IMG/VR virus record: IMGVR_UViG_3300047352_000276
Location: 1 to 54,994 of that record
Reading direction: 5' to 3' (one strand)
DNA length: 54,994 nucleotides
Source of the DNA: a virus
In this document: positions 1 to 54,994 of the stretch, one piece after another
Position numbering within the stretch: the stretch's first letter is position 1
Layout of the letters: every line of letters begins with the position of its first letter
Program-made: the position numbers and the translations under genes
The notes under the pieces: generated by a model
What the model saw: the letters and a program-made list of their open reading frames with translations, nothing else
The model's database searches: none
Told to the model about the DNA's origin: nothing

Positions 1-155
1 ATCGCCAACACTTCCGGACCAATCATCTCGACCATACCAATGCCAGTGTTGATGAAGATCGTCGGTTGGGACGAGATCCCAGACTTTCCCAAGCAAAAAA
101 TATACACCATCCGCGCAACCATTGACCAGCCGGACTGCGATATATACCAGACCAT
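1..155. repeat. Terminal overlap with 54840-54994 (artificial contig break)
   Basis: The first 155 bases recur at the extreme right end. They differ at three positions only: 127 (c/a), 129 (g/a) and 147 (c/t). Both copies lie in the same reading frame of the same gene, so this is an assembly overlap of a circular or circularly permuted genome and not a biological long terminal repeat. The unique genome length is then 54,839 bases. The three mismatches change one codon (CAG Gln to AAA Lys) and one wobble base (TAC/TAT), which suggests two closely related variants in the sampled population. Confidence 0.9.
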
Positions 156-549
156 TTATTACCCAGACCCGACAGTCCCACACTACAGAGTTTCAGTCAT
201 CGGCAATGTCGTGATCTGTGAGGCTGCTGTGCCAATAGACTCAAAGCCAGCACCCCACATAATGAGCATACTGATGGATGACTTCGGGTTCAGACCTATG
301 AAGATAACCAACATCACCTCATCGACTCAAGAGTACGGCAAGATTCGTCCGATCGATGAGCGTCTGCGGAAAGAATTCATTTTCCAAATGACCACCCAAC
401 ACAACATCTATTCAGTTGGCAGGTTCGCAACATGGCGACAGATCTTACTGGACGATGTAGTCGACGATGTAAAAGTTGTCGAAGAATTCATTCGGGGGAA
501 GTCTGACTATGCCCGATGGATGCACTCTCAGAAAGGAGAAAATCAATGA
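1..549 (+). CDS. FAD/NAD(P)-binding oxidoreductase-like protein, C-terminal part
   Basis: This frame is open from base 1 and is the continuation of the gene that begins at 54450. Joined over the contig break, the protein has 312 residues. This part gives the last 182 residues and has no nucleotide-binding motif of its own; the Rossmann motif is in the 54450 segment. An internal ATG at 40 is not the true start. The stop overlaps the ThyX start (ATGA at 546-549), so the two are translationally coupled. Because ThyX itself uses FAD, a shared nucleotide pathway is plausible, but the substrate cannot be read from the sequence. Confidence 0.85.
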   Translation: MANTSGPIISTIPMPVLMKIVGWDEIPDFPKQKIYTIRATIDQPDCDIYQTIYYPDPTVPHYRVSVIGNVVICEAAVPIDSKPAPHIMSILMDDFGFRPMKITNITSSTQEYGKIRPIDERLRKEFIFQMTTQHNIYSVGRFATWRQILLDDVVDDVKVVEEFIRGKSDYARWMHSQKGENQ

Positions 550-1193
550 AAGTGGAACTCGTAAATTATACCTCTGACGCTGTTGACCTGCTGTTGTTCA
601 CCAAGAACACAAGGCTGATGGACGACGAGGATGCCTATGGCAAAATCGCTGGATGGTCTGAAACAAAGAAGCAGGAGGAGCTAGACTACATGCTCCAAAC
701 AATCCGCTCATCTTGGGAATTCATTGACTACACATTCAACATTCGAGATGTCAGTCGTGGGTTCACCCATCAGTTCGTCCGGACTCGCCAAGCCTCATAC
801 GCCCAACAATCTCAACGAACAGTTGACATGTTTGGCTTCAGCTATTACACTCCAGAGCGCATTGAGCAAAACCACGAAGCTCTGGAAGAATATGACAAGG
901 CAATGGCTGACATAGCTGACGCATACCAAAGGCTCCGGAAGTTTGTCCCCGCAGAAGATGCACGTGGTGTCTTGCCGACTAACATCCACACCAACATCGT
1001 CGCGAAGTTTAACTTGCGCACACTGAGCGAGATGGCCAAGTCACGCCTCAGCCCACGAGCTCAAGGTGAATATCAACAGGTGTTCAAGCTGATGGTCAAG
1101 GCTGTTGTCGCGGTGCACCCATGGGCTGATCCTTTCTTGACCCCAACACAGTGGGCCGCACCATCAATGGGAAAGGCTCTGAACAAGCCATGA
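546..1193 (+). CDS. thyX: Flavin-dependent thymidylate synthase (ThyX)
   Basis: A 215-residue protein of the ThyX family, which makes dTMP from dUMP using FAD, NADPH and methylenetetrahydrofolate. The ThyX signature (RHRxxSxNxxSxR in classic members) is seen as R79-T-R81..S84....S89-R91, so the middle His of RHR is Thr here. Other family marks are H75-Q76 before the motif, R140-GVLP at 140-144, and R158, R167 and AQxE near 172-175. The start at 546 is chosen over the upstream in-frame ATG at 516 because an AAAGGAG site lies 8-15 bases before it and it overlaps the previous stop as ATGA. The usual role in lytic phages is boosting dTTP. The altered motif leaves a modified reaction possible. Confidence 0.9.
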   Translation: MKVELVNYTSDAVDLLLFTKNTRLMDDEDAYGKIAGWSETKKQEELDYMLQTIRSSWEFIDYTFNIRDVSRGFTHQFVRTRQASYAQQSQRTVDMFGFSYYTPERIEQNHEALEEYDKAMADIADAYQRLRKFVPAEDARGVLPTNIHTNIVAKFNLRTLSEMAKSRLSPRAQGEYQQVFKLMVKAVVAVHPWADPFLTPTQWAAPSMGKALNKP

Positions 1194-1465
1194 GCAAGAA
1201 ATATGAAGATGATCTGATAATCGCTGTGCGGGAAAACAAGAAGCACATGACCGTCAAAGAGATCATGGAGAAGCACAGCCTGAAGGAGCATGAAGTCAAG
1301 TACATCCTTTATAATCCTCATTGCACGTTGCTGGAGGACAAACCAATACCTGTGGACTACGTTGTTGATGATGCTGCGTTTGAGGAGCCTGAAGACTTCC
1401 AAAAAGACGAACGGTCAATAGTCAATGGCTTCAGGAAAGCATTTAAAGGATTATTCGAAAAGTAA
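1190..1465 (+). CDS. Small protein with possible helix-turn-helix
   Basis: A 91-residue acidic protein that starts at the ATGA overlap with ThyX; the 13 codons upstream are in frame but lack a ribosome site. Residues 20-40 (MTVKEIMEKHSLKEHEVKYIL) have the spacing of a helix-turn-helix, with Val-Lys-Glu-Ile then Leu-Lys-Glu-His-Glu-Val. The C-terminal third is rich in Glu, Asp and Lys. I recognise no family. It may be a small DNA-binding regulator or a ThyX partner, but context is the only support. Confidence 0.7.
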   Translation: MSKKYEDDLIIAVRENKKHMTVKEIMEKHSLKEHEVKYILYNPHCTLLEDKPIPVDYVVDDAAFEEPEDFQKDERSIVNGFRKAFKGLFEK

Positions 1466-1490
1466 GGATCGTGCTGAGAAAGGAAATGGC

Positions 1491-1979
1491 ATGAATATTT
1501 TCTACCTAGACCACAACCCTGTGGAAGCTGCAAAGATGCATTGCGACAAGCATTGCGTCAAAATGATCCTTGAGACTGCGCAGCTGCTGTGCACTGCTCA
1601 CAGAGAGCTCGATGGTGACTACTGGGCTGACATGGTTGGCTTGTATAAGTCTACCCACAAGAACCATCCGTCTGCTGTTTGGGTGCGCGAGAGCTCTGCG
1701 CAATATTGGTGGGCTTGCGGATTGTATGTCCAGCTTGGTTTGGAATACACAAGACGATACGGCAAGACCCACAAGAGCATGGGTCTGGCTCCATTCTTGA
1801 CAATTTCACCAATGTGGATTGATCGTCTGGCTTGGCGAGAACCGCCTCAGTGCATGCCTGATGAATACAAAACTGACTGCACTGTGGAAGCATACAGGAA
1901 TTATTACAATGGTGCCAAGGCAAGGTTCGCAGCTTGGAAAGACAAGGAGGCTCCAGAATGGTTCGAGACGGTGCAGTGA
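1491..1979 (+). CDS. Conserved phage protein with YLDxxPxxAAxxHCDKHxxK motif
   Basis: A 162-residue protein. ATG 1491 follows GAGAAAGGA, the ribosome site used across this genome, so the 22 upstream in-frame codons are excluded. The N-terminus carries the pattern YLDHNPVEAAKMHCDKHCVK followed by MILETAQLLCTAHR, with His, Cys and Asp residues that could bind a metal or form an active site. Further on are WVRESSAQYWW and a Trp-rich helix. I have seen this family in many marine and enteric phages, always next to nucleotide or DNA metabolism genes; some databases attach a pyrimidine-dimer glycosylase label. I cannot confirm that function from the residues visible. Confidence 0.75.
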   Translation: MNIFYLDHNPVEAAKMHCDKHCVKMILETAQLLCTAHRELDGDYWADMVGLYKSTHKNHPSAVWVRESSAQYWWACGLYVQLGLEYTRRYGKTHKSMGLAPFLTISPMWIDRLAWREPPQCMPDEYKTDCTVEAYRNYYNGAKARFAAWKDKEAPEWFETVQ

Positions 1980-2392
1980 TTGTTGACATTGATGGGACGC
2001 TGGCTGATTGTCGTCACAGATTCCATTTGTATGAAGCGAAAGATTATGAAGCATTCAATGCAGCCAGCAAGGATGATGATCCGATTGATGCTGTTGTTGA
2101 TTTGGTGCGCAATCTGCCTAAGTGGACTTGGATTGTAATAATGACCGCTCGGGACGAATCATTCAGAGACGTGACCATGAGTTGGCTCAACATGAATGAC
2201 ATCCCATTCAACCATCTGTTGATGAGGCCAGCAGGTGACAAGCGCAGAGACGACATTGTCAAGCGAGAATTGTTCAATGCCAACTACAAAAAAGAACAAG
2301 TCTGGTTTGCTCTGGAAGACCGCAAAGTCTGCGTTGACATGTGGAGAGATGAGGGCATAACTTGCCTGCAGGTTCAGGAGGGGAATTTCTGA
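1958..2392 (+). CDS. HAD-superfamily phosphatase (polynucleotide 3'-phosphatase-like)
   Basis: A 144-residue protein. The HAD motif I DxDGT is D10-I-D12-G-T14, with D10 the expected nucleophile. Motif II is the Thr of IVIMTARDE (near 70), motif III the Lys of GDKRRDDIVK, and motif IV LEDRKVCVDMW near 125-135. Size and order match the phosphatase domain of T4 polynucleotide kinase and free-standing phage versions, which remove 3' phosphates or act on nucleotides. There is no kinase domain (no Walker A). ATG 1958 has AAGGAGG seven bases upstream and lies inside the end of the previous gene. Confidence 0.8.
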   Translation: MVRDGAVIVDIDGTLADCRHRFHLYEAKDYEAFNAASKDDDPIDAVVDLVRNLPKWTWIVIMTARDESFRDVTMSWLNMNDIPFNHLLMRPAGDKRRDDIVKRELFNANYKKEQVWFALEDRKVCVDMWRDEGITCLQVQEGNF

Positions 2393-2580
2393 TGGAACTT
2401 AGATTGGTCGGCAACGACATTGAATTTGACAGGCAAAAAATTGCAAGGCTTTTTGACCTCAGCCCTGCCCTGCGGATGTCTCTGGAGGAGGCTTTCAAGA
2501 AGTCCAACGAGCACGACGAATCCGTCGATGCAGCATACCAAGAAGGGAGGGCCGAAGGTGAATGGTGGCGTGTCGAATGA
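2392..2580 (+). CDS. Small acidic hypothetical protein
   Basis: A 62-residue protein joined to the HAD gene by TGATG and preceded by a CAGGAGGGG ribosome site, which fixes the start. It is Glu-rich and probably helical, ending EGEWWRVE. No family recognised. It sits between a phosphatase and a DUF1599/MazG-like protein in a tight operon, and overlaps the next start by ATGA. Confidence 0.65.
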   Translation: MELRLVGNDIEFDRQKIARLFDLSPALRMSLEEAFKKSNEHDESVDAAYQEGRAEGEWWRVE

Positions 2581-2873
2581 GCAGTCCTAAAGATCCATCA
2601 GACATTCTGCAAGAGATGGCAGAAACATTCCGAGAGCGGAATAAAGTCTACGGCGACAACTACAAGACCGTCGGAGAAGTGATGATCAGTTTGTTCCCCA
2701 ATGGGGTGCAGCTCAACACAGTCAGCGATTACAACAGCTGGCATCTGTTTGAGTTGATGATCGTCAAGATCACTAGGTTCGCAAACAGCAACCTGAAACA
2801 CAAAGACTCAATTCATGATGCAGCCGTTTATGCGGCCATGGTTGAATATCTCATCAAGGAGGAGAAACAGTGA
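2577..2873 (+). CDS. DUF1599/MazG-like small all-alpha protein
   Basis: A 98-residue protein starting at an ATGA overlap. The layout RNKVYGDNY ... VMISLFPNG ... KITRFAN ... KDSIHDAAVYAAMVEYL is the pattern of a phage all-alpha family near DUF1599, also called nucleotide-modification-associated domain 1, distantly related to MazG/dUTPase-like pyrophosphatases. The conserved Tyr-Gly-Asp and the Asp-x-x-His-Asp towards the end are likely active-site or metal ligands. In phages such domains accompany base-modification or nucleotide-pool genes. The family assignment is from memory of the motif and should be treated as probable only. Confidence 0.65.
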   Translation: MSSPKDPSDILQEMAETFRERNKVYGDNYKTVGEVMISLFPNGVQLNTVSDYNSWHLFELMIVKITRFANSNLKHKDSIHDAAVYAAMVEYLIKEEKQ

Positions 2874-3547
2874 GCAACATTTTAATCACAGGCACAGGCA
2901 AAGGCTTGGGCAAGGCAATGAAAGAAAAGCTGATCAGCCAAGGCCACAAAGTGATCAGCTTCAATCTTGAGGATGGCAGGGATGTCCGCAGTCCAGACAT
3001 TTCTGACGTCTGGCGTCAGAAAATTGACGTGTTGATAAACAATGCTGGCGTCAACATAATCGATTGGCTGGAAAACTTCGAGGAATCAGACTGGGACAAA
3101 GTCATGGACACCAACGCCAAAGGCATCTACATGATGACCAAGGCTTGCTTGCCAGGACTGATCAAAAGCAAAGGCACAGTCATCAACATCGTAAGCAATG
3201 CAGCCCACATGCCTATGACTTGTTCTTTGGCCTACAATGCGTCCAAAGGTGCTGCCCACATCATGACGTTGCAGATGGCCAGAGAGCTGACCAAGAAGCA
3301 TGGCATAACAGTTTTTGGGATAGCCCCTAACAAACTCTCTGGCACTGGCATGAGTGATGACATCGACAACCAAGTGGTTGCCACTCGTGGCTGGACCAAA
3401 GAGCATGCCCAGCAGTATCAACTCAATGGTCTGTTGACAGGCGAAGAAACGCCACCAGAAAGGCTGGCAGAATTTGTCGCTTTTTTACTTCAATCAAAAG
3501 ATCACCACAAGTACCTGACTGGGTGCATCCTTCCATATGGAGCCTGA
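2870..3547 (+). CDS. Short-chain dehydrogenase/reductase (SDR)
   Basis: A 225-residue Rossmann enzyme using NAD(P)H. It shows the glycine motif TGTGKGLG at 7-14, the NNAG motif at 57-60, N82, and the catalytic set S109, Y122-x-x-x-K126. Length is typical for classical SDRs. It starts at GTG 2870, overlapping the previous stop (GTGA) behind an AAGGAGGAG site. SDRs in phages usually act on sugars or small metabolites; the substrate here is unknown. The position between nucleotide-type genes and polymerase genes suggests a tailoring step on a nucleotide or sugar rather than host carbon metabolism. Confidence 0.88.
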   Translation: MSNILITGTGKGLGKAMKEKLISQGHKVISFNLEDGRDVRSPDISDVWRQKIDVLINNAGVNIIDWLENFEESDWDKVMDTNAKGIYMMTKACLPGLIKSKGTVINIVSNAAHMPMTCSLAYNASKGAAHIMTLQMARELTKKHGITVFGIAPNKLSGTGMSDDIDNQVVATRGWTKEHAQQYQLNGLLTGEETPPERLAEFVAFLLQSKDHHKYLTGCILPYGA

Positions 3548-3548
3548 A

Positions 3549-4028
3549 ATGAAATTCCAAATTGAACAAATAGCAATCGTCCCGAAAGATCCAATCGCAG
3601 CCAAGAAGCTGTTGTCAGAGATTGGGGCAACTGATTGGGCTGAAGATCACGTTGTCGCAACTGGCAATGTTTTCGGCGTTCGCGACACCAACGAAGCTGA
3701 CTTGTCTTTCAACTATGACCTGTTCTCCGGCAAAGAGTTTGAAGTTTTGGATTATACTTCTGGCCCCAACTGGATTGATTCAAGAGGATCAAGGAACACA
3801 GTCAGCCACCTAGGGATGCATTGCAGTGCAGAAGATCTTGTGCATTGGCGAGCGTTCTTCGCAAACCGTGACATCGAAGTGGCGCAAGAAGTTTTCACCG
3901 ACTCCCACACCAATCCCGTGATTGCAGGAAAACGATCTTACAATTACGTCATATTCGACACGAAGAACATACTGGGCGTTGACCTCAAATTCATCGTTAG
4001 GATAAATAAAGATGCTGATAGTCTTTGA
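3549..4028 (+). CDS. VOC (glyoxalase/dioxygenase fold)-like protein
   Basis: A 159-residue protein with two similar halves: an N-terminal beta strand QIEQIAIV followed by a helix (DPIAAKKLLSEIGA), then a second unit beginning VSHLGMHC and helix AEDLVHWRAFF, ending in NYVIFDT and VDLKFIV. This is the vicinal-oxygen-chelate layout. Candidate metal ligands are H93 or H96 in SHLGMH and a Glu/Asp in the last strand, but the usual His at the first strand is absent (QIAIV), so activity is uncertain. ATG 3549 is preferred to 3537 because GGAG lies six bases before it. It overlaps the exonuclease by 17 bases. Confidence 0.6.
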   Translation: MKFQIEQIAIVPKDPIAAKKLLSEIGATDWAEDHVVATGNVFGVRDTNEADLSFNYDLFSGKEFEVLDYTSGPNWIDSRGSRNTVSHLGMHCSAEDLVHWRAFFANRDIEVAQEVFTDSHTNPVIAGKRSYNYVIFDTKNILGVDLKFIVRINKDADSL

Positions 4029-4548
4029 TCTAGAAACCACAGGTCTGCCCAAAGCGGAAGGTTCTGATCTTGACATGCAGCCCAAGATTATTGAATTCGG
4101 TGCGATCAAGCTTACTGAAGAGCTCATTGAGGTTGATCGCCTTGAATTCTTTTGCAACCCCAAGCACATGCTCGATCCAAAGATCACCAAGATCACAGGC
4201 ATAACAGACGACATGCTCAAAGACCAAAAGCCATTCATCGCACACCTCGACAGATTGAATGAATTCTTTTTGGGAACCAAGCGGATGTTTGCCCACAATC
4301 TTGGCTTCGACAGAAAGATCTTGAAATTTGAGCTTGAGAGGCTAGACAAGGTCACAAGCTTCCCTTGGCCTTATGAGCACACCTGCACAGTTGAGGTTGG
4401 CCAGCGAGTCTGGGGTAAGATGCGCAAGCTGGGCGACATATATGAAGAGCTCTTCGAAGAGAAGATAGAAGGCTCTCACAGGTCAATGAATGATGTTGAA
4501 GCAACGCTCCGGATCATTGATTGGTACGCAAAGGAAGGACACATATAA
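4012..4548 (+). CDS. DnaQ-like 3'-5' exonuclease (DEDDh)
   Basis: A 178-residue exonuclease of the polymerase III epsilon type. Exo I is FDLETTG with D6 and E8; exo II is HNLGFD with D100; exo III is H156...D161 (DEDDh subclass). It lies directly before, with no spacer, the DnaE-type polymerase, so it very likely serves as its proofreading subunit, as epsilon does for alpha in bacteria. There is no clamp-binding pentapeptide that I can call with certainty. Start overlaps the previous gene by 17 bases. Confidence 0.92.
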   Translation: MLIVFDLETTGLPKAEGSDLDMQPKIIEFGAIKLTEELIEVDRLEFFCNPKHMLDPKITKITGITDDMLKDQKPFIAHLDRLNEFFLGTKRMFAHNLGFDRKILKFELERLDKVTSFPWPYEHTCTVEVGQRVWGKMRKLGDIYEELFEEKIEGSHRSMNDVEATLRIIDWYAKEGHI

Positions 4549-7362
4549 ATGTTGAACCTCAAGACACGCACAGAGTATTCGTTCCGCAAGGCATACGGCC
4601 CCATACAAAAGGTTGTTGAGTGTTTTGAAGACAAGGCTGTTGGAATATGCGACACAGGAACATGGGGCCACGTCGCATTCTCCAAGCACTGCAAAAAGTC
4701 TGGCATCAAGCCTGTGTTTGGTGTTGAGATATCTGTGGTCTTAGATGCCAATGACCGTTCCAAACAAGCCGACAATCCGATGTCATTTCTGGCTTGCAAC
4801 AATGATGGGTTGGCTGAGATATATGAGCTTGTGTCCCGCAGCACATCCAAAGAGAATTTCTACTATTATCCCCGCATAAGCTATTCAGACCTGTTCGATG
4901 TCAGCGAAAACGTGATAATGTTGTCCGGATCGCACCCAGACTGGTCGATGCTTCCTTTGACCAAAAAACACAATCTTTACGTCGAGCTTGGACCAATGAG
5001 CTCTCCGAAGTCAGCTGAGTGGGCTGCTCAAAAAGGCTTCAAGACCATAGCCACCAGCGACAACTTTTATCCCAAGCCATCGGACAAAAAGGCTTACGAG
5101 GTTTTGTGTGGCCGTAACCGTACAGATCGCAGTGGGCCCATGCACATTCTTGATGAGTGGGAGTGGAAGGCTGCTGTGCCTTGGGGGACGCAAGAAGCCA
5201 TCGACAACACCTACAAAGTTGCAGAGCTTTGCAATGCTGATCTGCCAGTTGCGCAGATGATCGCATTTCATTCAAAAAAGACTTTGCGAGAGCTTTGCGA
5301 GGATGGTGCTCCGGCACTGGGCGTTGACCTGAAAGATCCAGTTTATGCGGCTAGGCTCAAGCGAGAGTTGGACATGATTGCCAGCAAGGAATTTGAGGAT
5401 TATTTCTTTGTGATTGCTGACATGATTCGTTACGCCAAAGAGCACATGCTGGTTGGCCCTGCTCGTGGATCTTCTGCTGGTTCTTTGGTTTGTTACCTCA
5501 CTGGCATAACTGACGTTGACCCGATTGTGCACGACCTGTTGTTCGAAAGATTCATCGACATCACCCGAGAAGATCTGCCGGACATCGACATCGACTTTCA
5601 AGATGACCGCAGAGAGATGGTTTTCCAATATCTCAGGGACAAGTACGGTGCAGAAAAAGTTGCACACCTCGGGACGGTCAGCCGCTACAAAGCCAAGAGC
5701 ACAATAGCAGAAGTGGCCAAAGAGCTTGGCATACCCGCATGGGAAGTCAATGACCTGAAAGGTGCGATCATCGAGCGCAGTGGTGGTGACTCTCGTGCTG
5801 CGTTCTGCATCCTCGACACATTCAACGACCTCGACATAGGCAAGGCTGTCTTGGAGAAATTCCCGCAGATGAAAGTTGCGGCAAAGATGGAGAACCACGC
5901 AAGACACGTTGGTGTGCATGCTGCTGGCATTCTGGTGACTGAAGACCCAGTCAGCAAATATTGCTCCGTCAGTGCGCAGACTGGTGCGGCCCAGATAGAC
6001 AAAAAAGACGCTGAAGACCTCAACCTGCTGAAGATTGATGCATTGGGCCTCAGAACACTCTCCGTCTTGCAGGACGTTTTGGATCAGGTTGGTTGGGTGC
6101 GAGACCAGCTGATCAAGTTTCCTCTGGAAGACAAAAAGGCATTCGCAATATTGAATGATGAGAAATATGCAGGCATATTCCAATTTGAAGGCTACGCGCT
6201 GCAAGGTGTGACCAGACAAATGAAAGTGCACAACTTTGAGGACGTTGCAGCCATCACTGCCCTAGCTCGTCCTGGACCACTCAACTCCGGTGGTACGAGC
6301 CAGTTTATCAAGCGGCACATAGGAGCAGCACCAGCGGAATATATGCACCCAATGACAGAGCCAATCACAAAGGTGACTCATGGTGTTGTGGTCTATCAAG
6401 AACAAGTCATGACCATTGGTCGGGAGATAGGCAAGCTGAGTTGGGAAGATGTTTCATTCCTGCGCAAAGCAATGAGCAAGTCTTATGGCAAAGAATATTT
6501 TGACACGTTCTGGGAGAAGTTCAAGGTTGGAGCTGCTGAGAACGGCATACCGGAAGACGTCGCGCAAACAATATGGGACAACATCAACACGATGGGATCT
6601 TGGGCGTTCAACCGCAGTCACGCAATATCTTACGGGATGGTGAGCTATTGGTGTTGTGTCTTGAAGAGCAGGTTCCCACTGGAGTATGCTGCTGCTTGCC
6701 TCCGTAATGTCAAGGATGACGACCAAGCTGTCAAGCTGTTGAGGGAAGTTGTGTCTGAGGGATTGACTTACAAGCCATTCGACAAATTCAAGTCCAAGGC
6801 CAACTGGTCAGTCCAAGACAATGAATTGATCGGTGGGTTGATAGGGATCAAAGGCATCGGCCCCAAAATGGCAGAAGACATAGAAAACAGGCGCAACCTG
6901 TCCCAACCATTGACCCCACGGCAAGAAACCCTGCTGAACACAGGCACGACACCCTATGACGATATTTTTGAGTGCGAAAGGAGATTTGGCCACATCAAGA
7001 AAGATCCCAAAGCCCACAACATCGGCTCAGCCATAACAGACATCCAAGACCTAGACGGGGACAATCCAGGAACATTCGTTTTCTTCGGCAAGCTCAAAGA
7101 GAAGAATTTGAGGGATATGAATGAAGCTGTCAACTTGGCCAAACGTGGTGGTCGCAGAGTTGATCGGAATAACCTTTGGTTGAACGTGACAGCTGAAGAT
7201 GACACTGGCGCAATCATATGCACAGTCGACAGGTTCAAGTACCAAAAGATGGGCAAGCCCATTGTGGAGGATGGAAAGCTGGGTGAATGGTACTTATTCA
7301 AAGGTGTGTTGAAGAATGGGTTCAGGAAGATCTATCTTGAAAAGGTTCGTAAGATGTTGTAA
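4549..7362 (+). CDS. dnaE: DNA polymerase III alpha subunit (DnaE family), replicative polymerase
   Basis: A 937-residue C-family polymerase, somewhat shorter than the ~1160 residues of E. coli DnaE. Order: PHP domain at 1-190 (degenerate, opening LKTRTEYSF where bacterial DnaE has the HxHxxYS type); palm with GPARGSSAGSLV near 305-316 and catalytic acids in PDIDIDF (D345, D347, D349) and D497 in KIDALGLRTL; fingers with VVYQEQVM and GSWAFNRSHA; helix-hairpin-helix GIKGIGPKMAEDI at about 766-778; and a C-terminal OB-fold from about 840. The tau-binding tail of bacterial alpha seems absent. A phage of this size with its own alpha plus epsilon is unusual; most short-tailed phages use family A polymerases. 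It starts one base after the exonuclease stop. Confidence 0.96.
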   Translation: MLNLKTRTEYSFRKAYGPIQKVVECFEDKAVGICDTGTWGHVAFSKHCKKSGIKPVFGVEISVVLDANDRSKQADNPMSFLACNNDGLAEIYELVSRSTSKENFYYYPRISYSDLFDVSENVIMLSGSHPDWSMLPLTKKHNLYVELGPMSSPKSAEWAAQKGFKTIATSDNFYPKPSDKKAYEVLCGRNRTDRSGPMHILDEWEWKAAVPWGTQEAIDNTYKVAELCNADLPVAQMIAFHSKKTLRELCEDGAPALGVDLKDPVYAARLKRELDMIASKEFEDYFFVIADMIRYAKEHMLVGPARGSSAGSLVCYLTGITDVDPIVHDLLFERFIDITREDLPDIDIDFQDDRREMVFQYLRDKYGAEKVAHLGTVSRYKAKSTIAEVAKELGIPAWEVNDLKGAIIERSGGDSRAAFCILDTFNDLDIGKAVLEKFPQMKVAAKMENHARHVGVHAAGILVTEDPVSKYCSVSAQTGAAQIDKKDAEDLNLLKIDALGLRTLSVLQDVLDQVGWVRDQLIKFPLEDKKAFAILNDEKYAGIFQFEGYALQGVTRQMKVHNFEDVAAITALARPGPLNSGGTSQFIKRHIGAAPAEYMHPMTEPITKVTHGVVVYQEQVMTIGREIGKLSWEDVSFLRKAMSKSYGKEYFDTFWEKFKVGAAENGIPEDVAQTIWDNINTMGSWAFNRSHAISYGMVSYWCCVLKSRFPLEYAAACLRNVKDDDQAVKLLREVVSEGLTYKPFDKFKSKANWSVQDNELIGGLIGIKGIGPKMAEDIENRRNLSQPLTPRQETLLNTGTTPYDDIFECERRFGHIKKDPKAHNIGSAITDIQDLDGDNPGTFVFFGKLKEKNLRDMNEAVNLAKRGGRRVDRNNLWLNVTAEDDTGAIICTVDRFKYQKMGKPIVEDGKLGEWYLFKGVLKNGFRKIYLEKVRKML

Positions 7363-7405
7363 ATGTTGAGAGAAAAATTATTTCACTCAAAATTGAAAAT
7401 AATGA

Positions 7406-7434
7406 TTGCCTTTTCTGGCAATAACGACGATACT
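7406..7434 (+). promoter_or_regulatory. Promoter P1 (TTGCCT-17-GATACT)
   Basis: TTGCCT at 7406-7411 and GATACT at 7429-7434 are separated by exactly 17 bases. The same pair with the same spacing occurs at 53570-53598 (+) and 47893-47921 (-). An A/T-rich block at 7370-7396 (GAGAAAAATTATTT..TCAAAATTGAA) is shared with the 53.5 kb promoter and may act as an UP element. It would drive the rightward genes from 7484 to 13371. Confidence 0.75.
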
Positions 7435-7483
7435 CTCTTTATCGGAAGGGAGAGGCCCTGACGGTTTGAGAAAGGAACTAACG

Positions 7484-7771
7484 ATGGAACTTACAAACAA
7501 CCAGACCCGAGCGATGACTGCTCTTATCAAAAGTTGCCTCGGCAACATGGGCGGCAAAACCCTTGCTGATTTGCAAGACGACCCATTCACATGGGTTGAT
7601 GCCTCTGATCTCGTTGAAGCTGGCTGGGGCCAAAAAGAAGCTGAAGGCACATTCGGCTCACTGGTCGCTGCTGATTTAGTTTATCTTTATGACCAGCGTT
7701 CGGCCGACGATGGGGGCAACTTATATTCGCTGGCTGATGACTGGGATTCTCTCCGTAAATTTCACTCATAA
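7484..7771 (+). CDS. Hypothetical protein, winged-helix-like
   Basis: A 95-residue protein; ATG 7484 follows GAGAAAGGA and promoter P1, so it is the first gene of this transcript. The pattern NNQTRAMTALIKSCLGN ... VDASDLVEAGWGQKEAEGTFGSLVAADLVYLYD resembles a small winged-helix or MarR-like fold, with helix 3 from GQKEAEGTFGSLVAADL and a beta wing. I have seen similar short proteins in marine phages without assigned role. A stable hairpin follows 7 bases after the stop. Confidence 0.7.
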   Translation: MELTNNQTRAMTALIKSCLGNMGGKTLADLQDDPFTWVDASDLVEAGWGQKEAEGTFGSLVAADLVYLYDQRSADDGGNLYSLADDWDSLRKFHS

Positions 7772-7777
7772 TCTAAC

Positions 7778-7797
7778 GGTGGGGCTTCGGCCCCACC
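7778..7797 (+). terminator. GC-rich hairpin with TTCG loop
   Basis: Perfect 8-bp stem GGTGGGGC / GCCCCACC closing a TTCG tetraloop. It lies between the first gene of transcript P1 and the next gene. The U-tract is absent for about 12 bases, so it may be a weak terminator or an mRNA-stabilising 3' end rather than a strong stop. Confidence 0.6.
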
Positions 7798-7801
7798 ACC
7801 T

Positions 7802-7819
7802 CCTCAAATTTTAGAAAGG
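7802..7819 (+). repeat. 18-base leader repeat, copy 1
   Basis: CCTCAAATTTTAGAAAGG occurs here and identically at 8062-8079, each time just before a start codon with AGAAAGG as the ribosome site. The exact A/T core suggests a duplicated translation leader or a site for a regulator. Confidence 0.7.
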
Positions 7820-7828
7820 AACCAGCAA

Positions 7829-8056
7829 GTGACAACGATCAATGAAGCAAAAGCCAAGGCAAGGCACATCAAATATCATGTGCGCCAGCGCTTCCTAGAG
7901 CAGGAGCGGGAGGCTTATTATAATTACAGGAGCGAAAGTCGCGCTTGTGGTTATGAGGTCGAGAGCTTTGAAGAGTACATTGGCGATAGGAACTTGAAAG
8001 ACGAATTTGCTGAGTTTTACGCCAGCCTGACCGAACAAGAATTGTCACAATATTAA
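7829..8056 (+). CDS. Small charged hypothetical protein
   Basis: A 75-residue protein starting with GTG, 10 bases after AGAAAGG. Almost wholly helical and rich in Arg, Glu and Tyr (KARHIKYHVRQRFLEQ ... EFAEFYASLTEQELSQY). No family recognised. Its leader repeat and position suggest that it is regulated with the C39-like peptidase gene that follows. Confidence 0.65.
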   Translation: MTTINEAKAKARHIKYHVRQRFLEQEREAYYNYRSESRACGYEVESFEEYIGDRNLKDEFAEFYASLTEQELSQY

Positions 8057-8061
8057 CCAAC

Positions 8062-8079
8062 CCTCAAATTTTAGAAAGG
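8062..8079 (+). repeat. 18-base leader repeat, copy 2
   Basis: Second identical copy of CCTCAAATTTTAGAAAGG, positioned before the ATG at 8087 as copy 1 is before the GTG at 7829. Confidence 0.7.
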
Positions 8080-8086
8080 CACTATC

Positions 8087-8575
8087 ATGAACAAGCACAC
8101 TCCATCTCAACGCCCGATCACCGACTGGGTCGGCAAGCAGCGCATCACATGGTGTGGCCCATACGCCATCGCCGTTCTTTGTGGTGTGGCCTATGAGCCT
8201 GCATACCAAGCTGCCAAGCTAGTGCGCGGCAAACGCCACGCAAAAGGCATCACCAACTCCAACCTGAGAGCTGCGTGCCGGATGTTCGGTGTGAACGGCA
8301 AGTGGAAGTCTCTCGAGAAGCGCACCAAGCTCTCAAAATTCCTGCCGACACTTGAGGCTGGCAAAGTCTACGTGATCCAGATCACCAAGCATTTCCTCGT
8401 GGTCGACACTCGTGACTTCACCACCATCGATAATCAAAACCGTGAGTGGATCGCAATGGACGCGACCAAGCACAAAAACAAGTTGGTGCACAACGTGTTC
8501 GAAGTCACCAACCCCAAATTCGACGCTGAGGATGATCCTTGGTTGATCGAGCCTCTGGCTGCTTCTGGAGCCTGA
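8087..8575 (+). CDS. C39-like papain-fold cysteine peptidase candidate
   Basis: A 162-residue cytosolic protein with no signal peptide. Near the N-terminus is Q18-RITW-C23-GPYAIAVLCG, the arrangement of an oxyanion-hole Gln and nucleophile Cys starting a helix, as in C39 and related papain-like peptidases. Later come KVYVIQITKH102FLVVDT and D115NQ, which fit the His and Asp/Asn of the triad. The fold and residues support a small cysteine peptidase or transglutaminase-like enzyme; the substrate may be a host protein or a phage precursor. It sits in the early rightward region, which argues against a purely structural role. Confidence 0.6.
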   Translation: MNKHTPSQRPITDWVGKQRITWCGPYAIAVLCGVAYEPAYQAAKLVRGKRHAKGITNSNLRAACRMFGVNGKWKSLEKRTKLSKFLPTLEAGKVYVIQITKHFLVVDTRDFTTIDNQNREWIAMDATKHKNKLVHNVFEVTNPKFDAEDDPWLIEPLAASGA

Positions 8576-8636
8576 GCCCAATCCCTGAGCATGGATTCAA
8601 ACTGCTCATTAAACTTCAAACTGAGAAAGAAATATA

Positions 8637-9197
8637 ATGACAACACCAATCGAAGAAACTCAAGAGCTGCACGTCTTGATCGAGTCGGTCTCGCAGCAGC
8701 ATAATTGTTTTGGCGTCACCCAAGAAGGTGAGACAATTTTCATCGGCAACCGCATCGGCAAATTCCTCAACCTCGACATCGGGGATCAGGTTCTGGCGCA
8801 TGCTTTGCCTAACTACGAAAATCACGCGAGCCGCATTGATTGGCGTGCTGTGCGTTGCGTCAAAATCTCTGAAACGCCTTCTGCTTCTTTGCCCAAAGAA
8901 GACGATCGTCCTGTCAACGCAACTGTTGTTGCCAAGCACGGTGCCACCCAGATCCAAAGCAACATCATCGACATCCTGCGTGCGCAAGAAAATTACTTGA
9001 CGACAGGGGAATGTGATGAGGCTTATTATGAAGCGCACCCCAATCAAAAAGACAGGCTCCACCGCTCCGAGGTCAGCAATGCCTTGGCCAAGGCTCACCA
9101 ATATGGTCGTGTGGTCAGGGCAGGAGTGATGGCCAGCTCAGGCAACGAGAAGGCTTCATTGGTGCTTTGGGCCAGTGACGTGAATAAATTTAAATAG
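8637..9197 (+). CDS. OB/S1-like domain protein with winged-helix C-terminus
   Basis: A 186-residue protein starting after GAGAAAG. Residues 10-77 (SVSQQHNCFGVTQEGETIFIG..., GDQVLAHALPNY...WRAVRC) look like a small beta-barrel of the OB/S1 type. Residues 105-186 (IIDILRAQENYLTTGECDEAY...SEVSNALAKAHQYGRVVRAG) look like a winged helix. The combination fits a nucleic-acid-binding regulator or replication accessory protein. I know similar N-terminal barrels from marine phage genomes only as hypothetical proteins. Confidence 0.65.
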   Translation: MTTPIEETQELHVLIESVSQQHNCFGVTQEGETIFIGNRIGKFLNLDIGDQVLAHALPNYENHASRIDWRAVRCVKISETPSASLPKEDDRPVNATVVAKHGATQIQSNIIDILRAQENYLTTGECDEAYYEAHPNQKDRLHRSEVSNALAKAHQYGRVVRAGVMASSGNEKASLVLWASDVNKFK

Positions 9198-9238
9198 TAA
9201 AAAAGTAGAGGTCCTTGTTTTTCAACAATTCTTTCTTC

Positions 9239-9267
9239 TTTACTTTTCGGTGGGAAAGAGCGATACT
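9239..9267 (+). promoter_or_regulatory. Promoter P4 (TTTACT-17-GATACT, extended GCGATACTA)
   Basis: GATACT at 9262-9267 is preceded by GC, as in two other promoters, and lies 17 bases after TTTACT (9239-9244), which matches TTGACA at four positions. A pyrimidine-rich run precedes it. The next gene starts at 9296, so the leader is about 20 bases. Confidence 0.6.
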
Positions 9268-9295
9268 AAGCTATCAAATGAGAAAGGAACAAAAA

Positions 9296-10063
9296 ATGCA
9301 AATCGGTTGGACTGATCATGACAAAGACCTCTACATGTCACTCAAAGGCTGCGTCAACAAAGGTGGATATTTCTCCTCTGTTGGCCAAATGAATTATATG
9401 GCTCGCGTTGTGGGCCACAACTCTTATGCCAAAGACGGTGAGAGCCACTGGGATGACAGCGTTCCATCCGCAGTTGGCCAGAGCATCGTGATCCTTGAAG
9501 CTCCGATCATCGTTGAGTATGCAGGATCAACCCCATGGGCCCAAGGCACAACTGGTTGGGGTCGTCGCAGTCGTGACTTCTGCAGAGCATTCGTTGTTGA
9601 CGCTGTTGGTGTGGTGGCTATGTACAAGATCCACCGCTCTTACGATGATTCAACTGGGCGGTCTTGGCCTAACCCCAAGCGCACTGAGGTGATCTTCGAG
9701 CGTGACAATTCTATGGCTGCTGAGAAGCTCGCTGAGTTGACAGTTGTGAACGACGCCAAAGCCAAAGCAATCGCGGAGGAAAAAGCTGCTTCCAATTTCA
9801 TCGGGGAAGTTGGTGATCGCCTAGACTTCCAAGGCACAGCACGTCTCGTCTGGAGAGGTGAGAATCAGTGGGGCACAACATACATCTACCTCATCAAGAC
9901 CCAAGACGGCAACACCATCAAATACATGGGCAAGTGGCTTGGTGAAGGTGAGAGCTTTCCAATCAGCTTCAAAGCAACCGTCAAGAAGCACGAAGAATAC
10001 AATGGCGAGAAGCAGACCGTTGTCAACCGTCCAATGAAAATTCAAGTGGGGGAGCTGGCATGA
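9296..10063 (+). CDS. Phage protein with C-terminal OB-type nucleic-acid-binding domain
   Basis: A 255-residue protein. ATG 9296 has GAGAAAGGA upstream; two earlier in-frame ATGs overlap the promoter. Residues 1-150 show no recognised domain but include GQMNYMARVVGHNSYAKDG and WGRRSRDFCRAFVVDAVGVV. The last 85 residues (FIGEVGDRLDFQGTARLVWRG...KYMGKWLGEGESFPISFKATVKKHEEYNGEKQTVVNR) follow the beta-barrel pattern that ends in KxHxxYxGxKQTxxxR, frequent at the C-termini of phage and plasmid DNA-metabolism proteins. A single-strand binding role is possible. It overlaps the next gene by ATGA. Confidence 0.65.
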   Translation: MQIGWTDHDKDLYMSLKGCVNKGGYFSSVGQMNYMARVVGHNSYAKDGESHWDDSVPSAVGQSIVILEAPIIVEYAGSTPWAQGTTGWGRRSRDFCRAFVVDAVGVVAMYKIHRSYDDSTGRSWPNPKRTEVIFERDNSMAAEKLAELTVVNDAKAKAIAEEKAASNFIGEVGDRLDFQGTARLVWRGENQWGTTYIYLIKTQDGNTIKYMGKWLGEGESFPISFKATVKKHEEYNGEKQTVVNRPMKIQVGELA

Positions 10064-10347
10064 TCCCCTGCCCAGAGTGTGAGCACACAGGCCACAAAGG
10101 CAAAGTTGAAAAGACTTTGTACCAGCGTTTCGGTGGGACGCTGGAGCCTGTTGGTGAGTGGGTTGATTGTGAGGATTGCAATGGCTCCGGAGAAGTCGAA
10201 TGCGACGAGGACAACTGCGTTGATGGTTGGATTGAGGACGAGCGTCCGGAGAGTTGTGGCGGTGGACCCAGAGAGCATTTCCACTGGGTGATGTATCGTG
10301 ACCCATGCCCAAAGTGCAAGCCAGATGAGGAAGAAGACGATGGGTGA
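10060..10347 (+). CDS. DnaJ-type zinc-knuckle protein
   Basis: A 95-residue acidic protein with repeated CxxC pairs: CPEC at 4-7, CEDCNGSG near 38-45 (the CxxCxGxG form of the DnaJ zinc domain), a split CDEDNC, and CPKC near 85. No J domain is present. Such free-standing zinc modules usually mediate protein or nucleic-acid contacts. Start is fixed by ATGA overlap and a GGGGGAG site. Tail is Glu/Asp rich. Confidence 0.7.
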   Translation: MIPCPECEHTGHKGKVEKTLYQRFGGTLEPVGEWVDCEDCNGSGEVECDEDNCVDGWIEDERPESCGGGPREHFHWVMYRDPCPKCKPDEEEDDG

Positions 10348-10525
10348 ATATGATTGCTGCAATTGCGGGGAGGCTTTCCACCTGCACGAGCCACCATTTG
10401 ATGGCTCTGAGATTTGCGATCCTTGCCGTGAATCTTACAGATCTAGTCTGGCTGAAATGCTAGACAATCCTCTGGAGACTTTGGCCAAGTTGAACCTGCG
10501 AGGAGACAACCATGTGGGCAACTGA
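10340..10525 (+). CDS. Small zinc-finger protein
   Basis: A 61-residue protein starting at ATG 10340 inside the end of the previous gene, behind GAGGAAG. CCNC at 6-9 and CDPC near 27-30 make one treble-clef-like zinc site with the spacing C-x2-C-x17-C-x2-C. The C-terminal half is a Leu-rich helix. It follows another zinc-knuckle protein, so the pair may work together. Confidence 0.65.
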   Translation: MGEYDCCNCGEAFHLHEPPFDGSEICDPCRESYRSSLAEMLDNPLETLAKLNLRGDNHVGN

Positions 10526-10670
10526 AATAATCAAAATTGGCGAGGGAATAAAGCGTGTGGTGGAATATAAAGACATGACATATTTCGCAGCTATGAACAG
10601 TCACAACTATTACATGATGAGATATGTTGGCGACTACAAAACTTATTTTGTTTGGAGGGAACCACAATGA
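10512..10670 (+). CDS. Small aromatic-rich hypothetical protein
   Basis: A 52-residue gene read directly from the bases: ATG 10512, stop TGA 10668-10670. GCGAGGAG lies just upstream, it overlaps the previous gene by 14 bases, and it overlaps the next start by ATGA. It contains YFAAMNSHNYYMMRYVGDY, with many Tyr and Met, and is likely a small beta protein. No family recognised. Confidence 0.65.
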   Translation: MWATEIIKIGEGIKRVVEYKDMTYFAAMNSHNYYMMRYVGDYKTYFVWREPQ

Positions 10671-11095
10671 TTGCGGAACTTTGCTTGTCGTTAGCTCTTT
10701 ATCACGAGGCTCGTGGAGAGCCACTCAACGGTCAAAGAGCTGTTGCTGAGGTCATAATGAATAGGGTTGAGTCTGATCGCTTCCCTGACACCATTTGTGG
10801 CGTTGTCATGCAACCTAATCAATTCAGCTTCGTCAGCCCCAATGGTTGGGCTGGAATTCCGACAGACGGTGACTTGTGGGCTGATGCAGAAATGTTCGCT
10901 CAAGATGCCATATTCAATCACAAGACTGGTGAGAAATATTGGGGTGGATATTATTACCACTACCATGCCACTAGCGTTTCGCCTGTTTGGGCTGAAGAGA
11001 TGTATCCTGCCATGACGATAGGGAACCATGTGTTCTATTCTGACAACCTAACCAAGCCAAAGAAAGTGAGGCCAAAATTACGACCATGGAAATAG
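10667..11095 (+). CDS. SleB-type cell wall hydrolase (Hydrolase_2)
   Basis: A 142-residue enzyme matching the SleB/CwlJ lytic family: LALYHEARGEP at 10-19 with catalytic Glu14, GQRAVAEVIMNRV, FPDTICGVV and NQFSF, followed by a Tyr-rich region ending in GNHVFY. The family cleaves peptidoglycan glycan strands. There is no signal peptide, so it would need the holin. It is encoded in the early/replication block, far from the late lysis genes, where a second peptidoglycan enzyme lies (23354-23806). It may instead act in entry or host-wall remodelling. GGAGGG precedes the start. Confidence 0.88.
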   Translation: MIAELCLSLALYHEARGEPLNGQRAVAEVIMNRVESDRFPDTICGVVMQPNQFSFVSPNGWAGIPTDGDLWADAEMFAQDAIFNHKTGEKYWGGYYYHYHATSVSPVWAEEMYPAMTIGNHVFYSDNLTKPKKVRPKLRPWK

Positions 11096-12774
11096 ACAAA
11101 GCTCATGGCAGGTTCTGCCTAGCCAAAGTCAAGCTAGATGGTGATGCTATCCAGAAATTGGCGGCATTGCCAGGATTCAAGAAGTGGGTTGGCAGGGACT
11201 TGTTGTTTGCGCCAACTGGAGCCAACATAAGCCACATCAACAAGCATTGGCCTAGGGCGGTGTGGTCGGAGGCTGCTTCGCCCATCCTAGACGATTATAT
11301 TGAGACAATGCATCAAGCTGAATTGACTCGCAAAGAAAAGGCTTCAGCTCCGAAAGATCTGGGTGACTTCCTTTTCAAAACCAAGCCATTCGATCACCAG
11401 CGCAAAGCATTTTACATGAGTCGGGACAAAGAGTCTTTCGCTTTGCTCATGGAGCAGGGCACAGGCAAAACCAAAGTCATAATCGACAATGCTGCGTATC
11501 TTTATGCTTCTGGTGAGATAACTGCGTTGGTCGTCATTGCGCCCAATGGGGTGCACCGCAACTGGCTCAACAAAGAGATCCCCGACCACATGCCAGAGTG
11601 GTGCAACCACTCGTCGGCATATTATTATTCGGGGATGAAGTCCAGAGACAAAACCAAGTTTGACGACATATTATCTGGGCAAGATGAACTGAAGATATTT
11701 TCATTCAATGTTGAGGCTTTTGTAAGCCAAACAGCTGTGGCATTGATGAACAAGATCCTCCTGAGCAACAAGGTTCTTTTGGTGGTGGACGAAAGCTCTC
11801 GGATCAAACGTCCAGGAGCCAAGCGCACCAAAACAATCCACAAGTTTGCCAAACAAGCCAAGTATCGCAGGATCATGACAGGCACACCAGTGACCAAAGG
11901 CCCAGAGGACGTGTACAGCCAATTCAGGTTTCTCGATCCTTATATCCTCGGGTACGACAGCTTTTATTCTTTCAGGGCAAGATATTGCGTCATGGGAGGC
12001 TACGAGAACAAACAGATCGTTTCTTATCAATATATGGACGAGCTGACCAAAAGCATTGAAGGCCACTCGTTCCGAGTTTTGAAAAAAGATTGCTTGGACT
12101 TGCCGGACAAAATATATCAACGTCACTTTGTTGATCTTTCGCCAAAGCAGCGCAAGTTGTATGATTCGCTGAAAAAAGACTTCGTGGTTGAGTTGGAAGG
12201 TGACGTAATAGACGCACAGGAGGCCATAACAAGGCTGCTACGACTGCAACAGATAGTTTGTGGGTGGTTTCCTGCCGAAGAGAAAGCAAGACCCATAGAC
12301 GACAAGAATCCTAGGCTTGAGGCTCTGAAGGATTTGCTGGGCAACATCGATGCCAAGGTGATAATCTGGGCACGCTTCCGAGCCGACATAGCGCAGATCG
12401 AACGGATGTTGGGCCATAAGGCTGTGAGCTACCATGGTGGCGTGTCGAATGACATGAGAGCCAAAGCTGTTGACAGCTTTCAGAATGATCCTAGTGTGCG
12501 TTACTTCATCGGCCAACCTCAATCGGGGGGGATTGGCTTGACGCTGACAGCTGCGTCTTATGCGATATATTATTCCAACAGCTTCGACTTGGAAACAAGG
12601 CTTCAGTCGGAAGACAGGTGCCACCGCATAGGCACAACCCAAAACGTAACATACATCGACATCGAGAGTCCCAAGACCATTGACTCAAAGATCATCAAAG
12701 CTCTGCGGGACAAAAAGAACCTAGCAGATGTTGTGACCAAAGATCCGATGTCTTTTTTCTTGTCGGAGGAGTGA
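11086..12774 (+). CDS. SNF2-family (SF2) helicase/ATPase
   Basis: A 562-residue protein with a ~90-residue N-terminal extension. SF2 motifs: DHQRKAF (Q-like, near 105), Walker A EQGTGKT at 123-129 with K128, motif II DESS at 235-238 in place of DEAH, motif III TGTP at 265-268, and motif VI QSEDRCHRIG at 507-516, where the Arg finger and HRIG are diagnostic of SNF2. Phage SNF2 proteins are thought to remodel protein-DNA complexes or help replication and recombination. Start overlaps the hydrolase gene by 10 bases. Confidence 0.93.
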   Translation: MEIDKAHGRFCLAKVKLDGDAIQKLAALPGFKKWVGRDLLFAPTGANISHINKHWPRAVWSEAASPILDDYIETMHQAELTRKEKASAPKDLGDFLFKTKPFDHQRKAFYMSRDKESFALLMEQGTGKTKVIIDNAAYLYASGEITALVVIAPNGVHRNWLNKEIPDHMPEWCNHSSAYYYSGMKSRDKTKFDDILSGQDELKIFSFNVEAFVSQTAVALMNKILLSNKVLLVVDESSRIKRPGAKRTKTIHKFAKQAKYRRIMTGTPVTKGPEDVYSQFRFLDPYILGYDSFYSFRARYCVMGGYENKQIVSYQYMDELTKSIEGHSFRVLKKDCLDLPDKIYQRHFVDLSPKQRKLYDSLKKDFVVELEGDVIDAQEAITRLLRLQQIVCGWFPAEEKARPIDDKNPRLEALKDLLGNIDAKVIIWARFRADIAQIERMLGHKAVSYHGGVSNDMRAKAVDSFQNDPSVRYFIGQPQSGGIGLTLTAASYAIYYSNSFDLETRLQSEDRCHRIGTTQNVTYIDIESPKTIDSKIIKALRDKKNLADVVTKDPMSFFLSEE

Positions 12775-12968
12775 TGCATCATGAAATTATGACTGTAGAT
12801 AAAACAACGGCGAACGTCAAAGAAGCCTTAAATGCAATCTACAGGGCGCAGCTAGAATTGCTTGATACAGGAGAATTTACTAATAAAACTCTTGACGAAG
12901 CCTTTAAGAATTTGACAGGCGGGAGGATTAAGCTGGAAAAATGGATCAAGGAGAATAATGATGAGTGA
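12774..12968 (+). CDS. Small helical hypothetical protein
   Basis: A 64-residue protein coupled to the SNF2 gene by TGATG, with GGAGGA upstream; a GTG three bases earlier is also possible. Residues 8-60 form two amphipathic helices (NVKEALNAIYRAQLELLD, KTLDEAFKNLTGGRIKLEKWI). Base composition is more A/T-rich than its neighbours. No family recognised. Confidence 0.65.
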   Translation: MHHEIMTVDKTTANVKEALNAIYRAQLELLDTGEFTNKTLDEAFKNLTGGRIKLEKWIKENNDE

Positions 12969-13371
12969 GAGCAGTTTCTGGGCATTGTTGCGGAACAACC
13001 TTCCATTGAAGATGTACCGTGTTGAGAACAGAGTCATGCGTGGCATGCCAGATGTTCATTATATTTTGGACGGCAAGTCTGGGTGGATAGAGCTGAAATA
13101 TATCGAAGACTGGGCCAAAAGAGGCAGGTTCACCAGCGGCCTGAGATCAAGTCAAACATTCTGGGCAGAACAACACATCATTGAAGGTGGCAAGAGTTGG
13201 TTCTTGTTCCGCATTGGCAGAGACTTCATGATATTGATTGATGGCCAGAAAGGCAAAAGGCTGCTAGAAAGACCCGCCAAGAAAGATGTTGTTGAAATGG
13301 CAACATGGCACAAGCAAGGCAACATGTCGTCTGAAGATTGGATTGAATTGGCCAATGTGATAGCTTGTTAG
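12961..13371 (+). CDS. VRR-NUC / PD-(D/E)xK nuclease
   Basis: A 136-residue nuclease of the restriction-endonuclease fold. The catalytic set is P30-D31 ... E44-L-K46 in GMPDVHYILDGKSGWIELK, followed by SSQTFWAEQH and a GGKSWFLFRIG strand, all typical of phage VRR-NUC proteins, which act as Holliday-junction or structure-specific nucleases. ATG 12961 is seven bases from AAGGAG; a neighbouring ATG at 12958 is closer. This is the last rightward gene; its stop overlaps the stop of the convergent gene in the four bases TTAG. Confidence 0.88.
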   Translation: MSESSFWALLRNNLPLKMYRVENRVMRGMPDVHYILDGKSGWIELKYIEDWAKRGRFTSGLRSSQTFWAEQHIIEGGKSWFLFRIGRDFMILIDGQKGKRLLERPAKKDVVEMATWHKQGNMSSEDWIELANVIAC

Positions 13372-13637
13372 AATCCACCTTTCAGCCCATCAAGAATCTC
13401 ATTTAGGGTTGGGCGTTTGTCTTTCTTTTCATAAACGCAACTGAAAACTTTAGGACACTCAGAGAAACTTTGGGTTGGGTAATGATACCCCAGCCCACCG
13501 AAACCTGCGGTGAATCGGTATACACAGATTTTCTGGTCTGTATTTGGATCTGTTATTCTTTTCCAAAGGTGACATTGAACGTGTGTCGGGTTGGCGACTC
13601 CTGCCAACGCCACAGAAACAATCAAACTCGCTAACAT
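13368..13637 (-). CDS. Secreted small cysteine-containing protein
   Basis: An 89-residue protein. Residues 1-21 (LASLIVSVALAGVANPTHVQ) look like a signal peptide with cleavage after GVA or HVQ. The mature part has four Cys (CHLW, KICVY, ECPKVFSC), so two disulfides in the periplasm or outside the cell are likely. Last gene of the long leftward block, and its stop overlaps the rightward nuclease stop. It might act at lysis or superinfection; no family recognised. Confidence 0.65.
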   Translation of the reverse strand: MLASLIVSVALAGVANPTHVQCHLWKRITDPNTDQKICVYRFTAGFGGLGYHYPTQSFSECPKVFSCVYEKKDKRPTLNEILDGLKGGF

Positions 13638-14116
13638 CAGCTGATCCCCAAGTAAATAAGATAAATCCCTCCCCCTAACACCGATATGATCCCTAGCGAA
13701 AGTGCAGCTATGGCCATATTGTTCTGAATCTGACGTTTTGCCTCCATGGCTCTGTAAACTGTCTCTTCCCGATCAGCGCGTATCTTCCGACGCATTCCAA
13801 GCATCTCGTCATAGGTTCCCAATCCGAACCTGTAATCTAACATAAATTTTATCTCTTTTTCTTTCTCAAGCAAAGTCTTTTTTCGAACGATGATGTCCAT
13901 GGCTTCTTGCTCGATGTTTTCGGAGCCATGAGTCTTTTTGTCTAGCCAAGTTGGATTTTTGCGTTGGGACTCCGCACGAGTGATGTCTGCGACTGCGCCA
14001 TACCATGCACCAAGCTGCTGAGAAACATCGTGTATTTCCCTGCCAGCACCGACAAGCATTTTGACGCCTTTGAAAGCGGCATTGGCAGCAGCGAAGGCTG
14101 TGACAGGATCAATCAT
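13637..14116 (-). CDS. Membrane-anchored virion-region protein
   Basis: A 159-residue protein opening IDPVTAFAAANAAFKGVKMLVGAGREI, a long charged helical middle (EKEKEIKFMLDYRFGLGTYDEML, KIRADREETVYRAMEAKRQ) and a C-terminal transmembrane helix (AIAALSLGIISVLGGGIYLIYL). This N-terminus is common among small proteins next to internal virion genes of marine phages. A role in ejection or in the virion's inner body is likely by position; a spanin or holin role is less likely because lysis genes lie elsewhere. Confidence 0.65.
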   Translation of the reverse strand: MIDPVTAFAAANAAFKGVKMLVGAGREIHDVSQQLGAWYGAVADITRAESQRKNPTWLDKKTHGSENIEQEAMDIIVRKKTLLEKEKEIKFMLDYRFGLGTYDEMLGMRRKIRADREETVYRAMEAKRQIQNNMAIAALSLGIISVLGGGIYLIYLGIS

Positions 14117-16396
14117 CTATTCTGACAGCAGAGCTGCCCTATCCTCTGCGGACAACCCTTCAATTATGCTCTGCAAAGCTGGGGAGCTTTGAGGATTGAT
14201 TGTCTCGATAGCTTCTGGCTTAGTTTCAGCTTGGATTGCTGTGCTGAAGAGAGGTGCTTTGGCTCTGTCGAGGTATTGTCGGACAATTGCTTGAACTTCT
14301 CTGGCCTCGAAACCACCTTCGATTGCTCTGACTGCACCACCACCTCCAGGAATCCCAGACAAAAAGTTAAGAAGGCCCTGTCTTCCCATCTCCCCTAAAA
14401 TTGCTGGAGTAGTTCCTGAAGGATTAAGTTTTATCTCTGCCCAGAGAGTTGGCATTACGTCATTACGGAACTTAGCTATCTGTGCGAGCTCTTCTTTCGA
14501 GAAAAGCTCATTGACGACAGCTTTGTTCTTGCCGAAAACATCTTTGTAATTGTTCACGATGTTCGTTCTTGTTACGCCAGACCTGCCAGTGCCAGCAAAA
14601 GCTCTTTCCAGAGTTGCATCTTTCATCAGCCCAATGATCTCTTGGTATTCTGCGGAGCCTTCCCCGAGAATTGACTTGAGCTTGCGGATGACAGTTGGAA
14701 CCGCATTGGCTGGAGCGAACTTGTTGTGACCGAACAATGCCCCGACCACCTGCTTGGGGTTGGCTTCTGTGTTCGTAATCATTTCCAAGATCTTGTTGGC
14801 TGCTCGGACTGATGCATTTTTGCTGCTTTGCTGCCCCGTCAGGCCCATATACTTCGTGTAAATCTGCCTAGATTGCTGCAGCTGATCTATTACGCTTTGA
14901 TCCCCAAACATCAATCCGCGCTCTATTGCGGTGTTGTAGGCTTCGTTAAGCTGATTCTTGAGCATTGTCAGCGCACGACCTTCCGAAGCATTGCCGCCAA
15001 CTGCCATAGCCTGTTCTATTTGGAGGTTCAAAGCTCTTTGGTAGTCATCAATGGCCCTAAGCGGTGCACCTTTGAAGTTTGGATTTTTAGCTATTTTGAC
15101 TAACTTTTCTAGCTTTTTCAGCTGCTTGGAAAGATTAGGCATTTCAGCACGCATCGCTGGGCCGACCTCTTTGCGCAACATCGCCACCGCATCGCTGGCA
15201 GTTTCCATCAACCCACGCTGAGAAAGAACTGGTTGGTTAGCAGCATTTTCAACAATTTTATAAGATGCATCAGCCTCTGCTTTGAGACGTTCAGCTGTTT
15301 CTCGAGCTGTTGATTGAATGCCTTCAGCTGCTGCTGTGGGAGTTTCAAGCGCACCAGTGACCATTGGATCACCTGAGCCCATCCTAGACCGAAGATCTTC
15401 AGCATCTCCTCGGATCTGATCCAACTGACGCCTGTCGAATCCTCTGAGTTGGTCGCTGGCTCCAGCATCTACTCCCGCTGATCTGCGCAAAATGTCTTCA
15501 CGTGCAAGATCCGAAGAAGCCAAAGTATCCAGCTGACCAACTTCCGTATCAGGCAACTCACCAGACCTTTGGCCCTGAGTCATTATGTAGGGGGAGCTTT
15601 GATTCGGCGTTGGACGCATGAATCGGGGGAGTTGAACTCCAGCGACGTTAGCTGCTCCCCTGACAGGAGCCATAGCTGCCCTGCCTGCGAGCTTGAGTGC
15701 TGGTGGCAACACAACGTCTGCGGCAACCCCAACACCTGTCGCAGTGGCCACGTCTGTGGCTAGATCACCTGCTGTCTGCTTCTTAGCCTTGGTTGTCTCC
15801 GGAGTCATCTGAGCCTCTAAAAGCTGGGAACCAACTTCAGTGGATGAATATATTGGAATGCCTCTGGCTATAGTCTGGAGGACATTTGCTCCCCCTGATG
15901 TGAGAGCTGCTGGGAGCATCTTGATTGTTTCACCAACGAATGTTCCGAAGTCTTGCGAAGAAAATCCTGGCTTGTTGACATAGTAAGGCTTCTTGTTCCA
16001 GACAATCATAGGGTTGCCGAACTTGTCTTGGAATCTGCCACCCCAACGCTCGTCACCTTGAAAAGACTTTTCCATTATTTCGCTCTTGCCGACATCGTCT
16101 CTGGCAAGGAATACTTTGATGTTGGGGATCAATCCTTCAATCAATCCAGGAGCATCACCACCCATGTCCGAGGCTTCTGGGATGTCTGGGAATTCAACCT
16201 CTTGGCCTTCACCAGTTGCGGCATCCACCAGAGCAGATGGGATTGCTTTTATGGACTCGAACAAAGACCTTTCAGCCTCTACATCAATAGTCTCTGGGTC
16301 AACATCATTCCCTTGGGATGGAGCACCATCGGGCAACACTCCTTCAGCTGCATCAGCTGCTGCTACCTGCTCTTCAAAGGTCAATTCTTCATCCAT
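14117..16396 (-). CDS. Large helical internal virion / DNA-ejection protein candidate
   Basis: A 759-residue protein. The first 130 residues are acidic and disordered-looking; then Ala/Gly-rich amphipathic segments (for example DVATATGVGVAADVVLPPALKLAGRAAMAPV near 213-245) and long helices follow. Segments such as QLKKLEKLVKIAKN and AIDDYQRALNLQIEQAM resemble P22-type DNA transfer proteins. Genome position after the nozzle and next to two other Ala-rich proteins fits the set of three proteins ejected ahead of DNA in short-tailed phages. No enzyme motif seen. Confidence 0.65.
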   Translation of the reverse strand: MDEELTFEEQVAAADAAEGVLPDGAPSQGNDVDPETIDVEAERSLFESIKAIPSALVDAATGEGQEVEFPDIPEASDMGGDAPGLIEGLIPNIKVFLARDDVGKSEIMEKSFQGDERWGGRFQDKFGNPMIVWNKKPYYVNKPGFSSQDFGTFVGETIKMLPAALTSGGANVLQTIARGIPIYSSTEVGSQLLEAQMTPETTKAKKQTAGDLATDVATATGVGVAADVVLPPALKLAGRAAMAPVRGAANVAGVQLPRFMRPTPNQSSPYIMTQGQRSGELPDTEVGQLDTLASSDLAREDILRRSAGVDAGASDQLRGFDRRQLDQIRGDAEDLRSRMGSGDPMVTGALETPTAAAEGIQSTARETAERLKAEADASYKIVENAANQPVLSQRGLMETASDAVAMLRKEVGPAMRAEMPNLSKQLKKLEKLVKIAKNPNFKGAPLRAIDDYQRALNLQIEQAMAVGGNASEGRALTMLKNQLNEAYNTAIERGLMFGDQSVIDQLQQSRQIYTKYMGLTGQQSSKNASVRAANKILEMITNTEANPKQVVGALFGHNKFAPANAVPTVIRKLKSILGEGSAEYQEIIGLMKDATLERAFAGTGRSGVTRTNIVNNYKDVFGKNKAVVNELFSKEELAQIAKFRNDVMPTLWAEIKLNPSGTTPAILGEMGRQGLLNFLSGIPGGGGAVRAIEGGFEAREVQAIVRQYLDRAKAPLFSTAIQAETKPEAIETINPQSSPALQSIIEGLSAEDRAALLSE

Positions 16397-16404
16397 GTTA
16401 GCCC

Positions 16405-17838
16405 CTAACTTCCACCATTCCAGCCTTTGATCATAATAGTAGGTTGTTGTGGATATAATTTCTGACCAGTGGCTGGGTTTTTATTTATGAACACTTCACC
16501 GTTCTCCAAAGAGTTGTAAAAAGTATCTCTTGCCTGTCGGAACTCCGCAACATTGGTTGTCTGAAGTGGTGGCATTTTCTTGTATATGCCTTTATCAAGC
16601 TCTCTGATTCTCTCATTTATGTATTTGTTGCTTTTTCCTTGAATTAAAAGCTCTTTTCTTAATCTGATGTCAGCTTCAGAATTTTCAGTTGTTTTCTTCA
16701 ACATGTGCAGTGTGAGGTAATTAGCTTTTGCATTGTTGCCAAGAGAAAGAACAGCCTCTTTGTATGCCTTGAATTCCATGTCTGAGGTAGAACCAGATCC
16801 TGGAGGTCGCATCAAAGGTGCGAGTTTGTTTGATATCGCTTTCAGAAGTTGTTGGTCTGAAATTTCAGGATCTGACCAGCCGAAAGCACCCTGCAATGCT
16901 GCGCGAATATCCAGAGTTGCACTTTGAACAACTCCTGTTAATCCTGGATTTTGATATATTGTATCAAGCGCAACTTGAATTGTCGGTAGCAAGCTGTTGG
17001 TTTTGTCTATGTAGTCAATCTCCAATTTTCCGAGCTTTTTAATTTCTTCGTTTCGAGAAGTAACCTCTGGGGGAACTGCTGACCCAGTTGGTGCTCTTGT
17101 TATAACAGAGAATTCAGAATCTTCCCCAGCTCTAGGGATGTAAAAACTTACATACTGGTCTGCTTGAATTACTGGTCTGCCAAGAAGCTCTTCATCATCA
17201 GTGGTCATCAATTTAAATATTGTGGTGAATTCAGGATCATCCTCTGTAACACCGAATGTCTCCAGCTTCGCCCTTGCATCATCTTCGTTCATGTAAAGGA
17301 CACGATCCTGCTGAAGATATTTTTCAGCCAAAGGTTTTGTTGATGCCTTAACAATTGCAGCTGGATCTTGGCTAGCAATTTGAGCTGCTGCTGCATTCGT
17401 AAGAGTTACTCTGTCCCCTATGTTACCAATTCCAGGAATGTTTTTGTTAAGAGTCCATGTGCTGACTGTTCCTGTTCCTGTAGCCTTGGGTGGTTTGATC
17501 GCTTTGGCTATGTTGATGGCAGTTGCAGGGAGCTTGGCTTCAGCTTCGCGCTTGGCCATTGCATCTTTCATCAGGTATTGTGCTGGGACTAATGAGGCTG
17601 TTGAAGCTGCACCCAGAGCTGTTTGTCCTGGCTTGGAGGCTTCAGCTGCCATGTTCGTGAAGAATTGAAAAGCCAAAAGAGCAGGATCAATAGGTTTGTA
17701 TTCAGGAGATATCTCCCGAGCAATTTCAATGGCATCTTCCATCAAATCTTTTCCACCCAAACGACCCAAAGCACCCTGCGACATTCCGAGAAGGTCACCG
17801 TAGCTGGTTCCAGCTGCTCCGATTGTGTCGTCTTCCAT
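16405..17838 (-). CDS. Virion protein with RPPGSGSTSD motif (ejection-type)
   Basis: A 477-residue protein. A helical N-terminal part (AFQFFTNMAAEASKPGQ, LVPAQYLMKDAMAKREAEAKL) is followed by an SH3-like Gly-rich stretch (GIGNIGDRVTLTNAAAAQI). Near 345-358 is LMRPPGSGSTSDMEF, a short motif I know from internal virion proteins of many phages and which recurs in the small gene at 40024-40416. Likely one of the ejected or internal core proteins. Confidence 0.65.
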   Translation of the reverse strand: MEDDTIGAAGTSYGDLLGMSQGALGRLGGKDLMEDAIEIAREISPEYKPIDPALLAFQFFTNMAAEASKPGQTALGAASTASLVPAQYLMKDAMAKREAEAKLPATAINIAKAIKPPKATGTGTVSTWTLNKNIPGIGNIGDRVTLTNAAAAQIASQDPAAIVKASTKPLAEKYLQQDRVLYMNEDDARAKLETFGVTEDDPEFTTIFKLMTTDDEELLGRPVIQADQYVSFYIPRAGEDSEFSVITRAPTGSAVPPEVTSRNEEIKKLGKLEIDYIDKTNSLLPTIQVALDTIYQNPGLTGVVQSATLDIRAALQGAFGWSDPEISDQQLLKAISNKLAPLMRPPGSGSTSDMEFKAYKEAVLSLGNNAKANYLTLHMLKKTTENSEADIRLRKELLIQGKSNKYINERIRELDKGIYKKMPPLQTTNVAEFRQARDTFYNSLENGEVFINKNPATGQKLYPQQPTIMIKGWNGGS

Positions 17839-17847
17839 GTCGGCTCC

Positions 17848-18858
17848 TTATCTGTTGCCCATGTAATAAGCACTGGCCAGAGAACCTAGTCCACCGATTG
17901 TTTGGCCATATATTGATGGTGCTTGAGCTGTCTGTTCACCTTGCTGCAAAGAGAATTGTCTCTGCTCATACGGAACGCCTTTGAGTGCACCGAGAGCAAA
18001 GTTGAGTTGCTGGTAGGGATATTGAGCTTGTTCTGTGTAGTCTGCGAATGCCAAGTCAAGAGCTGTCTGGTCTAGCCTCCGACGAGCCTCGCCAGCCCCT
18101 AAGAGGCCAGCTGCAGCTTGTTCTTGTAATCCTTGTACCATCGGAGCATAAGACTGCAAAGCCTCTGCCTCCCGAACTCTTGAAGCCTCTTCAGTCTCGA
18201 AAGCCTGACGTTGCCTGTCTTCTGCGGCCATCCTGCCAGCTCTATCAGCGTCAAACCTGCTGGCTGCGAATCCTAATCCTTCGGCTGCAGCCTTGGCTCG
18301 CAAGTCACCCGCCACCATAGCACCTTCTGAGCCTAAAAGAGCTTCTTGTATGCCGAGCCTTGAGCCACCGAATGCTCCTGCTCTGGCAGCTGCAGCTCTG
18401 GCATCATTCTGTCCGAGTCTTGTTTGCCGTTCTGCCTCTCGGACTCCTGCGTCTGCTGCGCCTTGATATATGTCTAAGAAAGGTTGAGCTGATTCTAAGC
18501 TGAAGTCAGAGCCCATGAGAGTGTCGTAGTCTTGTTTGGTGTAACCTTGGCCAAGACCTTTCGCAGCATCATAAGCAGTGTCCAAATAAGTTTGGTATTT
18601 CGTGGCATTGTCTCCGGAAAGCATGCCCATCGCTTGTTGCTCTTCTGGGGTGAGCTTGCTAACTGCGCCAGTTTCCGGATCAGTGTAAGACGCTATCCTT
18701 GCTCCAGTGTATTCTGGATATTCGCTCTTGGCCAACTCCATCGCTTGGTCGAAAAGTATGCGGCCACCAGCTGATACCCACTCTGGGATCTCTGTGCCCG
18801 AAAGAGTTGAGCTAGAAGAAGGAAGTGTTGTTGTTGTGCTTTGACATGCGCCGCCCAT
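17848..18858 (-). CDS. Ala-rich virion protein with N-terminal Cys, ejection-type
   Basis: A 336-residue protein beginning MGGACQSTTTTLPSSSS; Cys5 is close to the start but there is no hydrophobic signal core, so a lipoprotein is unlikely. From residue 60 the chain is almost all helix, with Ala/Arg/Glu blocks (ARAAAARAGAFGGSRLGIQEALLG, DADRAGRMAAEDRQRQAF). The GGSRLG segment is a recurring feature of a phage tail/internal protein family that I recall only by pattern. Likely an internal virion component. Confidence 0.6.
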   Translation of the reverse strand: MGGACQSTTTTLPSSSSTLSGTEIPEWVSAGGRILFDQAMELAKSEYPEYTGARIASYTDPETGAVSKLTPEEQQAMGMLSGDNATKYQTYLDTAYDAAKGLGQGYTKQDYDTLMGSDFSLESAQPFLDIYQGAADAGVREAERQTRLGQNDARAAAARAGAFGGSRLGIQEALLGSEGAMVAGDLRAKAAAEGLGFAASRFDADRAGRMAAEDRQRQAFETEEASRVREAEALQSYAPMVQGLQEQAAAGLLGAGEARRRLDQTALDLAFADYTEQAQYPYQQLNFALGALKGVPYEQRQFSLQQGEQTAQAPSIYGQTIGGLGSLASAYYMGNR

Positions 18859-18859
18859 T

Positions 18860-19300
18860 TTACGTCCCCACGAATAAAGACCCAGCTTTTACTAGGCCAA
18901 GTCTTTCAAAAAAGTTGTCTTTGCGATCCATATCGCCGGAATAAACATGCCCCAGCCGGACAGGAACTTTTGCTTCTTTTGCCATACCAATAAAATTTTT
19001 GACTAACTCATAAGCGACTCTGGTTTTTCGGCTGGCCTCAGAAACATAAAACCACATATCAGAAAGATGCCTTTCATCAGACCACCAGTCAGTGCTGATT
19101 GTTCCTCCGATTGATCCTGATATTTTGTTCTTTTCGTCGATCGCCACGAACACTATGCCTCTGTGTATTGCTTCGCTGATCTTGGCGACCAGCTTTTCAC
19201 TGCTTATCGGTGAGACGGGAATCTCGGTGTTTTTATGCATCTCCATAAGAAGCGCAATAATCGCCGAAATATCGAGTGGCCCAGCTCTCCGAACATCCAT
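18860..19300 (-). CDS. GNAT-fold acetyltransferase
   Basis: A 146-residue GNAT protein: N-terminal RAGPLDISAIIALLMEMH, a central strand IVFVAIDEKNKISGSIGGTI, then SDMWFYVSEASRKTRVAYELVKNFIGMAKE, where SRKTRVAYEL is in the place of the acetyl-CoA-binding R/QxxGxG/A loop, and a C-terminal NFFERLGLVKAG. Coupled to the preceding gene by TGATG. Similar GNATs sit among virion genes in marine phages; it could modify a virion protein or a host surface component. The target is unknown. Confidence 0.8.
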   Translation of the reverse strand: MDVRRAGPLDISAIIALLMEMHKNTEIPVSPISSEKLVAKISEAIHRGIVFVAIDEKNKISGSIGGTISTDWWSDERHLSDMWFYVSEASRKTRVAYELVKNFIGMAKEAKVPVRLGHVYSGDMDRKDNFFERLGLVKAGSLFVGT

Positions 19301-19593
19301 CACATACCGCCCAAAGCACCCATCTGCGGAGCTGCTTGTTGCGGAGCTGCTTGTTGCCCTTCAACCGCTTCTATAAGCTGCGCCAGCTCTGGGATCAACT
19401 TTATTAGGATCCGAGCAACTTCAGGGGTGATCGCTTCGTCCAGACGACCAAGCTCCTCAGGAGACATGTTCGACAATCGAGCCAAAAGAACTGCTGCGAT
19501 CTCTTCGTCCGGCTGCATCATCGCTTCGCGTGCTCTCGGATCCATTCCAGCATCCATATTCGCTCCACGCATATCAGGCATTTGTTCGGCCAT
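19300..19593 (-). CDS. Small helical virion-assembly protein
   Basis: A 97-residue protein with Met/Asp-rich N-terminus, a central helical hairpin (EEIAAVLLARLSNMSPEELGRLDEAITPEVARILIKLIPELAQLIEAV) and a Gln/Ala/Pro-rich tail containing a doubled QQAAPQ. It resembles small chaperone-like or linker proteins between virion genes. No family recognised. Confidence 0.6.
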   Translation of the reverse strand: MAEQMPDMRGANMDAGMDPRAREAMMQPDEEIAAVLLARLSNMSPEELGRLDEAITPEVARILIKLIPELAQLIEAVEGQQAAPQQAAPQMGALGGM

Positions 19594-20877
19594 CTAAGCC
19601 TCCTTGGTTTTGTAAAGAACAGACCAGTCTGTCTTTTTTGTGAACGCGCCAACAACCCAGCATGTTGGTTCTAATATCTTCCGGTAAATCTTGCCTAGAT
19701 AGTCTGGCTTGGTTCTCTGGCCATATATGTAAGCAATCTCATTCGACCTGTGTTGGGCTAGGTGTTTCCACAAACCGACAAAGCGACCTTTGCGCATCTG
19801 CTTGACCATCCACACTGCCCAAACGTGATATCCATTGACGTGCTGCGGGGAAAGATAGTCTCTCGTGAATCGATAGTCAAGGATCACACTCTGCCTGTCC
19901 ATCAAGCCTTGGCGCATCAGCTCATTGCATATTACCCTGCCACCCAAAGCACCACCCAGCATGCTGCCAACAACTCCACCGAGTCCTGGAAGTATAGCAT
20001 TTCCGAGAGCCATCCCGATAGCAGAAGCTCCTGCAGACTTAGCTGCCTCTTTGGGCTTCTTGCCCATGAGCAGGTTGACTCCGAAAGCTGCCAAACCAGC
20101 CCCACCAGCCGCACTCCAGTTGGCCTTGGCACCTTCGCCCCAAAGCCTGTTGCCCACACCTTCGAAGAATGTTGGGGCTGTTGAAGATGATGTTATTGCT
20201 TCTGCGGCTATGTTGCTTTCAACACCTTCCGGCAATTTGTCAAGCGCACCAGCCTCATAAACTCTCCTGCCATTGACAACTTCTGAGCTGTCTTTGAGTG
20301 CATTATAAGCAGCCTCATTGCCAGTTGCTGCGGCTGTTGCTTTGTTCGAAAGCTCTGGGTAATAAACTGCATTGTCAGACAATCCAGTCTCTAAAATTTT
20401 GTAACCTGCCTTGGTGCTGTCCGCAACTAACTCGGAGGGAAGATCTTTGAATGCACCTTTGGCTCCTGCTAACAGCTTGGCCCCAGAATCCCCAGACATA
20501 TATGGATCAACCAAAGCTGCTCCTGCGGAAGCTCCAACTGTCTGCCCCAGCTGGCTCAAAGTGTCTCCGGTGACTTGCTTGCTGATCTGTCCTGGACCCA
20601 TCATGCCTGTTGGTTGGCCTTGAGAGTCGACTAGCTTTTGATAATCCTCAAGCATCGAGTTGTCGAACTGGCTACTAGGATCAAAGCTCCGCTCACCTGT
20701 TTGGATCTGGGTCACCCAAGTCAGAGTTGGGACAGCCGCAGTTCCATACATTGTTTGGAGGTCAATGTTGGGATCTTGAGTGACTGCAGTGTTTTGGAAA
20801 ACGCCATATTCAACAGGCACAGACTCCTCTTCAGTTGTCTCGCCTGTCAGTCCTGTCAATGCACCTGCTGTAGCCAT
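19594..20877 (-). CDS. Virion protein with shared RVIC(N/T)EL C-terminal domain
   Basis: A 427-residue protein. Residues 1-310 are Gly/Ala/Ser-rich with a hydrophobic stretch (AIGMALGNAILPGLGGVVGSMLGGALGG) that could insert into membrane. The last ~115 residues, from GRVICNELMRQGLMD through LSPQHVNGYHVWAVWMVKQMR to the end TDWSVLYK, are homologous to the C-terminus of the 40409-41737 product (SRVICTELYKQGKLD ... LSPITVRGYHHWAVPMVVRMR ... KDWSVLYN). The domain holds conserved Cys, Tyr-His and three Trp positions. Its function is unknown; a packing or assembly anchor is an inference. Confidence 0.7.
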   Translation of the reverse strand: MATAGALTGLTGETTEEESVPVEYGVFQNTAVTQDPNIDLQTMYGTAAVPTLTWVTQIQTGERSFDPSSQFDNSMLEDYQKLVDSQGQPTGMMGPGQISKQVTGDTLSQLGQTVGASAGAALVDPYMSGDSGAKLLAGAKGAFKDLPSELVADSTKAGYKILETGLSDNAVYYPELSNKATAAATGNEAAYNALKDSSEVVNGRRVYEAGALDKLPEGVESNIAAEAITSSSTAPTFFEGVGNRLWGEGAKANWSAAGGAGLAAFGVNLLMGKKPKEAAKSAGASAIGMALGNAILPGLGGVVGSMLGGALGGRVICNELMRQGLMDRQSVILDYRFTRDYLSPQHVNGYHVWAVWMVKQMRKGRFVGLWKHLAQHRSNEIAYIYGQRTKPDYLGKIYRKILEPTCWVVGAFTKKTDWSVLYKTKEA

Positions 20878-20927
20878 GAAAGATTCCTTTGACTAATTTT
20901 AGTTTATATTGCGTGAGTAGTAAATCA

Positions 20928-21257
20928 TTAACTTATCTCCAGCAATGATGCCACAACGTGCAACCTGTTTCCTGTGGCTGCGGTGACTTTTATTATCTCA
21001 TCTTCTTGAACGACCAAAGGCTGCGTCAAAAGCTCAACAGTCGCATTCGCACCCACAGCCTTGACTTTAAATAAAGAGAAAGTCGCAGGAGATGAGGCTG
21101 CATCTGTGATTGTGACGGTGATTGTGTCAGCATTGCCGCTGTCTTCAGAAACAAGCAATGACTTGATTAATGTGGTGGTCGCATTGGGAGCTGTATAAAG
21201 GACAGTTGCTCCTGTTCCCGTCAAATCAACTTTCGCGTTTTTATAGTTGTTAGCCAT
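20928..21257 (-). CDS. Small beta-rich virion protein
   Basis: A 109-residue protein, all predicted beta: KVDLTGTGATVLYTAPNATTTLIKSLLVSEDSG, TITVTITDAASSPATFSLFKVKAV, ATVELLTQPLVVQEDEIIKVTAATG, LHVVASLLEIS. This eight-strand pattern recurs in marine phages as a small structural (decoration or fibre-base) protein. ATG 21257 overlaps the previous stop as TAATG, which is why the five upstream in-frame codons are rejected. Confidence 0.7.
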   Translation of the reverse strand: MANNYKNAKVDLTGTGATVLYTAPNATTTLIKSLLVSEDSGNADTITVTITDAASSPATFSLFKVKAVGANATVELLTQPLVVQEDEIIKVTAATGNRLHVVASLLEIS

Positions 21258-21445
21258 TACCCAATGAACCACGCTGTAGCTTCAGCTTGCTCTGTGGCTG
21301 AATTAAGACCTGCTGAGTTGGCAAAATAAGTTGCCTGTTTTTCTAACTCGATTGTATTGGTCAAGCGTGCCATATAACTCCGGTGATACTCCTCTGGAGG
21401 AGTTGGCAACCTTAAGACTGCTAGTGGGGCTGCTGGCTGGTTCAT
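21257..21445 (-). CDS. Small hypothetical virion-region protein
   Basis: A 62-residue protein; the N-terminus PAAPLAVLRLPTPPEEYHRSYMARLTNTIELEKQ is a pattern seen in short marine-phage proteins (LPxPPxxY then RLxNxIExE). It is coupled on both sides by one- to four-base overlaps. Possibly a trimeric fibre-head coiled-coil element; not established. Confidence 0.65.
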   Translation of the reverse strand: MNQPAAPLAVLRLPTPPEEYHRSYMARLTNTIELEKQATYFANSAGLNSATEQAEATAWFIG

Positions 21446-23352
21446 CTCGGGCCATCCTGTCTTAAGTCAATTCTAAAGTCTCCAAGCTGCCATTCGTCTT
21501 GGGTTCCTGTGCTTTGGAACTTTAAAGCTATTTGTCGACCTTTGACTCTGGTGCTGATCTTTTCGGTTGTGGAGGTGATGTTGAATGGACCTTTAGAAGT
21601 CTCGGAAGCATTCGGAAACTTGCGAGTATTCATGAAAACTGAAACTGTGCTGTTGGCTCCCATTGTGATGTCTGGGATTATCCTGTCAACCATATAAAGA
21701 TCGTTGCCTTCTGTCGTCATTTCTCTTGGCGCACCTTCAATAAAGCAATTCATAGCTGCGCCATCTGCGCTTGTTCCTGTCTCTTGATTATACAAATGAC
21801 CACCTGCATCAAATGCGAATGGTTTTTCTCGAGAGCCAAACGCATCATTCCAGACCGTCCTGTCCATAGCTCCAATAGACCAAGCATTTTCAGCATAGTT
21901 GTAAGAAACATAGCTGTCTGGCTCAGGATTATCAGCAGCTGTGTTCTGGTCAGAAACATAGAACCAAGTGACCTCGTTGAATTCAACATTATGACCGACT
22001 GCAGTCTTGTCGAAATAACGGCCTTGCATTCTGTCGAAAACAAAATGTTTTACGGAACAAGGAATCTCTTTGACAACACCATCATAAACGTAAAAAGATC
22101 TGTTGCTCATCCAATATACATTGCCATCAATAGCGATCATCGAGTTTATGCCATTGGCACCAACTCCAGTGGCCAGCAATCGGAAAGAGAATATAAATGG
22201 TGCACCAACGAACGTCATGCCATAAATAGCCTCGTCGGTGCTTATTATAGTTTCTTCTCGGGTATTGACCATTGTGATTATTTTTGTGCCAACTTCCAAC
22301 CGTTGATCGCCAGCTGTGTTGGTTGCTGTTGGTGCAAACTTCGTAAAGTCTTCTTGAGTTGACCATCGGACCAACATCGGATCCAAGTCACCAGAGCTTC
22401 CATCAGCTGCGACGTAAACGCTGGCCCCACCAGCTATAAAGTGTCTGTCTGGGAAACTAACGACAGAGGTTCTTATTTGAACTGGGACAGAAGCTGCCTC
22501 GGCTATTGATGACACCAAAACTGCTCTGCTCGTAACATTAGAAGATGTGTCCCAATAATAAACATCATGGCCTCTAACTGTTGCAAGAAGATCTTCTCCC
22601 CAAAGATTCAAGCTCCAAACAGAACTTTCAAGACTGACTTGAGACAAAGACAAAGATCTTGGCGTGTTCCAAGTTGATTCATTCCATCCACCAACACCCC
22701 AACCCAAAGCTGGAGCAGCACTCTGGGTTCCCAGCCCATCATTGGATCCGATCAGGTATTTTATGTCTATTGTCGTGCCGCCACCTGTGGCTCCGCTCGT
22801 TGCAGCTGATGGGGATTGTATCGAATAAGAATTAGTGTCAATGAAAGTTATTTGGTAGCCAGACATTCTGTTGATCGTGTCTGCGGGGATCCCTCCTGTA
22901 GCAGTGGCAGAGTTTATTACAACCCAATCACCATCTGAAGCTCCATGCGCATTGTCGGTCACAGTGATAGTCGTGCTGCCATTGGTCACCACTAAAGGAT
23001 TAGAGAGGTTGCTCGTGGTTTTCCGCAGTGGTGTTATGTCATAGATTGCATTGTTTTGAATTATATAAAGATGGTTGTGCGTCCCGACGGCTATCCTGTC
23101 AACACCATCGACTGCTCTCCAGAAAACCATCTTCCGACCAACACCAGTCAATGTAGCTTCAGTAGACGTTGCTTCTCCAGCAGGATCTAATGCATAAAAC
23201 GCATCTTTTTGCCAGCCACCAATTTTCTCTGGGTAACCATTGACAAAGCGGACAAGATCACTGTCAACGTAAAATGGCCCATTCTTACCAGCAGAATATT
23301 CTGTGGTGTCTTTAACAATCCCTGAGTTATATTTTATCAGAGAAAAAGTCAT
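21442..23352 (-). CDS. Tail nozzle / P22 gp10-like stabilisation protein
   Basis: A 636-residue beta-rich protein. The opening (LIKYNSGIVKDTTEYSAGKNGPFYVDSDLVRFVNGYPEKIGGW) is the hallmark of the phage nozzle or stabilisation protein, with the segment VRFVNGxPEKIGGW. Following repeats with Asp-Gly turns and Trp (LYIIQNNAIYDITP, LNLWGEDLLATVRGHDVYYWD, NVYWMSNRSFYVYDG) suggest a beta-propeller. In P22-type short tails this protein forms the distal tube closing the portal channel. It is strong evidence for podovirus morphology. Confidence 0.85.
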   Translation of the reverse strand: MTFSLIKYNSGIVKDTTEYSAGKNGPFYVDSDLVRFVNGYPEKIGGWQKDAFYALDPAGEATSTEATLTGVGRKMVFWRAVDGVDRIAVGTHNHLYIIQNNAIYDITPLRKTTSNLSNPLVVTNGSTTITVTDNAHGASDGDWVVINSATATGGIPADTINRMSGYQITFIDTNSYSIQSPSAATSGATGGGTTIDIKYLIGSNDGLGTQSAAPALGWGVGGWNESTWNTPRSLSLSQVSLESSVWSLNLWGEDLLATVRGHDVYYWDTSSNVTSRAVLVSSIAEAASVPVQIRTSVVSFPDRHFIAGGASVYVAADGSSGDLDPMLVRWSTQEDFTKFAPTATNTAGDQRLEVGTKIITMVNTREETIISTDEAIYGMTFVGAPFIFSFRLLATGVGANGINSMIAIDGNVYWMSNRSFYVYDGVVKEIPCSVKHFVFDRMQGRYFDKTAVGHNVEFNEVTWFYVSDQNTAADNPEPDSYVSYNYAENAWSIGAMDRTVWNDAFGSREKPFAFDAGGHLYNQETGTSADGAAMNCFIEGAPREMTTEGNDLYMVDRIIPDITMGANSTVSVFMNTRKFPNASETSKGPFNITSTTEKISTRVKGRQIALKFQSTGTQDEWQLGDFRIDLRQDGPR

Positions 23353-23353
23353 A

Positions 23354-23806
23354 TTAAAAAGCTAGCTCAAAATGAGGTGCATCTATGAATGGCCTACGAC
23401 CTTGTGACCTGCGAATGTCAATGTAGCTGTTCATCGCATTCTCCGCAGTTCCCTCCCAATCCCCGAGAGAGTCGACTGTCCAAGCTGCACCCCACTTGAT
23501 CTTAACTCCAGAGGCTGCAGCAGCTTCTTTCATCGCATCAGCAATCTCGTCGTAAAGGTTAAGCTCCCAACGACCACCATCAACGTAAGCCATCAAGTCG
23601 ACAGCATTGCCGTGAATGTGCTTGCTTTTCATTGTTTGGCTGGCACCTTTTGCGACAAGAGCTTTTTGCTCTTCTATCGTCCTCAATCCGCAAATCACTG
23701 AAAAGTCTTGTTTCGTAACGCCGATGGCGTACTTCACGACAGTTACCAGATTTTCGTTGACACCTTCTAGCCTTGATAGGCTTCGTTTTCCTAACTTGTA
23801 TCCCAT
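23354..23806 (-). CDS. M15-family peptidase endolysin (L-alanyl-D-glutamate type)
   Basis: A 150-residue zinc peptidase. Zinc ligands fit the motif SxHxxGxAxD as S61-K-H63-I-H-G66-N-A68-V-D70, and the distal H145 in DAPHFEL; ICGLRTIEEQKALVAKG is the usual preceding segment. The family cuts the peptide stems of peptidoglycan. No signal peptide, so release needs the holin genes directly upstream (23809-24461). ATG 23806 (MGYKLG) is chosen over upstream frames. Confidence 0.9.
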   Translation of the reverse strand: MGYKLGKRSLSRLEGVNENLVTVVKYAIGVTKQDFSVICGLRTIEEQKALVAKGASQTMKSKHIHGNAVDLMAYVDGGRWELNLYDEIADAMKEAAAASGVKIKWGAAWTVDSLGDWEGTAENAMNSYIDIRRSQGRRPFIDAPHFELAF

Positions 23807-23808
23807 GG

Positions 23809-24264
23809 CTACTTCCCCGCATACTTCGTGATCGCACGATTCCCAAACCAAAACGCCAAGACCGCACTGAACAGTCCAGACGTTTCTCCATCCCACATCA
23901 AGTCAACTGCTTGCATCCAATCACCACCAGCTTGCGTGACTTTGACCATAATTACAACTTTCGTGGCTACGAACAATCCGAAAAAGGCATAAGTAATGAT
24001 AGGGCGAACGCTGCCCCTGAGAGCGTTGACAAAGCCTCCAGCGTCAATAGATCGGTCATGTGCATACAAACCTTTTGTTTCTTCGATGTCTGCCTTTTTA
24101 TCTAGCTCAACCAATTTCATTTCGCTGCGTCTTTGAGCAAGATCTGTTTCTATTTGCATCATTTCAATGCGGTGTTTTTGTTGCTGGTTTGCCTTGAAGT
24201 AATCAAGAACAGACGGGAGAAACGATGATCCGAAGCCAAGCAGACTTCCCAGAAGAGCCATCAT
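23809..24264 (-). CDS. Holin, 3TM gene-transfer-agent type
   Basis: A 151-residue protein with an N-terminal hydrophobic start (LLGSLLGFGSSFLPSVLDYF), a long charged coiled coil at about 25-70, then two transmembrane segments (RPIITYAFFGLFVATKVVIMV and GLFSAVLAFWFGNRAITK). This matches the 3TM holin of gene transfer agents. It lies between a small membrane protein and the endolysin. Start at the ATGATG overlap with the preceding gene. Confidence 0.8.
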   Translation of the reverse strand: MMALLGSLLGFGSSFLPSVLDYFKANQQQKHRIEMMQIETDLAQRRSEMKLVELDKKADIEETKGLYAHDRSIDAGGFVNALRGSVRPIITYAFFGLFVATKVVIMVKVTQAGGDWMQAVDLMWDGETSGLFSAVLAFWFGNRAITKYAGK

Positions 24265-24461
24265 TTCTCTGATCCTAACCACACAGCGAATGCACCTGTC
24301 ATAGCACCTGTCACGGTGGCAGTCAATGCAGTGGCCTGAGTGCTAACAACATCCTGTGGGAGAGACATGAACCACTCAATCACACGAATGTACATAACCG
24401 TCATCACCAACATCATGAATCGAGGCATAATTTTCCATGCCAAAAACTTTTCCATAGTCAT
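24261..24461 (-). CDS. Small two-TM protein, putative second holin or antiholin
   Basis: A 66-residue protein with two hydrophobic segments (MPRFMMLVMTVMYIRVIEWFM and ALTATVTGAMTGAFAVWLG) and a short charged C-terminus. In this position (before the 3TM holin and endolysin) it is most likely a lysis-timing protein. Confidence 0.75.
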   Translation of the reverse strand: MTMEKFLAWKIMPRFMMLVMTVMYIRVIEWFMSLPQDVVSTQATALTATVTGAMTGAFAVWLGSEK

Positions 24462-24465
24462 GCTC

Positions 24466-24645
24466 TCACCCCATCTTTGTTAGCACAGTTATCAACATCA
24501 TGATTATCGCAGCACTAGCACCAATCATGATAGCCTCGACTCTCTTTACTCTGGTGAACAACTCTTTAAATTGTATTCTCACTTCGGTTTGAAGAGATGC
24601 CATTTCTTTTTCCAGCGCAGATACGCGCTCCTCCATATCAGCCAT
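24466..24645 (-). CDS. Short coiled-coil plus TM protein (XhlA-like)
   Basis: A 59-residue gene read from the bases: ATG at 24645-24643, stop TGA at 24468-24466. Residues 1-37 form a heptad coiled coil (MEERVSALEKEMASLQTEV), residues 38-56 a transmembrane helix (AIMIGASAAIMIMLITVL). The shape is that of haemolysin XhlA-like lysis accessory proteins. It overlaps the preceding gene by eight bases. Confidence 0.75.
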   Translation of the reverse strand: MADMEERVSALEKEMASLQTEVRIQFKELFTRVKRVEAIMIGASAAIIMMLITVLTKMG

Positions 24646-25102
24646 AGTTGAATTGAGCTGTTACGCCAATCATTTCTTGGTTTGAATGCTCCCCATCTCT
24701 TAACGCTTGATTGTCGTTGTCAACCAGCCTCGCAGGGAAAGTCGTTTTAACTATTTGTTTTAAATTTCTCAAACTCACATACCTTTCATATTGCTCTTTA
24801 TGTATTCTTTTTACTGCGACTGCTCTTATCCCCGTATAAGTATCTCCATCTTCAACAGAAGAAAGGTTGAAATATCTTGGATCATCATCAGCAAGGTCTT
24901 TAGGGTGAGTTGTTAATTTGTTTGCTGGATTGATGATTAATGCATTGTATTTTTTAACATCAGGCTCGACAATGTGTATCTCACAATAAGACAAAAAGTT
25001 TGTGTTAAACTCAGAAACAAATTTTGCTGCTGCTGTCTGAGCATCTTGTTCACTTGTGTACATTGTCATGTTCCAAAGATACCTAGTGGTGTATTCAGTC
25101 AT
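24638..25102 (-). CDS. Fibre-associated hypothetical protein
   Basis: A 154-residue protein whose start overlaps the adhesin stop by ATGA. It begins TEYTTRYLWNMTMYTSEQDAQTAA and has mixed alpha/beta content with many charged residues. It may be a chaperone or an accessory to the glycine-rich adhesin, by analogy with the paired genes at phage fibre tips; no motif proves it. Confidence 0.55.
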   Translation of the reverse strand: MTEYTTRYLWNMTMYTSEQDAQTAAAKFVSEFNTNFLSYCEIHIVEPDVKKYNALIINPANKLTTHPKDLADDDPRYFNLSSVEDGDTYTGIRAVAVKRIHKEQYERYVSLRNLKQIVKTTFPARLVDNDNQALRDGEHSNQEMIGVTAQFNYG

Positions 25103-25899
25103 GATGTCGCTCCGTAAGTCGTTCCACTATTGCTGAGTGTGTAGCTTTGACCATTAGGTTGTATGGCTTTGCCGCCAGAACCATTGCCTGTTTGAGAAAC
25201 ACCTCCAGATGCACCCCAGCCACCGCCACCGCCAGCACCGTAAGTATAATTGCTTGCACCACCACCGCCACCACCGCCACTGCCACCAGAGCCAGAGTAC
25301 GATCCACCACCGCCACCAGAGCCAGGAAGAATGTATCCCCCACCAGCAGTGCTAGTCCCGCAATATCCACCAGCAGCCCAGTTAATGACATAAGCAGAGC
25401 CACCACCTCCTGCGCCGCCGCCACCGCCACCGCCACCATATCCTGCGTTGCCAGCTCGACCTGTCGAATTAAGTTGCGCTTGGCCATTGCCATTGCCACC
25501 GCCAGCACCGCCACCTTGACCACCGCAGTTGCCGCCACCGCCACTGCCGCCACCGCCAGCAATGTAACTTCCAGAAGCATTTATTATAGTTACACCAGTG
25601 GTGCTAGACATTATTTCTATTGCATTGCCGCCATCGTTCCCACCACCTCTTCCGACAATTTTCCCGTAATTTTCAATTGTGCAGTCGGGAGTGTCTATCC
25701 GCAATCCAGCAGTGCCTGTGGAGGTGCCCCAAACCCAAAAGTCAGTGGGGATGATTAGTGTGCCACCAGTGCTGATAAAATCAGAGGTAAGAACATTTTG
25801 CCTGTTTTGCTGGGAGTTTATCAATGCTTCTGTCTCAAGCGTAACAGGCCCACCACCACCTGACCCAAATCCTAAAACATTAAATCCAAAGCCAGTCAT
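25099..25899 (-). CDS. Glycine-rich fibre-tip adhesin (gp38-like)
   Basis: A 266-residue protein. Residues 60-110 give a beta region (TPDCTIENYGKIVGRGG, GVTIINASGSYIAG) typical of the solenoid before a tip. From about 112 to 240 come at least eight blocks of GGG with GxGG spacing, interrupted by variable segments (NCGGQ, NGNGQAQLN, YVINWAAGGYCG, ASNYTYGAGG), as in S16/T2 gp38-type receptor-binding tips made of polyglycine-II helices. The end GGKAI..SYTLSNSGTTYGA is common to such tips. Probably the host-recognition protein. Confidence 0.8.
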   Translation of the reverse strand: MTGFGFNVLGFGSGGGGPVTLETEALINSQQNRQNVLTSDFISTGGTLIIPTDFWVWGTSTGTAGLRIDTPDCTIENYGKIVGRGGGNDGGNAIEIMSSTTGVTIINASGSYIAGGGGSGGGGNCGGQGGGAGGGNGNGQAQLNSTGRAGNAGYGGGGGGGGAGGGGSAYVINWAAGGYCGTSTAGGGYILPGSGGGGGSYSGSGGSGGGGGGGASNYTYGAGGGGGWGASGGVSQTGNGSGGKAIQPNGQSYTLSNSGTTYGATS

Positions 25900-25907
25900 T
25901 TTTCCTC

Positions 25908-27335
25908 CTATGCATCGTTAGCTGCATCAGTTGTAAATAATATTTTTACACCCAACAATCTTGCTGCACCTGTTTGATCATCTGCGCTCGTGTCACGATT
26001 GATTTGGAAAAAGCACATATCATTTGCGGCTGGGCTTCCTGCGATTGTCACTGCGCCACTTTCTGCGCTAACCATCAAGTCATTTGACGTGCCAGAGAAT
26101 GCAAGTGCTGTTGTCGCTACCTGAGTGCCAAAAGCTGTGTCTATGCTTTCGTCGTTTGTAATTGCCACCCCAGCAAGTTGCCAAGCAACCGTGCCAGTGT
26201 TTGTGCCTGTTACTGTCCAAAAAGGCTGAAAGGTGATCGTGCCTTCGTTCCAAGACTTAGGCATGGCTACAGCAAATTGAGCAAAGTCATCCGCATCAGC
26301 CGCAAAGTCCAAAACTTTTAAATCAGGTCGCAAAGCTGTTGTTTCAACTTGCTCTGGCCCACCACATGGATTGGTTGTGCTTGGGTACATAGCAATCGCT
26401 GGCACGAAGATCGTCTCTTTGCCAGCAACTTTGACCGCTGCACCGCCTACTGTTGCTGCGCCAGTGACTTCTACGCCAGTGGCTGTTGTGGCGATTTTGA
26501 CTGCATTGTCGTGATAAAGGCTAACCGCACCATCAACTTCAAAAAAGCCCATAGTTTCGCCAGTGTATTTGCCTATAGTAACATTGCTATTTCCGCGTAG
26601 GATTAGCCCACCTGTTCCAGCATCATCTACATAGGAATTTGACCCATCGTGATAAATCTGCAAATCTTCGTTATTTCCGAACTTTGCAGAAGTTGAATCA
26701 GAAAATATAAGTGCATTAGCACTACTATCCCAAACAACATTCCTAGCAGCCGTATCGCCGTGCAAGGTAACGTCATAGCCTTGGTCGTTAGCACCTACAG
26801 TAAAAGTGGCGTCTAGCTGAACTGCGCCATCAATATCAACAGCATCAAGATTGGTTGTGCCATCTACATCAATGTTTCCACTAACTGTCAAATTATCAGT
26901 TACAGTTGTCCCAGCCAGATTTACATCTGTCAAAAGATCATAAATTACTGCACCTGATCCTGCGCCATCTGTGGCAATCATTTTGACCTGACCAGCAAGC
27001 ACTGCAACATTGGCTCCAGAGCCTTGAGTGAATGTCAGAGTATAGCTAGTTGCATTCTCAATCATCCAAACTTTTGAAACGGTGTTTGGTGCAAGTGTGA
27101 CTGTGCAAGCCTGACCACCGCCTGTGCATTTTAGATAGAACCTTCGTTCATCACCCTTGGCACCATCTGGGACAGTGACCGTATGTGTAGAGGCATTCGC
27201 AATAGCTTCAGTGCCGTAAGCAAATGCCTCTGCAATCATTTCCAAGTTTAGGTTTGTGACTGTTCCCCATGATCCCGACTGGTCGCCAGTCGCCATTTCA
27301 TTGAGGCGTAAGTCGTTTACATAGGTTGAAGCCAT
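25908..27335 (-). CDS. Tail fibre protein with DLQIYHDG domain
   Basis: A 475-residue protein. The N-terminus (YVNDLRLNEMATGDQSGSWGTVTNLNLEMI) is the attachment type found in many marine phage fibres (LRLxExxTGxxSGxWGxxTN). The middle is a repetitive beta shaft with GTTVTDNLTVSGNIDVDGTTNL. Then NEDLQIYHDGSNSYVDD ... GGLILRGNSN, a very common marine fibre segment. The C-terminal 130 residues form a distinct beta domain. Confidence 0.85.
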   Translation of the reverse strand: MASTYVNDLRLNEMATGDQSGSWGTVTNLNLEMIAEAFAYGTEAIANASTHTVTVPDGAKGDERRFYLKCTGGGQACTVTLAPNTVSKVWMIENATSYTLTFTQGSGANVAVLAGQVKMIATDGAGSGAVIYDLLTDVNLAGTTVTDNLTVSGNIDVDGTTNLDAVDIDGAVQLDATFTVGANDQGYDVTLHGDTAARNVVWDSSANALIFSDSTSAKFGNNEDLQIYHDGSNSYVDDAGTGGLILRGNSNVTIGKYTGETMGFFEVDGAVSLYHDNAVKIATTATGVEVTGAATVGGAAVKVAGKETIFVPAIAMYPSTTNPCGGPEQVETTALRPDLKVLDFAADADDFAQFAVAMPKSWNEGTITFQPFWTVTGTNTGTVAWQLAGVAITNDESIDTAFGTQVATTALAFSGTSNDLMVSAESGAVTIAGSPAANDMCFFQINRDTSADDQTGAARLLGVKILFTTDAANDA

Positions 27336-27336
27336 T

Positions 27337-27777
27337 TTAGTCGATCCTTACAATTGCATTGTTTGCAGTCGCTGCTGGGAATACAATTTTAAACGTACCA
27401 CCAGAAACAGAGAAGTCACCGCCAAAATCAAGGATGGCAATCGCACCTCTTGAGTTTGAAGATGCATCGCCCAGTGTTTTGTTGTAGATCAAAGCACCAC
27501 GAGCAGTGAATGTTGCGCTTGTCCATTCTGGATCAGCCGCATCAAAAACACCACTGGTGCTGTTTTCTGTTACTGCCTTGCTTGCCAATGCAACACCGCC
27601 AGTGGTGTAACCATTGCCGTTGGCAACTTCATTGCTGGTTATGTAACCATCTGTCGCCGCACTCAATGTCGCGCTGCTCGTATACAGCGCAATATAAACA
27701 TTGTCGCTGTCTAGATGGTGGTCGCCCAACATGACGTCTTTTTTAAAGAGTGTACTCATTGCTTGTGTGATAGCCAT
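27337..27777 (-). CDS. Conserved small virion protein
   Basis: A 146-residue protein. SDNVYIALYTSSATLSAATDGYITSNEVANGNGYTTGG followed by FDAADPEWTSATFTARGALIYNKT and GDFSVSGGTFKIVFPA matches a widespread phage structural family that I know in tail or fibre contexts, beta-rich with no enzyme motif. It sits one base from the fibre gene and shares a base with the adaptor-like gene upstream. Confidence 0.75.
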   Translation of the reverse strand: MAITQAMSTLFKKDVMLGDHHLDSDNVYIALYTSSATLSAATDGYITSNEVANGNGYTTGGVALASKAVTENSTSGVFDAADPEWTSATFTARGALIYNKTLGDASSNSRGAIAILDFGGDFSVSGGTFKIVFPAATANNAIVRID

Positions 27778-28403
27778 TATATGCCTCCATTATATTCTGC
27801 TGTATAGTTCCTTTGCATCTCTTGTACTGTGAACTGGACTGCTTCGTCAAGTTGACTTTTATAGAGAGAAAGAGTCTCTGGCGCTTTCAAAAACGCCGAT
27901 GCCTCAAACAGAGCCGCAGAAAGTAGAACTGTTGATGCATTTGTTGCAATCCAAGTATTTGGATTCGCATTGCTTAACCCCGTCTCAGGGGCAATAAAAT
28001 CTACGCTATAGGCCAACGCTGTTGATGGGGTTGGTGCCAATGTAATGATCGTTCCAGCTGTTCCTGCGCTATTTGTGCTGTACATTCGTGGGGTGCCTTG
28101 CGTCGTGGCATTGGGCCAATAGTCTCTGATGTAAGAATCAACTCTGTGGTCGAGATACGTCAAGACATTAGTGTCTGTTATGGACACCTGCCGGATCATT
28201 CTTGCTGTGGGAATTGTGTATTGGCTCTGGCCAATAACCAAATTTGCAGCAGACGATGTCTGTCGGAAACAAGGCATATTTGGCAGTCGCTGAAATACCA
28301 TCTCTTCAGCTTGCGATATTATTGTGTCGATTGAGGCGACGAACTCAGTTGAATCGTCTTCTAGAAAATTTTGGATGTTGGCTTTTAGCTCTGTATAATT
28401 CAT
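27777..28403 (-). CDS. Head-tail adaptor-like protein
   Basis: A 208-residue protein. The pattern NYTELKANIQNFLEDDSTEFVASIDTIISQAEEMVFQRL then a beta strand region (QSQYTIPTARMIRQVSITD) and a C-terminal helical region with ALFEASAFLKAPETLSLYKSQLDEAV is that of phage adaptor proteins of the P22 gp4 / T7 gp11 type. The gene at 30300-30980 has the same overall order, so two adaptor-type rings or a duplication are possible. Confidence 0.7.
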   Translation of the reverse strand: MNYTELKANIQNFLEDDSTEFVASIDTIISQAEEMVFQRLPNMPCFRQTSSAANLVIGQSQYTIPTARMIRQVSITDTNVLTYLDHRVDSYIRDYWPNATTQGTPRMYSTNSAGTAGTIITLAPTPSTALAYSVDFIAPETGLSNANPNTWIATNASTVLLSAALFEASAFLKAPETLSLYKSQLDEAVQFTVQEMQRNYTAEYNGGI

Positions 28404-28413
28404 TTATTCATCC

Positions 28414-30300
28414 TCAATTCCACGTTCCTTCGCCATAGCCGCCTTGACCCCAAGTTGTTATCAGCAAGACAGTGGCTGTCCCAACACCACCTGTGCCGTT
28501 TACACCGGATGGATGTGGTCTGCCAGCAATGTCACCCCAAGTCCCATCACCCCAAGCTTCAATTCCCCAGCCAAACTGCTCTTCTGGCACAGCACTTCCA
28601 ACACCGCCTGTTCCACTGACCCCAGTTTCAACGGGTGATATCTCTGGTGTTTCTGATCCAACTGCTCCTGTTCCACTGACCCCAGTTTCTGTTATAGTTG
28701 TGTCGTGGTTAACAACCTCGTTGCCAACTTCCCCCGAACCACTTGCGCCGGAGGGTGTTGCTTGAATCTCTAGTTGCTCTGATCCAACAGAGCCAGATGC
28801 GGAAGAGCCAATTTGATTTTGGACAAGCTCAACAACCTCGTTGCCAACGCCGCCTGTGCCAGAAACGCCTGTGCCAGTTTCATTGGTTTCCAGAGAAACA
28901 GAGCCAGTTGCTGCTGTTCCTCTTTGACCAGCAACACCAGCCTGCAAATCAGCAACCACAACTCCGGTTCCAACCTCCCCATCGCCGCTTACACCTGACT
29001 CTGGAATGGAAATTTCTACAGATTCAATGCCAACAGACCCAGTTGCCCCTCCTCCACCAACCCCAGTTGGGTGTGCAGATGGGATTTCGACCCCAACATC
29101 ACCGCTTCCACCAACCCCAGATTGAGGCTTGGCCAATTCAAAGCCAGAGGATCCAATTCCATCATTGCCAGCCAACCCAGAAACAGCAGCATGAGATTCG
29201 GGGACTTCAGATCCAACAGCTCCAGATCCTGCGGAGCCAGACTGCAGGGCTAAAATTTGGACAACTTCAGTTCCTGTTGATCCAGATCCTTCGACCCCAG
29301 ATGGCAGAGCTGAAACTTGGACAACTTCAGTTCCTGTTGATCCAACACCGGAAACTCCAGAAGGATGAGGAATCACTGATGGAATCTCTACGCCGACAGA
29401 CCCTGCCCCTCCAGTTGCGGACACACCAGTGACATGAGCTGCTGGAACTTCAACACCTACATTGCCAACGCCAGCCGCGCCATCTGGATTGCTTGCTAAT
29501 TCAACAGAAACAGATGCGAAGGCTGGTGTATTTGCCTGACCTCCCATTCCGCTGTGGTTTGTGCAATAATAATAAAGTGTTGGTGCGCCATCTGCGATGA
29601 CTATTTGAGTATAAGCTCCAGCATTTCCTGGGATGCCTGATGTTGTCACTCCTGTTGTGTACTCGCTGCCTCCACCATGGGTTCCATTGGGTGTTGTGCT
29701 GAATCTCAATGGGTGTCCAGAGTTGGTGTTGTCGGACTGATCGAAATAATAAGTCCTGCTTTCCATAAGCTCCAGCGTGTCTTGCTGAACACCAGCGACA
29801 AAGTATTTGTTTGCCCCGCCAACATTTTGCACTGTCACTGCCAGCGTGACAACTTGAGAAACATCTACGGCGACGCTGCCCACCCCAGAAGATCCTGTTG
29901 CGAAAGATGATGCCTCACCAACTTCCCCTGTTGCCTCACCATCACCAGCCACACCAGAGACTGGATGATTGATGTCGATGAACAAAGAGATATATCCAGA
30001 AGATGCTTTTCCGGCTGTCCCAACTCCTGGTCTTTGACGAGGATCTACGAATGGATCATAATTGAATCCGATGAATATTTCAGCATTCTCTGGATCGTTA
30101 TCTGGCCTTGGGCTGAAAAGAGCTGTGGCATCAACGACATTTTTCGCAGGAGTCAACTGCGGCTGCTTCGGCTCCCAATCTTCTGGAGAAACTCTGAGGC
30201 CATCCCAAGTTGTCTTGAGTTGAGTATAAGGCACACGTAGTCCAGAGCGATCACTGATCGCTAAAGATCGTTTGCCTTTTGCATACTTAACTCTTGCCAT
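28414..30300 (-). CDS. Repeat-rich virion protein with cupredoxin-like insert
   Basis: A 628-residue protein. Residues 1-110: an N-terminal domain with TQLKTTWDGLRVSPEDWEPKQPQ, typical of marine phage virion proteins. Residues ~155-256: a domain with YYFDQSD..SGHPLRF (H196) and YYYC246TNH249SGM252GG, the Cys-x2-His-x2-Met order of type-1 copper sites in plastocyanin. Residues ~272-610: about 15 units of 20-22 residues around the theme GVSGTGxVGxExxE; one earlier partial copy lies before the cupredoxin-like domain. The end contains WGIEAWGDGTWGDI and WGQGGYGEGTW. Probably a fibre or tail appendage component. Confidence 0.75.
   Translation of the reverse strand: MARVKYAKGKRSLAISDRSGLRVPYTQLKTTWDGLRVSPEDWEPKQPQLTPAKNVVDATALFSPRPDNDPENAEIFIGFNYDPFVDPRQRPGVGTAGKASSGYISLFIDINHPVSGVAGDGEATGEVGEASSFATGSSGVGSVAVDVSQVVTLAVTVQNVGGANKYFVAGVQQDTLELMESRTYYFDQSDNTNSGHPLRFSTTPNGTHGGGSEYTTGVTTSGIPGNAGAYTQIVIADGAPTLYYYCTNHSGMGGQANTPAFASVSVELASNPDGAAGVGNVGVEVPAAHVTGVSATGGAGSVGVEIPSVIPHPSGVSGVGSTGTEVVQVSALPSGVEGSGSTGTEVVQILALQSGSAGSGAVGSEVPESHAAVSGLAGNDGIGSSGFELAKPQSGVGGSGDVGVEIPSAHPTGVGGGGATGSVGIESVEISIPESGVSGDGEVGTGVVVADLQAGVAGQRGTAATGSVSLETNETGTGVSGTGGVGNEVVELVQNQIGSSASGSVGSEQLEIQATPSGASGSGEVGNEVVNHDTTITETGVSGTGAVGSETPEISPVETGVSGTGGVGSAVPEEQFGWGIEAWGDGTWGDIAGRPHPSGVNGTGGVGTATVLLITTWGQGGYGEGTWN
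28473..29487 (-). repeat. Coding repeat array, about 15 units of ~60-66 bases
   Basis: In-frame repeats coding for units such as TGVSGTGAVGSE and SGVEGSGSTGTE. DNA identity is high only between some neighbours; for example the phrase GTTCCACTGACCCCAGTTTC occurs at 28610-28629 and 28670-28689. The units keep Gly and Val positions while the 6-8 residues between them vary, so this is a protein repeat with possible slippage or recombination. Confidence 0.7.
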
Positions 30301-30980
30301 CAGATAAGATTCAATCCTTTCGGCCGAACTCTCATTGAAACACCATCATTGTCTGTCGCAGCTGCAAACTCGAATGCTCTTTCATAAACCTGATTCAACA
30401 AGTTAAATTTATCAGGAGCATATTTCATTGCCAACTTGCTCGCCAGCCCAGCACAAAGGCAATCTGTCCATCTGTAAGGAATGTCTGCATCTTGGTTGCT
30501 GGCTGTTATATCTTCGAGTTGGTTTATTGACCAATAAACCAGACTGTAATCTGTTCTGTCTGGGACTTGCCAAACATTGATTGTTGGGGTGTATTGCTTG
30601 TCCAACATATATTGGCTTGGTTTGCCAGAAGAAGATTTGTTTGGAAGTTGGTTGTATTCTGATATACTGACTCTTTGGATTGTTGTGTCAGTTGTTGTGC
30701 CCCCAGTTGTTTGGCGTATCACAACATCAATAAAGTCTATCGTCCCGACAGGCAATGTATAAGCTGTTTGGCCTTTTACCAAAGCTAACGTATTATTCTG
30801 GACAGCCCAATAATTTATGCCACGGTTAGCAAACTCGCTGAAAAGCAAATTAAGGCTCCTGCGAGCTGCTTTGGCTTGGTAGCCTGTCCGAGTTTCGTCG
30901 TCTATTCCGCACCGCTCAAATGATTCAGCGATTATCTCTTCAACATCGGGCCGGAAAGCGTATGTGTTAGATGTCGCCAT
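30300..30980 (-). CDS. Head-tail adaptor (P22 gp4-like)
   Basis: A 226-residue protein. FRPDVEEIIAESFERCGIDDETRTGYQAKAARRSLNLLFSEFANRGINYW is the characteristic opening of the adaptor family that docks under the portal; a beta domain (YTLPVGTIDFIDVVIRQ, SQYMLDKQYTPTINVWQVPD) and a C-terminal helical region (CAGLASKLAMKYAPDKFNLL) follow. It lies immediately upstream of the repeat-rich virion gene. Podovirus adaptors connect portal and nozzle. Confidence 0.8.
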   Translation of the reverse strand: MATSNTYAFRPDVEEIIAESFERCGIDDETRTGYQAKAARRSLNLLFSEFANRGINYWAVQNNTLALVKGQTAYTLPVGTIDFIDVVIRQTTGGTTTDTTIQRVSISEYNQLPNKSSSGKPSQYMLDKQYTPTINVWQVPDRTDYSLVYWSINQLEDITASNQDADIPYRWTDCLCAGLASKLAMKYAPDKFNLLNQVYERAFEFAAATDNDGVSMRVRPKGLNLI

Positions 30981-30989
30981 TCACTTTTC

Positions 30990-31403
30990 CTATGCGTAGT
31001 GTTTTTTCATCCGCAAGATAATGTTGTATGTGTCGCCAACAGCTCCAAGGCCAGTTGTCGTGAACATGACATCGCCAGTTGTGCTGCCATATTCTACAGT
31101 TGATGGCAGTCCGCCAAACTTGCTGAAGTCTTGGTATCCGATGTCATCAGCTGCCATATGCATCATTATGATGTCTGTGCTTGCGTCTGCCTCAACCATA
31201 ACGGTGATGCCTTGAATAACCCACCAACACTCCAAAAGACTGACAGAATTGCAAGACTGTCCATTGGCATTCTTTGCCAAAGTTGAAACATCAACTTTTT
31301 TTACAGCATCTTCATCCGCAGTGTCAACATATTGCAATTGGAATGCCATGACTACTTCGTTGGTGTTTTCAGTAATCGTCTTCACACTTGTAATGTTAGC
31401 CAT
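30990..31403 (-). CDS. Small conserved structural protein
   Basis: A 137-residue protein. VKTITENTNEVVMAFQLQYVDTADEDAVKKVDVSTLAKNANGQ, ECWWVIQGITVMVEADAS and GDTYNIILRMKKHYA form a beta-rich pattern common in marine phages next to decoration proteins. Preceded upstream by a hairpin (31425-31447). Exact role unknown. Confidence 0.7.
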   Translation of the reverse strand: MANITSVKTITENTNEVVMAFQLQYVDTADEDAVKKVDVSTLAKNANGQSCNSVSLLECWWVIQGITVMVEADASTDIIMMHMAADDIGYQDFSKFGGLPSTVEYGSTTGDVMFTTTGLGAVGDTYNIILRMKKHYA

Positions 31404-31424
31404 CTATGACCCTCCTGTAAATTA

Positions 31425-31447
31425 TTGGTGGGCTTTACACCCACCAA
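31425..31447 (-). terminator. Hairpin between structural genes
   Basis: TTGGTGGG and CCCACCAA form an 8-bp stem around a 7-base loop, in the 50-base gap between the genes ending at 31454 and starting at 31403. Only a short weak U-run follows on the minus strand, so it may lower rather than stop read-through. Confidence 0.55.
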
Positions 31448-31453
31448 ACAATT

Positions 31454-31912
31454 TTATGTGACGTTGTTGCTTTGAGCATAAACAACCGTCACAGCACCAA
31501 CACCATTGCCTGTGTTAGCTGTGGTCACGATCAACCTATGATCGCCTGTGCCTGTGTTGAGCCACTTGGATGTGCGAGTTGCATCTGTTCCAGGACTAGC
31601 AGCGACAATCCCGACGGCATTGCCTTGAATCGCTCCAGCAGCAGTCAGAGAGGTTGCCGCGCCAACACCACCAAGGCCAAGAGTCGTTGCCCCACCACTC
31701 CAAGCTGTGGTCACAGTGACATCAATGGATATCAGCTGGCTGTTTGCTGGGATTATGATATTTGTTGTTGTGGTCGTGGCAGTTTGGTCAATGGCTGCTG
31801 TTTGCGAAAGAACAGCAAAACCTGTGTTCTTCATGTCGGAGCCGACTGTCGTGCCGCTGGTTTCTTTTATCGTGCCTGATTTTATCGGGCCTGAGAATGT
31901 TGTTGTACCCAT
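31454..31912 (-). CDS. Capsid decoration-like protein
   Basis: A 152-residue beta-rich protein: GTTTFSGPIKSGTIKETSGTT at the N-terminus (a common marine phage opening), then NIIIPANSQLISIDVTVTTAWSGGATTLGLGG and DHRLIVTTANTGNGVGAVTVVYAQ. Its position right after the capsid gene, separated by a terminator, suits a head decoration or a related outer protein made in lower amount. Confidence 0.7.
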   Translation of the reverse strand: MGTTTFSGPIKSGTIKETSGTTVGSDMKNTGFAVLSQTAAIDQTATTTTTNIIIPANSQLISIDVTVTTAWSGGATTLGLGGVGAATSLTAAGAIQGNAVGIVAASPGTDATRTSKWLNTGTGDHRLIVTTANTGNGVGAVTVVYAQSNNVT

Positions 31913-31958
31913 TGTAATTCTCCTGTCTGGGTTAAGTCAGCTGTTGCTGTCAGGATGG

Positions 31959-31983
31959 AAAAGGGAGGACATTTTGCCCTCCC
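31959..31983 (-). terminator. Intrinsic terminator after the capsid gene
   Basis: On the minus strand GGGAGG (31983-31978) pairs with CCTCCC (31968-31963) and is followed at once by TTTT (31962-31959). It lies just after the capsid stop at 31990. Partial termination here would give more capsid than tail transcript. Confidence 0.7.
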
Positions 31984-31989
31984 CAAATT

Positions 31990-32898
31990 TTATGCTGCGC
32001 CTTCAGATCCGAAGACACCACGCCAGTCAGTGAAGCCGAAAGAATAACGCTCACGAACTTTGTAGCGGACATTACCAGTCTCAAAATCACCTTCCATGCC
32101 TTTTTTCATAGGCGACCTTTGGAACATCTTCAGTCCATCAGGGACATCAGTCTGCACAAAGAATCCATCGGCATCAGTCAAACGACGCATGACGTGATAG
32201 CCTTTGGGCAGATAGCCGCCGGACTTAATCGCGTTAAGGTCATTGTCAGCTGTGCCTGTCCGGAGTGTTGACTCCAGCAGACGCTCCGCAACAAACTGAT
32301 AAGCTGTCGGGATTATCAACTGAGTGCCTTGAGCGGCAATCCGAAGACCACGGTCGTCTTTCATATCAGAGATTTGAATCAAGATTGACTCTAAAGAAGT
32401 CTCTGAAAGATCCGCTGCCGTCGCAAGGACATTAGACTGATTGCCATTCTGGGTTGGGTGAGAAGCACTCAACAAAGTTTGACCATCGCCACCAGTAAAC
32501 CCAGCAGCTTGCGCATTGTTCAAGACGTTAGCAGCCTTGATTTCTTTGGTCGAAGCCATCGACCGCGCAAGAGCTTTTGTGTAGCGAGAAGCGATTGAGC
32601 CATATTGGCCATCTTCTTCAGCTTCCTCGGTGATCGAGAATGCCAAGGCAATCGTTTCGTGCTGGTAACGTGCAGTCCACTGTTGCGAAGCAGCATCATA
32701 AGACACAGCCGCACCTTCACTTTTAGTGGGAGCGTTGCCAAAACCTTGCAACAAGACATCTTCTTCGAATGCCTTCTGCGAGGTGTTGCTTTCAAACACC
32801 GCAGCATATTCTTCTGGGTATCTGTCGTACTCAAGACCGAAGAGAGTGTTCAGTCCTGGCTCAAGCATTTTTGCAAATGATGCTCTATTCATTGCCAT
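31990..32898 (-). CDS. Major capsid protein (Mu gpT-like / HK97-fold candidate)
   Basis: A 302-residue protein. Features of the gpT-like head-protein group: NRASFAKMLEPGLNTLFGLEYDRYPEEY at the start, ETIALAFSITEEAEEDGQYGSIASRYTKALARSMASTKEIKAANVLNNA (the long helix of the HK97 spine), LLSASHPTQNG, and TQLIIPTAYQFVAERLL. It ends GFTDWRGVFGSEGA. Strong ribosome site GGAGGG at 8 bases and a terminator directly downstream mark it as highly expressed. Confidence 0.88.
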   Translation of the reverse strand: MAMNRASFAKMLEPGLNTLFGLEYDRYPEEYAAVFESNTSQKAFEEDVLLQGFGNAPTKSEGAAVSYDAASQQWTARYQHETIALAFSITEEAEEDGQYGSIASRYTKALARSMASTKEIKAANVLNNAQAAGFTGGDGQTLLSASHPTQNGNQSNVLATAADLSETSLESILIQISDMKDDRGLRIAAQGTQLIIPTAYQFVAERLLESTLRTGTADNDLNAIKSGGYLPKGYHVMRRLTDADGFFVQTDVPDGLKMFQRSPMKKGMEGDFETGNVRYKVRERYSFGFTDWRGVFGSEGAA

Positions 32899-32911
32899 CG
32901 TTCAGACCCTC

Positions 32912-33463
32912 CTATATGCCAGCAGTGGCTTTGAGTATGTGCTCATTGATGAGCACCTCAACCACAGCATTTGTGCCAAAAGCATTGTCAGGAGAATCAT
33001 ACAGAGCAATGATCTTGCAAGAAGCAGTCCCTGTGCCCATTGTAGAATTCAACTCAAATGCAGAGTTACCAGTCAGCGTGGACCCTGCCCCAGCGACAAC
33101 ATCAGCACAGTTGCCGATATTGGTCACGGCAGGAGCACCGTCTGATTGGACTTTGAATACGGTGTATGGATCATCGTACACATATGCTATAATGTCTGTA
33201 GCAACTGTGCCTGATGGCCAATATTCACTGTAAACATACGAGCCATCTGCAGCGGTATAAGACACCCCAGCAAATACACCAATGTTGTTGGTTTCTGTTG
33301 CAGTGTGAGGTGTGATGACCCCATCTGCAGTCAGAATGCAAAGATCACCAGTGAAGATGTTCTCAGCCAAACCAGACGTAATGGTATACTTATTTGCACG
33401 AGGTGCATTACCGCTCATGTGGCGAACTGGGACGAACCCAAATGCGGCATCTACGTTTGCCAT
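32912..33463 (-). CDS. Capsid-associated beta protein (stabiliser-like)
   Basis: A 183-residue protein beginning ANVDAAFGFVPVRHMSGNAPRANKYTITSG, an opening I know from marine phages directly next to the major capsid gene. It is beta-rich with TGDLCILTADGVITPH, SGTVATDIIAYVYDDPYTVFKVQSDG and LTGNSAFELNST. Likely a decoration or vertex protein. Confidence 0.75.
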   Translation of the reverse strand: MANVDAAFGFVPVRHMSGNAPRANKYTITSGLAENIFTGDLCILTADGVITPHTATETNNIGVFAGVSYTAADGSYVYSEYWPSGTVATDIIAYVYDDPYTVFKVQSDGAPAVTNIGNCADVVAGAGSTLTGNSAFELNSTMGTGTASCKIIALYDSPDNAFGTNAVVEVLINEHILKATAGI

Positions 33464-33487
33464 ATTATCGCTCCTTAGCGTTAAAGG

Positions 33488-33970
33488 TTAATCATTCATG
33501 ACAGAAACCGATCTGCCACGACTAACTTCAGACTTCCGATCTTGATAAATCGGTTGCCCATTGTTGCGTCCTAACGCATCAAGCTCTCCTGCAATTGATT
33601 CGTTCTGCTCTAAATTCCTTTTGTTGTACCATTCCTTTTGAGAGGCTCGGTCTTCAATAGGCATTTCACAGAGCAGCATTCCTTCAATTCCAATAGAACC
33701 TGCCCACTGGCCGTGGTTGATGGTCGGGAACAACTCATCTTTAACGGAGTCAGCAGAGCGTGGTGACCAGCCTTCGCGCATACGTTTGTATACATTGTCT
33801 GGCGAGTCTTTACCCTGAATCGAGGTTGTTACCCATCGTTGGACCATGCCAGGACGAGGCTTCGGTGCATCTAACAACGATGGTGGTTTCCATGCAGTCT
33901 TAGGACGAGCCTCTTCTGCACGGACTTCTTCGCGAGTCTCAGCTGCGCGTACATTGCGGGACTTTGTCAT
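33488..33970 (-). CDS. Conserved assembly protein of marine phages
   Basis: A 160-residue protein rich in charge: AWKPPSLLDAPKPRPGMVQRWVTTSIQGKDSPDNVYKRMREGWSPR, then GIEGMLLCEMPIEDRASQKEWYNKRNLEQ. This RW(V)xT...GxDxxxNVxKRxREGW ... GLxLCxMPxE pattern recurs next to scaffold and capsid genes in marine phages. Function unknown; a virion-assembly role is inferred from position. Confidence 0.7.
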   Translation of the reverse strand: MTKSRNVRAAETREEVRAEEARPKTAWKPPSLLDAPKPRPGMVQRWVTTSIQGKDSPDNVYKRMREGWSPRSADSVKDELFPTINHGQWAGSIGIEGMLLCEMPIEDRASQKEWYNKRNLEQNESIAGELDALGRNNGQPIYQDRKSEVSRGRSVSVMND

Positions 33971-33973
33971 GAC

Positions 33974-34870
33974 TTAGCTCCTTGCCTGTTTTTGAATTTC
34001 AGCTGCATATTGCTTCAGCCCTTTTTCGTCAGTGATGCCCAGCTCTCTGGCCATTCGGAGTTGATCTTGAGTCATTCTTGTCCTGCCATTTGTGCGAGGT
34101 GCTCCTGAACCGCCTGCAGTTGGCGCTACTGGTGCTCTGCTTTTTGCTCGTGGTTTGCCTTGCACTTTCCCCGAGTTTAGCTCGGGAAACACGTTTCGTA
34201 AACGAAAATCTAACTGATCGTAATATTCGTCAGATTCTTTGTCAAATCCTTCGAGGTCCAACTGCACATCAATCGCTCTGGCTGCGGCTGTTTCCCGCGA
34301 AAAACCATTGCTGTCGAACCATCTGTTTTTCTCCCACCAACTCATTGCTTTTTGCGGAGGGGGATTCTGAGCGGCCTGTTTTGCGCGACCCACAGTTGGG
34401 GAGGCTGCTTGTTGCTGGGCCATCTGCCTTTGCATCTCAGCGACTCGCATGGCTGCTCTCATGTCGGCCAACTGCTCGCTGAAAGACACTTGAGCTTCTG
34501 TGTCGCCTTCTTCAACAGCTTTGGAAAGAGCAGCACGAGTCTGCTTGTATCGCGTGTTGAATTGATCTTGGGCTTGGTGCTCATTGCCTTTTTCAAGACG
34601 CTCAAGACGAGACTTCAGCTGCGCTGTTTCTTCTTGGTACTGGCGAGCCTGAACCTCAGCTTCTCTGCGTTGGTCCACTAGCTTTTTGATTCGCTTTTGG
34701 ACTTTGCCGCTGTATTCTTCTTCGGTGTCTTCTTTCACAGCTTCTTGCTTTTCCTCTGGGGAATCAGACTCATCTGTGACTTCAATTTCAAAGTTGTCGT
34801 CTTGGCCAGAAGTTTTCTTGGCCTCAGCGATCTCTTTCTCGAGCTCTTCGAGAACTACACTTTCATTCAT
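33974..34870 (-). CDS. Scaffolding protein
   Basis: A 298-residue acidic, highly helical protein. Residues 1-50 are Glu/Asp-rich, 55-150 form a long coiled coil (KVQKRIKKLVDQRREAEVQARQYQEETAQLKSRLERLEKG), and the C-terminus is basic and Pro/Gly-rich (GKVQGKPRAKSRAPVAP). It is located just upstream of the capsid in transcription order. The pattern is typical of internal scaffolds that are removed at maturation. Confidence 0.8.
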   Translation of the reverse strand: MNESVVLEELEKEIAEAKKTSGQDDNFEIEVTDESDSPEEKQEAVKEDTEEEYSGKVQKRIKKLVDQRREAEVQARQYQEETAQLKSRLERLEKGNEHQAQDQFNTRYKQTRAALSKAVEEGDTEAQVSFSEQLADMRAAMRVAEMQRQMAQQQAASPTVGRAKQAAQNPPPQKAMSWWEKNRWFDSNGFSRETAAARAIDVQLDLEGFDKESDEYYDQLDFRLRNVFPELNSGKVQGKPRAKSRAPVAPTAGGSGAPRTNGRTRMTQDQLRMARELGITDEKGLKQYAAEIQKQARS

Positions 34871-34878
34871 GGCTTACC

Positions 34879-35283
34879 TCACTCCACATACGCTGCAATG
34901 CTGACGCCTTCTGGCAAGACCGATGTGATCTCGTCATCATTAAGCAGCAGCATCTTGACGCCGTTGATTGTTAATTTTTGACCTGCGTATTTGCCGTATG
35001 TTACAGAGTTTCCCTCTGTTGGCCACTGGCCTTTCCATGCTTGGCCTGTGTCACGGTCTCGATACGCCAATTCACCCATCGCAAGAATTGTGCCGTGGGC
35101 TGTGAGGTATTCTTCATTGTCTTTGGAGCTTTCCGGAAGGAAAATGCCACCTTTTGTTTTAGCCTTGGCTTGATTAGGCTGAACCAATACTTTCCAGCCC
35201 AGTGGCTTGGGGAACTGGTGCGACCCTAACGTCGCATTGGTCTGCTCATCTGTGATGAGGTCTTTTGCATGCGGATGAGACAT
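34879..35283 (-). CDS. GroES-like cochaperonin
   Basis: A 134-residue protein. The beta-barrel core FPKPLGWKVLVQPNQAKAKTKGGIFLPESSKDNEEYLTAHGTIL ... GNSVTYGKYAGQKLTINGVKMLLLNDDEITSVL matches Cpn10: the mobile-loop segment TKGGIFLPESSKD is the GroEL contact, and V-x-Y-x-K-Y-A-G plus LNDDEI close the barrel. It precedes the scaffold and capsid genes in the late block, so it would direct host GroEL to fold the capsid, as T4 gp31 does. It is longer than bacterial GroES (~97), with extra N-terminal and loop residues. Confidence 0.88.
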   Translation of the reverse strand: MSHPHAKDLITDEQTNATLGSHQFPKPLGWKVLVQPNQAKAKTKGGIFLPESSKDNEEYLTAHGTILAMGELAYRDRDTGQAWKGQWPTEGNSVTYGKYAGQKLTINGVKMLLLNDDEITSVLPEGVSIAAYVE

Positions 35284-35285
35284 GA

Positions 35286-35477
35286 TTATTCATCCTCCTG
35301 ATTCATTTTTTTCATCGTTTCATCGATCAATGCGCAAGCCTGTTCTAAGCCTTCCGCAATCCCGACGTTTTTGCTGTACGATTGAAAGTCGCTCATGCGG
35401 CCTTCAACCATCTCGCTAGCTATCGCTGTTTTCTGGAGCCGGATCTGCTTCTTGATCTCTCTGATCAGATCGATCAT
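35286..35477 (-). CDS. Small helical protein
   Basis: A 63-residue protein: DLIREIKKQIRLQKTAIASEMVEGRMSDFQSYSKNVGIAEGLEQACALIDETMKKM. This helical hairpin with the SYxxxxGxAEGLExA pattern is a known short phage family between portal and scaffold genes. Start ATG has GGAAAG upstream. Its first 62 coding bases overlap the gene at 35416-35565 in another frame. Confidence 0.7.
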   Translation of the reverse strand: MIDLIREIKKQIRLQKTAIASEMVEGRMSDFQSYSKNVGIAEGLEQACALIDETMKKMNQEDE

Positions 35478-35565
35478 CGCTTTCCAATCCTATTCCACCG
35501 CCACCACTCATAGAAACACCAGTGACAAAAACTTCAACAACTTCTTCGGTCTTTTCCTTGGGCAC
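35416..35565 (-). CDS. Tiny protein with EEVVEVFVTGVSMSGGGGIG motif
   Basis: A 49-residue gene read from the bases: GTG 35565, stop TAG 35418-35416. GAAAGGG lies five bases before the GTG, and the upstream stop overlaps as TAGTG. Its middle part, TEEVVEVFVTG then MSGGGGIG, recalls tiny proteins between scaffold and portal genes of other marine phages. No function known. The overlap with the next gene lowers confidence slightly. Confidence 0.6.
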   Translation of the reverse strand: MPKEKTEEVVEVFVTGVSMSGGGGIGLESDDRSDQRDQEADPAPENSDS

Positions 35566-35666
35566 TAGTACCCTTTCTTCTTTTTCTTCATAGTTTTCTT
35601 CTTCATCCCATGTTTCATTTTGGATCCTCCTTTGGATATAAGTGACGGGAAAGACGACCTGTTCAT
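35565..35666 (-). CDS. Tiny lysine-rich peptide
   Basis: A 33-residue gene read from the bases: ATG 35666, stop 35567-35565, with GAGGAGGATAAACA before the start. A second start (residue 17, MKHG) has its own GGAGGATCC site, so a 17-residue form could also be made. The end MKKKTMKKKKKGY is strongly basic. Very short Lys-rich peptides of this kind are frequent in marine phage structural regions. Confidence 0.55.
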   Translation of the reverse strand: MNRSSFPSLISKGGSKMKHGMKKKTMKKKKKGY

Positions 35667-35719
35667 TGTTTATCCTCCTCTTCTCCAGAAGTCAACAATC
35701 GCTCTGGAGAGTGAGGGCA

Positions 35720-36445
35720 TCATTCAGAATCTCCAGCTTTAACTAAATCTTTGTAATATTGTGTTTCTCGTATTCCTTTTGATTCTATCCACTCTGCAAC
35801 GTCTGCAGGGTTATAATCATTGGGAGGAGAAGGAACTTGATATGTTGGTTTATGCATCGGGAACAATTTTTCTGGATTCTCTGCCATAAAAAGTCTAGGT
35901 GTTATTTCATCACCATATTGAGATCCATATTCATAAACATCAGCCTGTCCCATGTATTTCTGAAGTGTCCCTAAAAACTCAGGACTCTCTTCAGCAATCT
36001 CGGCAACATCCTCCAAAGCTGAATGAACTGGGACTTCTCCCATTTTTTCTGTTGCAAATTCGACCATGCCAGGATTCATATCATTTTCTTGAAAATACAG
36101 ATATTCAGCCATGTCTCTCTCAAGAAGCTCTTGTGGGGTGACGTTTTTCCCTGTGACAGCTCTATATGCTTCTGCTCCAAATTCTAATTCTTGGTCCATA
36201 TTTTTAAAAAAAGATGAAGTGACTTCAGAAAGTGATTCAGCAACCTCTTCAGCAGACTCTCTCGCCAATGAAGAAACATCTGGCAAAGCACCTGAGGCAA
36301 TTTTGCCAGCAGGAATTTGACTTATGGCTCCTACAATTGGAGCTGCAACAGCTCCTGTCAGGAATCCTCTGCGGCCGACATCTGTATCGCCTTTGTCAAT
36401 TACGGACTTTAAAAAATTAGTAACTATTCTTGATGTCGTTCCCAT
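35720..36445 (-). CDS. Virion-region protein with twin-arginine-like motif
   Basis: A 241-residue protein of unknown family. Residues 24-42 read GRRGFLTGAVAAPIVGAIS, a close fit to a Tat signal (RRxFL plus a moderately hydrophobic stretch), here 24 residues from the N-terminus, followed by acidic helices (ARESAEEVAESLSEV, EDVAEIAEESPEF). The next gene carries a similar RREVMGG motif. Whether it is exported or whether the motif serves membrane insertion during DNA entry is unknown. The DNA is more A/T-rich than the capsid genes. Confidence 0.6.
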   Translation of the reverse strand: MGTTSRIVTNFLKSVIDKGDTDVGRRGFLTGAVAAPIVGAISQIPAGKIASGALPDVSSLARESAEEVAESLSEVTSSFFKNMDQELEFGAEAYRAVTGKNVTPQELLERDMAEYLYFQENDMNPGMVEFATEKMGEVPVHSALEDVAEIAEESPEFLGTLQKYMGQADVYEYGSQYGDEITPRLFMAENPEKLFPMHKPTYQVPSPPNDYNPADVAEWIESKGIRETQYYKDLVKAGDSE

Positions 36446-37683
36446 CAGTCAATGATTCCTTCTTTTTTAAACCACTCGCCAACTTCAGCTTTAGTCATGA
36501 AATAAGGCTCACCCATCAACTCTTCAATTACGTAATATGCATCATCCTCATAACCTGTTGGTGCTTGGGTTCCGAACTTCTCGAAATAATTGTCCAGACC
36601 TGCCTCGTCACTATCAAGCCAATTCTTAATGTTGTCACCCTCGTCAACTAAGCTATCAAAAACTTCATCAATCCCTTGAATGCTTTCAAGAGCCATATCA
36701 GCAGCCTCCCTCGGGCTGACATCATACTCTTCAACAACGTCATTTACTAGGTCATTAAAGCTGCGAGTTTTCCTAACACCTTCTGATAAAGCTGCAAGCT
36801 CTGAAGGTGGTGGGACTCTCTCAACAGCTGCCTTGACTGGAAGTGGAATATCATCAACAATCTTCATCACCGATGGGGCTGCGGCTGTTACACCCAAAGC
36901 AGACAAACCACCCATCACTTCTCTGCGATTCACTGTTGTTGGATCAGGCAGGTTGCCCAAAACACCATCATCGTCGTATTGTTGAGTTGGGACTTCGCCT
37001 GTGATCATCTCGTCCAAGTTGTCTTGAACTTTGTCAGCTGCGACGATTGCGTCAACCTTTTCGCTGCGTGGGACTGCAGCCTTTGAAGTGATAGACTTCA
37101 ACCAAGCTAGAGCTGGACGAGTCATCGCTTTGGTCAAAGGGAATGCTTCAGCTACAGAGAATGCACCACCAACAACCCCAGCTAAAGCATCTAATTTGCT
37201 TTCAGCTGTTCCCAAGTCTCTGTAGGCTTCATTAGCTGCGAAAACCAATCCAGCGGGAGTGATGTCTGCAACGCCAAAGCCTTCCGCAATGCTTTGATTC
37301 GCGTCGCCTGTCAAATTTCCAGCGAACTTGCGAGCCTCATATGGGTTCATGCCAAGATATTCTGCGGCACTCGCAATAGAATTTTGAGATTTCTGTCTCC
37401 AGCTTTCCTCAGGAACATCAGACGGCCTCAAATAACCTTCTCTGAAAGCATCGTAAATTTCTGATGGGCTCCCCCCTTTGGAATAAACTTCTGAAAATGA
37501 CTCTCCAGGAATTTCCGACATCTCATTTGAACGACCAATTTTAGTCGGGGCTATGGTGCCTTGGCGCATGATGTAATTCACCATGTTCTCATAGTTGTCG
37601 TCGCCAAACTTCTGTGGTGGGAGCTTTTCACGATCTGCGAATATGCTGGATGGTTCAACGTATTCTCTAAGTGGATCTGCCAT
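36445..37683 (-). CDS. Virion-region protein with internal Tat-like segment
   Basis: A 412-residue protein. Residues 100-190 contain Ala-rich helices (GLVFAANEAYRDLG, LDALAGVVGGAFSVAEAFPL). Residues 251-272 read VNRREVMGGLSALGVTAAAPSV, again an Arg-Arg motif plus a hydrophobic stretch, but internal. The remainder is acidic (VVEEYDVSPREAADMALESIQGIDEVFDSLVDEGD). Its helical, membrane-seeking pattern suits a protein carried in the virion and released into the cell. No family recognised. Confidence 0.6.
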   Translation of the reverse strand: MADPLREYVEPSSIFADREKLPPQKFGDDNYENMVNYIMRQGTIAPTKIGRSNEMSEIPGESFSEVYSKGGSPSEIYDAFREGYLRPSDVPEESWRQKSQNSIASAAEYLGMNPYEARKFAGNLTGDANQSIAEGFGVADITPAGLVFAANEAYRDLGTAESKLDALAGVVGGAFSVAEAFPLTKAMTRPALAWLKSITSKAAVPRSEKVDAIVAADKVQDNLDEMITGEVPTQQYDDDGVLGNLPDPTTVNRREVMGGLSALGVTAAAPSVMKIVDDIPLPVKAAVERVPPPSELAALSEGVRKTRSFNDLVNDVVEEYDVSPREAADMALESIQGIDEVFDSLVDEGDNIKNWLDSDEAGLDNYFEKFGTQAPTGYEDDAYYVIEELMGEPYFMTKAEVGEWFKKEGIID

Positions 37684-37868
37684 CAGACTTGCCCTCCGGA
37701 AAGTTGTTGCGTGAGTATTTGTAGCGTCTCTTGGAAACCTTTGTCAAGCTCCTTGGCTGCCATGGCGAACTTGCGTGGACTGATCTTTTTGATCTTGCGC
37801 TTTTCTAGAAAGCTCTTCGCCGCACGAATCTCTGCATTGGCTACTTTTTTAATGGAGGATCTACTCAT
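37683..37868 (-). CDS. Small basic helical protein
   Basis: A 61-residue protein: KKVANAEIRAAKSFLEKRKIKKISPRKFAMAAKELDKGFQETLQIL. Highly basic N-terminal half, helical throughout. It overlaps the ART-like gene by eight bases. Possibly a partner or immunity-like cofactor of its neighbour; no family recognised. Confidence 0.6.
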   Translation of the reverse strand: MSRSSIKKVANAEIRAAKSFLEKRKIKKISPRKFAMAAKELDKGFQETLQILTQQLSGGQV

Positions 37869-38652
37869 CTTGTTCTCCTGTGGATAATGAGCTCAATGCA
37901 CCAGCAGCCAACGGCACAGAAGCGAGTATTTTGCCTGACTTGGCTTGTGCTGGGTCAAAATTTGCAAATTGCGAACGAATTTGGTTTGGCTCTAAAACTA
38001 TTGTGCTCATAGATCCTGGATCTTCGCCTTTGTTCACATATTGAATGCTGTCGAACCCTTTTGAATTTAAAAAATCAATTATCCAGCGGTCTTTGCCTCC
38101 TGGATAAATTTCATCTGCTTCGCCGAATGGAACTCCATTAAATTGGAAATTTTCTGCAAAATATCTGTTATCAGTGAAAGTTTTTCCGTCTGGCTTTTCA
38201 TATTTTTTGGTGACTTTTGCTGTGTTAAGCTCATCGCTTGAAATTCCATATTTCGATACAGCAAGTTGCTTGTTATTTTTATTTGGTGGGGTTGCACCGC
38301 TGATCCCAATTTCTGAAGAAATTCTATCCCAAATATTGTTTGCATCCCAAGAAGAAAGGGAGCCAGCATAAGTATTTTCTTTTAAAGTTAGTGGTCTTTC
38401 TGCTTTTAACCTAACAGGATAAATGGATCCAACCATATCACTGGATCTGCCTTGGTCCTGAACCGATCTCAAATCTCTCAGGCGTTCGTAAGCTGCTTCT
38501 GGTGTTCCAAAGTGAAAGAATTCTCCTGATTGTTTGAATTCTTCAATATCTGGACTTAATGATCCATGATAAAACACTTTGTCTGAAAAACTAGACAAAA
38601 AGTCAGCAACACCCTCGACTGTTTTTACTCCAAGCCTACTTAAAGCTGACAT
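37861..38652 (-). CDS. ADP-ribosyltransferase-like (ART-fold) protein
   Basis: A 263-residue protein. KVFYHGS at 25-31 (Y28-H29-G30) begins the ART core in the H-Y-E class; HFGTPEAAYERL and IYPVRLKAERPLTL follow, and the end FDSIQYVNKGEDPGSMSTIVLEPNQIRSQFANFDP matches the GFDxIxYxNxxE...S..vxxPxQIKS..N pattern of phage polyvalent-protein ARTs. The Glu in NKGED or LEPNQ is the likely catalytic acid. The C-terminus (GKILASVPLAAGALSSL) is hydrophobic. Such enzymes ejected with phage DNA modify host proteins, as T4 Alt does. Activity is inferred. Confidence 0.72.
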   Translation of the reverse strand: MSALSRLGVKTVEGVADFLSSFSDKVFYHGSLSPDIEEFKQSGEFFHFGTPEAAYERLRDLRSVQDQGRSSDMVGSIYPVRLKAERPLTLKENTYAGSLSSWDANNIWDRISSEIGISGATPPNKNNKQLAVSKYGISSDELNTAKVTKKYEKPDGKTFTDNRYFAENFQFNGVPFGEADEIYPGGKDRWIIDFLNSKGFDSIQYVNKGEDPGSMSTIVLEPNQIRSQFANFDPAQAKSGKILASVPLAAGALSSLSTGEQDE

Positions 38653-38653
38653 A

Positions 38654-38911
38654 TCACCATGCCCTGCAAGACCAGTATCTTGCTTTTGTTTTTGGTCCAG
38701 GATTATCGCAGTTGTGACGAGACCGGAAGTTGCTCCTGCGGCCTTTTTGGTTTTTCTTGATTCGCATGTTTGGGTCGCCGAATGTTACACGCTTGACTCT
38801 GTCGCCATCCTTGACGTAAACCACAGACTTCTTTTTGCCGTAGCTCGTCTCACCCTTGCCGATCCTGCGAGGCTTGTTCAGCGTCACCTTTTTGCCTTTG
38901 TAGGTTGCCAT
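38654..38911 (-). CDS. Conserved basic Cys-containing protein (FGDPNM family)
   Basis: An 85-residue protein: ATYKGKKVTLNKPRRIG ... VVYVKDGDRVKRVTFGDPNMRIKKNQKGRRSNFRSRHNCDNPGPKTKARYWSC. The FGDPNM...RRxxFRxRHNCDNPGPKTKARYWSCxxW signature is shared by many marine phages, in virion-gene contexts. Two Cys and one His could bind zinc. ATG 38911 is preferred over a TTG three bases upstream. Confidence 0.75.
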   Translation of the reverse strand: MATYKGKKVTLNKPRRIGKGETSYGKKKSVVYVKDGDRVKRVTFGDPNMRIKKNQKGRRSNFRSRHNCDNPGPKTKARYWSCRAW

Positions 38912-39114
38912 CAATAAACCCTCTGTTGTTCTGGATCAATTAGCTTTGGGACGCAATATGCTGTGGCAATGTCCTTTGGGTAATATTCGCCATACCTCCG
39001 GACCAACTCCCGAGCATAATAGTTGCAATCTTCAACTCTCCAAAAGTGCATGTCTTCACTCACCAACTTTCTTTCTTGGCCAAGGTAAAGCATCAATGCG
39101 AAAACATGAACCAC
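38911..39114 (-). CDS. Small hypothetical protein
   Basis: A 67-residue protein starting with GTG immediately after the upstream stop. Residues 2-12 are hydrophobic (VHVFALMLYLG), then EDMHFWRVEDCNYYARELVRRYGEYYPKDIATAYCVPK. The DCNYYARELxR...AYCxP pattern is known from marine phages, with no known function. Confidence 0.65.
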   Translation of the reverse strand: MVHVFALMLYLGQERKLVSEDMHFWRVEDCNYYARELVRRYGEYYPKDIATAYCVPKLIDPEQQRVY

Positions 39115-39258
39115 TCACTTGTGGACTTTCTGCACGTCGAATGATGCCTTTCTGACCGCACCCTTGTGGGGTTTGTATTCGCCTTTCATCAGCTTGAAAC
39201 CTTTGCCAGACTTCATCCAATGGAATCCTTTTGGGGCATCAACTGCTTTTTTTGCCAC
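39115..39258 (-). CDS. Tiny basic protein (PKGFHWMKSGKGFKLM family)
   Basis: A 47-residue gene read from the bases: GTG 39258, stop TGA 39117-39115, with GGGAAGAAAA before the start. It includes APKGFHWMKSGKGFKLMKG and KASFDVQKVHK, a pattern I know from short marine-phage proteins. It begins inside the end of the upstream gene and is followed without gap by the next. Confidence 0.65.
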   Translation of the reverse strand: MAKKAVDAPKGFHWMKSGKGFKLMKGEYKPHKGAVRKASFDVQKVHK

Positions 39259-39493
39259 TTTTCTTCCCTTTCCAGCTCACACGCTTCTTGGATGTTTTGC
39301 GCTTGGCTGCTGCTTTGGCTGACTTGCTTTTGCATTGCGCCATTGTTGGCCGACAGGCGGGATATCCTCGTTTGCTTTTGGTTCTGGACTTCCTGCCGCA
39401 TGGCTTGCCAGTCTTGCAATCTACCCAGCCTTTGCCTTTGTTCTGGCTGAACCACTCCCTGAGGCCACCGCTGGTGCTACTTTTTTTTGGCAC
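39239..39493 (-). CDS. Basic Cys-rich small protein (GWVDCKTGKPCGR family)
   Basis: An 84-residue protein. GGLREWFSQNKGKGWVDCKTGKPCGRKS ... KRGYPACRPTMAQC is a distinctive four-Cys signature found in several marine viruses. The C-terminus is Lys/Ser-rich. GTG 39493 is chosen because homologues begin just before GGLxxWF and a longer frame would run back inside the neighbouring gene. Zinc or nucleic-acid binding is likely from charge. Confidence 0.7.
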   Translation of the reverse strand: MPKKSSTSGGLREWFSQNKGKGWVDCKTGKPCGRKSRTKSKRGYPACRPTMAQCKSKSAKAAAKRKTSKKRVSWKGKKSGKKSS

Positions 39494-39632
39494 TTTTCTT
39501 ACCCCAGTTTTTGGCACCAACCTTCCGACACTTGACAAGAGCACCAGACCCATACGCCGAAGGCCACGTGCCGCCTTTGCGAGTGTAGCGTGCTTTTACT
39601 TTTTTGTAGCAAGCGTCCTTCTTTTTTGCCAT
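39477..39632 (-). CDS. Tiny basic protein (ACYKKVKARY...SGALVKCRK family)
   Basis: A 51-residue gene read from the bases: ATG 39632, stop TAG 39479-39477. It contains DACYKKVKARYT and PSAYGSGALVKCRKVGAKNWG, a recurring unit in marine phages and, to my recollection, in algal viruses. It overlaps both neighbours by 1 and 17 bases, a sign of tight coupling. Confidence 0.7.
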   Translation of the reverse strand: MAKKKDACYKKVKARYTRKGGTWPSAYGSGALVKCRKVGAKNWGKKSAKKK

Positions 39633-39757
39633 CAGTTTTTGCCTCTGTAGCCAGCAGCTCTTATTGCGCGACCTTGCCTTTCGGCTTCAGCCCTAGTCTT
39701 GTAGACTTTGCCAGACTTGCCCCAGCGATAGCCTCCTTTGACTTTGCGGACAGGCAC
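39632..39757 (-). CDS. Tiny basic protein (GGYRWGKSGKVYKTRAEAE family)
   Basis: A 41-residue gene read from the bases: GTG 39757 (overlapping the upstream stop as TAGTG), stop TGA 39634-39632. GGYRWGKSGKVYKTRAEAERQGRAI is a small beta-hairpin plus helix pattern common in phage structural cassettes. It looks like a DNA- or RNA-contacting mini-domain; the function is unknown. Confidence 0.65.
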   Translation of the reverse strand: MPVRKVKGGYRWGKSGKVYKTRAEAERQGRAIRAAGYRGKN

Positions 39758-40014
39758 TAATGCCCTCCGAGAATCTGGTTCATCATCTCATGAACGTCGC
39801 CATCACCTATCTTCATGACTTTGACTTTCATGTCGCCTTCCTCATATTCCTCTTCCTCTTCCATCATGCCATATTGCATCTGGTGGCAAAGCAAAAGAAA
39901 GTTAACAAGCTGATCGTCCGAAAGCTCAAGACCTTCAGCATCATGCGGAAAGCCCATCTTTTCTGCAAAAAGCTCCGCATTTTCTTCCATGTTTTCTACG
40001 TTGACTTCAGCCAT
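39757..40014 (-). CDS. Small acidic protein
   Basis: An 85-residue acidic protein with NMEENAELFAEKMGF, LSDDQLVNFLLLCHQMQ and a run of seven acidic residues within MMEEEEEYEEGD. Very acidic proteins beside strongly basic ones (39115-39757) could form a packaged complex, or this could be a charge-neutralising chaperone; no family recognised. Confidence 0.6.
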   Translation of the reverse strand: MAEVNVENMEENAELFAEKMGFPHDAEGLELSDDQLVNFLLLCHQMQYGMMEEEEEYEEGDMKVKVMKIGDGDVHEMMNQILGGH

Positions 40015-40023
40015 GGTGGCCTC

Positions 40024-40416
40024 CTATTTCATCATGTCTCTATATTGTTGAGCTTCAATGTCGCTAGTGGAGCCGGAGCCGCTGGGCCGGAGCTTTGGGC
40101 GCATCCGAGCAACTTCAGCATCGCTCATTGAACCACTTGGCCCCATGCGTGTCCGCTCCGCAAAGTCAGCTTCTTGTTGGGCGCGAATGTTGTCGTACAT
40201 CTTTTGATCTGCGGCCATGCTGGTGGCAGCTTCAGTAGGCATCGCAGAAACCATTGCCTCAAGATTCATACGTTCCATGTCACTGAGTGCACCGCCAGCG
40301 ATTATTTCTTGCACTCTTGCCGTCAACTCTGGGGGAGCCTCTGCTGTCATGTCAGTGTTGGCTCGCAGGAAAGCCTGCATAAGCTCAAGGTCAGACATCG
40401 TACCTAAATTATCCAT
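40024..40416 (-). CDS. Helical small protein with two GSxSD(x)E motifs
   Basis: A 130-residue protein. The start at 40416 is taken from GGAG nine bases upstream; longer frames run inside the preceding gene. The N-terminal half is helical (LMQAFLRANTDMTAEAPPELTARVQEII). The C-terminal part has MGPSGSMSDAEVARMRP and LRPSGSGSTSDIEAQQY, the second matching LMRPPGSGSTSDME in the 16405-17838 virion protein. The shared motif may be a docking sequence in the virion core. Confidence 0.65.
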   Translation of the reverse strand: MDNLGTMSDLELMQAFLRANTDMTAEAPPELTARVQEIIAGGALSDMERMNLEAMVSAMPTEAATSMAADQKMYDNIRAQQEADFAERTRMGPSGSMSDAEVARMRPKLRPSGSGSTSDIEAQQYRDMMK

Positions 40417-41737
40417 TATTTGCTTCTCCATTATAAAGGACAGACCAGTCTTTTTGCCCGACGAACAGGCCAATGGAGAAACAAATCGCCTCGCCAATGT
40501 TCTTGATTAGGAATCCTGAAAGTGTGCGCTTGTGCGACTCAGGCTTGACAATGCGAGCTATCTCTTTGGCTCTTGCCACTGTGAGGTATTCGAAAAGGTT
40601 GCTCAGAGACGTTGAAGACCGCATCCGCACGACCATCGGCACTGCCCAATGATGGTAACCACGAACTGTGATCGGGGAAAGTCTCTTGGCTGTGTACACG
40701 ATGTCCATCCGATAAAGATCCATGTCCAGCTTGCCTTGCTTATAAAGCTCTGTGCAAATGACTCTGGAAAATCCACCATCTCCACCGCCACGCTCTATTT
40801 CTTGTGCGCGACTCTCTCCAGGACCACCACCATCAAACCTGTCCATAAAGCTAATGAACCCGCCATCATTGCCTTTTGGGTCTGCTGGAGCGGAATATGC
40901 ACTGTCATCGCTTTTGGTGTTATACCTCACACCTCCTATTTCGACCTGATCGTTGATTGGGGCTGCTGGACCTTGATAATCATCTTCGTCGAAAGACCGT
41001 CCGAAAAGATTAGATGTGGCAGACCCAACGGACTGGCCAAGCTGATAAGCTGCATTGGACATCCCTGTCAAGAAGTTTTGATCGAGTGGATTCTTTTCGT
41101 TTTCTGCGAAAGTGATGTAACCGTCCCTGTCCTCATCTGCTCTGCGGCCACCACCAATGCCATAAACATCTCCAGCATATCCAGGACCCCCACCATCCCT
41201 ACGATCTTTCAAGCTGAGATACTTTCCAGGATCTGGCTCAAAAGACTCCTCAGCTGGTGGTGCGCCATAACCTCCTGCGTCAATGGCTGCTACGTTGTAC
41301 CTGCGGGAATCTTGGCGACGACCTAGGTTTATCGGTTGGCCAACCCCAACCGCATCAATGGCTGTTCTGATGTTGCTGAAAGTTGGAAGGTTGTTTTTGC
41401 CCAATGCACCCTCAACAAAATCACCATCTCTCTCTTGGAGCGTATCGAAAGACTCAAGCTGGGCAGTTCCAGCCTCCAGATCGCCAACAAGATTTGAGAC
41501 GCTTGCTTCGACTCTTGGGATGGCAGCGTTATTCACAGCGGATTGTGTTGGCACGGATGCAGGAGGGTTTGGATCAACCATAGATGGTGGTTCCATAGTT
41601 GATTGATCCGGAACAACAGAGGGTTTTGCTGCAGGAACATTGCCAGCAACCAAATACTGGCCAGCATCTAAAAAGTTGTTTTGCCGAGAGAATGGTTCTC
41701 TGACACCTCTTAAAAATTGCTCTGGATCATACGCCAC
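40409..41737 (-). CDS. Virion protein with EF-hand loop and shared C-terminal domain
   Basis: A 442-residue protein starting with GTG 41737 after AAAGGAG; an upstream ATG at 41782 lies in the previous gene and lacks a site. The long middle is Gly/Pro-rich and disordered, with GGGPG repeated. At about 201-212 is DEDRDGYITFAE, a full EF-hand calcium loop (D1, D3, D5, G6, I8, E12). The last ~115 residues (RVICTEL ... KDWSVLY) are homologous to the C-terminus of 19594-20877. It follows the portal region in transcription order. Role in capsid assembly or ejection is inferred. Confidence 0.65.
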   Translation of the reverse strand: MAYDPEQFLRGVREPFSRQNNFLDAGQYLVAGNVPAAKPSVVPDQSTMEPPSMVDPNPPASVPTQSAVNNAAIPRVEASVSNLVGDLEAGTAQLESFDTLQERDGDFVEGALGKNNLPTFSNIRTAIDAVGVGQPINLGRRQDSRRYNVAAIDAGGYGAPPAEESFEPDPGKYLSLKDRRDGGGPGYAGDVYGIGGGRRADEDRDGYITFAENEKNPLDQNFLTGMSNAAYQLGQSVGSATSNLFGRSFDEDDYQGPAAPINDQVEIGGVRYNTKSDDSAYSAPADPKGNDGGFISFMDRFDGGGPGESRAQEIERGGGDGGFSRVICTELYKQGKLDMDLYRMDIVYTAKRLSPITVRGYHHWAVPMVVRMRSSTSLSNLFEYLTVARAKEIARIVKPESHKRTLSGFLIKNIGEAICFSIGLFVGQKDWSVLYNGEANNG

Positions 41738-41978
41738 GCTGATCTCCTTTCGGCATTCCGGACATGAAAGACTCCAGCGCACCCATGTTTGGTCCTTGGG
41801 CTCTTGCTCGGATCTCTTCGACCTTGTTTTTCAAATATTCCATCATCGGGTCTGCCGCAGGTGCTGCGGGACTGGGAGGAGAAACCGCATTGGGTGGTGC
41901 TCCTGCGACAGCTGTTTGGCCAGAAAACTTGGTTGGGTCAATTGGACCCATGGGCAAAATGTTGCCGTTAAAGTCCAC
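41727..41978 (-). CDS. Small Pro/Ala-rich protein near portal
   Basis: An 83-residue protein: DFNGNILPMGPIDPTKFSG, a Pro/Ala-rich linker, then YLKNKVEEIRARAQGPNMGALESFMSGMPKGD. The start overlaps the portal end by 11 bases. Short linkers of this kind follow the portal gene in many phages and may be portal-associated. No function known. Confidence 0.6.
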   Translation of the reverse strand: MDFNGNILPMGPIDPTKFSGQTAVAGAPPNAVSPPSPAAPAADPMMEYLKNKVEEIRARAQGPNMGALESFMSGMPKGDQRGV

Positions 41979-44406
41979 TTTTCATAGCCTCCATCTGGAT
42001 TTTTGCTGCATTCTTTTCTCGCTCAAGCTGCAACTCTGCTTGGAGCTTTTGAACTTTGGCCTCCAACTCTGCTTGAACCTTGGCAGCTTGGATGTCCATG
42101 TTCTGGCGAGCCTTGGCTTGATCGATCTCGATGTCTGATCTTGCTTTGGCTTGGTCTGCGGCAATCTCGGATTGAGTGCGCTGTTGAAGAGCCTGAGCCT
42201 CCAGCTGTGCGAGCTGCTTGGCGTATTCCAAAGGATTCTGTTGACCGCCTTGTTGCCCTGCAGCTTGCAGAGCTTTGATCGGTTGCATCTGGGGAGCTGC
42301 AGCGACCACTTGGGCTGCGCGTTGCGATATGAGCATGTCCATCTCTGGATCGATGTCTTTCAAAGCGAACTTCGGATCTCTGAGGTTGGGCAATGGTGGG
42401 AGTGGCATGTTGATGCTGGCTTCCATCCGCTGGCGATACAACAACGCGACGTGCTCAGCAATGTGGGCGATCAATATTGGCTGCATCGTCTGGGCTGCTG
42501 GGTTGCCAGCCAAAGACGGATCTTGCATGAATTGAATGTGCACCGCAATGTGGGCTTCGTGATCTTGCTCTGGGAAAGCCTTGATTGGCTTGCCATACAT
42601 GATCGACATGTTCTCGTCGATTGGGTCTGTCCTCGGAGCTTCTTCTGGCTTGATCAAAATCTCATCAATGTTCGGGATTCTGATGGCCTCATACATTCGT
42701 TTGTATGCTTCGTAAAGATCGTGCAGCTGCGGAGCTGACTGAGCCATTTGCAAGATTGCTTGAGCCTGAGCGATTCTCTGGGCAGTGCTGAATATGTTGG
42801 GGTCAGAAACCGGAATGATGTCGACACGATCGTCGAAGTCAGTCGCAAAGACTGTCTCGCTGGAACCAGCAACCGAAAACTGGAAAGACTCCTCGAGGTG
42901 CTCTGCATTCAGTTTGGCCAGCAACTTGAACTCTTGGCCTTGGGAATAATGCAGACGTTTGTGGATTGCGCTGAATGCTTTGGAGCCTTGCTCAATCAGA
43001 GCGACAGTTGACCCGACGGGTGCATTCGGGTTGACGTCTCCAACATTGAGGTCAGAAGTCGAAGCGAACCTCTGGCCAGCTTGGACGATGAACCCCAAAA
43101 GGTTGAACAACGATTGGCTTGGCTCTTTGAACGGCAATGGCATGATTGCTTTGTTGACGTCATCCACCGTCGCGTCCAGATCAACGAACTCTCCAGGATT
43201 GACATCAATCTCACCACCGCTGACTCTGCCCTTCAGCTTGAAGCCACCTTGCATGTTCGCAAAAGCTGCGGAGTCCAAAAGTGCACGCAACGAGCCTGTG
43301 GCTGCTCTGCCCAGACCGCCGATCATGTGATACAAACCGAAACCGTAGAATCCCAATCCAGGCAAGAACTTGTAGCTTACGAACCAGTCTCTGCGCTTTT
43401 TGTCCTCGTCGTTCTCGTCCCAGTTCCTGCGGATGGCGACGATCTTCTCAGAGTCATAGTCAATGGTAATGACGTAAGGCAACATGACAAGGTTCTCAGA
43501 CTCTTCGTCCTCAATCCCGTCTATGCCCTCAAAAGCCTCGTAACAATGCATCTCCAAAAGAGTCATGACATCGTCGTCAGAGTCGTCGTCTTTGTCTATG
43601 CCTTCGATCCGCTGCGTGGTGTAGCCATCATCATCATCATAACTGTCCCCAGTGTATTCCGAAGGCAAATACCAACCAGCCGCGACATACCTGTTGTAGT
43701 CGTTTTTGGGCATTTTGATGATGTGGGTGTATCGTGGGGAAGTGTGAAGATCTTTGCTCTCTGGTGCAACAACAAAATCTTCAGCTTTGACAAACTGGCT
43801 GCATTGGCGATTGAGGTTGGCATCCCACCAAACCTTTTTGAACGTCTGGCCAACCAGTGGCAGGTGAAACAACATTTGGTCAAGGTCTGGGAAATATTCC
43901 GGCATCTGCTCCATGATTTGGTAATTCATGAATTCCTTGACACGACGAGCTTGATCTTCAGTTTCTTCGTTTGGCTCGCCAATGATGGTGGTCTTGACTG
44001 GACCGCCAGCTGGGTAAAGCTCTGCGATGGCTTTGGCGTTGAACTGCGTGGCAGCTTCTGCGATCAGCGGATGGACGACTGTGCTGAGGCCACGAATGGC
44101 TCGCTCTTCTTCGTTCTCGTCCATGCCACCTTCTGGGTCGAGCGTCAACAAGCCTTGTTTGTAGCGTTCTTTCCACTCGGAACGAGCTGACTCGTCATTC
44201 TCAAAATAACCTGTGAGGGTGCCAGCTTTGCGGGACGACTGCTTTTCGTCAATGTCCTCTGCTAAGTTTGCATCGAAGTTGCTGTCAGACTCTTCAATGG
44301 CGTCCAAGACCGGATCACCAATCAAAACATCCCCATCCGGCAAAGTCTCAACCCGAAGGTCATCAGGCGGGGAGCCTTCTGCAAATGGAATAACAGGTTC
44401 AGCCAT
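41968..44406 (-). CDS. Portal protein
   Basis: An 812-residue protein, in the size range of large podovirus portals. Conserved pieces: an acidic N-terminus, HPLIAEAATQFNAKAIAELYP, PLVGQTFKKVWWDANLN, DFVVAPESKDLHTSPRYTHIIKMPKND, and LPGLGFYGFGLYHMIGGLGRAATGSLRALLDSA, the wing and stem region. The C-terminal 200 residues form a long helical barrel with Gln/Ala heptads (LAQLEAQALQQRTQSEIAADQAKARSDIEIDQAKARQNMD). It follows the terminase gene, as usual, and sits at one vertex of the head. Confidence 0.88.
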   Translation of the reverse strand: MAEPVIPFAEGSPPDDLRVETLPDGDVLIGDPVLDAIEESDSNFDANLAEDIDEKQSSRKAGTLTGYFENDESARSEWKERYKQGLLTLDPEGGMDENEEERAIRGLSTVVHPLIAEAATQFNAKAIAELYPAGGPVKTTIIGEPNEETEDQARRVKEFMNYQIMEQMPEYFPDLDQMLFHLPLVGQTFKKVWWDANLNRQCSQFVKAEDFVVAPESKDLHTSPRYTHIIKMPKNDYNRYVAAGWYLPSEYTGDSYDDDDGYTTQRIEGIDKDDDSDDDVMTLLEMHCYEAFEGIDGIEDEESENLVMLPYVITIDYDSEKIVAIRRNWDENDEDKKRRDWFVSYKFLPGLGFYGFGLYHMIGGLGRAATGSLRALLDSAAFANMQGGFKLKGRVSGGEIDVNPGEFVDLDATVDDVNKAIMPLPFKEPSQSLFNLLGFIVQAGQRFASTSDLNVGDVNPNAPVGSTVALIEQGSKAFSAIHKRLHYSQGQEFKLLAKLNAEHLEESFQFSVAGSSETVFATDFDDRVDIIPVSDPNIFSTAQRIAQAQAILQMAQSAPQLHDLYEAYKRMYEAIRIPNIDEILIKPEEAPRTDPIDENMSIMYGKPIKAFPEQDHEAHIAVHIQFMQDPSLAGNPAAQTMQPILIAHIAEHVALLYRQRMEASINMPLPPLPNLRDPKFALKDIDPEMDMLISQRAAQVVAAAPQMQPIKALQAAGQQGGQQNPLEYAKQLAQLEAQALQQRTQSEIAADQAKARSDIEIDQAKARQNMDIQAAKVQAELEAKVQKLQAELQLEREKNAAKIQMEAMKSGL

Positions 44407-45898
44407 ACATCGTCAACCTTTTCCTCATGGGCTCGTCATCATCTTCGTAATCACCTGAATGGGTGACAAACCAGCCTTTGCGCAATCTCAACCACGCTTG
44501 CGTGCACGTGTCAACTATGTCGTCATTCTCAACTGCTGGGAATGCAGCACAGATATCAATTAAATTTTTAGCCCACTTCTTGCCTTTTGGAAAGTAAATT
44601 CTTCCATCCTCCAATAATGCGGAGCTTGCATGGGCACGAGCTTGCTTGTCTCTGTCCGGAGAATACTCAATTACGGGGACACCAGCCATGCGCAAATCTT
44701 GCAGCAAACTCTGGCCAGAAGCCTTCTTCTCGATCAACACAGCGTCTGGGTCGTACTCTTCATATGACTCTTGTGCGATCTTCCGCAGCTCTGGGTAAGT
44801 AACACGATCCCACCAAGCCTCAAGCACCATAGCACACATCGCTCCCCTGTGCCGGAAGACTCCCCACGTCGTGCGAGCGGAATAAGATGATTTCTCTTTG
44901 ATGCTGAATGCTGTGTCCCAAGACTGCAAAACATATTCAATCTCTGGAAGCTCATCGCCTTCCCATGGAACCCACCACTCTGATTTCAAGATCCCACCAC
45001 CTTTTGGGGCTGGCCTTTGTTGCAGCTGTCCGGCTGAAGCATATGACCCGAGGCTTCTCTCAAGATTGGAAAGAGTTTTGTCGTCGATCCGGTTTGGCCA
45101 GAGAAGCTCTCCTTCCTTAGTGCGTGGGTCTGTGAATCCTAAGCTGGATCTGGTCTTGGTCGGGTGGCCGATCTCATATCGGGCTGGCAAGCACAAATGA
45201 TCCCATTCATCACCAATCTCATTGGCCAATATGTGCCCTGTCAAGTCTCCCTCGTGCACTCTTTGCATTATCACGACAAAAGCACCAGTCTTGGGATCAT
45301 TGAAACGTGACTGCATGGCTTGGTCCCACCACTCCAAAACTCCCTCTCGGACGGCCATCGAATCTGCCTCCCGAACATTGTGTGGGTCATCAATCACGAT
45401 TATGTCGCCACCCTCCCCAGTCAAGGCACCATCCACAGAGGTTGCGATCCTTTGGCCAGTGTGGTCGTTCTCAAACCGTTGTTTCTGGTTCTGGTCACCA
45501 GTCAGCCGGAAAGCCTCACCAAAATGATTCTTGTACCATGGGCTGTCAATCAACCGTCGACACTTAACACTGTCTCGGATCGAGAGTCCAGACGCATAAG
45601 ACGCATAAAGGAATTTCTTGGCAGGAGCGAACGTCCAAGTCCAAGCTGGCATCGTGACCGCAACTGAGATTGACTTCATGTGTCTCGGAGGGATGTTGAT
45701 GATCAAACGCTTGATGTCACCCTCAACAACAGCCTGCAAATGCTCAGATATTGCATCAATGTGCCAGTTGTCATTGAAGTCAGATCCTGGCTCAATCGTC
45801 GGCCATGAGCTCTTGGTAAACTCCTTCAGTGAGCGTCTCATCTTCTCCGCTCTGATCTCCGTCAATGACAGCGTGCTCAAGAACTCGTTCAATTGCAT
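44399..45898 (-). CDS. terL: Terminase large subunit
   Basis: A 499-residue packaging motor. ATPase part: Walker A-like PPRHMKS at 70-76 with K75, Walker B DIIVIDD with D170-D171, and DPHNVREADSMAVREGVLEWW. Nuclease part: YVLQSWDTAFS (Asp near 325), AVLIEKKASGQSLLQDL and VENDDIVDTCTQAW with the metal-binding Asp-Asp. The order is that of the Terminase_6 type. Start ATG 45898 with GGAG eight bases upstream; it overlaps the small subunit by about 107 bases, a long overlap. Confidence 0.94.
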   Translation of the reverse strand: MQLNEFLSTLSLTEIRAEKMRRSLKEFTKSSWPTIEPGSDFNDNWHIDAISEHLQAVVEGDIKRLIINIPPRHMKSISVAVTMPAWTWTFAPAKKFLYASYASGLSIRDSVKCRRLIDSPWYKNHFGEAFRLTGDQNQKQRFENDHTGQRIATSVDGALTGEGGDIIVIDDPHNVREADSMAVREGVLEWWDQAMQSRFNDPKTGAFVVIMQRVHEGDLTGHILANEIGDEWDHLCLPARYEIGHPTKTRSSLGFTDPRTKEGELLWPNRIDDKTLSNLERSLGSYASAGQLQQRPAPKGGGILKSEWWVPWEGDELPEIEYVLQSWDTAFSIKEKSSYSARTTWGVFRHRGAMCAMVLEAWWDRVTYPELRKIAQESYEEYDPDAVLIEKKASGQSLLQDLRMAGVPVIEYSPDRDKQARAHASSALLEDGRIYFPKGKKWAKNLIDICAAFPAVENDDIVDTCTQAWLRLRKGWFVTHSGDYEDDDEPMRKRLTMYG

Positions 45899-46361
45899 TA
45901 AGATCGTCTCCAGAAAGTCTGCTGATGTCTAATATTTTTCGCTCTTCTATTTGGGCTTTGACCTCCACAGCTTTGAGGTCTGGGACGCATTTACCGAGAA
46001 GAGTTTTCGCCGCCATGACCCGCAACTCTGGGTCAGCGGCTATGGCTCCAGCTTTTGTTGCCAGACCCTCTGCGTCTTTCACGTAAACCGGAAACATCTC
46101 TTTTCCGGCCATGACAGCTGACAAGAACCCGACAGGGTCAGCTTGGCCCATGATCCAGTTGATCGTTGCGTTGTGGTTCCATTTGTATTTATTTTTTCTG
46201 CCACGGGAAACCTTTTGTTTGGCCATTGGCTCAACTGACTTGAATTTGCCGTCCCATGCCTCTGGCTTAACTGGTGGGCCATTGTTTATTGGCCTCTGAA
46301 CTATGGTTTTCGGCTCCTTGGGCTTGGGAGGACGACCAAGTTTCTTTTTCTCTTTGTTCAT
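45792..46361 (-). CDS. Terminase small subunit-like protein
   Basis: A 189-residue protein with a basic N-terminal arm (NKEKKKLGRPPKPKEPKT, containing an AT-hook-like GRPPKPK), a middle NATINWIMGQADPVGFLSAVMAGKEMFPVYV and an acidic C-terminus. Position directly before the large terminase and the DNA-binding arm suggest the small subunit that selects phage DNA. ATG 46361 has GAAAGG upstream; a TTG 36 bases earlier is less likely. First gene of the late transcript. Confidence 0.72.
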   Translation of the reverse strand: MNKEKKKLGRPPKPKEPKTIVQRPINNGPPVKPEAWDGKFKSVEPMAKQKVSRGRKNKYKWNHNATINWIMGQADPVGFLSAVMAGKEMFPVYVKDAEGLATKAGAIAADPELRVMAAKTLLGKCVPDLKAVEVKAQIEERKILDISRLSGDDLNAIERVLEHAVIDGDQSGEDETLTEGVYQELMADD

Positions 46362-46416
46362 TTTCTTTAGCCTTTCAACCTTGCTTGCAGTGGTCAACTG
46401 AAAAATAACTGAGCCA

Positions 46417-46445
46417 ACTATCGCTGATCTTTGGGCAAAAAGAAA
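46417..46445 (-). promoter_or_regulatory. Late promoter (TTTCTT-17-GATAGT)
   Basis: On the minus strand TTTCTT (46445-46440) and GATAGT (46422-46417) are 17 bases apart; the -10 is extended by AGC as in other promoters here. It is about 55 bases before the terminase small gene and would drive the whole leftward structural block. The -35 falls in the U-tract of the terminator of the upstream operon. Confidence 0.6.
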
Positions 46446-46485
46446 CCCTCCATCTTTGCAGTGCGAAACCTAGCCGGATGGAGGG
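46437..46485 (-). terminator. Terminator ending the leftward early operon
   Basis: On the minus strand CCCTCCATC (46485-46477) pairs with GATGGAGGG (46454-46446), a 9-bp stem with a 22-base loop, followed by TTTCTTTTT. It lies 34 bases after the stop of the small gene 46519-46656 and just before the late genes. The same bases form the -35 of the late promoter. Confidence 0.7.
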
Positions 46486-46518
46486 CAGTGAGGAGAAAGT
46501 AGTATGAATGAAAACACA

Positions 46519-46656
46519 TTACTCTTTTTTGTTAACAAAAGCAACAGCTCTGGCCAGAAACAACTTAGCATCATGGACAGCATGCATTATCCGCAGCTGC
46601 CTCCTGACTTCTTGTTGTTGGCGCAACAGCTCTTGGCGTTGTTGCTCAGGACTCAT
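46519..46656 (-). CDS. Small helical protein
   Basis: A 45-residue gene read from the bases: ATG 46656 (ATGA overlap with the upstream stop), stop TAA 46521-46519, AAAAGGGG upstream. SPEQQRQELLRQQQEVRRQLRIMHAVHDAKLFLARAVAFVNKKE is Gln/Arg-rich and fully helical. Last gene of the leftward early operon. No family recognised. Confidence 0.7.
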   Translation of the reverse strand: MSPEQQRQELLRQQQEVRRQLRIMHAVHDAKLFLARAVAFVNKKE

Positions 46657-47381
46657 TTAGGTGCCCCTTTTAATGGTGCATCATTTATTTTATCAGCCCT
46701 ATCCCAAAATTTCTTTCTGTTTTTATAAAACATCGGCATAGGATCATCTCGGAAAACCATCCCAGCACCGTAATTCAATATTGATTCTGAGAAGTCTTCT
46801 TTGCTTATGAGGTGGTGTCTGATTTCTATTTTTCTCTCAGTCATTGGATGCATAATAGCCATTGGGGTCAGAGATGGGACTCTGAATGTCACTTCTTCTT
46901 TTTTTGGGCAAACAAGGTAATTCATTTCGAGAGATGATTGGTTTTTAAACTCTAATATTCCTGGCAAAAGAGTGAAATGTTCAAAAAAGTCTCTTTGGCT
47001 CCATGTTGGTTGGGTGTAGCTAAAATATATCATTTCCCGCATTTTTATCGCCCAGACAGAAACCAGTTTGATGTTGTGCCTTTTGTTTTGCGAGAAGCCT
47101 TCAAACTGTTCGCCAGCGTGCTGTTCAGTTTTAAAATCTTTGTTTGAAAATCTCCACTCATATTTGTTTTCTTCAATCGAGGCGACTTTTACCTCAAGCT
47201 CTCCCCAAAGAGGGACGACAATTCCTTTGCCGTAATATTCTGAGAATGCCCTGCAATTTTTTATTGTTGCGCCTTTGGGGCACGTTTTTGGCGTGTCTTT
47301 CCACCAGTCAGGGATGTGGTTTTTGCCTTCAGATATTTTGGCATGGTTATAAGCATATGTTGAATATGTATAACAATCCAT
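46653..47381 (-). CDS. Conserved phage protein (IPDWWK...CxxF..YxxxGIVxPLW)
   Basis: A 242-residue protein. HIPDWWKDTP, TIKNCRAFSEYYGKGIVVPLWGELEV and MIYFSYTQPTWSQRDFFEHFTLLPGILEFK form the conserved frame of a phage family of unknown role that I know from marine phages. Beta-rich, no catalytic motif recognised. ATG 47381 is taken because IPxWW begins ~30 residues in for this family; longer frames overlap the upstream gene and lack a ribosome site. Confidence 0.65.
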   Translation of the reverse strand: MDCYTYSTYAYNHAKISEGKNHIPDWWKDTPKTCPKGATIKNCRAFSEYYGKGIVVPLWGELEVKVASIEENKYEWRFSNKDFKTEQHAGEQFEGFSQNKRHNIKLVSVWAIKMREMIYFSYTQPTWSQRDFFEHFTLLPGILEFKNQSSLEMNYLVCPKKEEVTFRVPSLTPMAIMHPMTERKIEIRHHLISKEDFSESILNYGAGMVFRDDPMPMFYKNRKKFWDRADKINDAPLKGAPK

Positions 47382-47391
47382 GATTAGAGGC

Positions 47392-47658
47392 TTATCCTCT
47401 TTCTTGAACAGACCCAACGAAAACTCCATCTTTGAAGAACTTGGCGAAAGCGAAAGGATCACGCTTTTGACGACGACGCATCTCATCCGAGTAAGTCATC
47501 CGCTGATCGGCGTAATAGTTTTCCTTCTCAGGATTCCAACCGCGCATTGCTTCCCCAGCTTCACGACAATCTTGAATGACAAAAGCCAACTCATCGTCGG
47601 TGCACTTCCTCGCCATGGATGTCCACTTGGCGAACTCTGCAGCTGTTGCCCCACTCAT
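47392..47658 (-). CDS. Small charged hypothetical protein
   Basis: An 88-residue protein. SGATAAEFAKWTSMARKCTDDELAFVIQDCREAGEAMRGWNPEKENYYADQRMTYSDEMRRRQK is helical; the REAxxAMRGWNPxxExYYxDQxxTYxDExRRR pattern is a common marine phage signature. Coupled to its upstream gene by ATGA. Role unknown; early leftward transcription suggests host takeover. Confidence 0.7.
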   Translation of the reverse strand: MSGATAAEFAKWTSMARKCTDDELAFVIQDCREAGEAMRGWNPEKENYYADQRMTYSDEMRRRQKRDPFAFAKFFKDGVFVGSVQERG

Positions 47659-47843
47659 TGGGACAACTCCATGTGCTTTTGGTTCATCGCCATGAACACC
47701 CCAGAAACCACATCAGCACTCTCGTCACCCAGACGAACCTGCCAGACGCCAGCCCAATCGGTGGCACAAACAACTGTGGCCTTGCGACCGAAGTAAAAAC
47801 AATCCTCATCACGGATGATGATCTTGTCGTTGCGATTAAACAT
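47655..47843 (-). CDS. Small beta protein (SH3/KOW-like candidate)
   Basis: A 62-residue protein; ATG 47843 follows GAGAAAGGA and promoter P3. NRNDKIIIRDEDCFYFGRKATVVCATDWAGVWQVRLGD has the alternating pattern of a small beta barrel such as a KOW or SH3-like fold, often found in RNA-polymerase or ribosome binders. First gene of the leftward early operon. Confidence 0.65.
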   Translation of the reverse strand: MFNRNDKIIIRDEDCFYFGRKATVVCATDWAGVWQVRLGDESADVVSGVFMAMNQKHMELSQ

Positions 47844-47892
47844 AAGCAGTTCCTTTCTCAAACCAACAGGGCCAATCCCAGCCAGCAAAGAT

Positions 47893-47921
47893 AGTATCGC
47901 TTTATTCTGCTAAAAAGGCAA
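47893..47921 (-). promoter_or_regulatory. Promoter P3 (TTGCCT-17-GATACT, minus strand)
   Basis: TTGCCT (47921-47916) and GATACT (47898-47893) are 17 bases apart and preceded by GC, identical in layout to P1 and P2. TTTTTTGTTGCCTT is nearly the same as in P2, and AAACATTGGGA (rc of 47932-47942) also occurs upstream of P2 (53525-53535). Drives the genes 47843 to 46519. Confidence 0.8.
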
Positions 47922-48241
47922 CAAAAAAGATTCCCAATGTTTACAATCACTTGCAGAAGGTTCCCAGTCTCTGGGTTCTCGTCCCCAATCAAAACACGAC
48001 TCTGGAAACGACTATTGTTGTTTGTTTGCAATCACTTGCAAGATTCGTAACCCACGTTCCCAGTCTTTTGCTGATTTTGAACAACAAAAAAATAACCTGA
48101 AATATTCCCTTATAGTAAAGCAAAAAAGGACGGGTCAGAAAACAACTGCACACAAAAGGTTGGTTTCGCTGGGAACGCTGTTGTTATAAAACAATAATTT
48201 TTATTTTTGCTTCCATAACAGCTTTCTTTGAAATTTTCTTG
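47922..48241. promoter_or_regulatory. Divergent intergenic region with paired repeats
   Basis: This is the core of the only gene-free stretch above 300 bases (47844-48296). Direct repeats: CAATCACTTGCA at 47944-47955 and 48029-48040; GTTCCCAGTCT at 47960-47970 and 48056-48066, giving a two-unit array with ~85-96 base period. An inverted partner CTGGGAAC lies at 48169-48176 and a small hairpin CCCAG-TCT-CTGGG at 47963-47975. The right part is A/T-rich. No ORF fits. It could be a replication origin with iterons, an operator array, or a packaging site. Confidence 0.55.
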
Positions 48242-48270
48242 TTTTCTTTTTATTTTTTTGCAGGCATACT
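48242..48270 (+). promoter_or_regulatory. Weak promoter candidate for 48297 operon
   Basis: CATACT at 48265-48270 lies 17 bases after TTTTCT (48242-48247) within a T-rich tract. The -10 keeps ATACT as in other promoters, but G is replaced by C and the -35 is poor. It sits 27 bases before the first gene of the rightward block, which has no better candidate. Confidence 0.45.
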
Positions 48271-48296
48271 CAAAGCTCACTGAGAAAGGACACTCT

Positions 48297-48659
48297 ATGC
48301 CTAAAGTTTACGTCGTCAATCGTCCGAGAGAAAACAAGTTTGGGTGGACCCCTGACTTGAGTGATGCATCGCGTTATGGTGCATTGGAGATTGTGTTTGA
48401 GCCCGAGGACAAGCCACAATTTGTCCCAGGACCATCCATCCAAAAAGCTCGGAGGATAATGAAAGATTTCGGGTCAGAGGATTACATCCTGTGGCCAGGA
48501 GGTGGTGACCCTATTGCTGTGATGGTGTGCTGCATGATCGCATCAGAAATGTCACCAGTCGTGCGCATCCTACGTTGGGAGCGTAATTTTGAAGAGGGAG
48601 ACAGGGATCGCCGGAAAGGTTGGTACATGCCTGTTGCCCTCGAAATGAGAAAGGCTTAA
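48297..48659 (+). CDS. Hypothetical early protein
   Basis: A 120-residue protein with ATG 48297 after GAGAAAGGA; 23 upstream in-frame codons cover the promoter. PKVYVVNRPRENKFGWTPDLSDASRYGALEIVFEPEDKPQFVPGPSIQKARRIMKDFGSEDYILWPGGGDPIAVMVCCMIASEM resembles a compact alpha/beta protein with a conserved WPGGGDP turn. A family I recognise by pattern in marine phages, next to replication genes; function unknown. Confidence 0.7.
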   Translation: MPKVYVVNRPRENKFGWTPDLSDASRYGALEIVFEPEDKPQFVPGPSIQKARRIMKDFGSEDYILWPGGGDPIAVMVCCMIASEMSPVVRILRWERNFEEGDRDRRKGWYMPVALEMRKA

Positions 48660-48660
48660 C

Positions 48661-49251
48661 ATGAAAGAGCAAGTAGATCTGCTTGAGGACGTGGCACCTG
48701 CGTCCAATGAATTAGGTGCAATTTCTGACATGGCTCAAAAGATGTTCAACATTCAAGCTGAGTGTGAAAATCTGGAGATGCTGTTGAAGAATAGAAAGCT
48801 GGATCTAAAAGCAATCGCCGAACAAGACTTGCCTGATTTAATGCAAGAACTGAACATCAAGGAATTCACCCTGACCAATGGTGCCAAGGTGGAGATCAAA
48901 GATGTTATCACAGGCTCAGTCCCCAGTGCAGGTGCAATCGCACGTGCCAAAGGTGACACCCAAGACGAGCTGGCGATACGGCAACAACAATGCTTTGAAT
49001 GGTTGCGCGGCAATGGTGCTGGCGACTTAATCAAGAGCAATGTTGAGGTCCAGTTTGGGCGCAATGAAGATGACGAATGCAATGCCTTCACAGAAGAGCT
49101 GCGCGAACGTCAACTTTATTATAAGCGTGCAATTGGTGTCCATCCGTCCTCACTCAACAGCTTCATCAAAGAGCGTTTGAGCGAAGGCAAAGACATCCCC
49201 CTAGATCTGTTCAGAGTTTACACAGGTCGCACAGCCAACATCAGGAGATAA
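48661..49251 (+). CDS. Conserved phage replication-region protein
   Basis: A 196-residue protein with an N-terminal coiled coil (AECENLEMLLKNRKLDLKAIAEQDLPDLMQEL) and a globular C-terminal part ending GVHPSSLNSFIKERLSEGKDIPLDLFRVYTGRTA. The pattern ExxLKxxxxxLxxxxxxxLPdxMxELgixeFtLxnGxKvxi, with its C-terminal ...vHpsTLxxfIkExlxxgxxiPxdlFxvy, is widespread in phages beside SSB-like and helicase genes. Function unknown; protein-protein adaptor is likely. Confidence 0.72.
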   Translation: MKEQVDLLEDVAPASNELGAISDMAQKMFNIQAECENLEMLLKNRKLDLKAIAEQDLPDLMQELNIKEFTLTNGAKVEIKDVITGSVPSAGAIARAKGDTQDELAIRQQQCFEWLRGNGAGDLIKSNVEVQFGRNEDDECNAFTEELRERQLYYKRAIGVHPSSLNSFIKERLSEGKDIPLDLFRVYTGRTANIRR

Positions 49252-49255
49252 TCTT

Positions 49256-50059
49256 ATGGCGAAGAAAGAATTAGCGAAGAAAGAAGAAAGCAATGGTGTG
49301 TCCATGTCTGTAATGGATATGTGGCTTGAGGATGCAGGGTCAGCCAGCGAGGGAATGTCCAAAGACGACATGATGATCCCACGCCTGTCCATCCTGCAAC
49401 AAATGTCCCCGCAGATCAATAAGCGTGATGGCGCATATGTTGATGGGGCTGAAGCTGGCCATATCTATGACAATGTTGCCAACGAAGTCTATGATGGAGA
49501 AAGCGGGATCACAGTGGTTCCGATCAGTTATCGTCGCGCCCACATTGAGTGGAAAGCCGATCGTGGTGGGTTGGTTGCCGACCATGGCTCAGACAGCGCA
49601 TGCTTGGACAATTGCACTCGTGGCAGTCGCGGTGAATATCTCACCGACGAAGGCAATGAGATTGTTCCCACAGGCGAATATTTTGTGTATGTTGTTGAGG
49701 ACGAAGGGAACTATTCCCCAGCAATGCTCTCAATGAGCAAGTCTCAGCTGAAGCGTGCACGCCAATGGAACTCAATGATCAACCGTCTGCAGGTTCCCCA
49801 TCCACAAGGTGGAGGAGCAATCAATCCTGCGATGTTCTGGAACGCCTACACGCTGTCCACAGTCCCAGAAGAAAATGATCAAGGCTCTTGGTTTGGGTGG
49901 AGTGTGAAGATGAAGTTTGACGCTAAGTCTGGCGGCATCTTGGAGAACAACCCCAATGGTACTGAAATTTATTTGGCTGCACGTGACTTCAAGCAACAGG
50001 TCGCATCTGGTGCCCTGAAGCCAACAGGCCCAGTCAATGACAATGAGGTGCCATTCTAA
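49256..50059 (+). CDS. ssDNA-binding-like protein with SSB-type acidic tail
   Basis: A 267-residue protein. DMMIPRLSILQQMSPQ, SGITVVPISYRRAHIEWK, TGEYFVYVVEDEG, SPAMLSMSKSQLKRARQWNSMINRL and YTLSTVPEENDQGSWFGWSVKMKF give a beta-barrel-type pattern I know from phage replication regions. The chain ends in PVNDNEVPF: acidic residues then a terminal Pro-Phe, the docking tip of bacterial SSB (DDDIPF). It lies directly before the primase gene. ssDNA binding is an inference from tip and context. Confidence 0.65.
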   Translation: MAKKELAKKEESNGVSMSVMDMWLEDAGSASEGMSKDDMMIPRLSILQQMSPQINKRDGAYVDGAEAGHIYDNVANEVYDGESGITVVPISYRRAHIEWKADRGGLVADHGSDSACLDNCTRGSRGEYLTDEGNEIVPTGEYFVYVVEDEGNYSPAMLSMSKSQLKRARQWNSMINRLQVPHPQGGGAINPAMFWNAYTLSTVPEENDQGSWFGWSVKMKFDAKSGGILENNPNGTEIYLAARDFKQQVASGALKPTGPVNDNEVPF

Positions 50060-50078
50060 AACAACCCAGTGGGTTGTT
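50060..50078 (+). terminator. 8-bp hairpin after the SSB-like gene
   Basis: AACAACCC (50060-50067) and GGGTTGTT (50071-50078) pair around a 3-base loop, overlapping the stop codon. No U-tract follows on this strand. A second inverted repeat, GGCAATCTG (50080-50088) / CAGATTGCC (50126-50134), lies between it and the primase start. They may tune read-through or translation of the primase. Confidence 0.5.
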
Positions 50079-50155
50079 AGGCAATCTGTGCTTCAACGTG
50101 CTTTCCATCTTTTCATGTTGGGGTGCAGATTGCCGACGATTCAGAAAGGAACATC

Positions 50156-51688
50156 ATGCAACAAACAAAAAGATTCATGAAGTTGTTTCGTGGTTACGAA
50201 CACGCACATGGACAATATCGAGTTCAGAAGACAGAAGCAGACGGCAAAATGTCTGGCCGTGCACTGACCATCAGCGAGCCAGCCACCCAAGAGAATTTTG
50301 AGTCTCACCTGAATGGTGGCGACTACATCCTAGGCATCATCATGCTGCGAGAAAACAACTCTTGCAATTTTGGTGTGATCGACATTGACATCCGAGGTGA
50401 CGTAAAGCTCAACGAGAGTTTGGAGTCTCTGGAAGAAAAGATACGCTCCACCCCATTGGTGTTGTGCAGGTCAAAGTCTGGTGGCGCACATTTGTACTTG
50501 TTCTGCGAACCTGCCATAGCAGCCATTGACATGGTCGCCAAGCTCAACGAGTTTGCAGCTGGGCTAGGGTACGGTGGCGCTGAAGTTTTTCCCAAGCAAA
50601 TCAGCCGCGCAAACGAACGTGATCGTGGCAACTGGATCAACCTATGTTATTGGGATGGCGACAAGTCTGAGCGGCATGCAATCCATGAAGGCAAAAAGCT
50701 CAACCTGAAAAAGTTTTTAGATCTTGCGGAGAAGAAGCGCACCACCTATGAGGCTCTGGAAAACTTCAAGCCTGACCTGACGAACAAGTTTGAGGATGGG
50801 CCGCCATGCCTTCAACACATAATGACCATGGGCTTCCCAGAAGGTGGACGAAACATTTCTTTGTTCAATGTGGGCGTTTATTATCGCAAGAAGAACCCAG
50901 ACGATTGGCAAGAAGATCTGATGAGGTTCAATTACGAAAGCATGAGCGAACCCCTGCCCTCTGGTGAGGTCAATGGCCTGATCAAGTCTGTCAGCAAAAA
51001 AGACTATGCCTACACTTGCAAGCAATCTCCAATTTGCAACTATTGCGAGAAGTCCAAGTGCATGAAGCGAGAGTTTGGCATTGGTGGGATCGGTGGTGGT
51101 CAAGCCATAGAGATAGATGCCATCACGAAGTACGAAACTGAGAACAGACAATCCGTGCGATGGTACATCGAGATAGGTGGTGAGCGAATAGAAGTCACGA
51201 CCCAACAACTTTTGGACCAACGCCAACTGCAAAAGCTGTGTGTTGAAAAGCTCAACAAGTGTCCGAGCACAATGCCAGGACAGCGTTGGGAACAGCGCAT
51301 CAACGAGCTGTTGACCAGTGTTGAGGTGATCTTGGACCCAGACGATGCATCACCCCAAGGCCAATTTGAAAAGATGCTTGACAGCTTCCTGACTGGCAAA
51401 GTCCAAGCTCGCCAAAGAGACGAGATCATGAATGGCAAGCCATGGCACGACATTGACGATGGAAAGGTTTACTTCCGATCAGAAGACCTATTTATTTATC
51501 TTGAGGCTAGGAGGTTCAGATATCCATCCCAGCACCAAGTCTGGTCTTGGCTCAGGACTGTGGGTGGTGACCGCAAGGCATTCCGAATCAAATCTAAGCC
51601 AGTCAAGGTCTGGTCTGTTCCGGCTCCAGACTTCTATCAAGACGACGATGACTTGAATATTCCGAGTGGCGTGACAGAGGAGTTTTGA
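50156..51688 (+). CDS. AEP-type primase (archaeo-eukaryotic primase/PrimPol-like)
   Basis: A 510-residue protein. Catalytic core: FGVIDIDIRG with D76 and D78, then RSKSGGAHLYLF with the Ser-Gly-x-His motif (H112), and AEVFPKQ near 145. These are the DxD and sxH signatures of archaeo-eukaryotic primases. A zinc cluster C288, C294, C297, C302 (CKQSPICNYCEKSKC) follows, as in primase PriCT/zinc segments. The C-terminal 200 residues may bind DNA or helicase. ATG 50156 follows GAAAGGA. No helicase domain is fused, so unwinding must come from another protein. Confidence 0.85.
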   Translation: MQQTKRFMKLFRGYEHAHGQYRVQKTEADGKMSGRALTISEPATQENFESHLNGGDYILGIIMLRENNSCNFGVIDIDIRGDVKLNESLESLEEKIRSTPLVLCRSKSGGAHLYLFCEPAIAAIDMVAKLNEFAAGLGYGGAEVFPKQISRANERDRGNWINLCYWDGDKSERHAIHEGKKLNLKKFLDLAEKKRTTYEALENFKPDLTNKFEDGPPCLQHIMTMGFPEGGRNISLFNVGVYYRKKNPDDWQEDLMRFNYESMSEPLPSGEVNGLIKSVSKKDYAYTCKQSPICNYCEKSKCMKREFGIGGIGGGQAIEIDAITKYETENRQSVRWYIEIGGERIEVTTQQLLDQRQLQKLCVEKLNKCPSTMPGQRWEQRINELLTSVEVILDPDDASPQGQFEKMLDSFLTGKVQARQRDEIMNGKPWHDIDDGKVYFRSEDLFIYLEARRFRYPSQHQVWSWLRTVGGDRKAFRIKSKPVKVWSVPAPDFYQDDDDLNIPSGVTEEF

Positions 51689-51689
51689 A

Positions 51690-51836
51690 ATGATAAACCG
51701 TGATGAATATGAAAGAGTCTGCGAAGAAAATCGTGAGCTTAAAGAAAGGCTCGAAAAGATAACAAGAGAGCTGTTCGTGGTTTATTGCACAGCCAAGAAA
51801 GTTTTAGGGGGAGAAGATGCTGCTGGAAAAGAATAA
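51690..51836 (+). CDS. Small coiled-coil protein
   Basis: A 48-residue gene read from the bases: ATG 51690, stop TAA 51834-51836, with AGGAG upstream. RDEYERVCEENRELKERLEKITREL is a heptad coiled coil, then FVVYCTAKKVLGG. It overlaps the next gene by 20 bases. Possibly a small dimeric cofactor of replication; no family recognised. Confidence 0.65.
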   Translation: MINRDEYERVCEENRELKERLEKITRELFVVYCTAKKVLGGEDAAGKE

Positions 51837-52122
51837 GTTAGCCAAGGCCAAGTTTGCGGAGATCCTTGAAAGAAACCTGCAACCCAGACCAGAAGCATAC
51901 CATTATGCAGAGGCTGTTGTTTGTGATTTTTGCGGCCAATACACACGTGGCAAGATTTACAAGAAATGGAGCCTCCATGAACTCGCATTGCGCACAACAG
52001 TCGACTGCGATTCATGCTTCACAGAACTCTTTCAGAAAGGAATAGAATATCATGAGGAAAGTCCAGATCATCCTCGGACCTCCAGGAACGGGCAAAACAA
52101 CCAAGCTGCTGGGGATAGTTGA
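51817..52122 (+). CDS. Zinc-binding hypothetical protein
   Basis: A 101-residue protein; ATG 51817 has GGGGGAG five bases upstream. VCDFCGQYTRG and DCDSCF make a CxxC...CxxC zinc site with ~25 residues between the pairs. The last ~23 codons (from about 52052) overlap the helicase start in another frame, an unusual 71-base overlap. No function assigned. Confidence 0.6.
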   Translation: MLLEKNKLAKAKFAEILERNLQPRPEAYHYAEAVVCDFCGQYTRGKIYKKWSLHELALRTTVDCDSCFTELFQKGIEYHEESPDHPRTSRNGQNNQAAGDS

Positions 52123-53512
52123 GGACGCACTCAAGCGCGGCATTCCCCCAGAGCGCATTGCTTACTTAGCCTTCACTCGCAAAGCAGCCCACGAAGCTGC
52201 AGAGCGTGCAATGGATCAGTTTGGTTTCGATGAGAGCAGGTTCCCATATTTCCGGACACTTCATTCTTTGGCCTTCAAAGAACTAGGACTGCAACGAGAT
52301 GAAGTAATGACCAATAACCACTATCGCAAATTTGGCAAGGCAATGGGTGTTGAATTCAAAGGCATATATGATGAAGATCTTGGCATTCACACTGGTGATG
52401 GCTTGGGGGACAAATGTTCACGAGTTGAGTCTCTGGCTAGAGTTGGCCTACGCACAGTTGAACAACAACACCACATTTCCAAGATCAATGACCTGACCCT
52501 GCATGCGGTGCGACAATATGATTCTGCGTTGCGTGTTTATAAGCATGACAATGGATTGCTGGACTTCACTGACATGTTGGAGCAATATGAGTCCGCACTG
52601 CCAGTCGACATTTGCATCTTTGACGAGGCGCAAGACTTGAGCTCATTGCAATATCGAATGGCAATCTTAGCCAGCAGCCAAGCCTCAGAAGTTTACATAG
52701 CAGGGGACGACGACCAAGCCATCTTTGGCTGGGCAGGAGCAGACGTTGCCAAATTCCTGTCATTGAAAGGTGAGCGAGTCGTGCTGCCCCAAAGCTATCG
52801 CATCCCCAAAGCTGTGCACAACCTTGCGTTGGAAGTTGTCAGCCGCATCAAGAACAGATATGAAAAGCCATGGTCACCACGCCAACAGCAAGGTTCTGTC
52901 GAGTGGGTGGCTGACGAACAACAAGCTGACTTCTCTGGGCAGGGGACTTGGATGTGTCTCAGTCGCAGCAAGTATCTGCTCAACAGGTTCAAGCAATCCG
53001 CAAGGCAACAAGGCTATGCATACCTGTTGAACGGCAAGCACTCCTTGGACAATGAAGAAACCAAAGCAATCTTGAGTTGGCAAAGGCTGAAGTCAGGCAA
53101 GCACCTGACCGTGCATGAAGCCAAGAACATAATCAAGTTTTTCTCTTTCACAGTTGACCTGCCTAAGAAAGAGTCATATGATCTCAATGATCTGGGTCTG
53201 CCAGACGAGGCAAAGAATCTTGATTGGATGACAATGTTAAAAGGCATCGCCCCAGACGAGCGGGAATATCTCCGATCTTGCTTGCGCAATGGGGAGAAGT
53301 TTTCGAACAAGCCAAGAATATCAATCTCAACAATCCACCAGTCCAAAGGTGGTGAGGCTGACAATGTGGTCTTGACAACTGACATGGGTCGATTGAGTTG
53401 GGAGAATTCACACACCGACGAAGAGAATCGAGTGTGGTATGTGGCATTGACCAGAGCCAAAGAGAACTTGTTTGTCGTGCGTCCTCGCAATTTGATGCAC
53501 TATCAGCTATGA
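52052..53512 (+). CDS. SF1 (UvrD/Rep-type) DNA helicase
   Basis: A 486-residue SF1 helicase. Motifs: GPPGTGKTT at 9-17 with K15, motif Ia LAFTRKAAHEA, motif II DEAQD at 191-195, motif III GDDDQAIFGWAGA near 218-230, motif IV QSYR, motif V STIHQSKGGEADNVVL and motif VI VWYVALTRAKE. Shorter than UvrD (about 720), missing much of the 1B/2B domains. With no DnaB-type helicase seen in the window, this is the best candidate for fork unwinding. ATG 52052 follows AGAAAGGA. Confidence 0.93.
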   Translation: MRKVQIILGPPGTGKTTKLLGIVEDALKRGIPPERIAYLAFTRKAAHEAAERAMDQFGFDESRFPYFRTLHSLAFKELGLQRDEVMTNNHYRKFGKAMGVEFKGIYDEDLGIHTGDGLGDKCSRVESLARVGLRTVEQQHHISKINDLTLHAVRQYDSALRVYKHDNGLLDFTDMLEQYESALPVDICIFDEAQDLSSLQYRMAILASSQASEVYIAGDDDQAIFGWAGADVAKFLSLKGERVVLPQSYRIPKAVHNLALEVVSRIKNRYEKPWSPRQQQGSVEWVADEQQADFSGQGTWMCLSRSKYLLNRFKQSARQQGYAYLLNGKHSLDNEETKAILSWQRLKSGKHLTVHEAKNIIKFFSFTVDLPKKESYDLNDLGLPDEAKNLDWMTMLKGIAPDEREYLRSCLRNGEKFSNKPRISISTIHQSKGGEADNVVLTTDMGRLSWENSHTDEENRVWYVALTRAKENLFVVRPRNLMHYQL

Positions 53513-53569
53513 GTAAGCTCTTGGAAACATTGGGAGAAAAATTATTTTCATCAAAATTGAATTTTTTTG

Positions 53570-53598
53570 TTGCCTTCTCCTGCGACATCAGCGATACT
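53570..53598 (+). promoter_or_regulatory. Promoter P2 (TTGCCT-17-GATACT)
   Basis: TTGCCT at 53570-53575 and GATACT at 53593-53598, exactly 17 bases apart, preceded by GC. An A/T-rich upstream block from 53534 (GAGAAAAATTATTTT..TCAAAATTGAA) parallels P1, and AAACATTGGGA at 53525-53535 parallels P3. It drives 53627 onward, over the contig break, into thyX and the polymerase operon. Confidence 0.8.
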
Positions 53599-53626
53599 AC
53601 GATTGTCAACTGAGAAAGGAAATGAC

Positions 53627-54280
53627 ATGAACAACCCAACCTTCGCCCTCGACATCAAATCTCTCGTCGTCAAAGCCTACGTCAGCAGCAAAGTTGCACG
53701 GTCACAAGGCAACGGCGCGATCATCTTCACCTCTGCTGAAGAGCTGCTGGCTGACCGCAACATCACAGGCAAGATCCTTGTGGACGCTTTCAATGAAGTC
53801 TCCCTCAAGACTGTCAAAAAGTTTTCCGACAACAAGACTGCTGCTCGTCGTTACATGGCTGCGATTGGTGGCCTGCACGTCGACCCCACAGGTTGCTGGG
53901 ACACTGGCTGGGACGTGCCCACCTCCAAGCCAACCCCACAGGTCGCTGCACTCCCAGGAATGACACCACTCGGTCTCCCTGCAGACAAGTCAGCGCCAGC
54001 CATCAAAGGTGCTCTCTCCGAGATTGTCGTCACAACCACTGACATCACCCCACCAATGCCAACCAAGGCTCGCGGTGCATTCGCTGGCAAGACAATCCGC
54101 GTGATTGAGCTTGACAATCCTCGCAAGGAAGGCACTCGTGCCCACAAGACATATAGCCTTTACGTCTCTGGTGGCAGCTACGAAGATCTGGTTGCGAACG
54201 CTGCTGGCTGGAGCACCAAAGGTGGCGTCAGAGAAGATGTTGCCCATGACATTAAAAAAGGACGCATCGAGCTGATATGA
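53627..54280 (+). CDS. DNA-binding-like hypothetical protein with two domains
   Basis: A 217-residue protein. ATG 53627 follows GAGAAAGGA. Residues 1-90 (ALDIKSLVVKAYVSSKVARSQGNGAIIFTSAEELLADRNITGKILVDAFNEVS) may form a nucleoid-type or helical domain; a Pro/Thr-rich linker follows; residues 145-215 (GAFAGKTIRVIELDNPRKEGTRAHKTYSLYVSGGSYEDLVANAAG) recall small winged-helix-like domains found in proteins linked to transcription. First gene under P2, so well placed for a regulatory role. No family assignment is certain. Confidence 0.65.
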   Translation: MNNPTFALDIKSLVVKAYVSSKVARSQGNGAIIFTSAEELLADRNITGKILVDAFNEVSLKTVKKFSDNKTAARRYMAAIGGLHVDPTGCWDTGWDVPTSKPTPQVAALPGMTPLGLPADKSAPAIKGALSEIVVTTTDITPPMPTKARGAFAGKTIRVIELDNPRKEGTRAHKTYSLYVSGGSYEDLVANAAGWSTKGGVREDVAHDIKKGRIELI

Positions 54281-54450
54281 CCTGCAAAGATTGCTATAAG
54301 CCAAAACTCAACGAGCAGGAGATTCGCCTCTTGCTCGTTGCGCTTGATGCTTGTATATTCCCGATTGAGCAATCCGTGCCACAAGCAATAACAACCCATG
54401 CAGCGGCCAAGAGAGCCGAACGCAAACTCAGGAAGATGTTGGAGGAATAA
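54277..54450 (+). CDS. Small helical protein with CxxC
   Basis: A 57-residue gene read from the bases: ATG 54277 (ATGA overlap), stop TAA 54448-54450 (TAATG overlap with the FAD gene). TCKDCYKPKLNEQEIRLLLVALDACIFPIEQSVPQAITTHAAAKRAERKLRKML: one CxxC near the N-terminus, two helices and a basic end. It lies between a regulator-like gene and the FAD protein. No family recognised. Confidence 0.65.
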   Translation: MTCKDCYKPKLNEQEIRLLLVALDACIFPIEQSVPQAITTHAAAKRAERKLRKMLEE

Positions 54451-54994
54451 TGGTAGCGATTTATGGAGCAGGTCTGGCAGGATTGCTGGCAGCTAATATG
54501 TTGAGGGGGATGAGCCCAACTGTGTTTGAGGCTCAAGGCTCCCTGCCCAACAACCATGGTGCGCTGTTGCGCTTCCGTAGCGACAAGGCTGGCACAGCTT
54601 GCGGCATCCCTTTCAAGAAGGTGCACGTGACCAAAGCAATCAAGTACGACGGCAAGATCACCACTGAGCCAAACCTGTTCCTGAGCAACATGTATTCCCA
54701 AAAGGTCACAGGCTCAATCATGAGCCGATCCATCAACAACCTCTCCGCAGCATCACGCTACATTGCCCCATGGCACCTGATCAGGGACATGTCCATGGGC
54801 GCAGAAATATCTTACAACATGAGCTTGTCCGAATACTCAATCGCCAACACTTCCGGACCAATCATCTCGACCATACCAATGCCAGTGTTGATGAAGATCG
54901 TCGGTTGGGACGAGATCCCAGACTTTCCCAAGCAAAAAATATACACCATCCGCGCAACCATTGACAAACCGGACTGCGATATATATCAGACCAT
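54450..54994 (+). CDS. FAD/NAD(P)-binding oxidoreductase-like protein, N-terminal part
   Basis: Starts at ATG 54450 with GGAGG upstream and runs off the right edge; it continues at base 1 of the window (same frame). The Rossmann motif is IYGAGLAGLLAANML (GxGxxG at 6-11) with the acidic end of beta 2 at VFEAQ (E27), fitting an FAD- or NAD(P)-binding protein. NNHGALLRFRSDKAG may line the cofactor pocket. The joined gene has 312 residues and precedes thyX. Partner reaction unknown. Only one residue differs between the two end copies. Confidence 0.8.
   Translation, partial: MVAIYGAGLAGLLAANMLRGMSPTVFEAQGSLPNNHGALLRFRSDKAGTACGIPFKKVHVTKAIKYDGKITTEPNLFLSNMYSQKVTGSIMSRSINNLSAASRYIAPWHLIRDMSMGAEISYNMSLSEYSIANTSGPIISTIPMPVLMKIVGWDEIPDFPKQKIYTIRATIDKPDCDIYQT
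54840..54994. repeat. Right copy of the terminal overlap (matches 1-155)
   Basis: Identical to 1-155 except three bases. In this copy codon 43 of the overlap is AAA instead of CAG and one Tyr codon is TAT instead of TAC. It shows the contig closes on itself. Confidence 0.9.

What the first reader, a model, noticed from the sequence alone, without database searches (positions are those of the whole stretch)
37861..38652. ADP-ribosyltransferase-like protein in the virion gene block
FYHGS at the start, IYPVRLKAERPLTL, and the C-terminal GFDSIQY.NKGED....SMSTIVLEPNQIRS..ANFDP fit the phage ART domain found in polyvalent and ejected proteins. In the late block, it may be packaged and injected, acting on a host protein at once as T4 Alt does. 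The basic small protein overlapping it (37683-37868) could be its partner.
Basis: partly seen in the sequence, partly recalled or inferred. Interest (0 to 1): 0.65.

Follow-up and report, generated by a model that had tools for sequence, protein, structure and literature searches.

The report
Phage ADP-ribosyltransferase-fold protein in swappable cargo slot
A marine phage gene encodes a protein with the fold of NAD-using toxins; it sits in a slot of the virion gene block where related phages carry nothing or quite different predicted weapons, many of them bearing similar end-tags, which suggests exchangeable cargo carried in the virion and delivered to the host.

Summary
The ORF is real: minus strand, 37861-38652, 263 aa. 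It is an ADP-ribosyltransferase (ART)-fold protein: Pfam ART-PolyVal E=1.7e-6 (29.3 bits, just under the 31.2 cut-off), and every top structural match of a moderate-confidence AlphaFold model is an ART (RES toxins, diphtheria toxin, PARPs). It lacks the canonical H-Y-D active site. It belongs to a divergent "HFGT" sub-clade and keeps all that clade's invariant residues (H29, H47-F-G, Y205, N207, E210, S216). The gene occupies a slot between two conserved small genes. Near-identical phages (98-99% flanks) lack it exactly, ATG to ATG; others carry a PBECR5 nuclease, other ARTs, or large unknown proteins. In these phages unrelated slot and neighbouring proteins share N-terminal leaders (four proteins in phage CRP-902, including a GNAT and the nuclease) and a C-terminal "PxxxGYGALxxxGE" tail found only at C-termini (35/1053 against 0/6557 internal segments). 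Best reading: virion cargo effector, injected like T4 Alt, consuming NAD+ or ADP-ribosylating a host target. Packaging, catalysis and target are inferred, not shown. The overlapping 61-aa basic protein is not a dedicated partner: it persists when the ART is absent.

The parts
37861..38652 (-). ART-fold (HFGT sub-clade) putative cargo effector, 263 aa
38575..38652 (-). N-terminal leader MSALSRLGVKTVEGVADFLSSFSDKV (residues 1-26), shared with other slot and block proteins, some with non-ART cores
   Evidence: 25/1052 N-termini match against 0/5470 internal segments
38566..38568 (-). H29, strand-1 His of the ART fold (21/21 in the clade)
38503..38514 (-). H47-F48-G49-T50, strand-2 motif (H, F, G 23/23) in place of canonical Tyr
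   Evidence: HFG was one of two search patterns, so partly ascertained
38023..38025 (-). E210 (Y-x-N-x-x-E motif, 22/22), probable catalytic acid of the clade
38005..38007 (-). S216, strand-5 Ser (22/22) where PARP or diphtheria-type ARTs have Glu or Asp
37864..37938 (-). C-terminal hydrophobic tail SGKILASVPLAAGALSSLSTGEQDE, akin to tails of other slot proteins; last residues D-E-stop overlap the next gene's start
37683..37868 (-). 61-aa basic protein, conserved 3' boundary of the slot (67-70% identical in CRP-901/902), not ART-specific
38654..38911 (-). HVA1-family 85-aa basic protein, conserved 5' boundary of the slot (91-92% identical in CRP-901/902)
36445..37683 (-). 412-aa unknown protein of the variable block, with an internal twin-arginine hydrophobic element (about 36859-36930)
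35720..36445 (-). 241-aa unknown protein with a twin-arginine hydrophobic element near its N-terminus (about 36305-36376); missing in some near-identical phages
34879..35283 (-). GroES-like co-chaperonin (Cpn10), downstream limit of the variable block
   Evidence: PF00166, 4e-14

Best explanation
The protein is a virion-cargo effector. An N-terminal leader (about 26 aa) and a C-terminal hydrophobic GAL tail, of types also seen on other proteins encoded in this block, flank a single ART-fold domain of a divergent HFGT sub-clade (H29/H47/E210/S216). It is most likely made late, taken into the particle through these end-tags, ejected with the DNA, and uses NAD+ in the host, either ADP-ribosylating a host macromolecule or hydrolysing NAD+ as the structurally nearest RES toxins do. 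The gene is an exchangeable cassette gained and lost whole at one slot. Shown: ORF, fold family, clade residues, slot polymorphism, shared leader and tail types, purifying selection. Inferred: packaging, ejection, catalysis, target, and that the tags do the targeting.
For: Pfam ART-PolyVal 1.7e-6. AlphaFold model with 24 sequences: pLDDT 66, 80-93 in most conserved core blocks, pTM 0.63. VIA: MbcT Z 8.0, ParT 8.0, NatT 7.5, diphtheria toxin 7.4, then tankyrases and PARPs, all of the top 50 being ARTs. Foldseek viral: 46 matches at E<=1e-3, many annotated ART-PolyVal; an injected-type vRNAP of a Roseobacter phage lies just outside (1.1e-3). All clade invariants present. Exact ATG-to-ATG absence in L035 and L043, whose flanks are 98-99% identical. 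Slot contents: empty in 23; ART; PBECR5 (PF18814, 1e-15); others. CRP-902 gp65, gp66, gp68 (GNAT) and gp72 share a leader, z 5.9-14.3, with unrelated cores, z -0.6 to 0.7. The window's leader type also occurs on non-ART cores. PBECR5-type tail at 35/1053 C-termini against 0/6557 internal 30-mers. T4 precedent: diverse internal proteins sharing only a capsid targeting sequence (PMC3012670).
Against: No virion proteomics or enzymology. The Pfam score is just below the curated cut-off. The canonical strand-2 Tyr and strand-5 acid are absent. Model confidence is moderate, and Z of 8 or less alone could reflect a common arrangement. The window's own 412- and 241-aa neighbours do not carry the ART's leader (the 241-aa one scores z 2.3 against it), so leader sharing is shown in relatives rather than inside this genome.
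Confidence: 0.6

Rival explanations
1. Packaged or not, the domain is a pseudo-ART: with the strand-2 Tyr and strand-5 acid gone it binds NAD+, ADP-ribose or a protein without catalysis, for example as a decoy or sensor against NAD-based host defence.
For: M215/S216 in place of the acid. Other slot ARTs also have Ser or Thr at that place (L069, L068, L128), while L081, L127 and L076 keep Glu or Asp.
Against: E210, H29, H47 and S216 are invariant throughout the clade, which is unlikely for drifting pseudoenzymes; Ser is also one of the three active residues of RES toxins (PMC12457610).
Confidence: 0.2
2. The protein acts inside the producing cell late in infection (host take-over, lysis timing, superinfection exclusion) and is not packaged; the shared ends serve membrane or chaperone targeting rather than capsid targeting.
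For: The C-terminal tail is hydrophobic, and neighbours carry twin-arginine, Tat-like elements (PF10518 at 0.0099 in L057).
Against: It lies between portal and co-chaperonin/capsid genes. Related domains (ART-PolyVal, PBECR, GNAT) are the stock of virion-embedded polyvalent proteins (PMC5512222). T4 sets the precedent of leader-tagged internal proteins.
Confidence: 0.25
3. A toxin-antitoxin or addiction pair with the overlapping 61-aa basic protein.
For: 8-base gene overlap (ATGAGTAG) gives translational coupling; related clades include toxin-antitoxin ARTs (PMC5512222).
Against: The 61-aa gene is kept unchanged in 23 empty-slot loci and next to unrelated slot genes; the overlap arises from where the cassette is inserted.
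Confidence: 0.03

Closest known systems
ART-PolyVal (Pfam PF18760; ARTs of polyvalent proteins, Iyer et al. 2017)
   Same: ART fold, strand-1 YHG, G-x-D and Y-x-N-x-x-E motifs, xPxQIRS end; HFGT relatives such as Tenacibaculum pT24 gp156 (71 bits) and Tunturi_5 (66 bits) pass the Pfam cut-off
   Different: 29.3 bits, below the 31.2 cut-off; H47 and S216 instead of Y and D; a solo domain with cargo-type leader and tail instead of a domain of a giant protein
Phage T4 Alt and T4 internal proteins (IPI-III)
   Same: Predicted virion-borne ART; a diverse cargo set sharing an N-terminal targeting leader
   Different: Alt is of the R-S-E clade; no evidence here of leader cleavage; no sequence relation of the leaders to the T4 one was tested or noticed, and a C-terminal tag is added
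RES toxins (MbcT, ParT, NatT, RES of P. putida)
   Same: Nearest solved folds (Z 6.7-8.0); conserved Glu and Ser; they consume or modify NAD+
   Different: Strand-1 His instead of Arg; no Xre antitoxin; whether the Glu takes the same place is not known
Roseobacter phages CRP-901/CRP-902 (CRP-901-type)
   Same: Closest isolates (portal 74% identical), same slot borders
   Different: The slot holds a PBECR5 protein (plus gp66 in CRP-902) instead of the ART; the window also encodes a PolIII-alpha polymerase, whereas CRP-901-type phages are reported to lack a DNA polymerase gene

Membership tests
ART superfamily (fold) | ART alpha/beta fold | tested here: met
   AlphaFold model matches only ARTs at the top: MbcT 8.0, ParT 8.0, diphtheria toxin 7.4, PARPs 6.6-7.1; viral library 46 matches E<=1e-3, many ART-PolyVal
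ART-PolyVal (PF18760) | Pfam curated score cut-off 31.2 bits | tested here: not met
   29.3 bits, E=1.7e-6
ART-PolyVal (PF18760) | His in strand 1 | tested here: met
   H29, 21/21
ART-PolyVal (PF18760) | Tyr in strand 2 (H-Y-D, PMC5512222) | tested here: not met
   H47 (FHFGT), as in the whole HFGT sub-clade, including members that pass the Pfam cut-off
ART-PolyVal (PF18760) | Asp in strand 5 | tested here: not met
   M215-S216; position 215 is Asp in 12/22 clade members, S216 22/22
HFGT sub-clade defined here (working group, not a database family) | H29, HFG, Y-x-N-x-x-E, strand-5 Ser | tested here: met
   All present; HFG and DS[WYH] were search patterns, H29, Y205, N207 and E210 were not
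T4 Alt / R-S-E ARTs | Arg in strand 1, Ser in strand 2 | tested here: not met
   H29 and H47
RES toxins | Arg of the R-E-S triad | tested here: not met
   H29 in strand 1; no RES profile match in Pfam
RES toxins | Xre-type antitoxin partner | tested here: not met
   Neighbours are HVA1-type and 61-aa basic proteins kept without the ART
T4-type leader-targeted internal head proteins | Common N-terminal leader on unrelated proteins | tested here: met
   CRP-902: four proteins, z 5.9-14.3, unrelated cores; L072: shared leader on five proteins. Window leader type on non-ART cores in relatives
T4-type leader-targeted internal head proteins | Presence in the virion and leader cleavage | not testable with these tools
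   Needs virion proteomics
Polyvalent proteins | Two or more effector domains in one polypeptide | tested here: not met
   One Pfam domain in 263 aa

The most novel reading that the evidence does not exclude
The leader and tail are a general virion-cargo targeting system of CRP-901-like marine phages: a two-ended counterpart of the T4 capsid targeting sequence, with which the phages load interchangeable single-domain effectors (ARTs, PBECR5 nuclease, GNAT, unknowns) at a slot that gains and loses whole genes ATG-to-ATG. It is, in effect, a polyvalent protein split into separately swappable parts.
Probability: 0.4. Interest if true: 0.8.

Novelty: new variant of a known kind. Interest (0 to 1): 0.6.

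Why it matters
If true, abundant marine roseophage-like viruses carry an exchangeable arsenal in their virions with recognisable address labels. The labels would let injected effectors of unknown function be found by tag rather than by homology, give a handle on how proteins are loaded into such capsids, and make it testable which host defence or process each swapped effector answers. For ARTs, it draws attention to a conserved HFGT sub-clade with an H-H-E-S site that has no studied member known to me.

Tried and rejected
First AlphaFold run with nine mixed slot ARTs was poor (pLDDT 44) and was replaced by the HFGT alignment. phmmer and profile search of PDB sequences found no relative. The genome-contig scan found no relative of the query; NCBIfam none. 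Foldseek's top PDB row, an A4 cyanophage pre-ejectosome chain (E 4e-3), could not be backed: neither the A4 internal proteins scanned with Pfam nor the clade profile show an ART there, so it is not used as evidence. I first took the lost strand-5 acid as a sign of a dead enzyme; the 28 HFGT loci showed Ser there throughout the clade and an invariant E210 instead, which weakened that reading. Toxin-antitoxin pairing with the 61-aa gene rejected. Leader and tail are absent from the portal-GroES interval of the more distant HTVC023P and DSL-LC04. Paper searches for an earlier description of such tags found none in the held library, which is weak evidence of novelty.

Full report
OBSERVATION. The window is a viral metagenome record of 54,994 bases. 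The structural genes around it run in one direction: terminase (PF17289), SU10-type portal, several small genes, an HVA1-type basic protein (38654-38911), this gene, a 61-aa basic protein (37683-37868), proteins of 412 and 241 aa, a co-chaperonin (PF00166), a scaffold-like protein, the major capsid protein and an SU10-type adaptor. The closest isolates are Roseobacter phages CRP-902 and CRP-901 (portal 74% identical).

WHAT THE PROTEIN IS. Pfam gives ART-PolyVal, E=1.7e-6 over residues 25-229, 29.3 bits against a cut-off of 31.2. Sequence search of solved structures finds nothing. A tblastn with a distant relative (L029) led to a group with a characteristic HFG[TD] motif in phages (Pag-Yong1 large polyvalent protein, Tenacibaculum pT24, Tunturi_5) and on plasmids of Variovorax, Sphingosinicella and Erythrobacter; pT24 and Tunturi_5 pass the Pfam cut-off with 71 and 66 bits. 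A further scan gave 28 loci, many of them stretches of ORFs of more than 1,000 aa, a few of about 200 aa. In the alignment of 24 sequences the counts without gaps are H29 21/21, H47, F48 and G49 23/23, Y205 and N207 23/23, E210 22/22, S216 22/22; position 215 is Asp in 12 of 22 and Met here. HFG and DS[WYH] were search patterns, so those columns are partly ascertained; the others are not. The published active site of ARTs in polyvalent proteins is H-Y-D (PMC5512222); here it would be H29-H47-E210-S216, in the whole sub-clade. Equating H47 with the strand-2 Tyr rests on strand order in the model (strand 46-49) and alignment.

FOLD. AlphaFold with that alignment gave pLDDT 66 (most conserved core blocks 80-93), pTM 0.63. 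The best structural matches are MbcT Z 8.0, ParT 8.0, NatT 7.5, diphtheria toxin 7.4 and tankyrases/PARPs 6.6-7.1; all fifty rows shown are ARTs. Foldseek against viral models gives 46 matches at E<=1e-3, many named ART-PolyVal or from polyvalent proteins; a virion RNA polymerase of a Roseobacter phage lies just outside at 1.1e-3. RES toxins also have a conserved Glu and Ser and act on NAD+ (PMC12457610), but need an Arg that is His here.

THE SLOT. A scan with the 61-aa protein gave 80 loci of 202. Together with the window, CRP-901 and CRP-902 that makes 83 places; in 69 the HVA1 border was found. In 23 of these the HVA1 gene abuts the 61-aa gene (empty slot). The window's ART is in 12 (window included). 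Other loci carry other ARTs (L068, L069, L071, L076, L081, L072, L078), PBECR5 proteins (PF18814, 1e-15 in L101; annotated 'nuclease' in CRP-901/902), proteins of 833-1189 aa, and others. L043 and L035 are the same phage kind (neighbouring genes 98-99% identical) without the ART, and the joint is exact: in GGTGAT|ATG the ATG of the ART is replaced by the ATG of the 61-aa gene. L046 has the ART followed by an extra 166-aa gene. In L045, a more distant genome (portal 87.8%, other genes down to 79%), the ART is 97.2% identical, which fits recent exchange. Alleles show dN/dS mostly of 0.1-0.3 with few differences.

THE TAGS. In CRP-902 the PBECR5 protein gp65, the GNAT gp68 (PF00583, 2e-4), and gp66 and gp72 of unknown function share their first 20-30 residues (z 5.9-14.3, 0/200 shuffles reach it) while their cores do not match (z -0.6 to 0.7); L072 shows the same for several proteins. 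The window's own leader (MSALSRLGVKTVEGVADFLSSFSDK) matches 25 of 1052 N-termini and 0 of 5470 internal segments; most are ARTs of different sub-groups, but some have non-ART cores (L067, L056, L053/054, L038 149 aa). A PBECR5 tail profile finds the ART tail of L081 (6.5e-6) and several large proteins; as a plain query it matches 35 of 1053 C-termini and 0 of 6557 internal 30-mers, across at least eight unrelated cores. The window's ART tail is of this type but at the threshold (score 38 in its L046 form), so it is among the least certain of the listed matches. The rows are not independent (many loci are related), so the counts are descriptive. The tags are missing in the same interval of two more distant phages.

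MECHANISM. T4 internal proteins are a diverse set that share only a capsid targeting sequence (PMC3012670), and ARTs are often encoded near head genes (PMC9503650). By analogy I infer that the leader and/or tail route these proteins into the particle, and that the ART is ejected and acts on NAD+ and a host target. No step of this is shown. The 61-aa gene is not an ART partner, since it is kept in empty slots and beside unrelated slot genes.

VERDICT. The ART is a new, non-canonical relative of ART-PolyVal; by the strict test it is not filed as a canonical member, because the strand-2 Tyr, strand-5 Asp and curated score are not met. The more interesting part is the slot and the shared ends, which I found no earlier report of in the held papers.

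Noticed in passing
window 36859-36930 (-) and 36305-36376 (-); also L066, L067, L068, L069, L071, L127, L053, L057, L073: Recurrent twin-arginine hydrophobic element (type SRRxVLxGxAAAPVAAGALSEIP) inside proteins of this block, at the N-terminus or in the middle; looks like a Tat signal, and its end resembles the ART tail. Unexplained.
   Followed up: partly
CRP-901 gp66 and CRP-902 gp65 (L032:12321-13880, L031:11260-12801): Annotated 'nuclease'; a homologous slot protein (L101) matches PBECR5 (PF18814, 1e-15).
   Followed up: yes
window about 35693-35699: L035 and L043 carry about 600 bases more here than the window, a second presence/absence site in the same block.
   Followed up: no
L158:2618-3450 (Sphingosinicella plasmid p1): Solo HFGT-type ART (155 aa) whose start overlaps the end of an upstream 122-aa ORF, a possible toxin-antitoxin pair.
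   Followed up: no
window 4549-7362 (+) and 50123-51688 (+): PolIII-alpha DNA polymerase with PHP domain, and a TOTE-type primase domain (PF22548), in a relative of CRP-901-type phages, which are reported to lack DNA polymerase and primase genes.
   Followed up: no
L068:6308-7069, L130:2917-3441: Further ART-like proteins in the same blocks next to the slot ARTs, so some phages carry two or more different ARTs.
   Followed up: partly
window 39115-39757 (-): Run of several small lysine-rich ORFs between portal and slot, perhaps DNA-binding virion proteins.
   Followed up: no

Follow-up and report, generated by a model that had tools for sequence, protein, structure and literature searches.

A replication module composed of UvrD, SNF2, and a Leu762 PolA has been published for virioplankton (PMC6302109). 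As in the Group II form of this module, a UvrD-like helicase and an SNF2 protein are both present in the window, that is, the whole 54,994-nt stretch of viral DNA analyzed here. The gp33–gp34–primase–helicase order of the window is also found in isolates with the module, namely, Phage DSL-LC04, 023Pt_psg01, and the pelagiphages HTVC023P and HTVC027P, whose records are likewise without a DnaB or DnaG match. However, the module contains PolA where the window contains DnaE–DnaQ, and the Leu762 PolA that characterizes the module is not carried by the window. The accessible portion of the account of the module names neither an archaeo-eukaryotic-type (AEP) primase nor gp34 (PMC6302109).

Wifcevirus WFH and Pbunavirus SN resemble the window in their polymerase genes. 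In both, DnaE lies in a colinear cassette that also includes Thy1 and DnaQ. SNF2 and relatives of gp33 and gp34 are present as well, and neither shows a DnaB match, but their SF1 helicase is Dda-like rather than UvrD-like, and no match to a CRISPR-associated Prim-Pol (CAPP)-like primase was obtained; the primase of WFH is of the RepB type. Alternation of PolA and PolC (family C) within a Caudoviricetes phage lineage has also been described, according to the available text of that report (PMC11348598). In the genome pair presented there, a DnaB-like helicase and a DnaG-like primase travelled with the polymerase, whereas here the helicase, the primase, and gp34 are common to both sides of the exchange. 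The window further differs from phage replisomes of the DnaB/DnaG type in having neither a DnaB-like helicase nor a DnaG-like primase.

The two ends of the record overlap by 155 bp with three mismatches (left copy, 1–155; right copy, 54840–54994), and the window therefore probably represents the whole genome of a phage. This phage of bacteria encodes a gp34-like protein, an AEP primase, a zinc protein, a UvrD-type helicase, DnaQ, and DnaE, and all genes located below lie on the plus strand. The four ORFs between 49256 and 53512 were confirmed at the coordinates assigned by an earlier sequence-only reading, and its identification of their products was supported in each case by profile searches and motifs; the DnaE and DnaQ that it had reported were also recovered. 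An SNF2 ORF and gp32- and gp33-like genes upstream of gp34 were observed in addition to that list. Megablast analysis of positions 1–25000 against phages gave no match.

The sequence-only reading had found no DnaB, DnaG, clamp, or clamp loader. Six-frame profile searches of the whole record agreed, with no match to DnaB_C, DNAG_N, DNA_pol3_beta_2 (beta clamp), DNA_pol3_delta2 (clamp loader), or SSB (PF00436), while the same searches gave matches in between 10 and 14 of the 14 control genomes. When the 232 stop-to-stop segments with a length of 80 codons or more were scanned for the pattern [AG]x4GK[ST], it occurred twice, once in the UvrD-like ORF and once in a long ORF on the minus strand of the structural half; variant P-loops, the one in the SNF2 ORF among them, escape this pattern. 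A profile-recognizable DnaB, DnaG, clamp, or loader hidden in an unassigned ORF was rejected on the basis of these two scans; a DnaB-like ATPase of this kind is what the sequence-only reading had named as evidence against its proposal. In a set of 29 whole records, comprising the window, 16 IMG/VR records, and 12 isolates, DnaB, DNAG_N, and SSB (PF00436) were each found in 0/29. The clamp profile PF02767 matched one of the 29 records (G013, a PolA phage), and PF13177 matched three Nanhaivirus-type records; PolIII-type genes are annotated in two of these three. These matches in PolA relatives indicate that some PolA members carry clamp-type parts.

The primase ORF extends from a GTG at 50123 to 51688, but its homologues start near the in-frame ATG at 50156, and the gene is thus likely to be 50156–51688 (510 aa). 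The ORF matched phrog_21866 "primase" (E value, 1.9e-98) and PF22548 AEP-TOTE (E value, 1.7e-8; only positions 56–143 of 230). According to the predicted structure, the protein has a Prim-Pol fold, which it shares with the Marinitoga CAPP structures 7nqf (Z 20.1 over 190 residues) and 7p9j (Z 19.9 over 186 residues). A Foldseek search with the model gave an E value of 5.4e-10; a PDB search with the single primase sequence gave nothing better than an E value of 0.073, to CAPP. The three Prim-Pol motifs, as defined in the available text of PMC10345425, are shared with CAPP as well: D75, D77, S107, H111, and E142 were invariant in 70/70 aligned sequences, with the motif III residue assigned by reading of the alignment. 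These conserved motifs suggest that priming would take place at a CAPP-like Prim-Pol site. Unlike CAPP, the primase occurs in a phage replication context and has a four-cysteine PriCT-1-like domain and a winged-helix-like C-terminus behind the catalytic domain, followed by an acidic tip ending in Phe. The four cysteines were invariant in 70/70 primases, and Phe was the last residue in 151/166 homologues. The PriCT_1 profile matched 31/34 family members at E ≤ 10 (best, 9e-7), and the PriL profile PF04104 gave matches in 2/34 (best E value, 0.028). A PDB search with a profile of the PriCT-like domain gave no match. The VIA structural matches to the primase, mainly to residues 1–205 and 394–492, included no PriL/PriX chain at the barely covered middle domain. 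A search of the primase against plasmids also gave no match.

The UvrD-like helicase (52052–53512; 486 aa) matched PF00580 (E value, 3.9e-26) and a PHROG family and shares the SF1 motifs of the Rep/PcrA/UvrD SF1A helicases; its best solved-structure matches were Rep (E value, 1.5e-12) and PcrA (1.8e-12). Its alignment with E. coli Rep contains long gaps across most of the region that we take to be the 2B subdomain, which suggests a reduced 2B region. The similarity to Rep, PcrA, and UvrD suggests a 3′–5′ polarity, the direction that the sequence-only reading had also expected. Besides the SNF2-type translocase (11086–12774; Pfam and PHROG matches), it is the only helicase-type motor found in the window. 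A small protein with two CxxC pairs is encoded between the primase and the helicase (51817–52122); it showed no significant family in Pfam or PHROG searches, and its homologues occur in only part of the clade.

The gp34-like protein (49256–50059) matched PF23977 Pam3_Gp34 (E value, 2.4e-60) and phrog_2402 and ends in NDNEVPF, an acidic tip of the SSB type terminating in Phe. Among 160 homologues the last residue was Phe in 86 and Met in 63. When the predicted structure (pLDDT 91.9) was compared with known structures by VIA, the best Z scores were 6.3 and 5.8, with 6.3 lying below the trusted level of the tool; judged by their titles, 38/50 rows were SSB, RPA, PriB, BRCA2, HIN, or telomere ssDNA-binding chains. 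No match was obtained with Foldseek at E ≤ 0.001 or in a PDB sequence search. The OB-like model and the SSB-type tip suggest that gp34 would coat ssDNA. A classical bacterial SSB was rejected as its identity, since PF00436 matched none of the 29 records, the window included. Another protein is annotated as ssDNA-binding in some gp34-bearing genomes (L083 and L249), and given these second proteins, gp34 may not be the SSB. Upstream of gp34 lie a gp33-like gene (48661–49251; PF23984 DUF7307 and phrog_2378) and a gp32-like gene (PF23992; E value, 5.3e-18), the latter with an ORF from 48228 and a probable start at an inner ATG (48297–48659). The gp32-like gene also precedes gp33 in relatives.

The gp33–gp34–primase–helicase block is found again in isolates and IMG/VR contigs, in most cases together with SNF2 and as a rule with PolA, and a set peculiar to a single contig was thus rejected. 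Upstream of the primase, gp33 was found in 59/59 and 57/57 IMG/VR loci with room and gp34 in 64/66 and 62/62; the helicase was found downstream in 57/59 and 48/49. These are raw counts from a script that scored abutting genes as misses, and all misses for gp34 and the helicase were of this kind. In the 12 isolates, the same neighborhood count gave 5/9 for gp33, 7/11 for gp34, and 10/12 for the helicase; the lower values arise because gp34 and the helicase lie further downstream in an Acinetobacter/Providencia/Salmonella/Klebsiella group and because the primase and helicase genes overlap in L088. At the level of whole records, gp34 and UvrD were present in 29/29 and SNF2 in 28/29. The constant co-occurrence proposed by the sequence-only reading for DnaE, the AEP primase, and the SF1 helicase therefore holds for the primase and the helicase, and for gp34 with them, but not for DnaE, which is confined to the window's clade and replaced by PolA elsewhere. 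Its description of the set as unusual did not stand either, since the primase–UvrD block is widespread with PolA, UvrD with SNF2 and Leu762 PolA is already published (PMC6302109, accessible portion), and a RepB-type primase and an SF1 helicase already accompany DnaE in Wifcevirus WFH, which shows no DnaB match. The kit of UvrD-type helicase and archaeal/eukaryotic-type primase, standing where bacteria usually have DnaB and DnaG, is common to many phages, and what is distinctive here is its pairing with a different DNA polymerase.

DnaE was found in 10/29 records and PolA, mostly of the Leu762 type, in 17/29; the two occurred together in 0/29, and 27/29 had a polymerase. No PolA was detected in the window. 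The DnaE cassette of the window, which is colinear with that of Wifcevirus, begins with a phrog_4828 gene (40–549; relatives in L168, L247, and L248) and Thy1 (thymidylate synthase complementing protein; 516–1193; profile match and cassette relatives). It continues with a short-chain dehydrogenase gene (2870–3547; 47.5% to L247, with the same cassette in Wifcevirus WFH), a DnaQ-type exonuclease (4012–4548; PF00929; E value, 3e-27), and a family C polymerase of the DnaE type (4549–7362; 937 aa; Pfam, PHROG, and alignment with E. coli DnaE). On the primase tree, a single branch separates the DnaE rows from all others (SH-aLRT 98); this tree came from a quick search and its branches are long. On an unrooted SNF2 tree, the window stands apart from Wifcevirus and Pbunavirus but near the base. 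The two polymerases are mutually exclusive in these records and the cassette is shared, which suggests that the polymerase was exchanged as a Thy1–DnaQ–DnaE cassette in the window's clade; the direction of this exchange is one that we infer. No motif similar to the E. coli clamp-binding motif QADMF was aligned in the window DnaE. Full-length DnaE proteins from the clade share a Q-x-x-L-L near residue 792, which falls where the alignment places the HhH side and was taken to be structural rather than clamp-binding.

In the literature searched, mostly papers outside subscription, no description was found of a PolA/DnaE exchange around this core, of DnaE combined with a CAPP-like primase and UvrD, of an SSB role for gp34, of the four-cysteine PriCT-1 domain, or of acidic-Phe tips on both gp34 and the primase.

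It is proposed, with a probability of roughly 0.58, that the region is the helicase–primase–SSB core of a phage replication system that works without DnaB and whose polymerase was exchanged as a cassette, with the UvrD-like enzyme as the likely fork motor. In such a system, gp34 would coat ssDNA, and the AEP primase would make primers at its CAPP-like site, where the four-cysteine domain may hold the initiating nucleotide by analogy with a proposal for PriL-type domains. The UvrD-like SF1A enzyme would probably unwind the fork 3′–5′ along the leading-strand template, SNF2 may clear bound proteins, and DnaE with DnaQ would extend. The acidic tips suggest that gp34 and the primase may dock on one shared partner. 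In a survey of virus genomes, none with a polymerase lacked a replicative helicase, which favors a fork-motor core, and the weak processivity of UvrD counts against it; both points are cited in the accessible portion of PMC6302109. The clamp and clamp-loader matches in some PolA relatives also count against the proposal. We hold only tentatively the fuller version, in which this is a complete fork machine indifferent to its polymerase, with gp34 as SSB, a CAPP-like primase bearing a PriL-like four-cysteine domain, a non-hexameric, 2B-reduced SF1A helicase leading the fork 3′–5′ on double-stranded phage DNA, SNF2, tips that dock both proteins on one partner, and either PolA or DnaE plugged in.

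In bacteria, UvrD, Rep, and PcrA serve as accessory helicases, and many phages recruit the host DnaB. Both facts favor an arrangement in which the fork is opened by host DnaB, the phage provides polymerase, primase, and ssDNA-binding protein, and the UvrD-like enzyme and SNF2 are accessory motors for protein removal, recombination, or fork restart. We consider this unlikely, as a phage helicase is present in 29/29 records and beside the primase in IMG/VR loci with room, no DnaG-type primase that would dock on DnaB was found, and no AAA+ loader was recognized in a limited scan of the window. The polymerase could instead displace the strand itself with UvrD and SNF2 only assisting, as the available text of PMC9069017 suggests for SNF2-associated PolA phages; some viral PolA enzymes, including two of five primer-extending Leu762 ones, do displace strands (PMC9069017). 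A strand-displacing PolA would not explain why the helicase and SNF2 are kept beside a polymerase of an unrelated family in the window's clade, and this account appears improbable. Least probable is that AEP, UvrD, and gp34 act not in copying the genome but in recombination, repair, or conflict with the host. The primase does match a Pfam family named for TOTE conflict systems, and its closest structures are CRISPR-associated Prim-Pols, but 27/29 records encode a polymerase, the block stays constant between distantly related phages, and the window ORFs scanned contain no other recognizable primase.

In the proposed DnaB-independent core, one set of helicase, primase, and putative ssDNA-binding protein stands next to polymerases of two unrelated families. 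This amounts to a natural experiment on replisome modularity, in which comparisons can be used to look for helicase–primase–polymerase contacts. Should the SF1A enzyme lead the fork, the phage would have no hexameric helicase there. A function is also proposed for the functionally unassigned gp34 family; tblastn matches to it occur in 499 phage records, and well-studied types such as Yuavirus, Pbunavirus, and Wifcevirus are among them.

The gene downstream of the helicase (53567–54280) is present in many loci of the clade, and a phrog_2165 gene (12958–13371) adjoins SNF2 and the polymerase in relatives as well. The plus-strand replication set runs contiguously across the contig ends.

The replication half of the window is a single plus-strand gene run that extends from 48.2 kb across the contig ends to 13.4 kb. 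The window's ends overlap by 155 bp (3 mismatches), so it probably represents an entire phage genome, about 54.84 kb long. Genes of the gp32- and gp33-like families precede the gp34–primase–helicase set, and past the contig end follow phrog_4828, Thy1, a PNKP-phosphatase-like gene (1934-2392), a short-chain dehydrogenase, DnaQ and DnaE, with SNF2 and phrog_2165 next. The SSB-like protein, which ends in DNEVPF, is a member of PF23977 (Pam3_Gp34), the primase matches AEP-TOTE and phrog_21866, and the helicase matches UvrD families. By these matches, three of the genes named in the sequence-only reading (an SSB-like protein with a tip, an AEP primase and a UvrD-type helicase) are real. Homologues of the primase begin at the ATG at 50156, which is therefore its probable start.

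The same reading had claimed the absence of DnaB, DnaG, clamp and clamp loader, and this was borne out. Searched in all six frames with profiles, the whole record gave no match to DnaB_C, DNAG_N, beta clamp, PolA, SSB (PF00436) or DNA_pol3_delta2; of 14 control genomes, 10 to 14 were positive in these searches, which are sensitive to sequence similarity only. In a motif scan, the classical Walker A pattern, from which the SNF2 P-loop departs, matched a single ORF of the replication half, the UvrD-like one.

The constancy of the block was analyzed in two sets of IMG/VR primase relatives, one from a single-protein query (best 80 of 127 relatives taken as loci) and one from an alignment of 13 divergent primases (at least 80 rows, which added 75 new loci). 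Among loci whose contig had room, gp34 was upstream of the primase in 64/66 and 62/62, gp33 was upstream in 59/59 and 57/57, and the helicase was downstream in 57/59 and 48/49, respectively. The scored misses (L047, L055, L070 and L160) are genes abutting the primase, and L064 and L093 both lie on one contig. The same genes were present in 12 annotated isolates; in an Acinetobacter/Providencia/Salmonella/Klebsiella group, SNF2 lies behind the primase, with gp34 and the helicase further downstream. In 29 whole records (the window, 16 IMG/VR records and the 12 isolates), gp34 and UvrD were found in 29/29 and SNF2 in 28/29; Cronobacter phage Ss1, a 30th record outside this set, has none of the three. 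Helicase and gp34 were each found at 47/75 loci from GTDB genomes, where many loci without them are primase homologues outside the block. Homologues with no gp34 or helicase nearby occur on Mesorhizobium, Rhodospirillaceae, Neorhizobium and Komagataeibacter contigs (L196, L222, L225, L231, L235, L238 and others). In MW202510.1 (L081), the gp34 gene was missed because the public annotation calls a minus-strand gene at 13812-14663, where the gp34 relative is on the plus strand.

A constant co-occurrence of DnaE, AEP primase and SF1 helicase had been proposed for checking. Primase, gp34 and helicase proved constant, but DnaE was present in only 10/29 whole records and PolA was above cut-off in 17/29, including all 12 isolates. 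DnaE and PolA were never found together (0 of 29 records); G007 has neither, and G012 has a weak PolA match only. Near relatives of the window had DnaE at 43/80 loci and PolA at 0/80, the more distant set PolA at 54/75 and DnaE at 2/75 (L095 and L096), and the GTDB set PolA at 36/75 and DnaE at 0/75; many polymerase-less loci end shortly past the primase. In a quick-search primase tree of 66 rows with several long branches, the nine DnaE rows fell on one side of a branch (SH-aLRT 98), and the polymerase label changed once (0/500 shuffles that low). Of 61 PolA ORFs from the relatives, 48 matched the motif pattern, and 45/48 have Leu at position 762, which points to the Leu762 Group II of PMC6302109; according to that paper, 68% of the PolA sequences in this group have a UvrD-like neighbour, always with SNF2. 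From the likeness of gp34, primase and helicase to their counterparts in PolA phages, we infer that the exchange in the window's clade ran from PolA to DnaE. Overall, the earlier observation was confirmed and its reading supported in part: the set is a helicase–primase–SSB core without DnaB that is widespread with PolA and is here combined with a DnaE cassette.

Cronobacter phage Ss1 carries phrog_4828, Thy1, DnaQ and DnaE in the window's order (identity 39, 53, 35 and 44%). Wifcevirus WFH has the same order, relatives of three further window genes (2562, the dehydrogenase and 3537; identity 66, 48 and 54%), and relatives of SNF2, phrog_2165, gp33 and gp34, and Pbunavirus SN has most of the window genes that WFH shares. 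The helicase of both phages, unlike that of the window, is a Dda-like SF1 enzyme, and the primase of WFH is of the RepB type; a profile search found no DnaB match in either. RepB is classed among Prim-Pols in PMC10345425. Because WFH thus joins DnaE, a RepB-type Prim-Pol and a Dda-like SF1 helicase with no DnaB, the general combination that had been called unusual is already present in a known genus. The window adds one more arrangement, in which this type of DnaE cassette is joined to a CAPP-like (CRISPR-associated Prim-Pol) primase and UvrD pair. In YuA, WFH, SN and Vibrio phage K292 (L246 to L249), gp34 and SNF2 occur with other kinds of helicase and primase (Dda-like SF1, RepB, Prim-Pol bearing DUF5906), and three of the four also have gp33. 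SNF2-gp33-gp34 may therefore be an older unit.

The primase model (pLDDT 87.2) aligned at Z 20 with the Prim-Pol domain of CAPP, the primer-initiation complex 7p9j being among the matched structures, and the profile matched CAPP at E 3e-15. Residues D75, D77, S107, H111 and E142, counted from the codon at 50159, are invariant (70/70), as are four cysteines in the middle domain (70/70). At E <= 10, 31/34 members show a PriCT-1-like match in this domain, with 9e-7 as the best value; that of the window itself (E 0.002) is below cut-off. The four-cysteine PriCT-1 would fit the kinship of PriCT domains with the Fe-S part of PriL argued in PMC5862659; direct PriL matches were near chance (2/34, best E 0.028). 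The C-terminal region resembles winged-helix domains, with Z 7.9 to a relaxosome protein.

The predicted gp34 structure (pLDDT 91.9) had no Foldseek match at E <= 0.001. In VIA-align, where all Z were below 8, BRCA2 OB domains ranked highest (Z 6.3, 115 aligned); the list also contained RB69 gp32 (Z 5.8, 150 aligned) as well as numerous SSB and RPA chains. None of the 29 gp34-bearing records matched SSB PF00436. The consistency of this list, the tip and the 29/29 presence in such records lead us to read gp34 as a putative OB-type protein. Against a role as SSB, another gene is annotated as ssDNA-binding in L083 and L249. Relatives of gp34 are annotated as single-stranded DNA-binding protein in one phage record and as ATP-binding protein in others.

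The C-terminal residue is Phe in 151/166 primases and 86/160 gp34 proteins, a further 63/160 of which end in Met, often as DDVM; these counts are of kin sequences, not independent events, and after thinning of close relatives were 28/34 and 40/63. Terminal Phe is rare in helicase (1/143), gp33 (0/149), gp32 (0/84), DnaE (1/23), DnaQ (1/44), PolA (0/53), SNF2 (0/59), TerL (0/47), portal (0/35) and Thy1 (0/43), the PNKP-like protein (24/42) being the exception. In T7, the SSB and the helicase-primase both bear acidic tails with terminal Phe. The C-terminus of gp33 is basic, and gp33 and the polymerases are candidate docking partners of the gp34 and primase tips.

Among solved structures, the helicase is nearest to Rep, PcrA and UvrD. 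Alignment with E. coli Rep keeps the main SF1 motifs and has long gaps over a stretch that we take to be 2B. Rep is activated in vitro when its 2B is deleted, so a helicase with little 2B might work well as the lead motor. The UvrD-like enzyme is the likely fork motor. The window DnaE keeps the catalytic aspartate motifs; compared with E. coli, the tau-binding C-terminus is largely absent, and the alignment has no similar motif opposite the QADMF clamp motif. The shorter DnaE ORFs of L049 and L067 (795 and 794 aa as read) end in QSSLF and QSRLL, which resemble a clamp-binding peptide.

The minus strand holds the structural half, including TerL (44399-45898) and an SU10-like portal (41968-44406). 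Two minus-strand proteins (27777-28403 and 30300-30980) match PF24175 SU10_adaptor, and another (37861-38652) weakly matches PF18760 ART-PolyVal, which is an ADP-ribosyltransferase domain found in polyvalent proteins, at 29.3 bits, just under the cut-off of 31.2. The translations of 19594-20877 and 40409-41782, also on the minus strand, resemble each other in their C-terminal domain (RVICxELxxQG ... KxDWSVLY).
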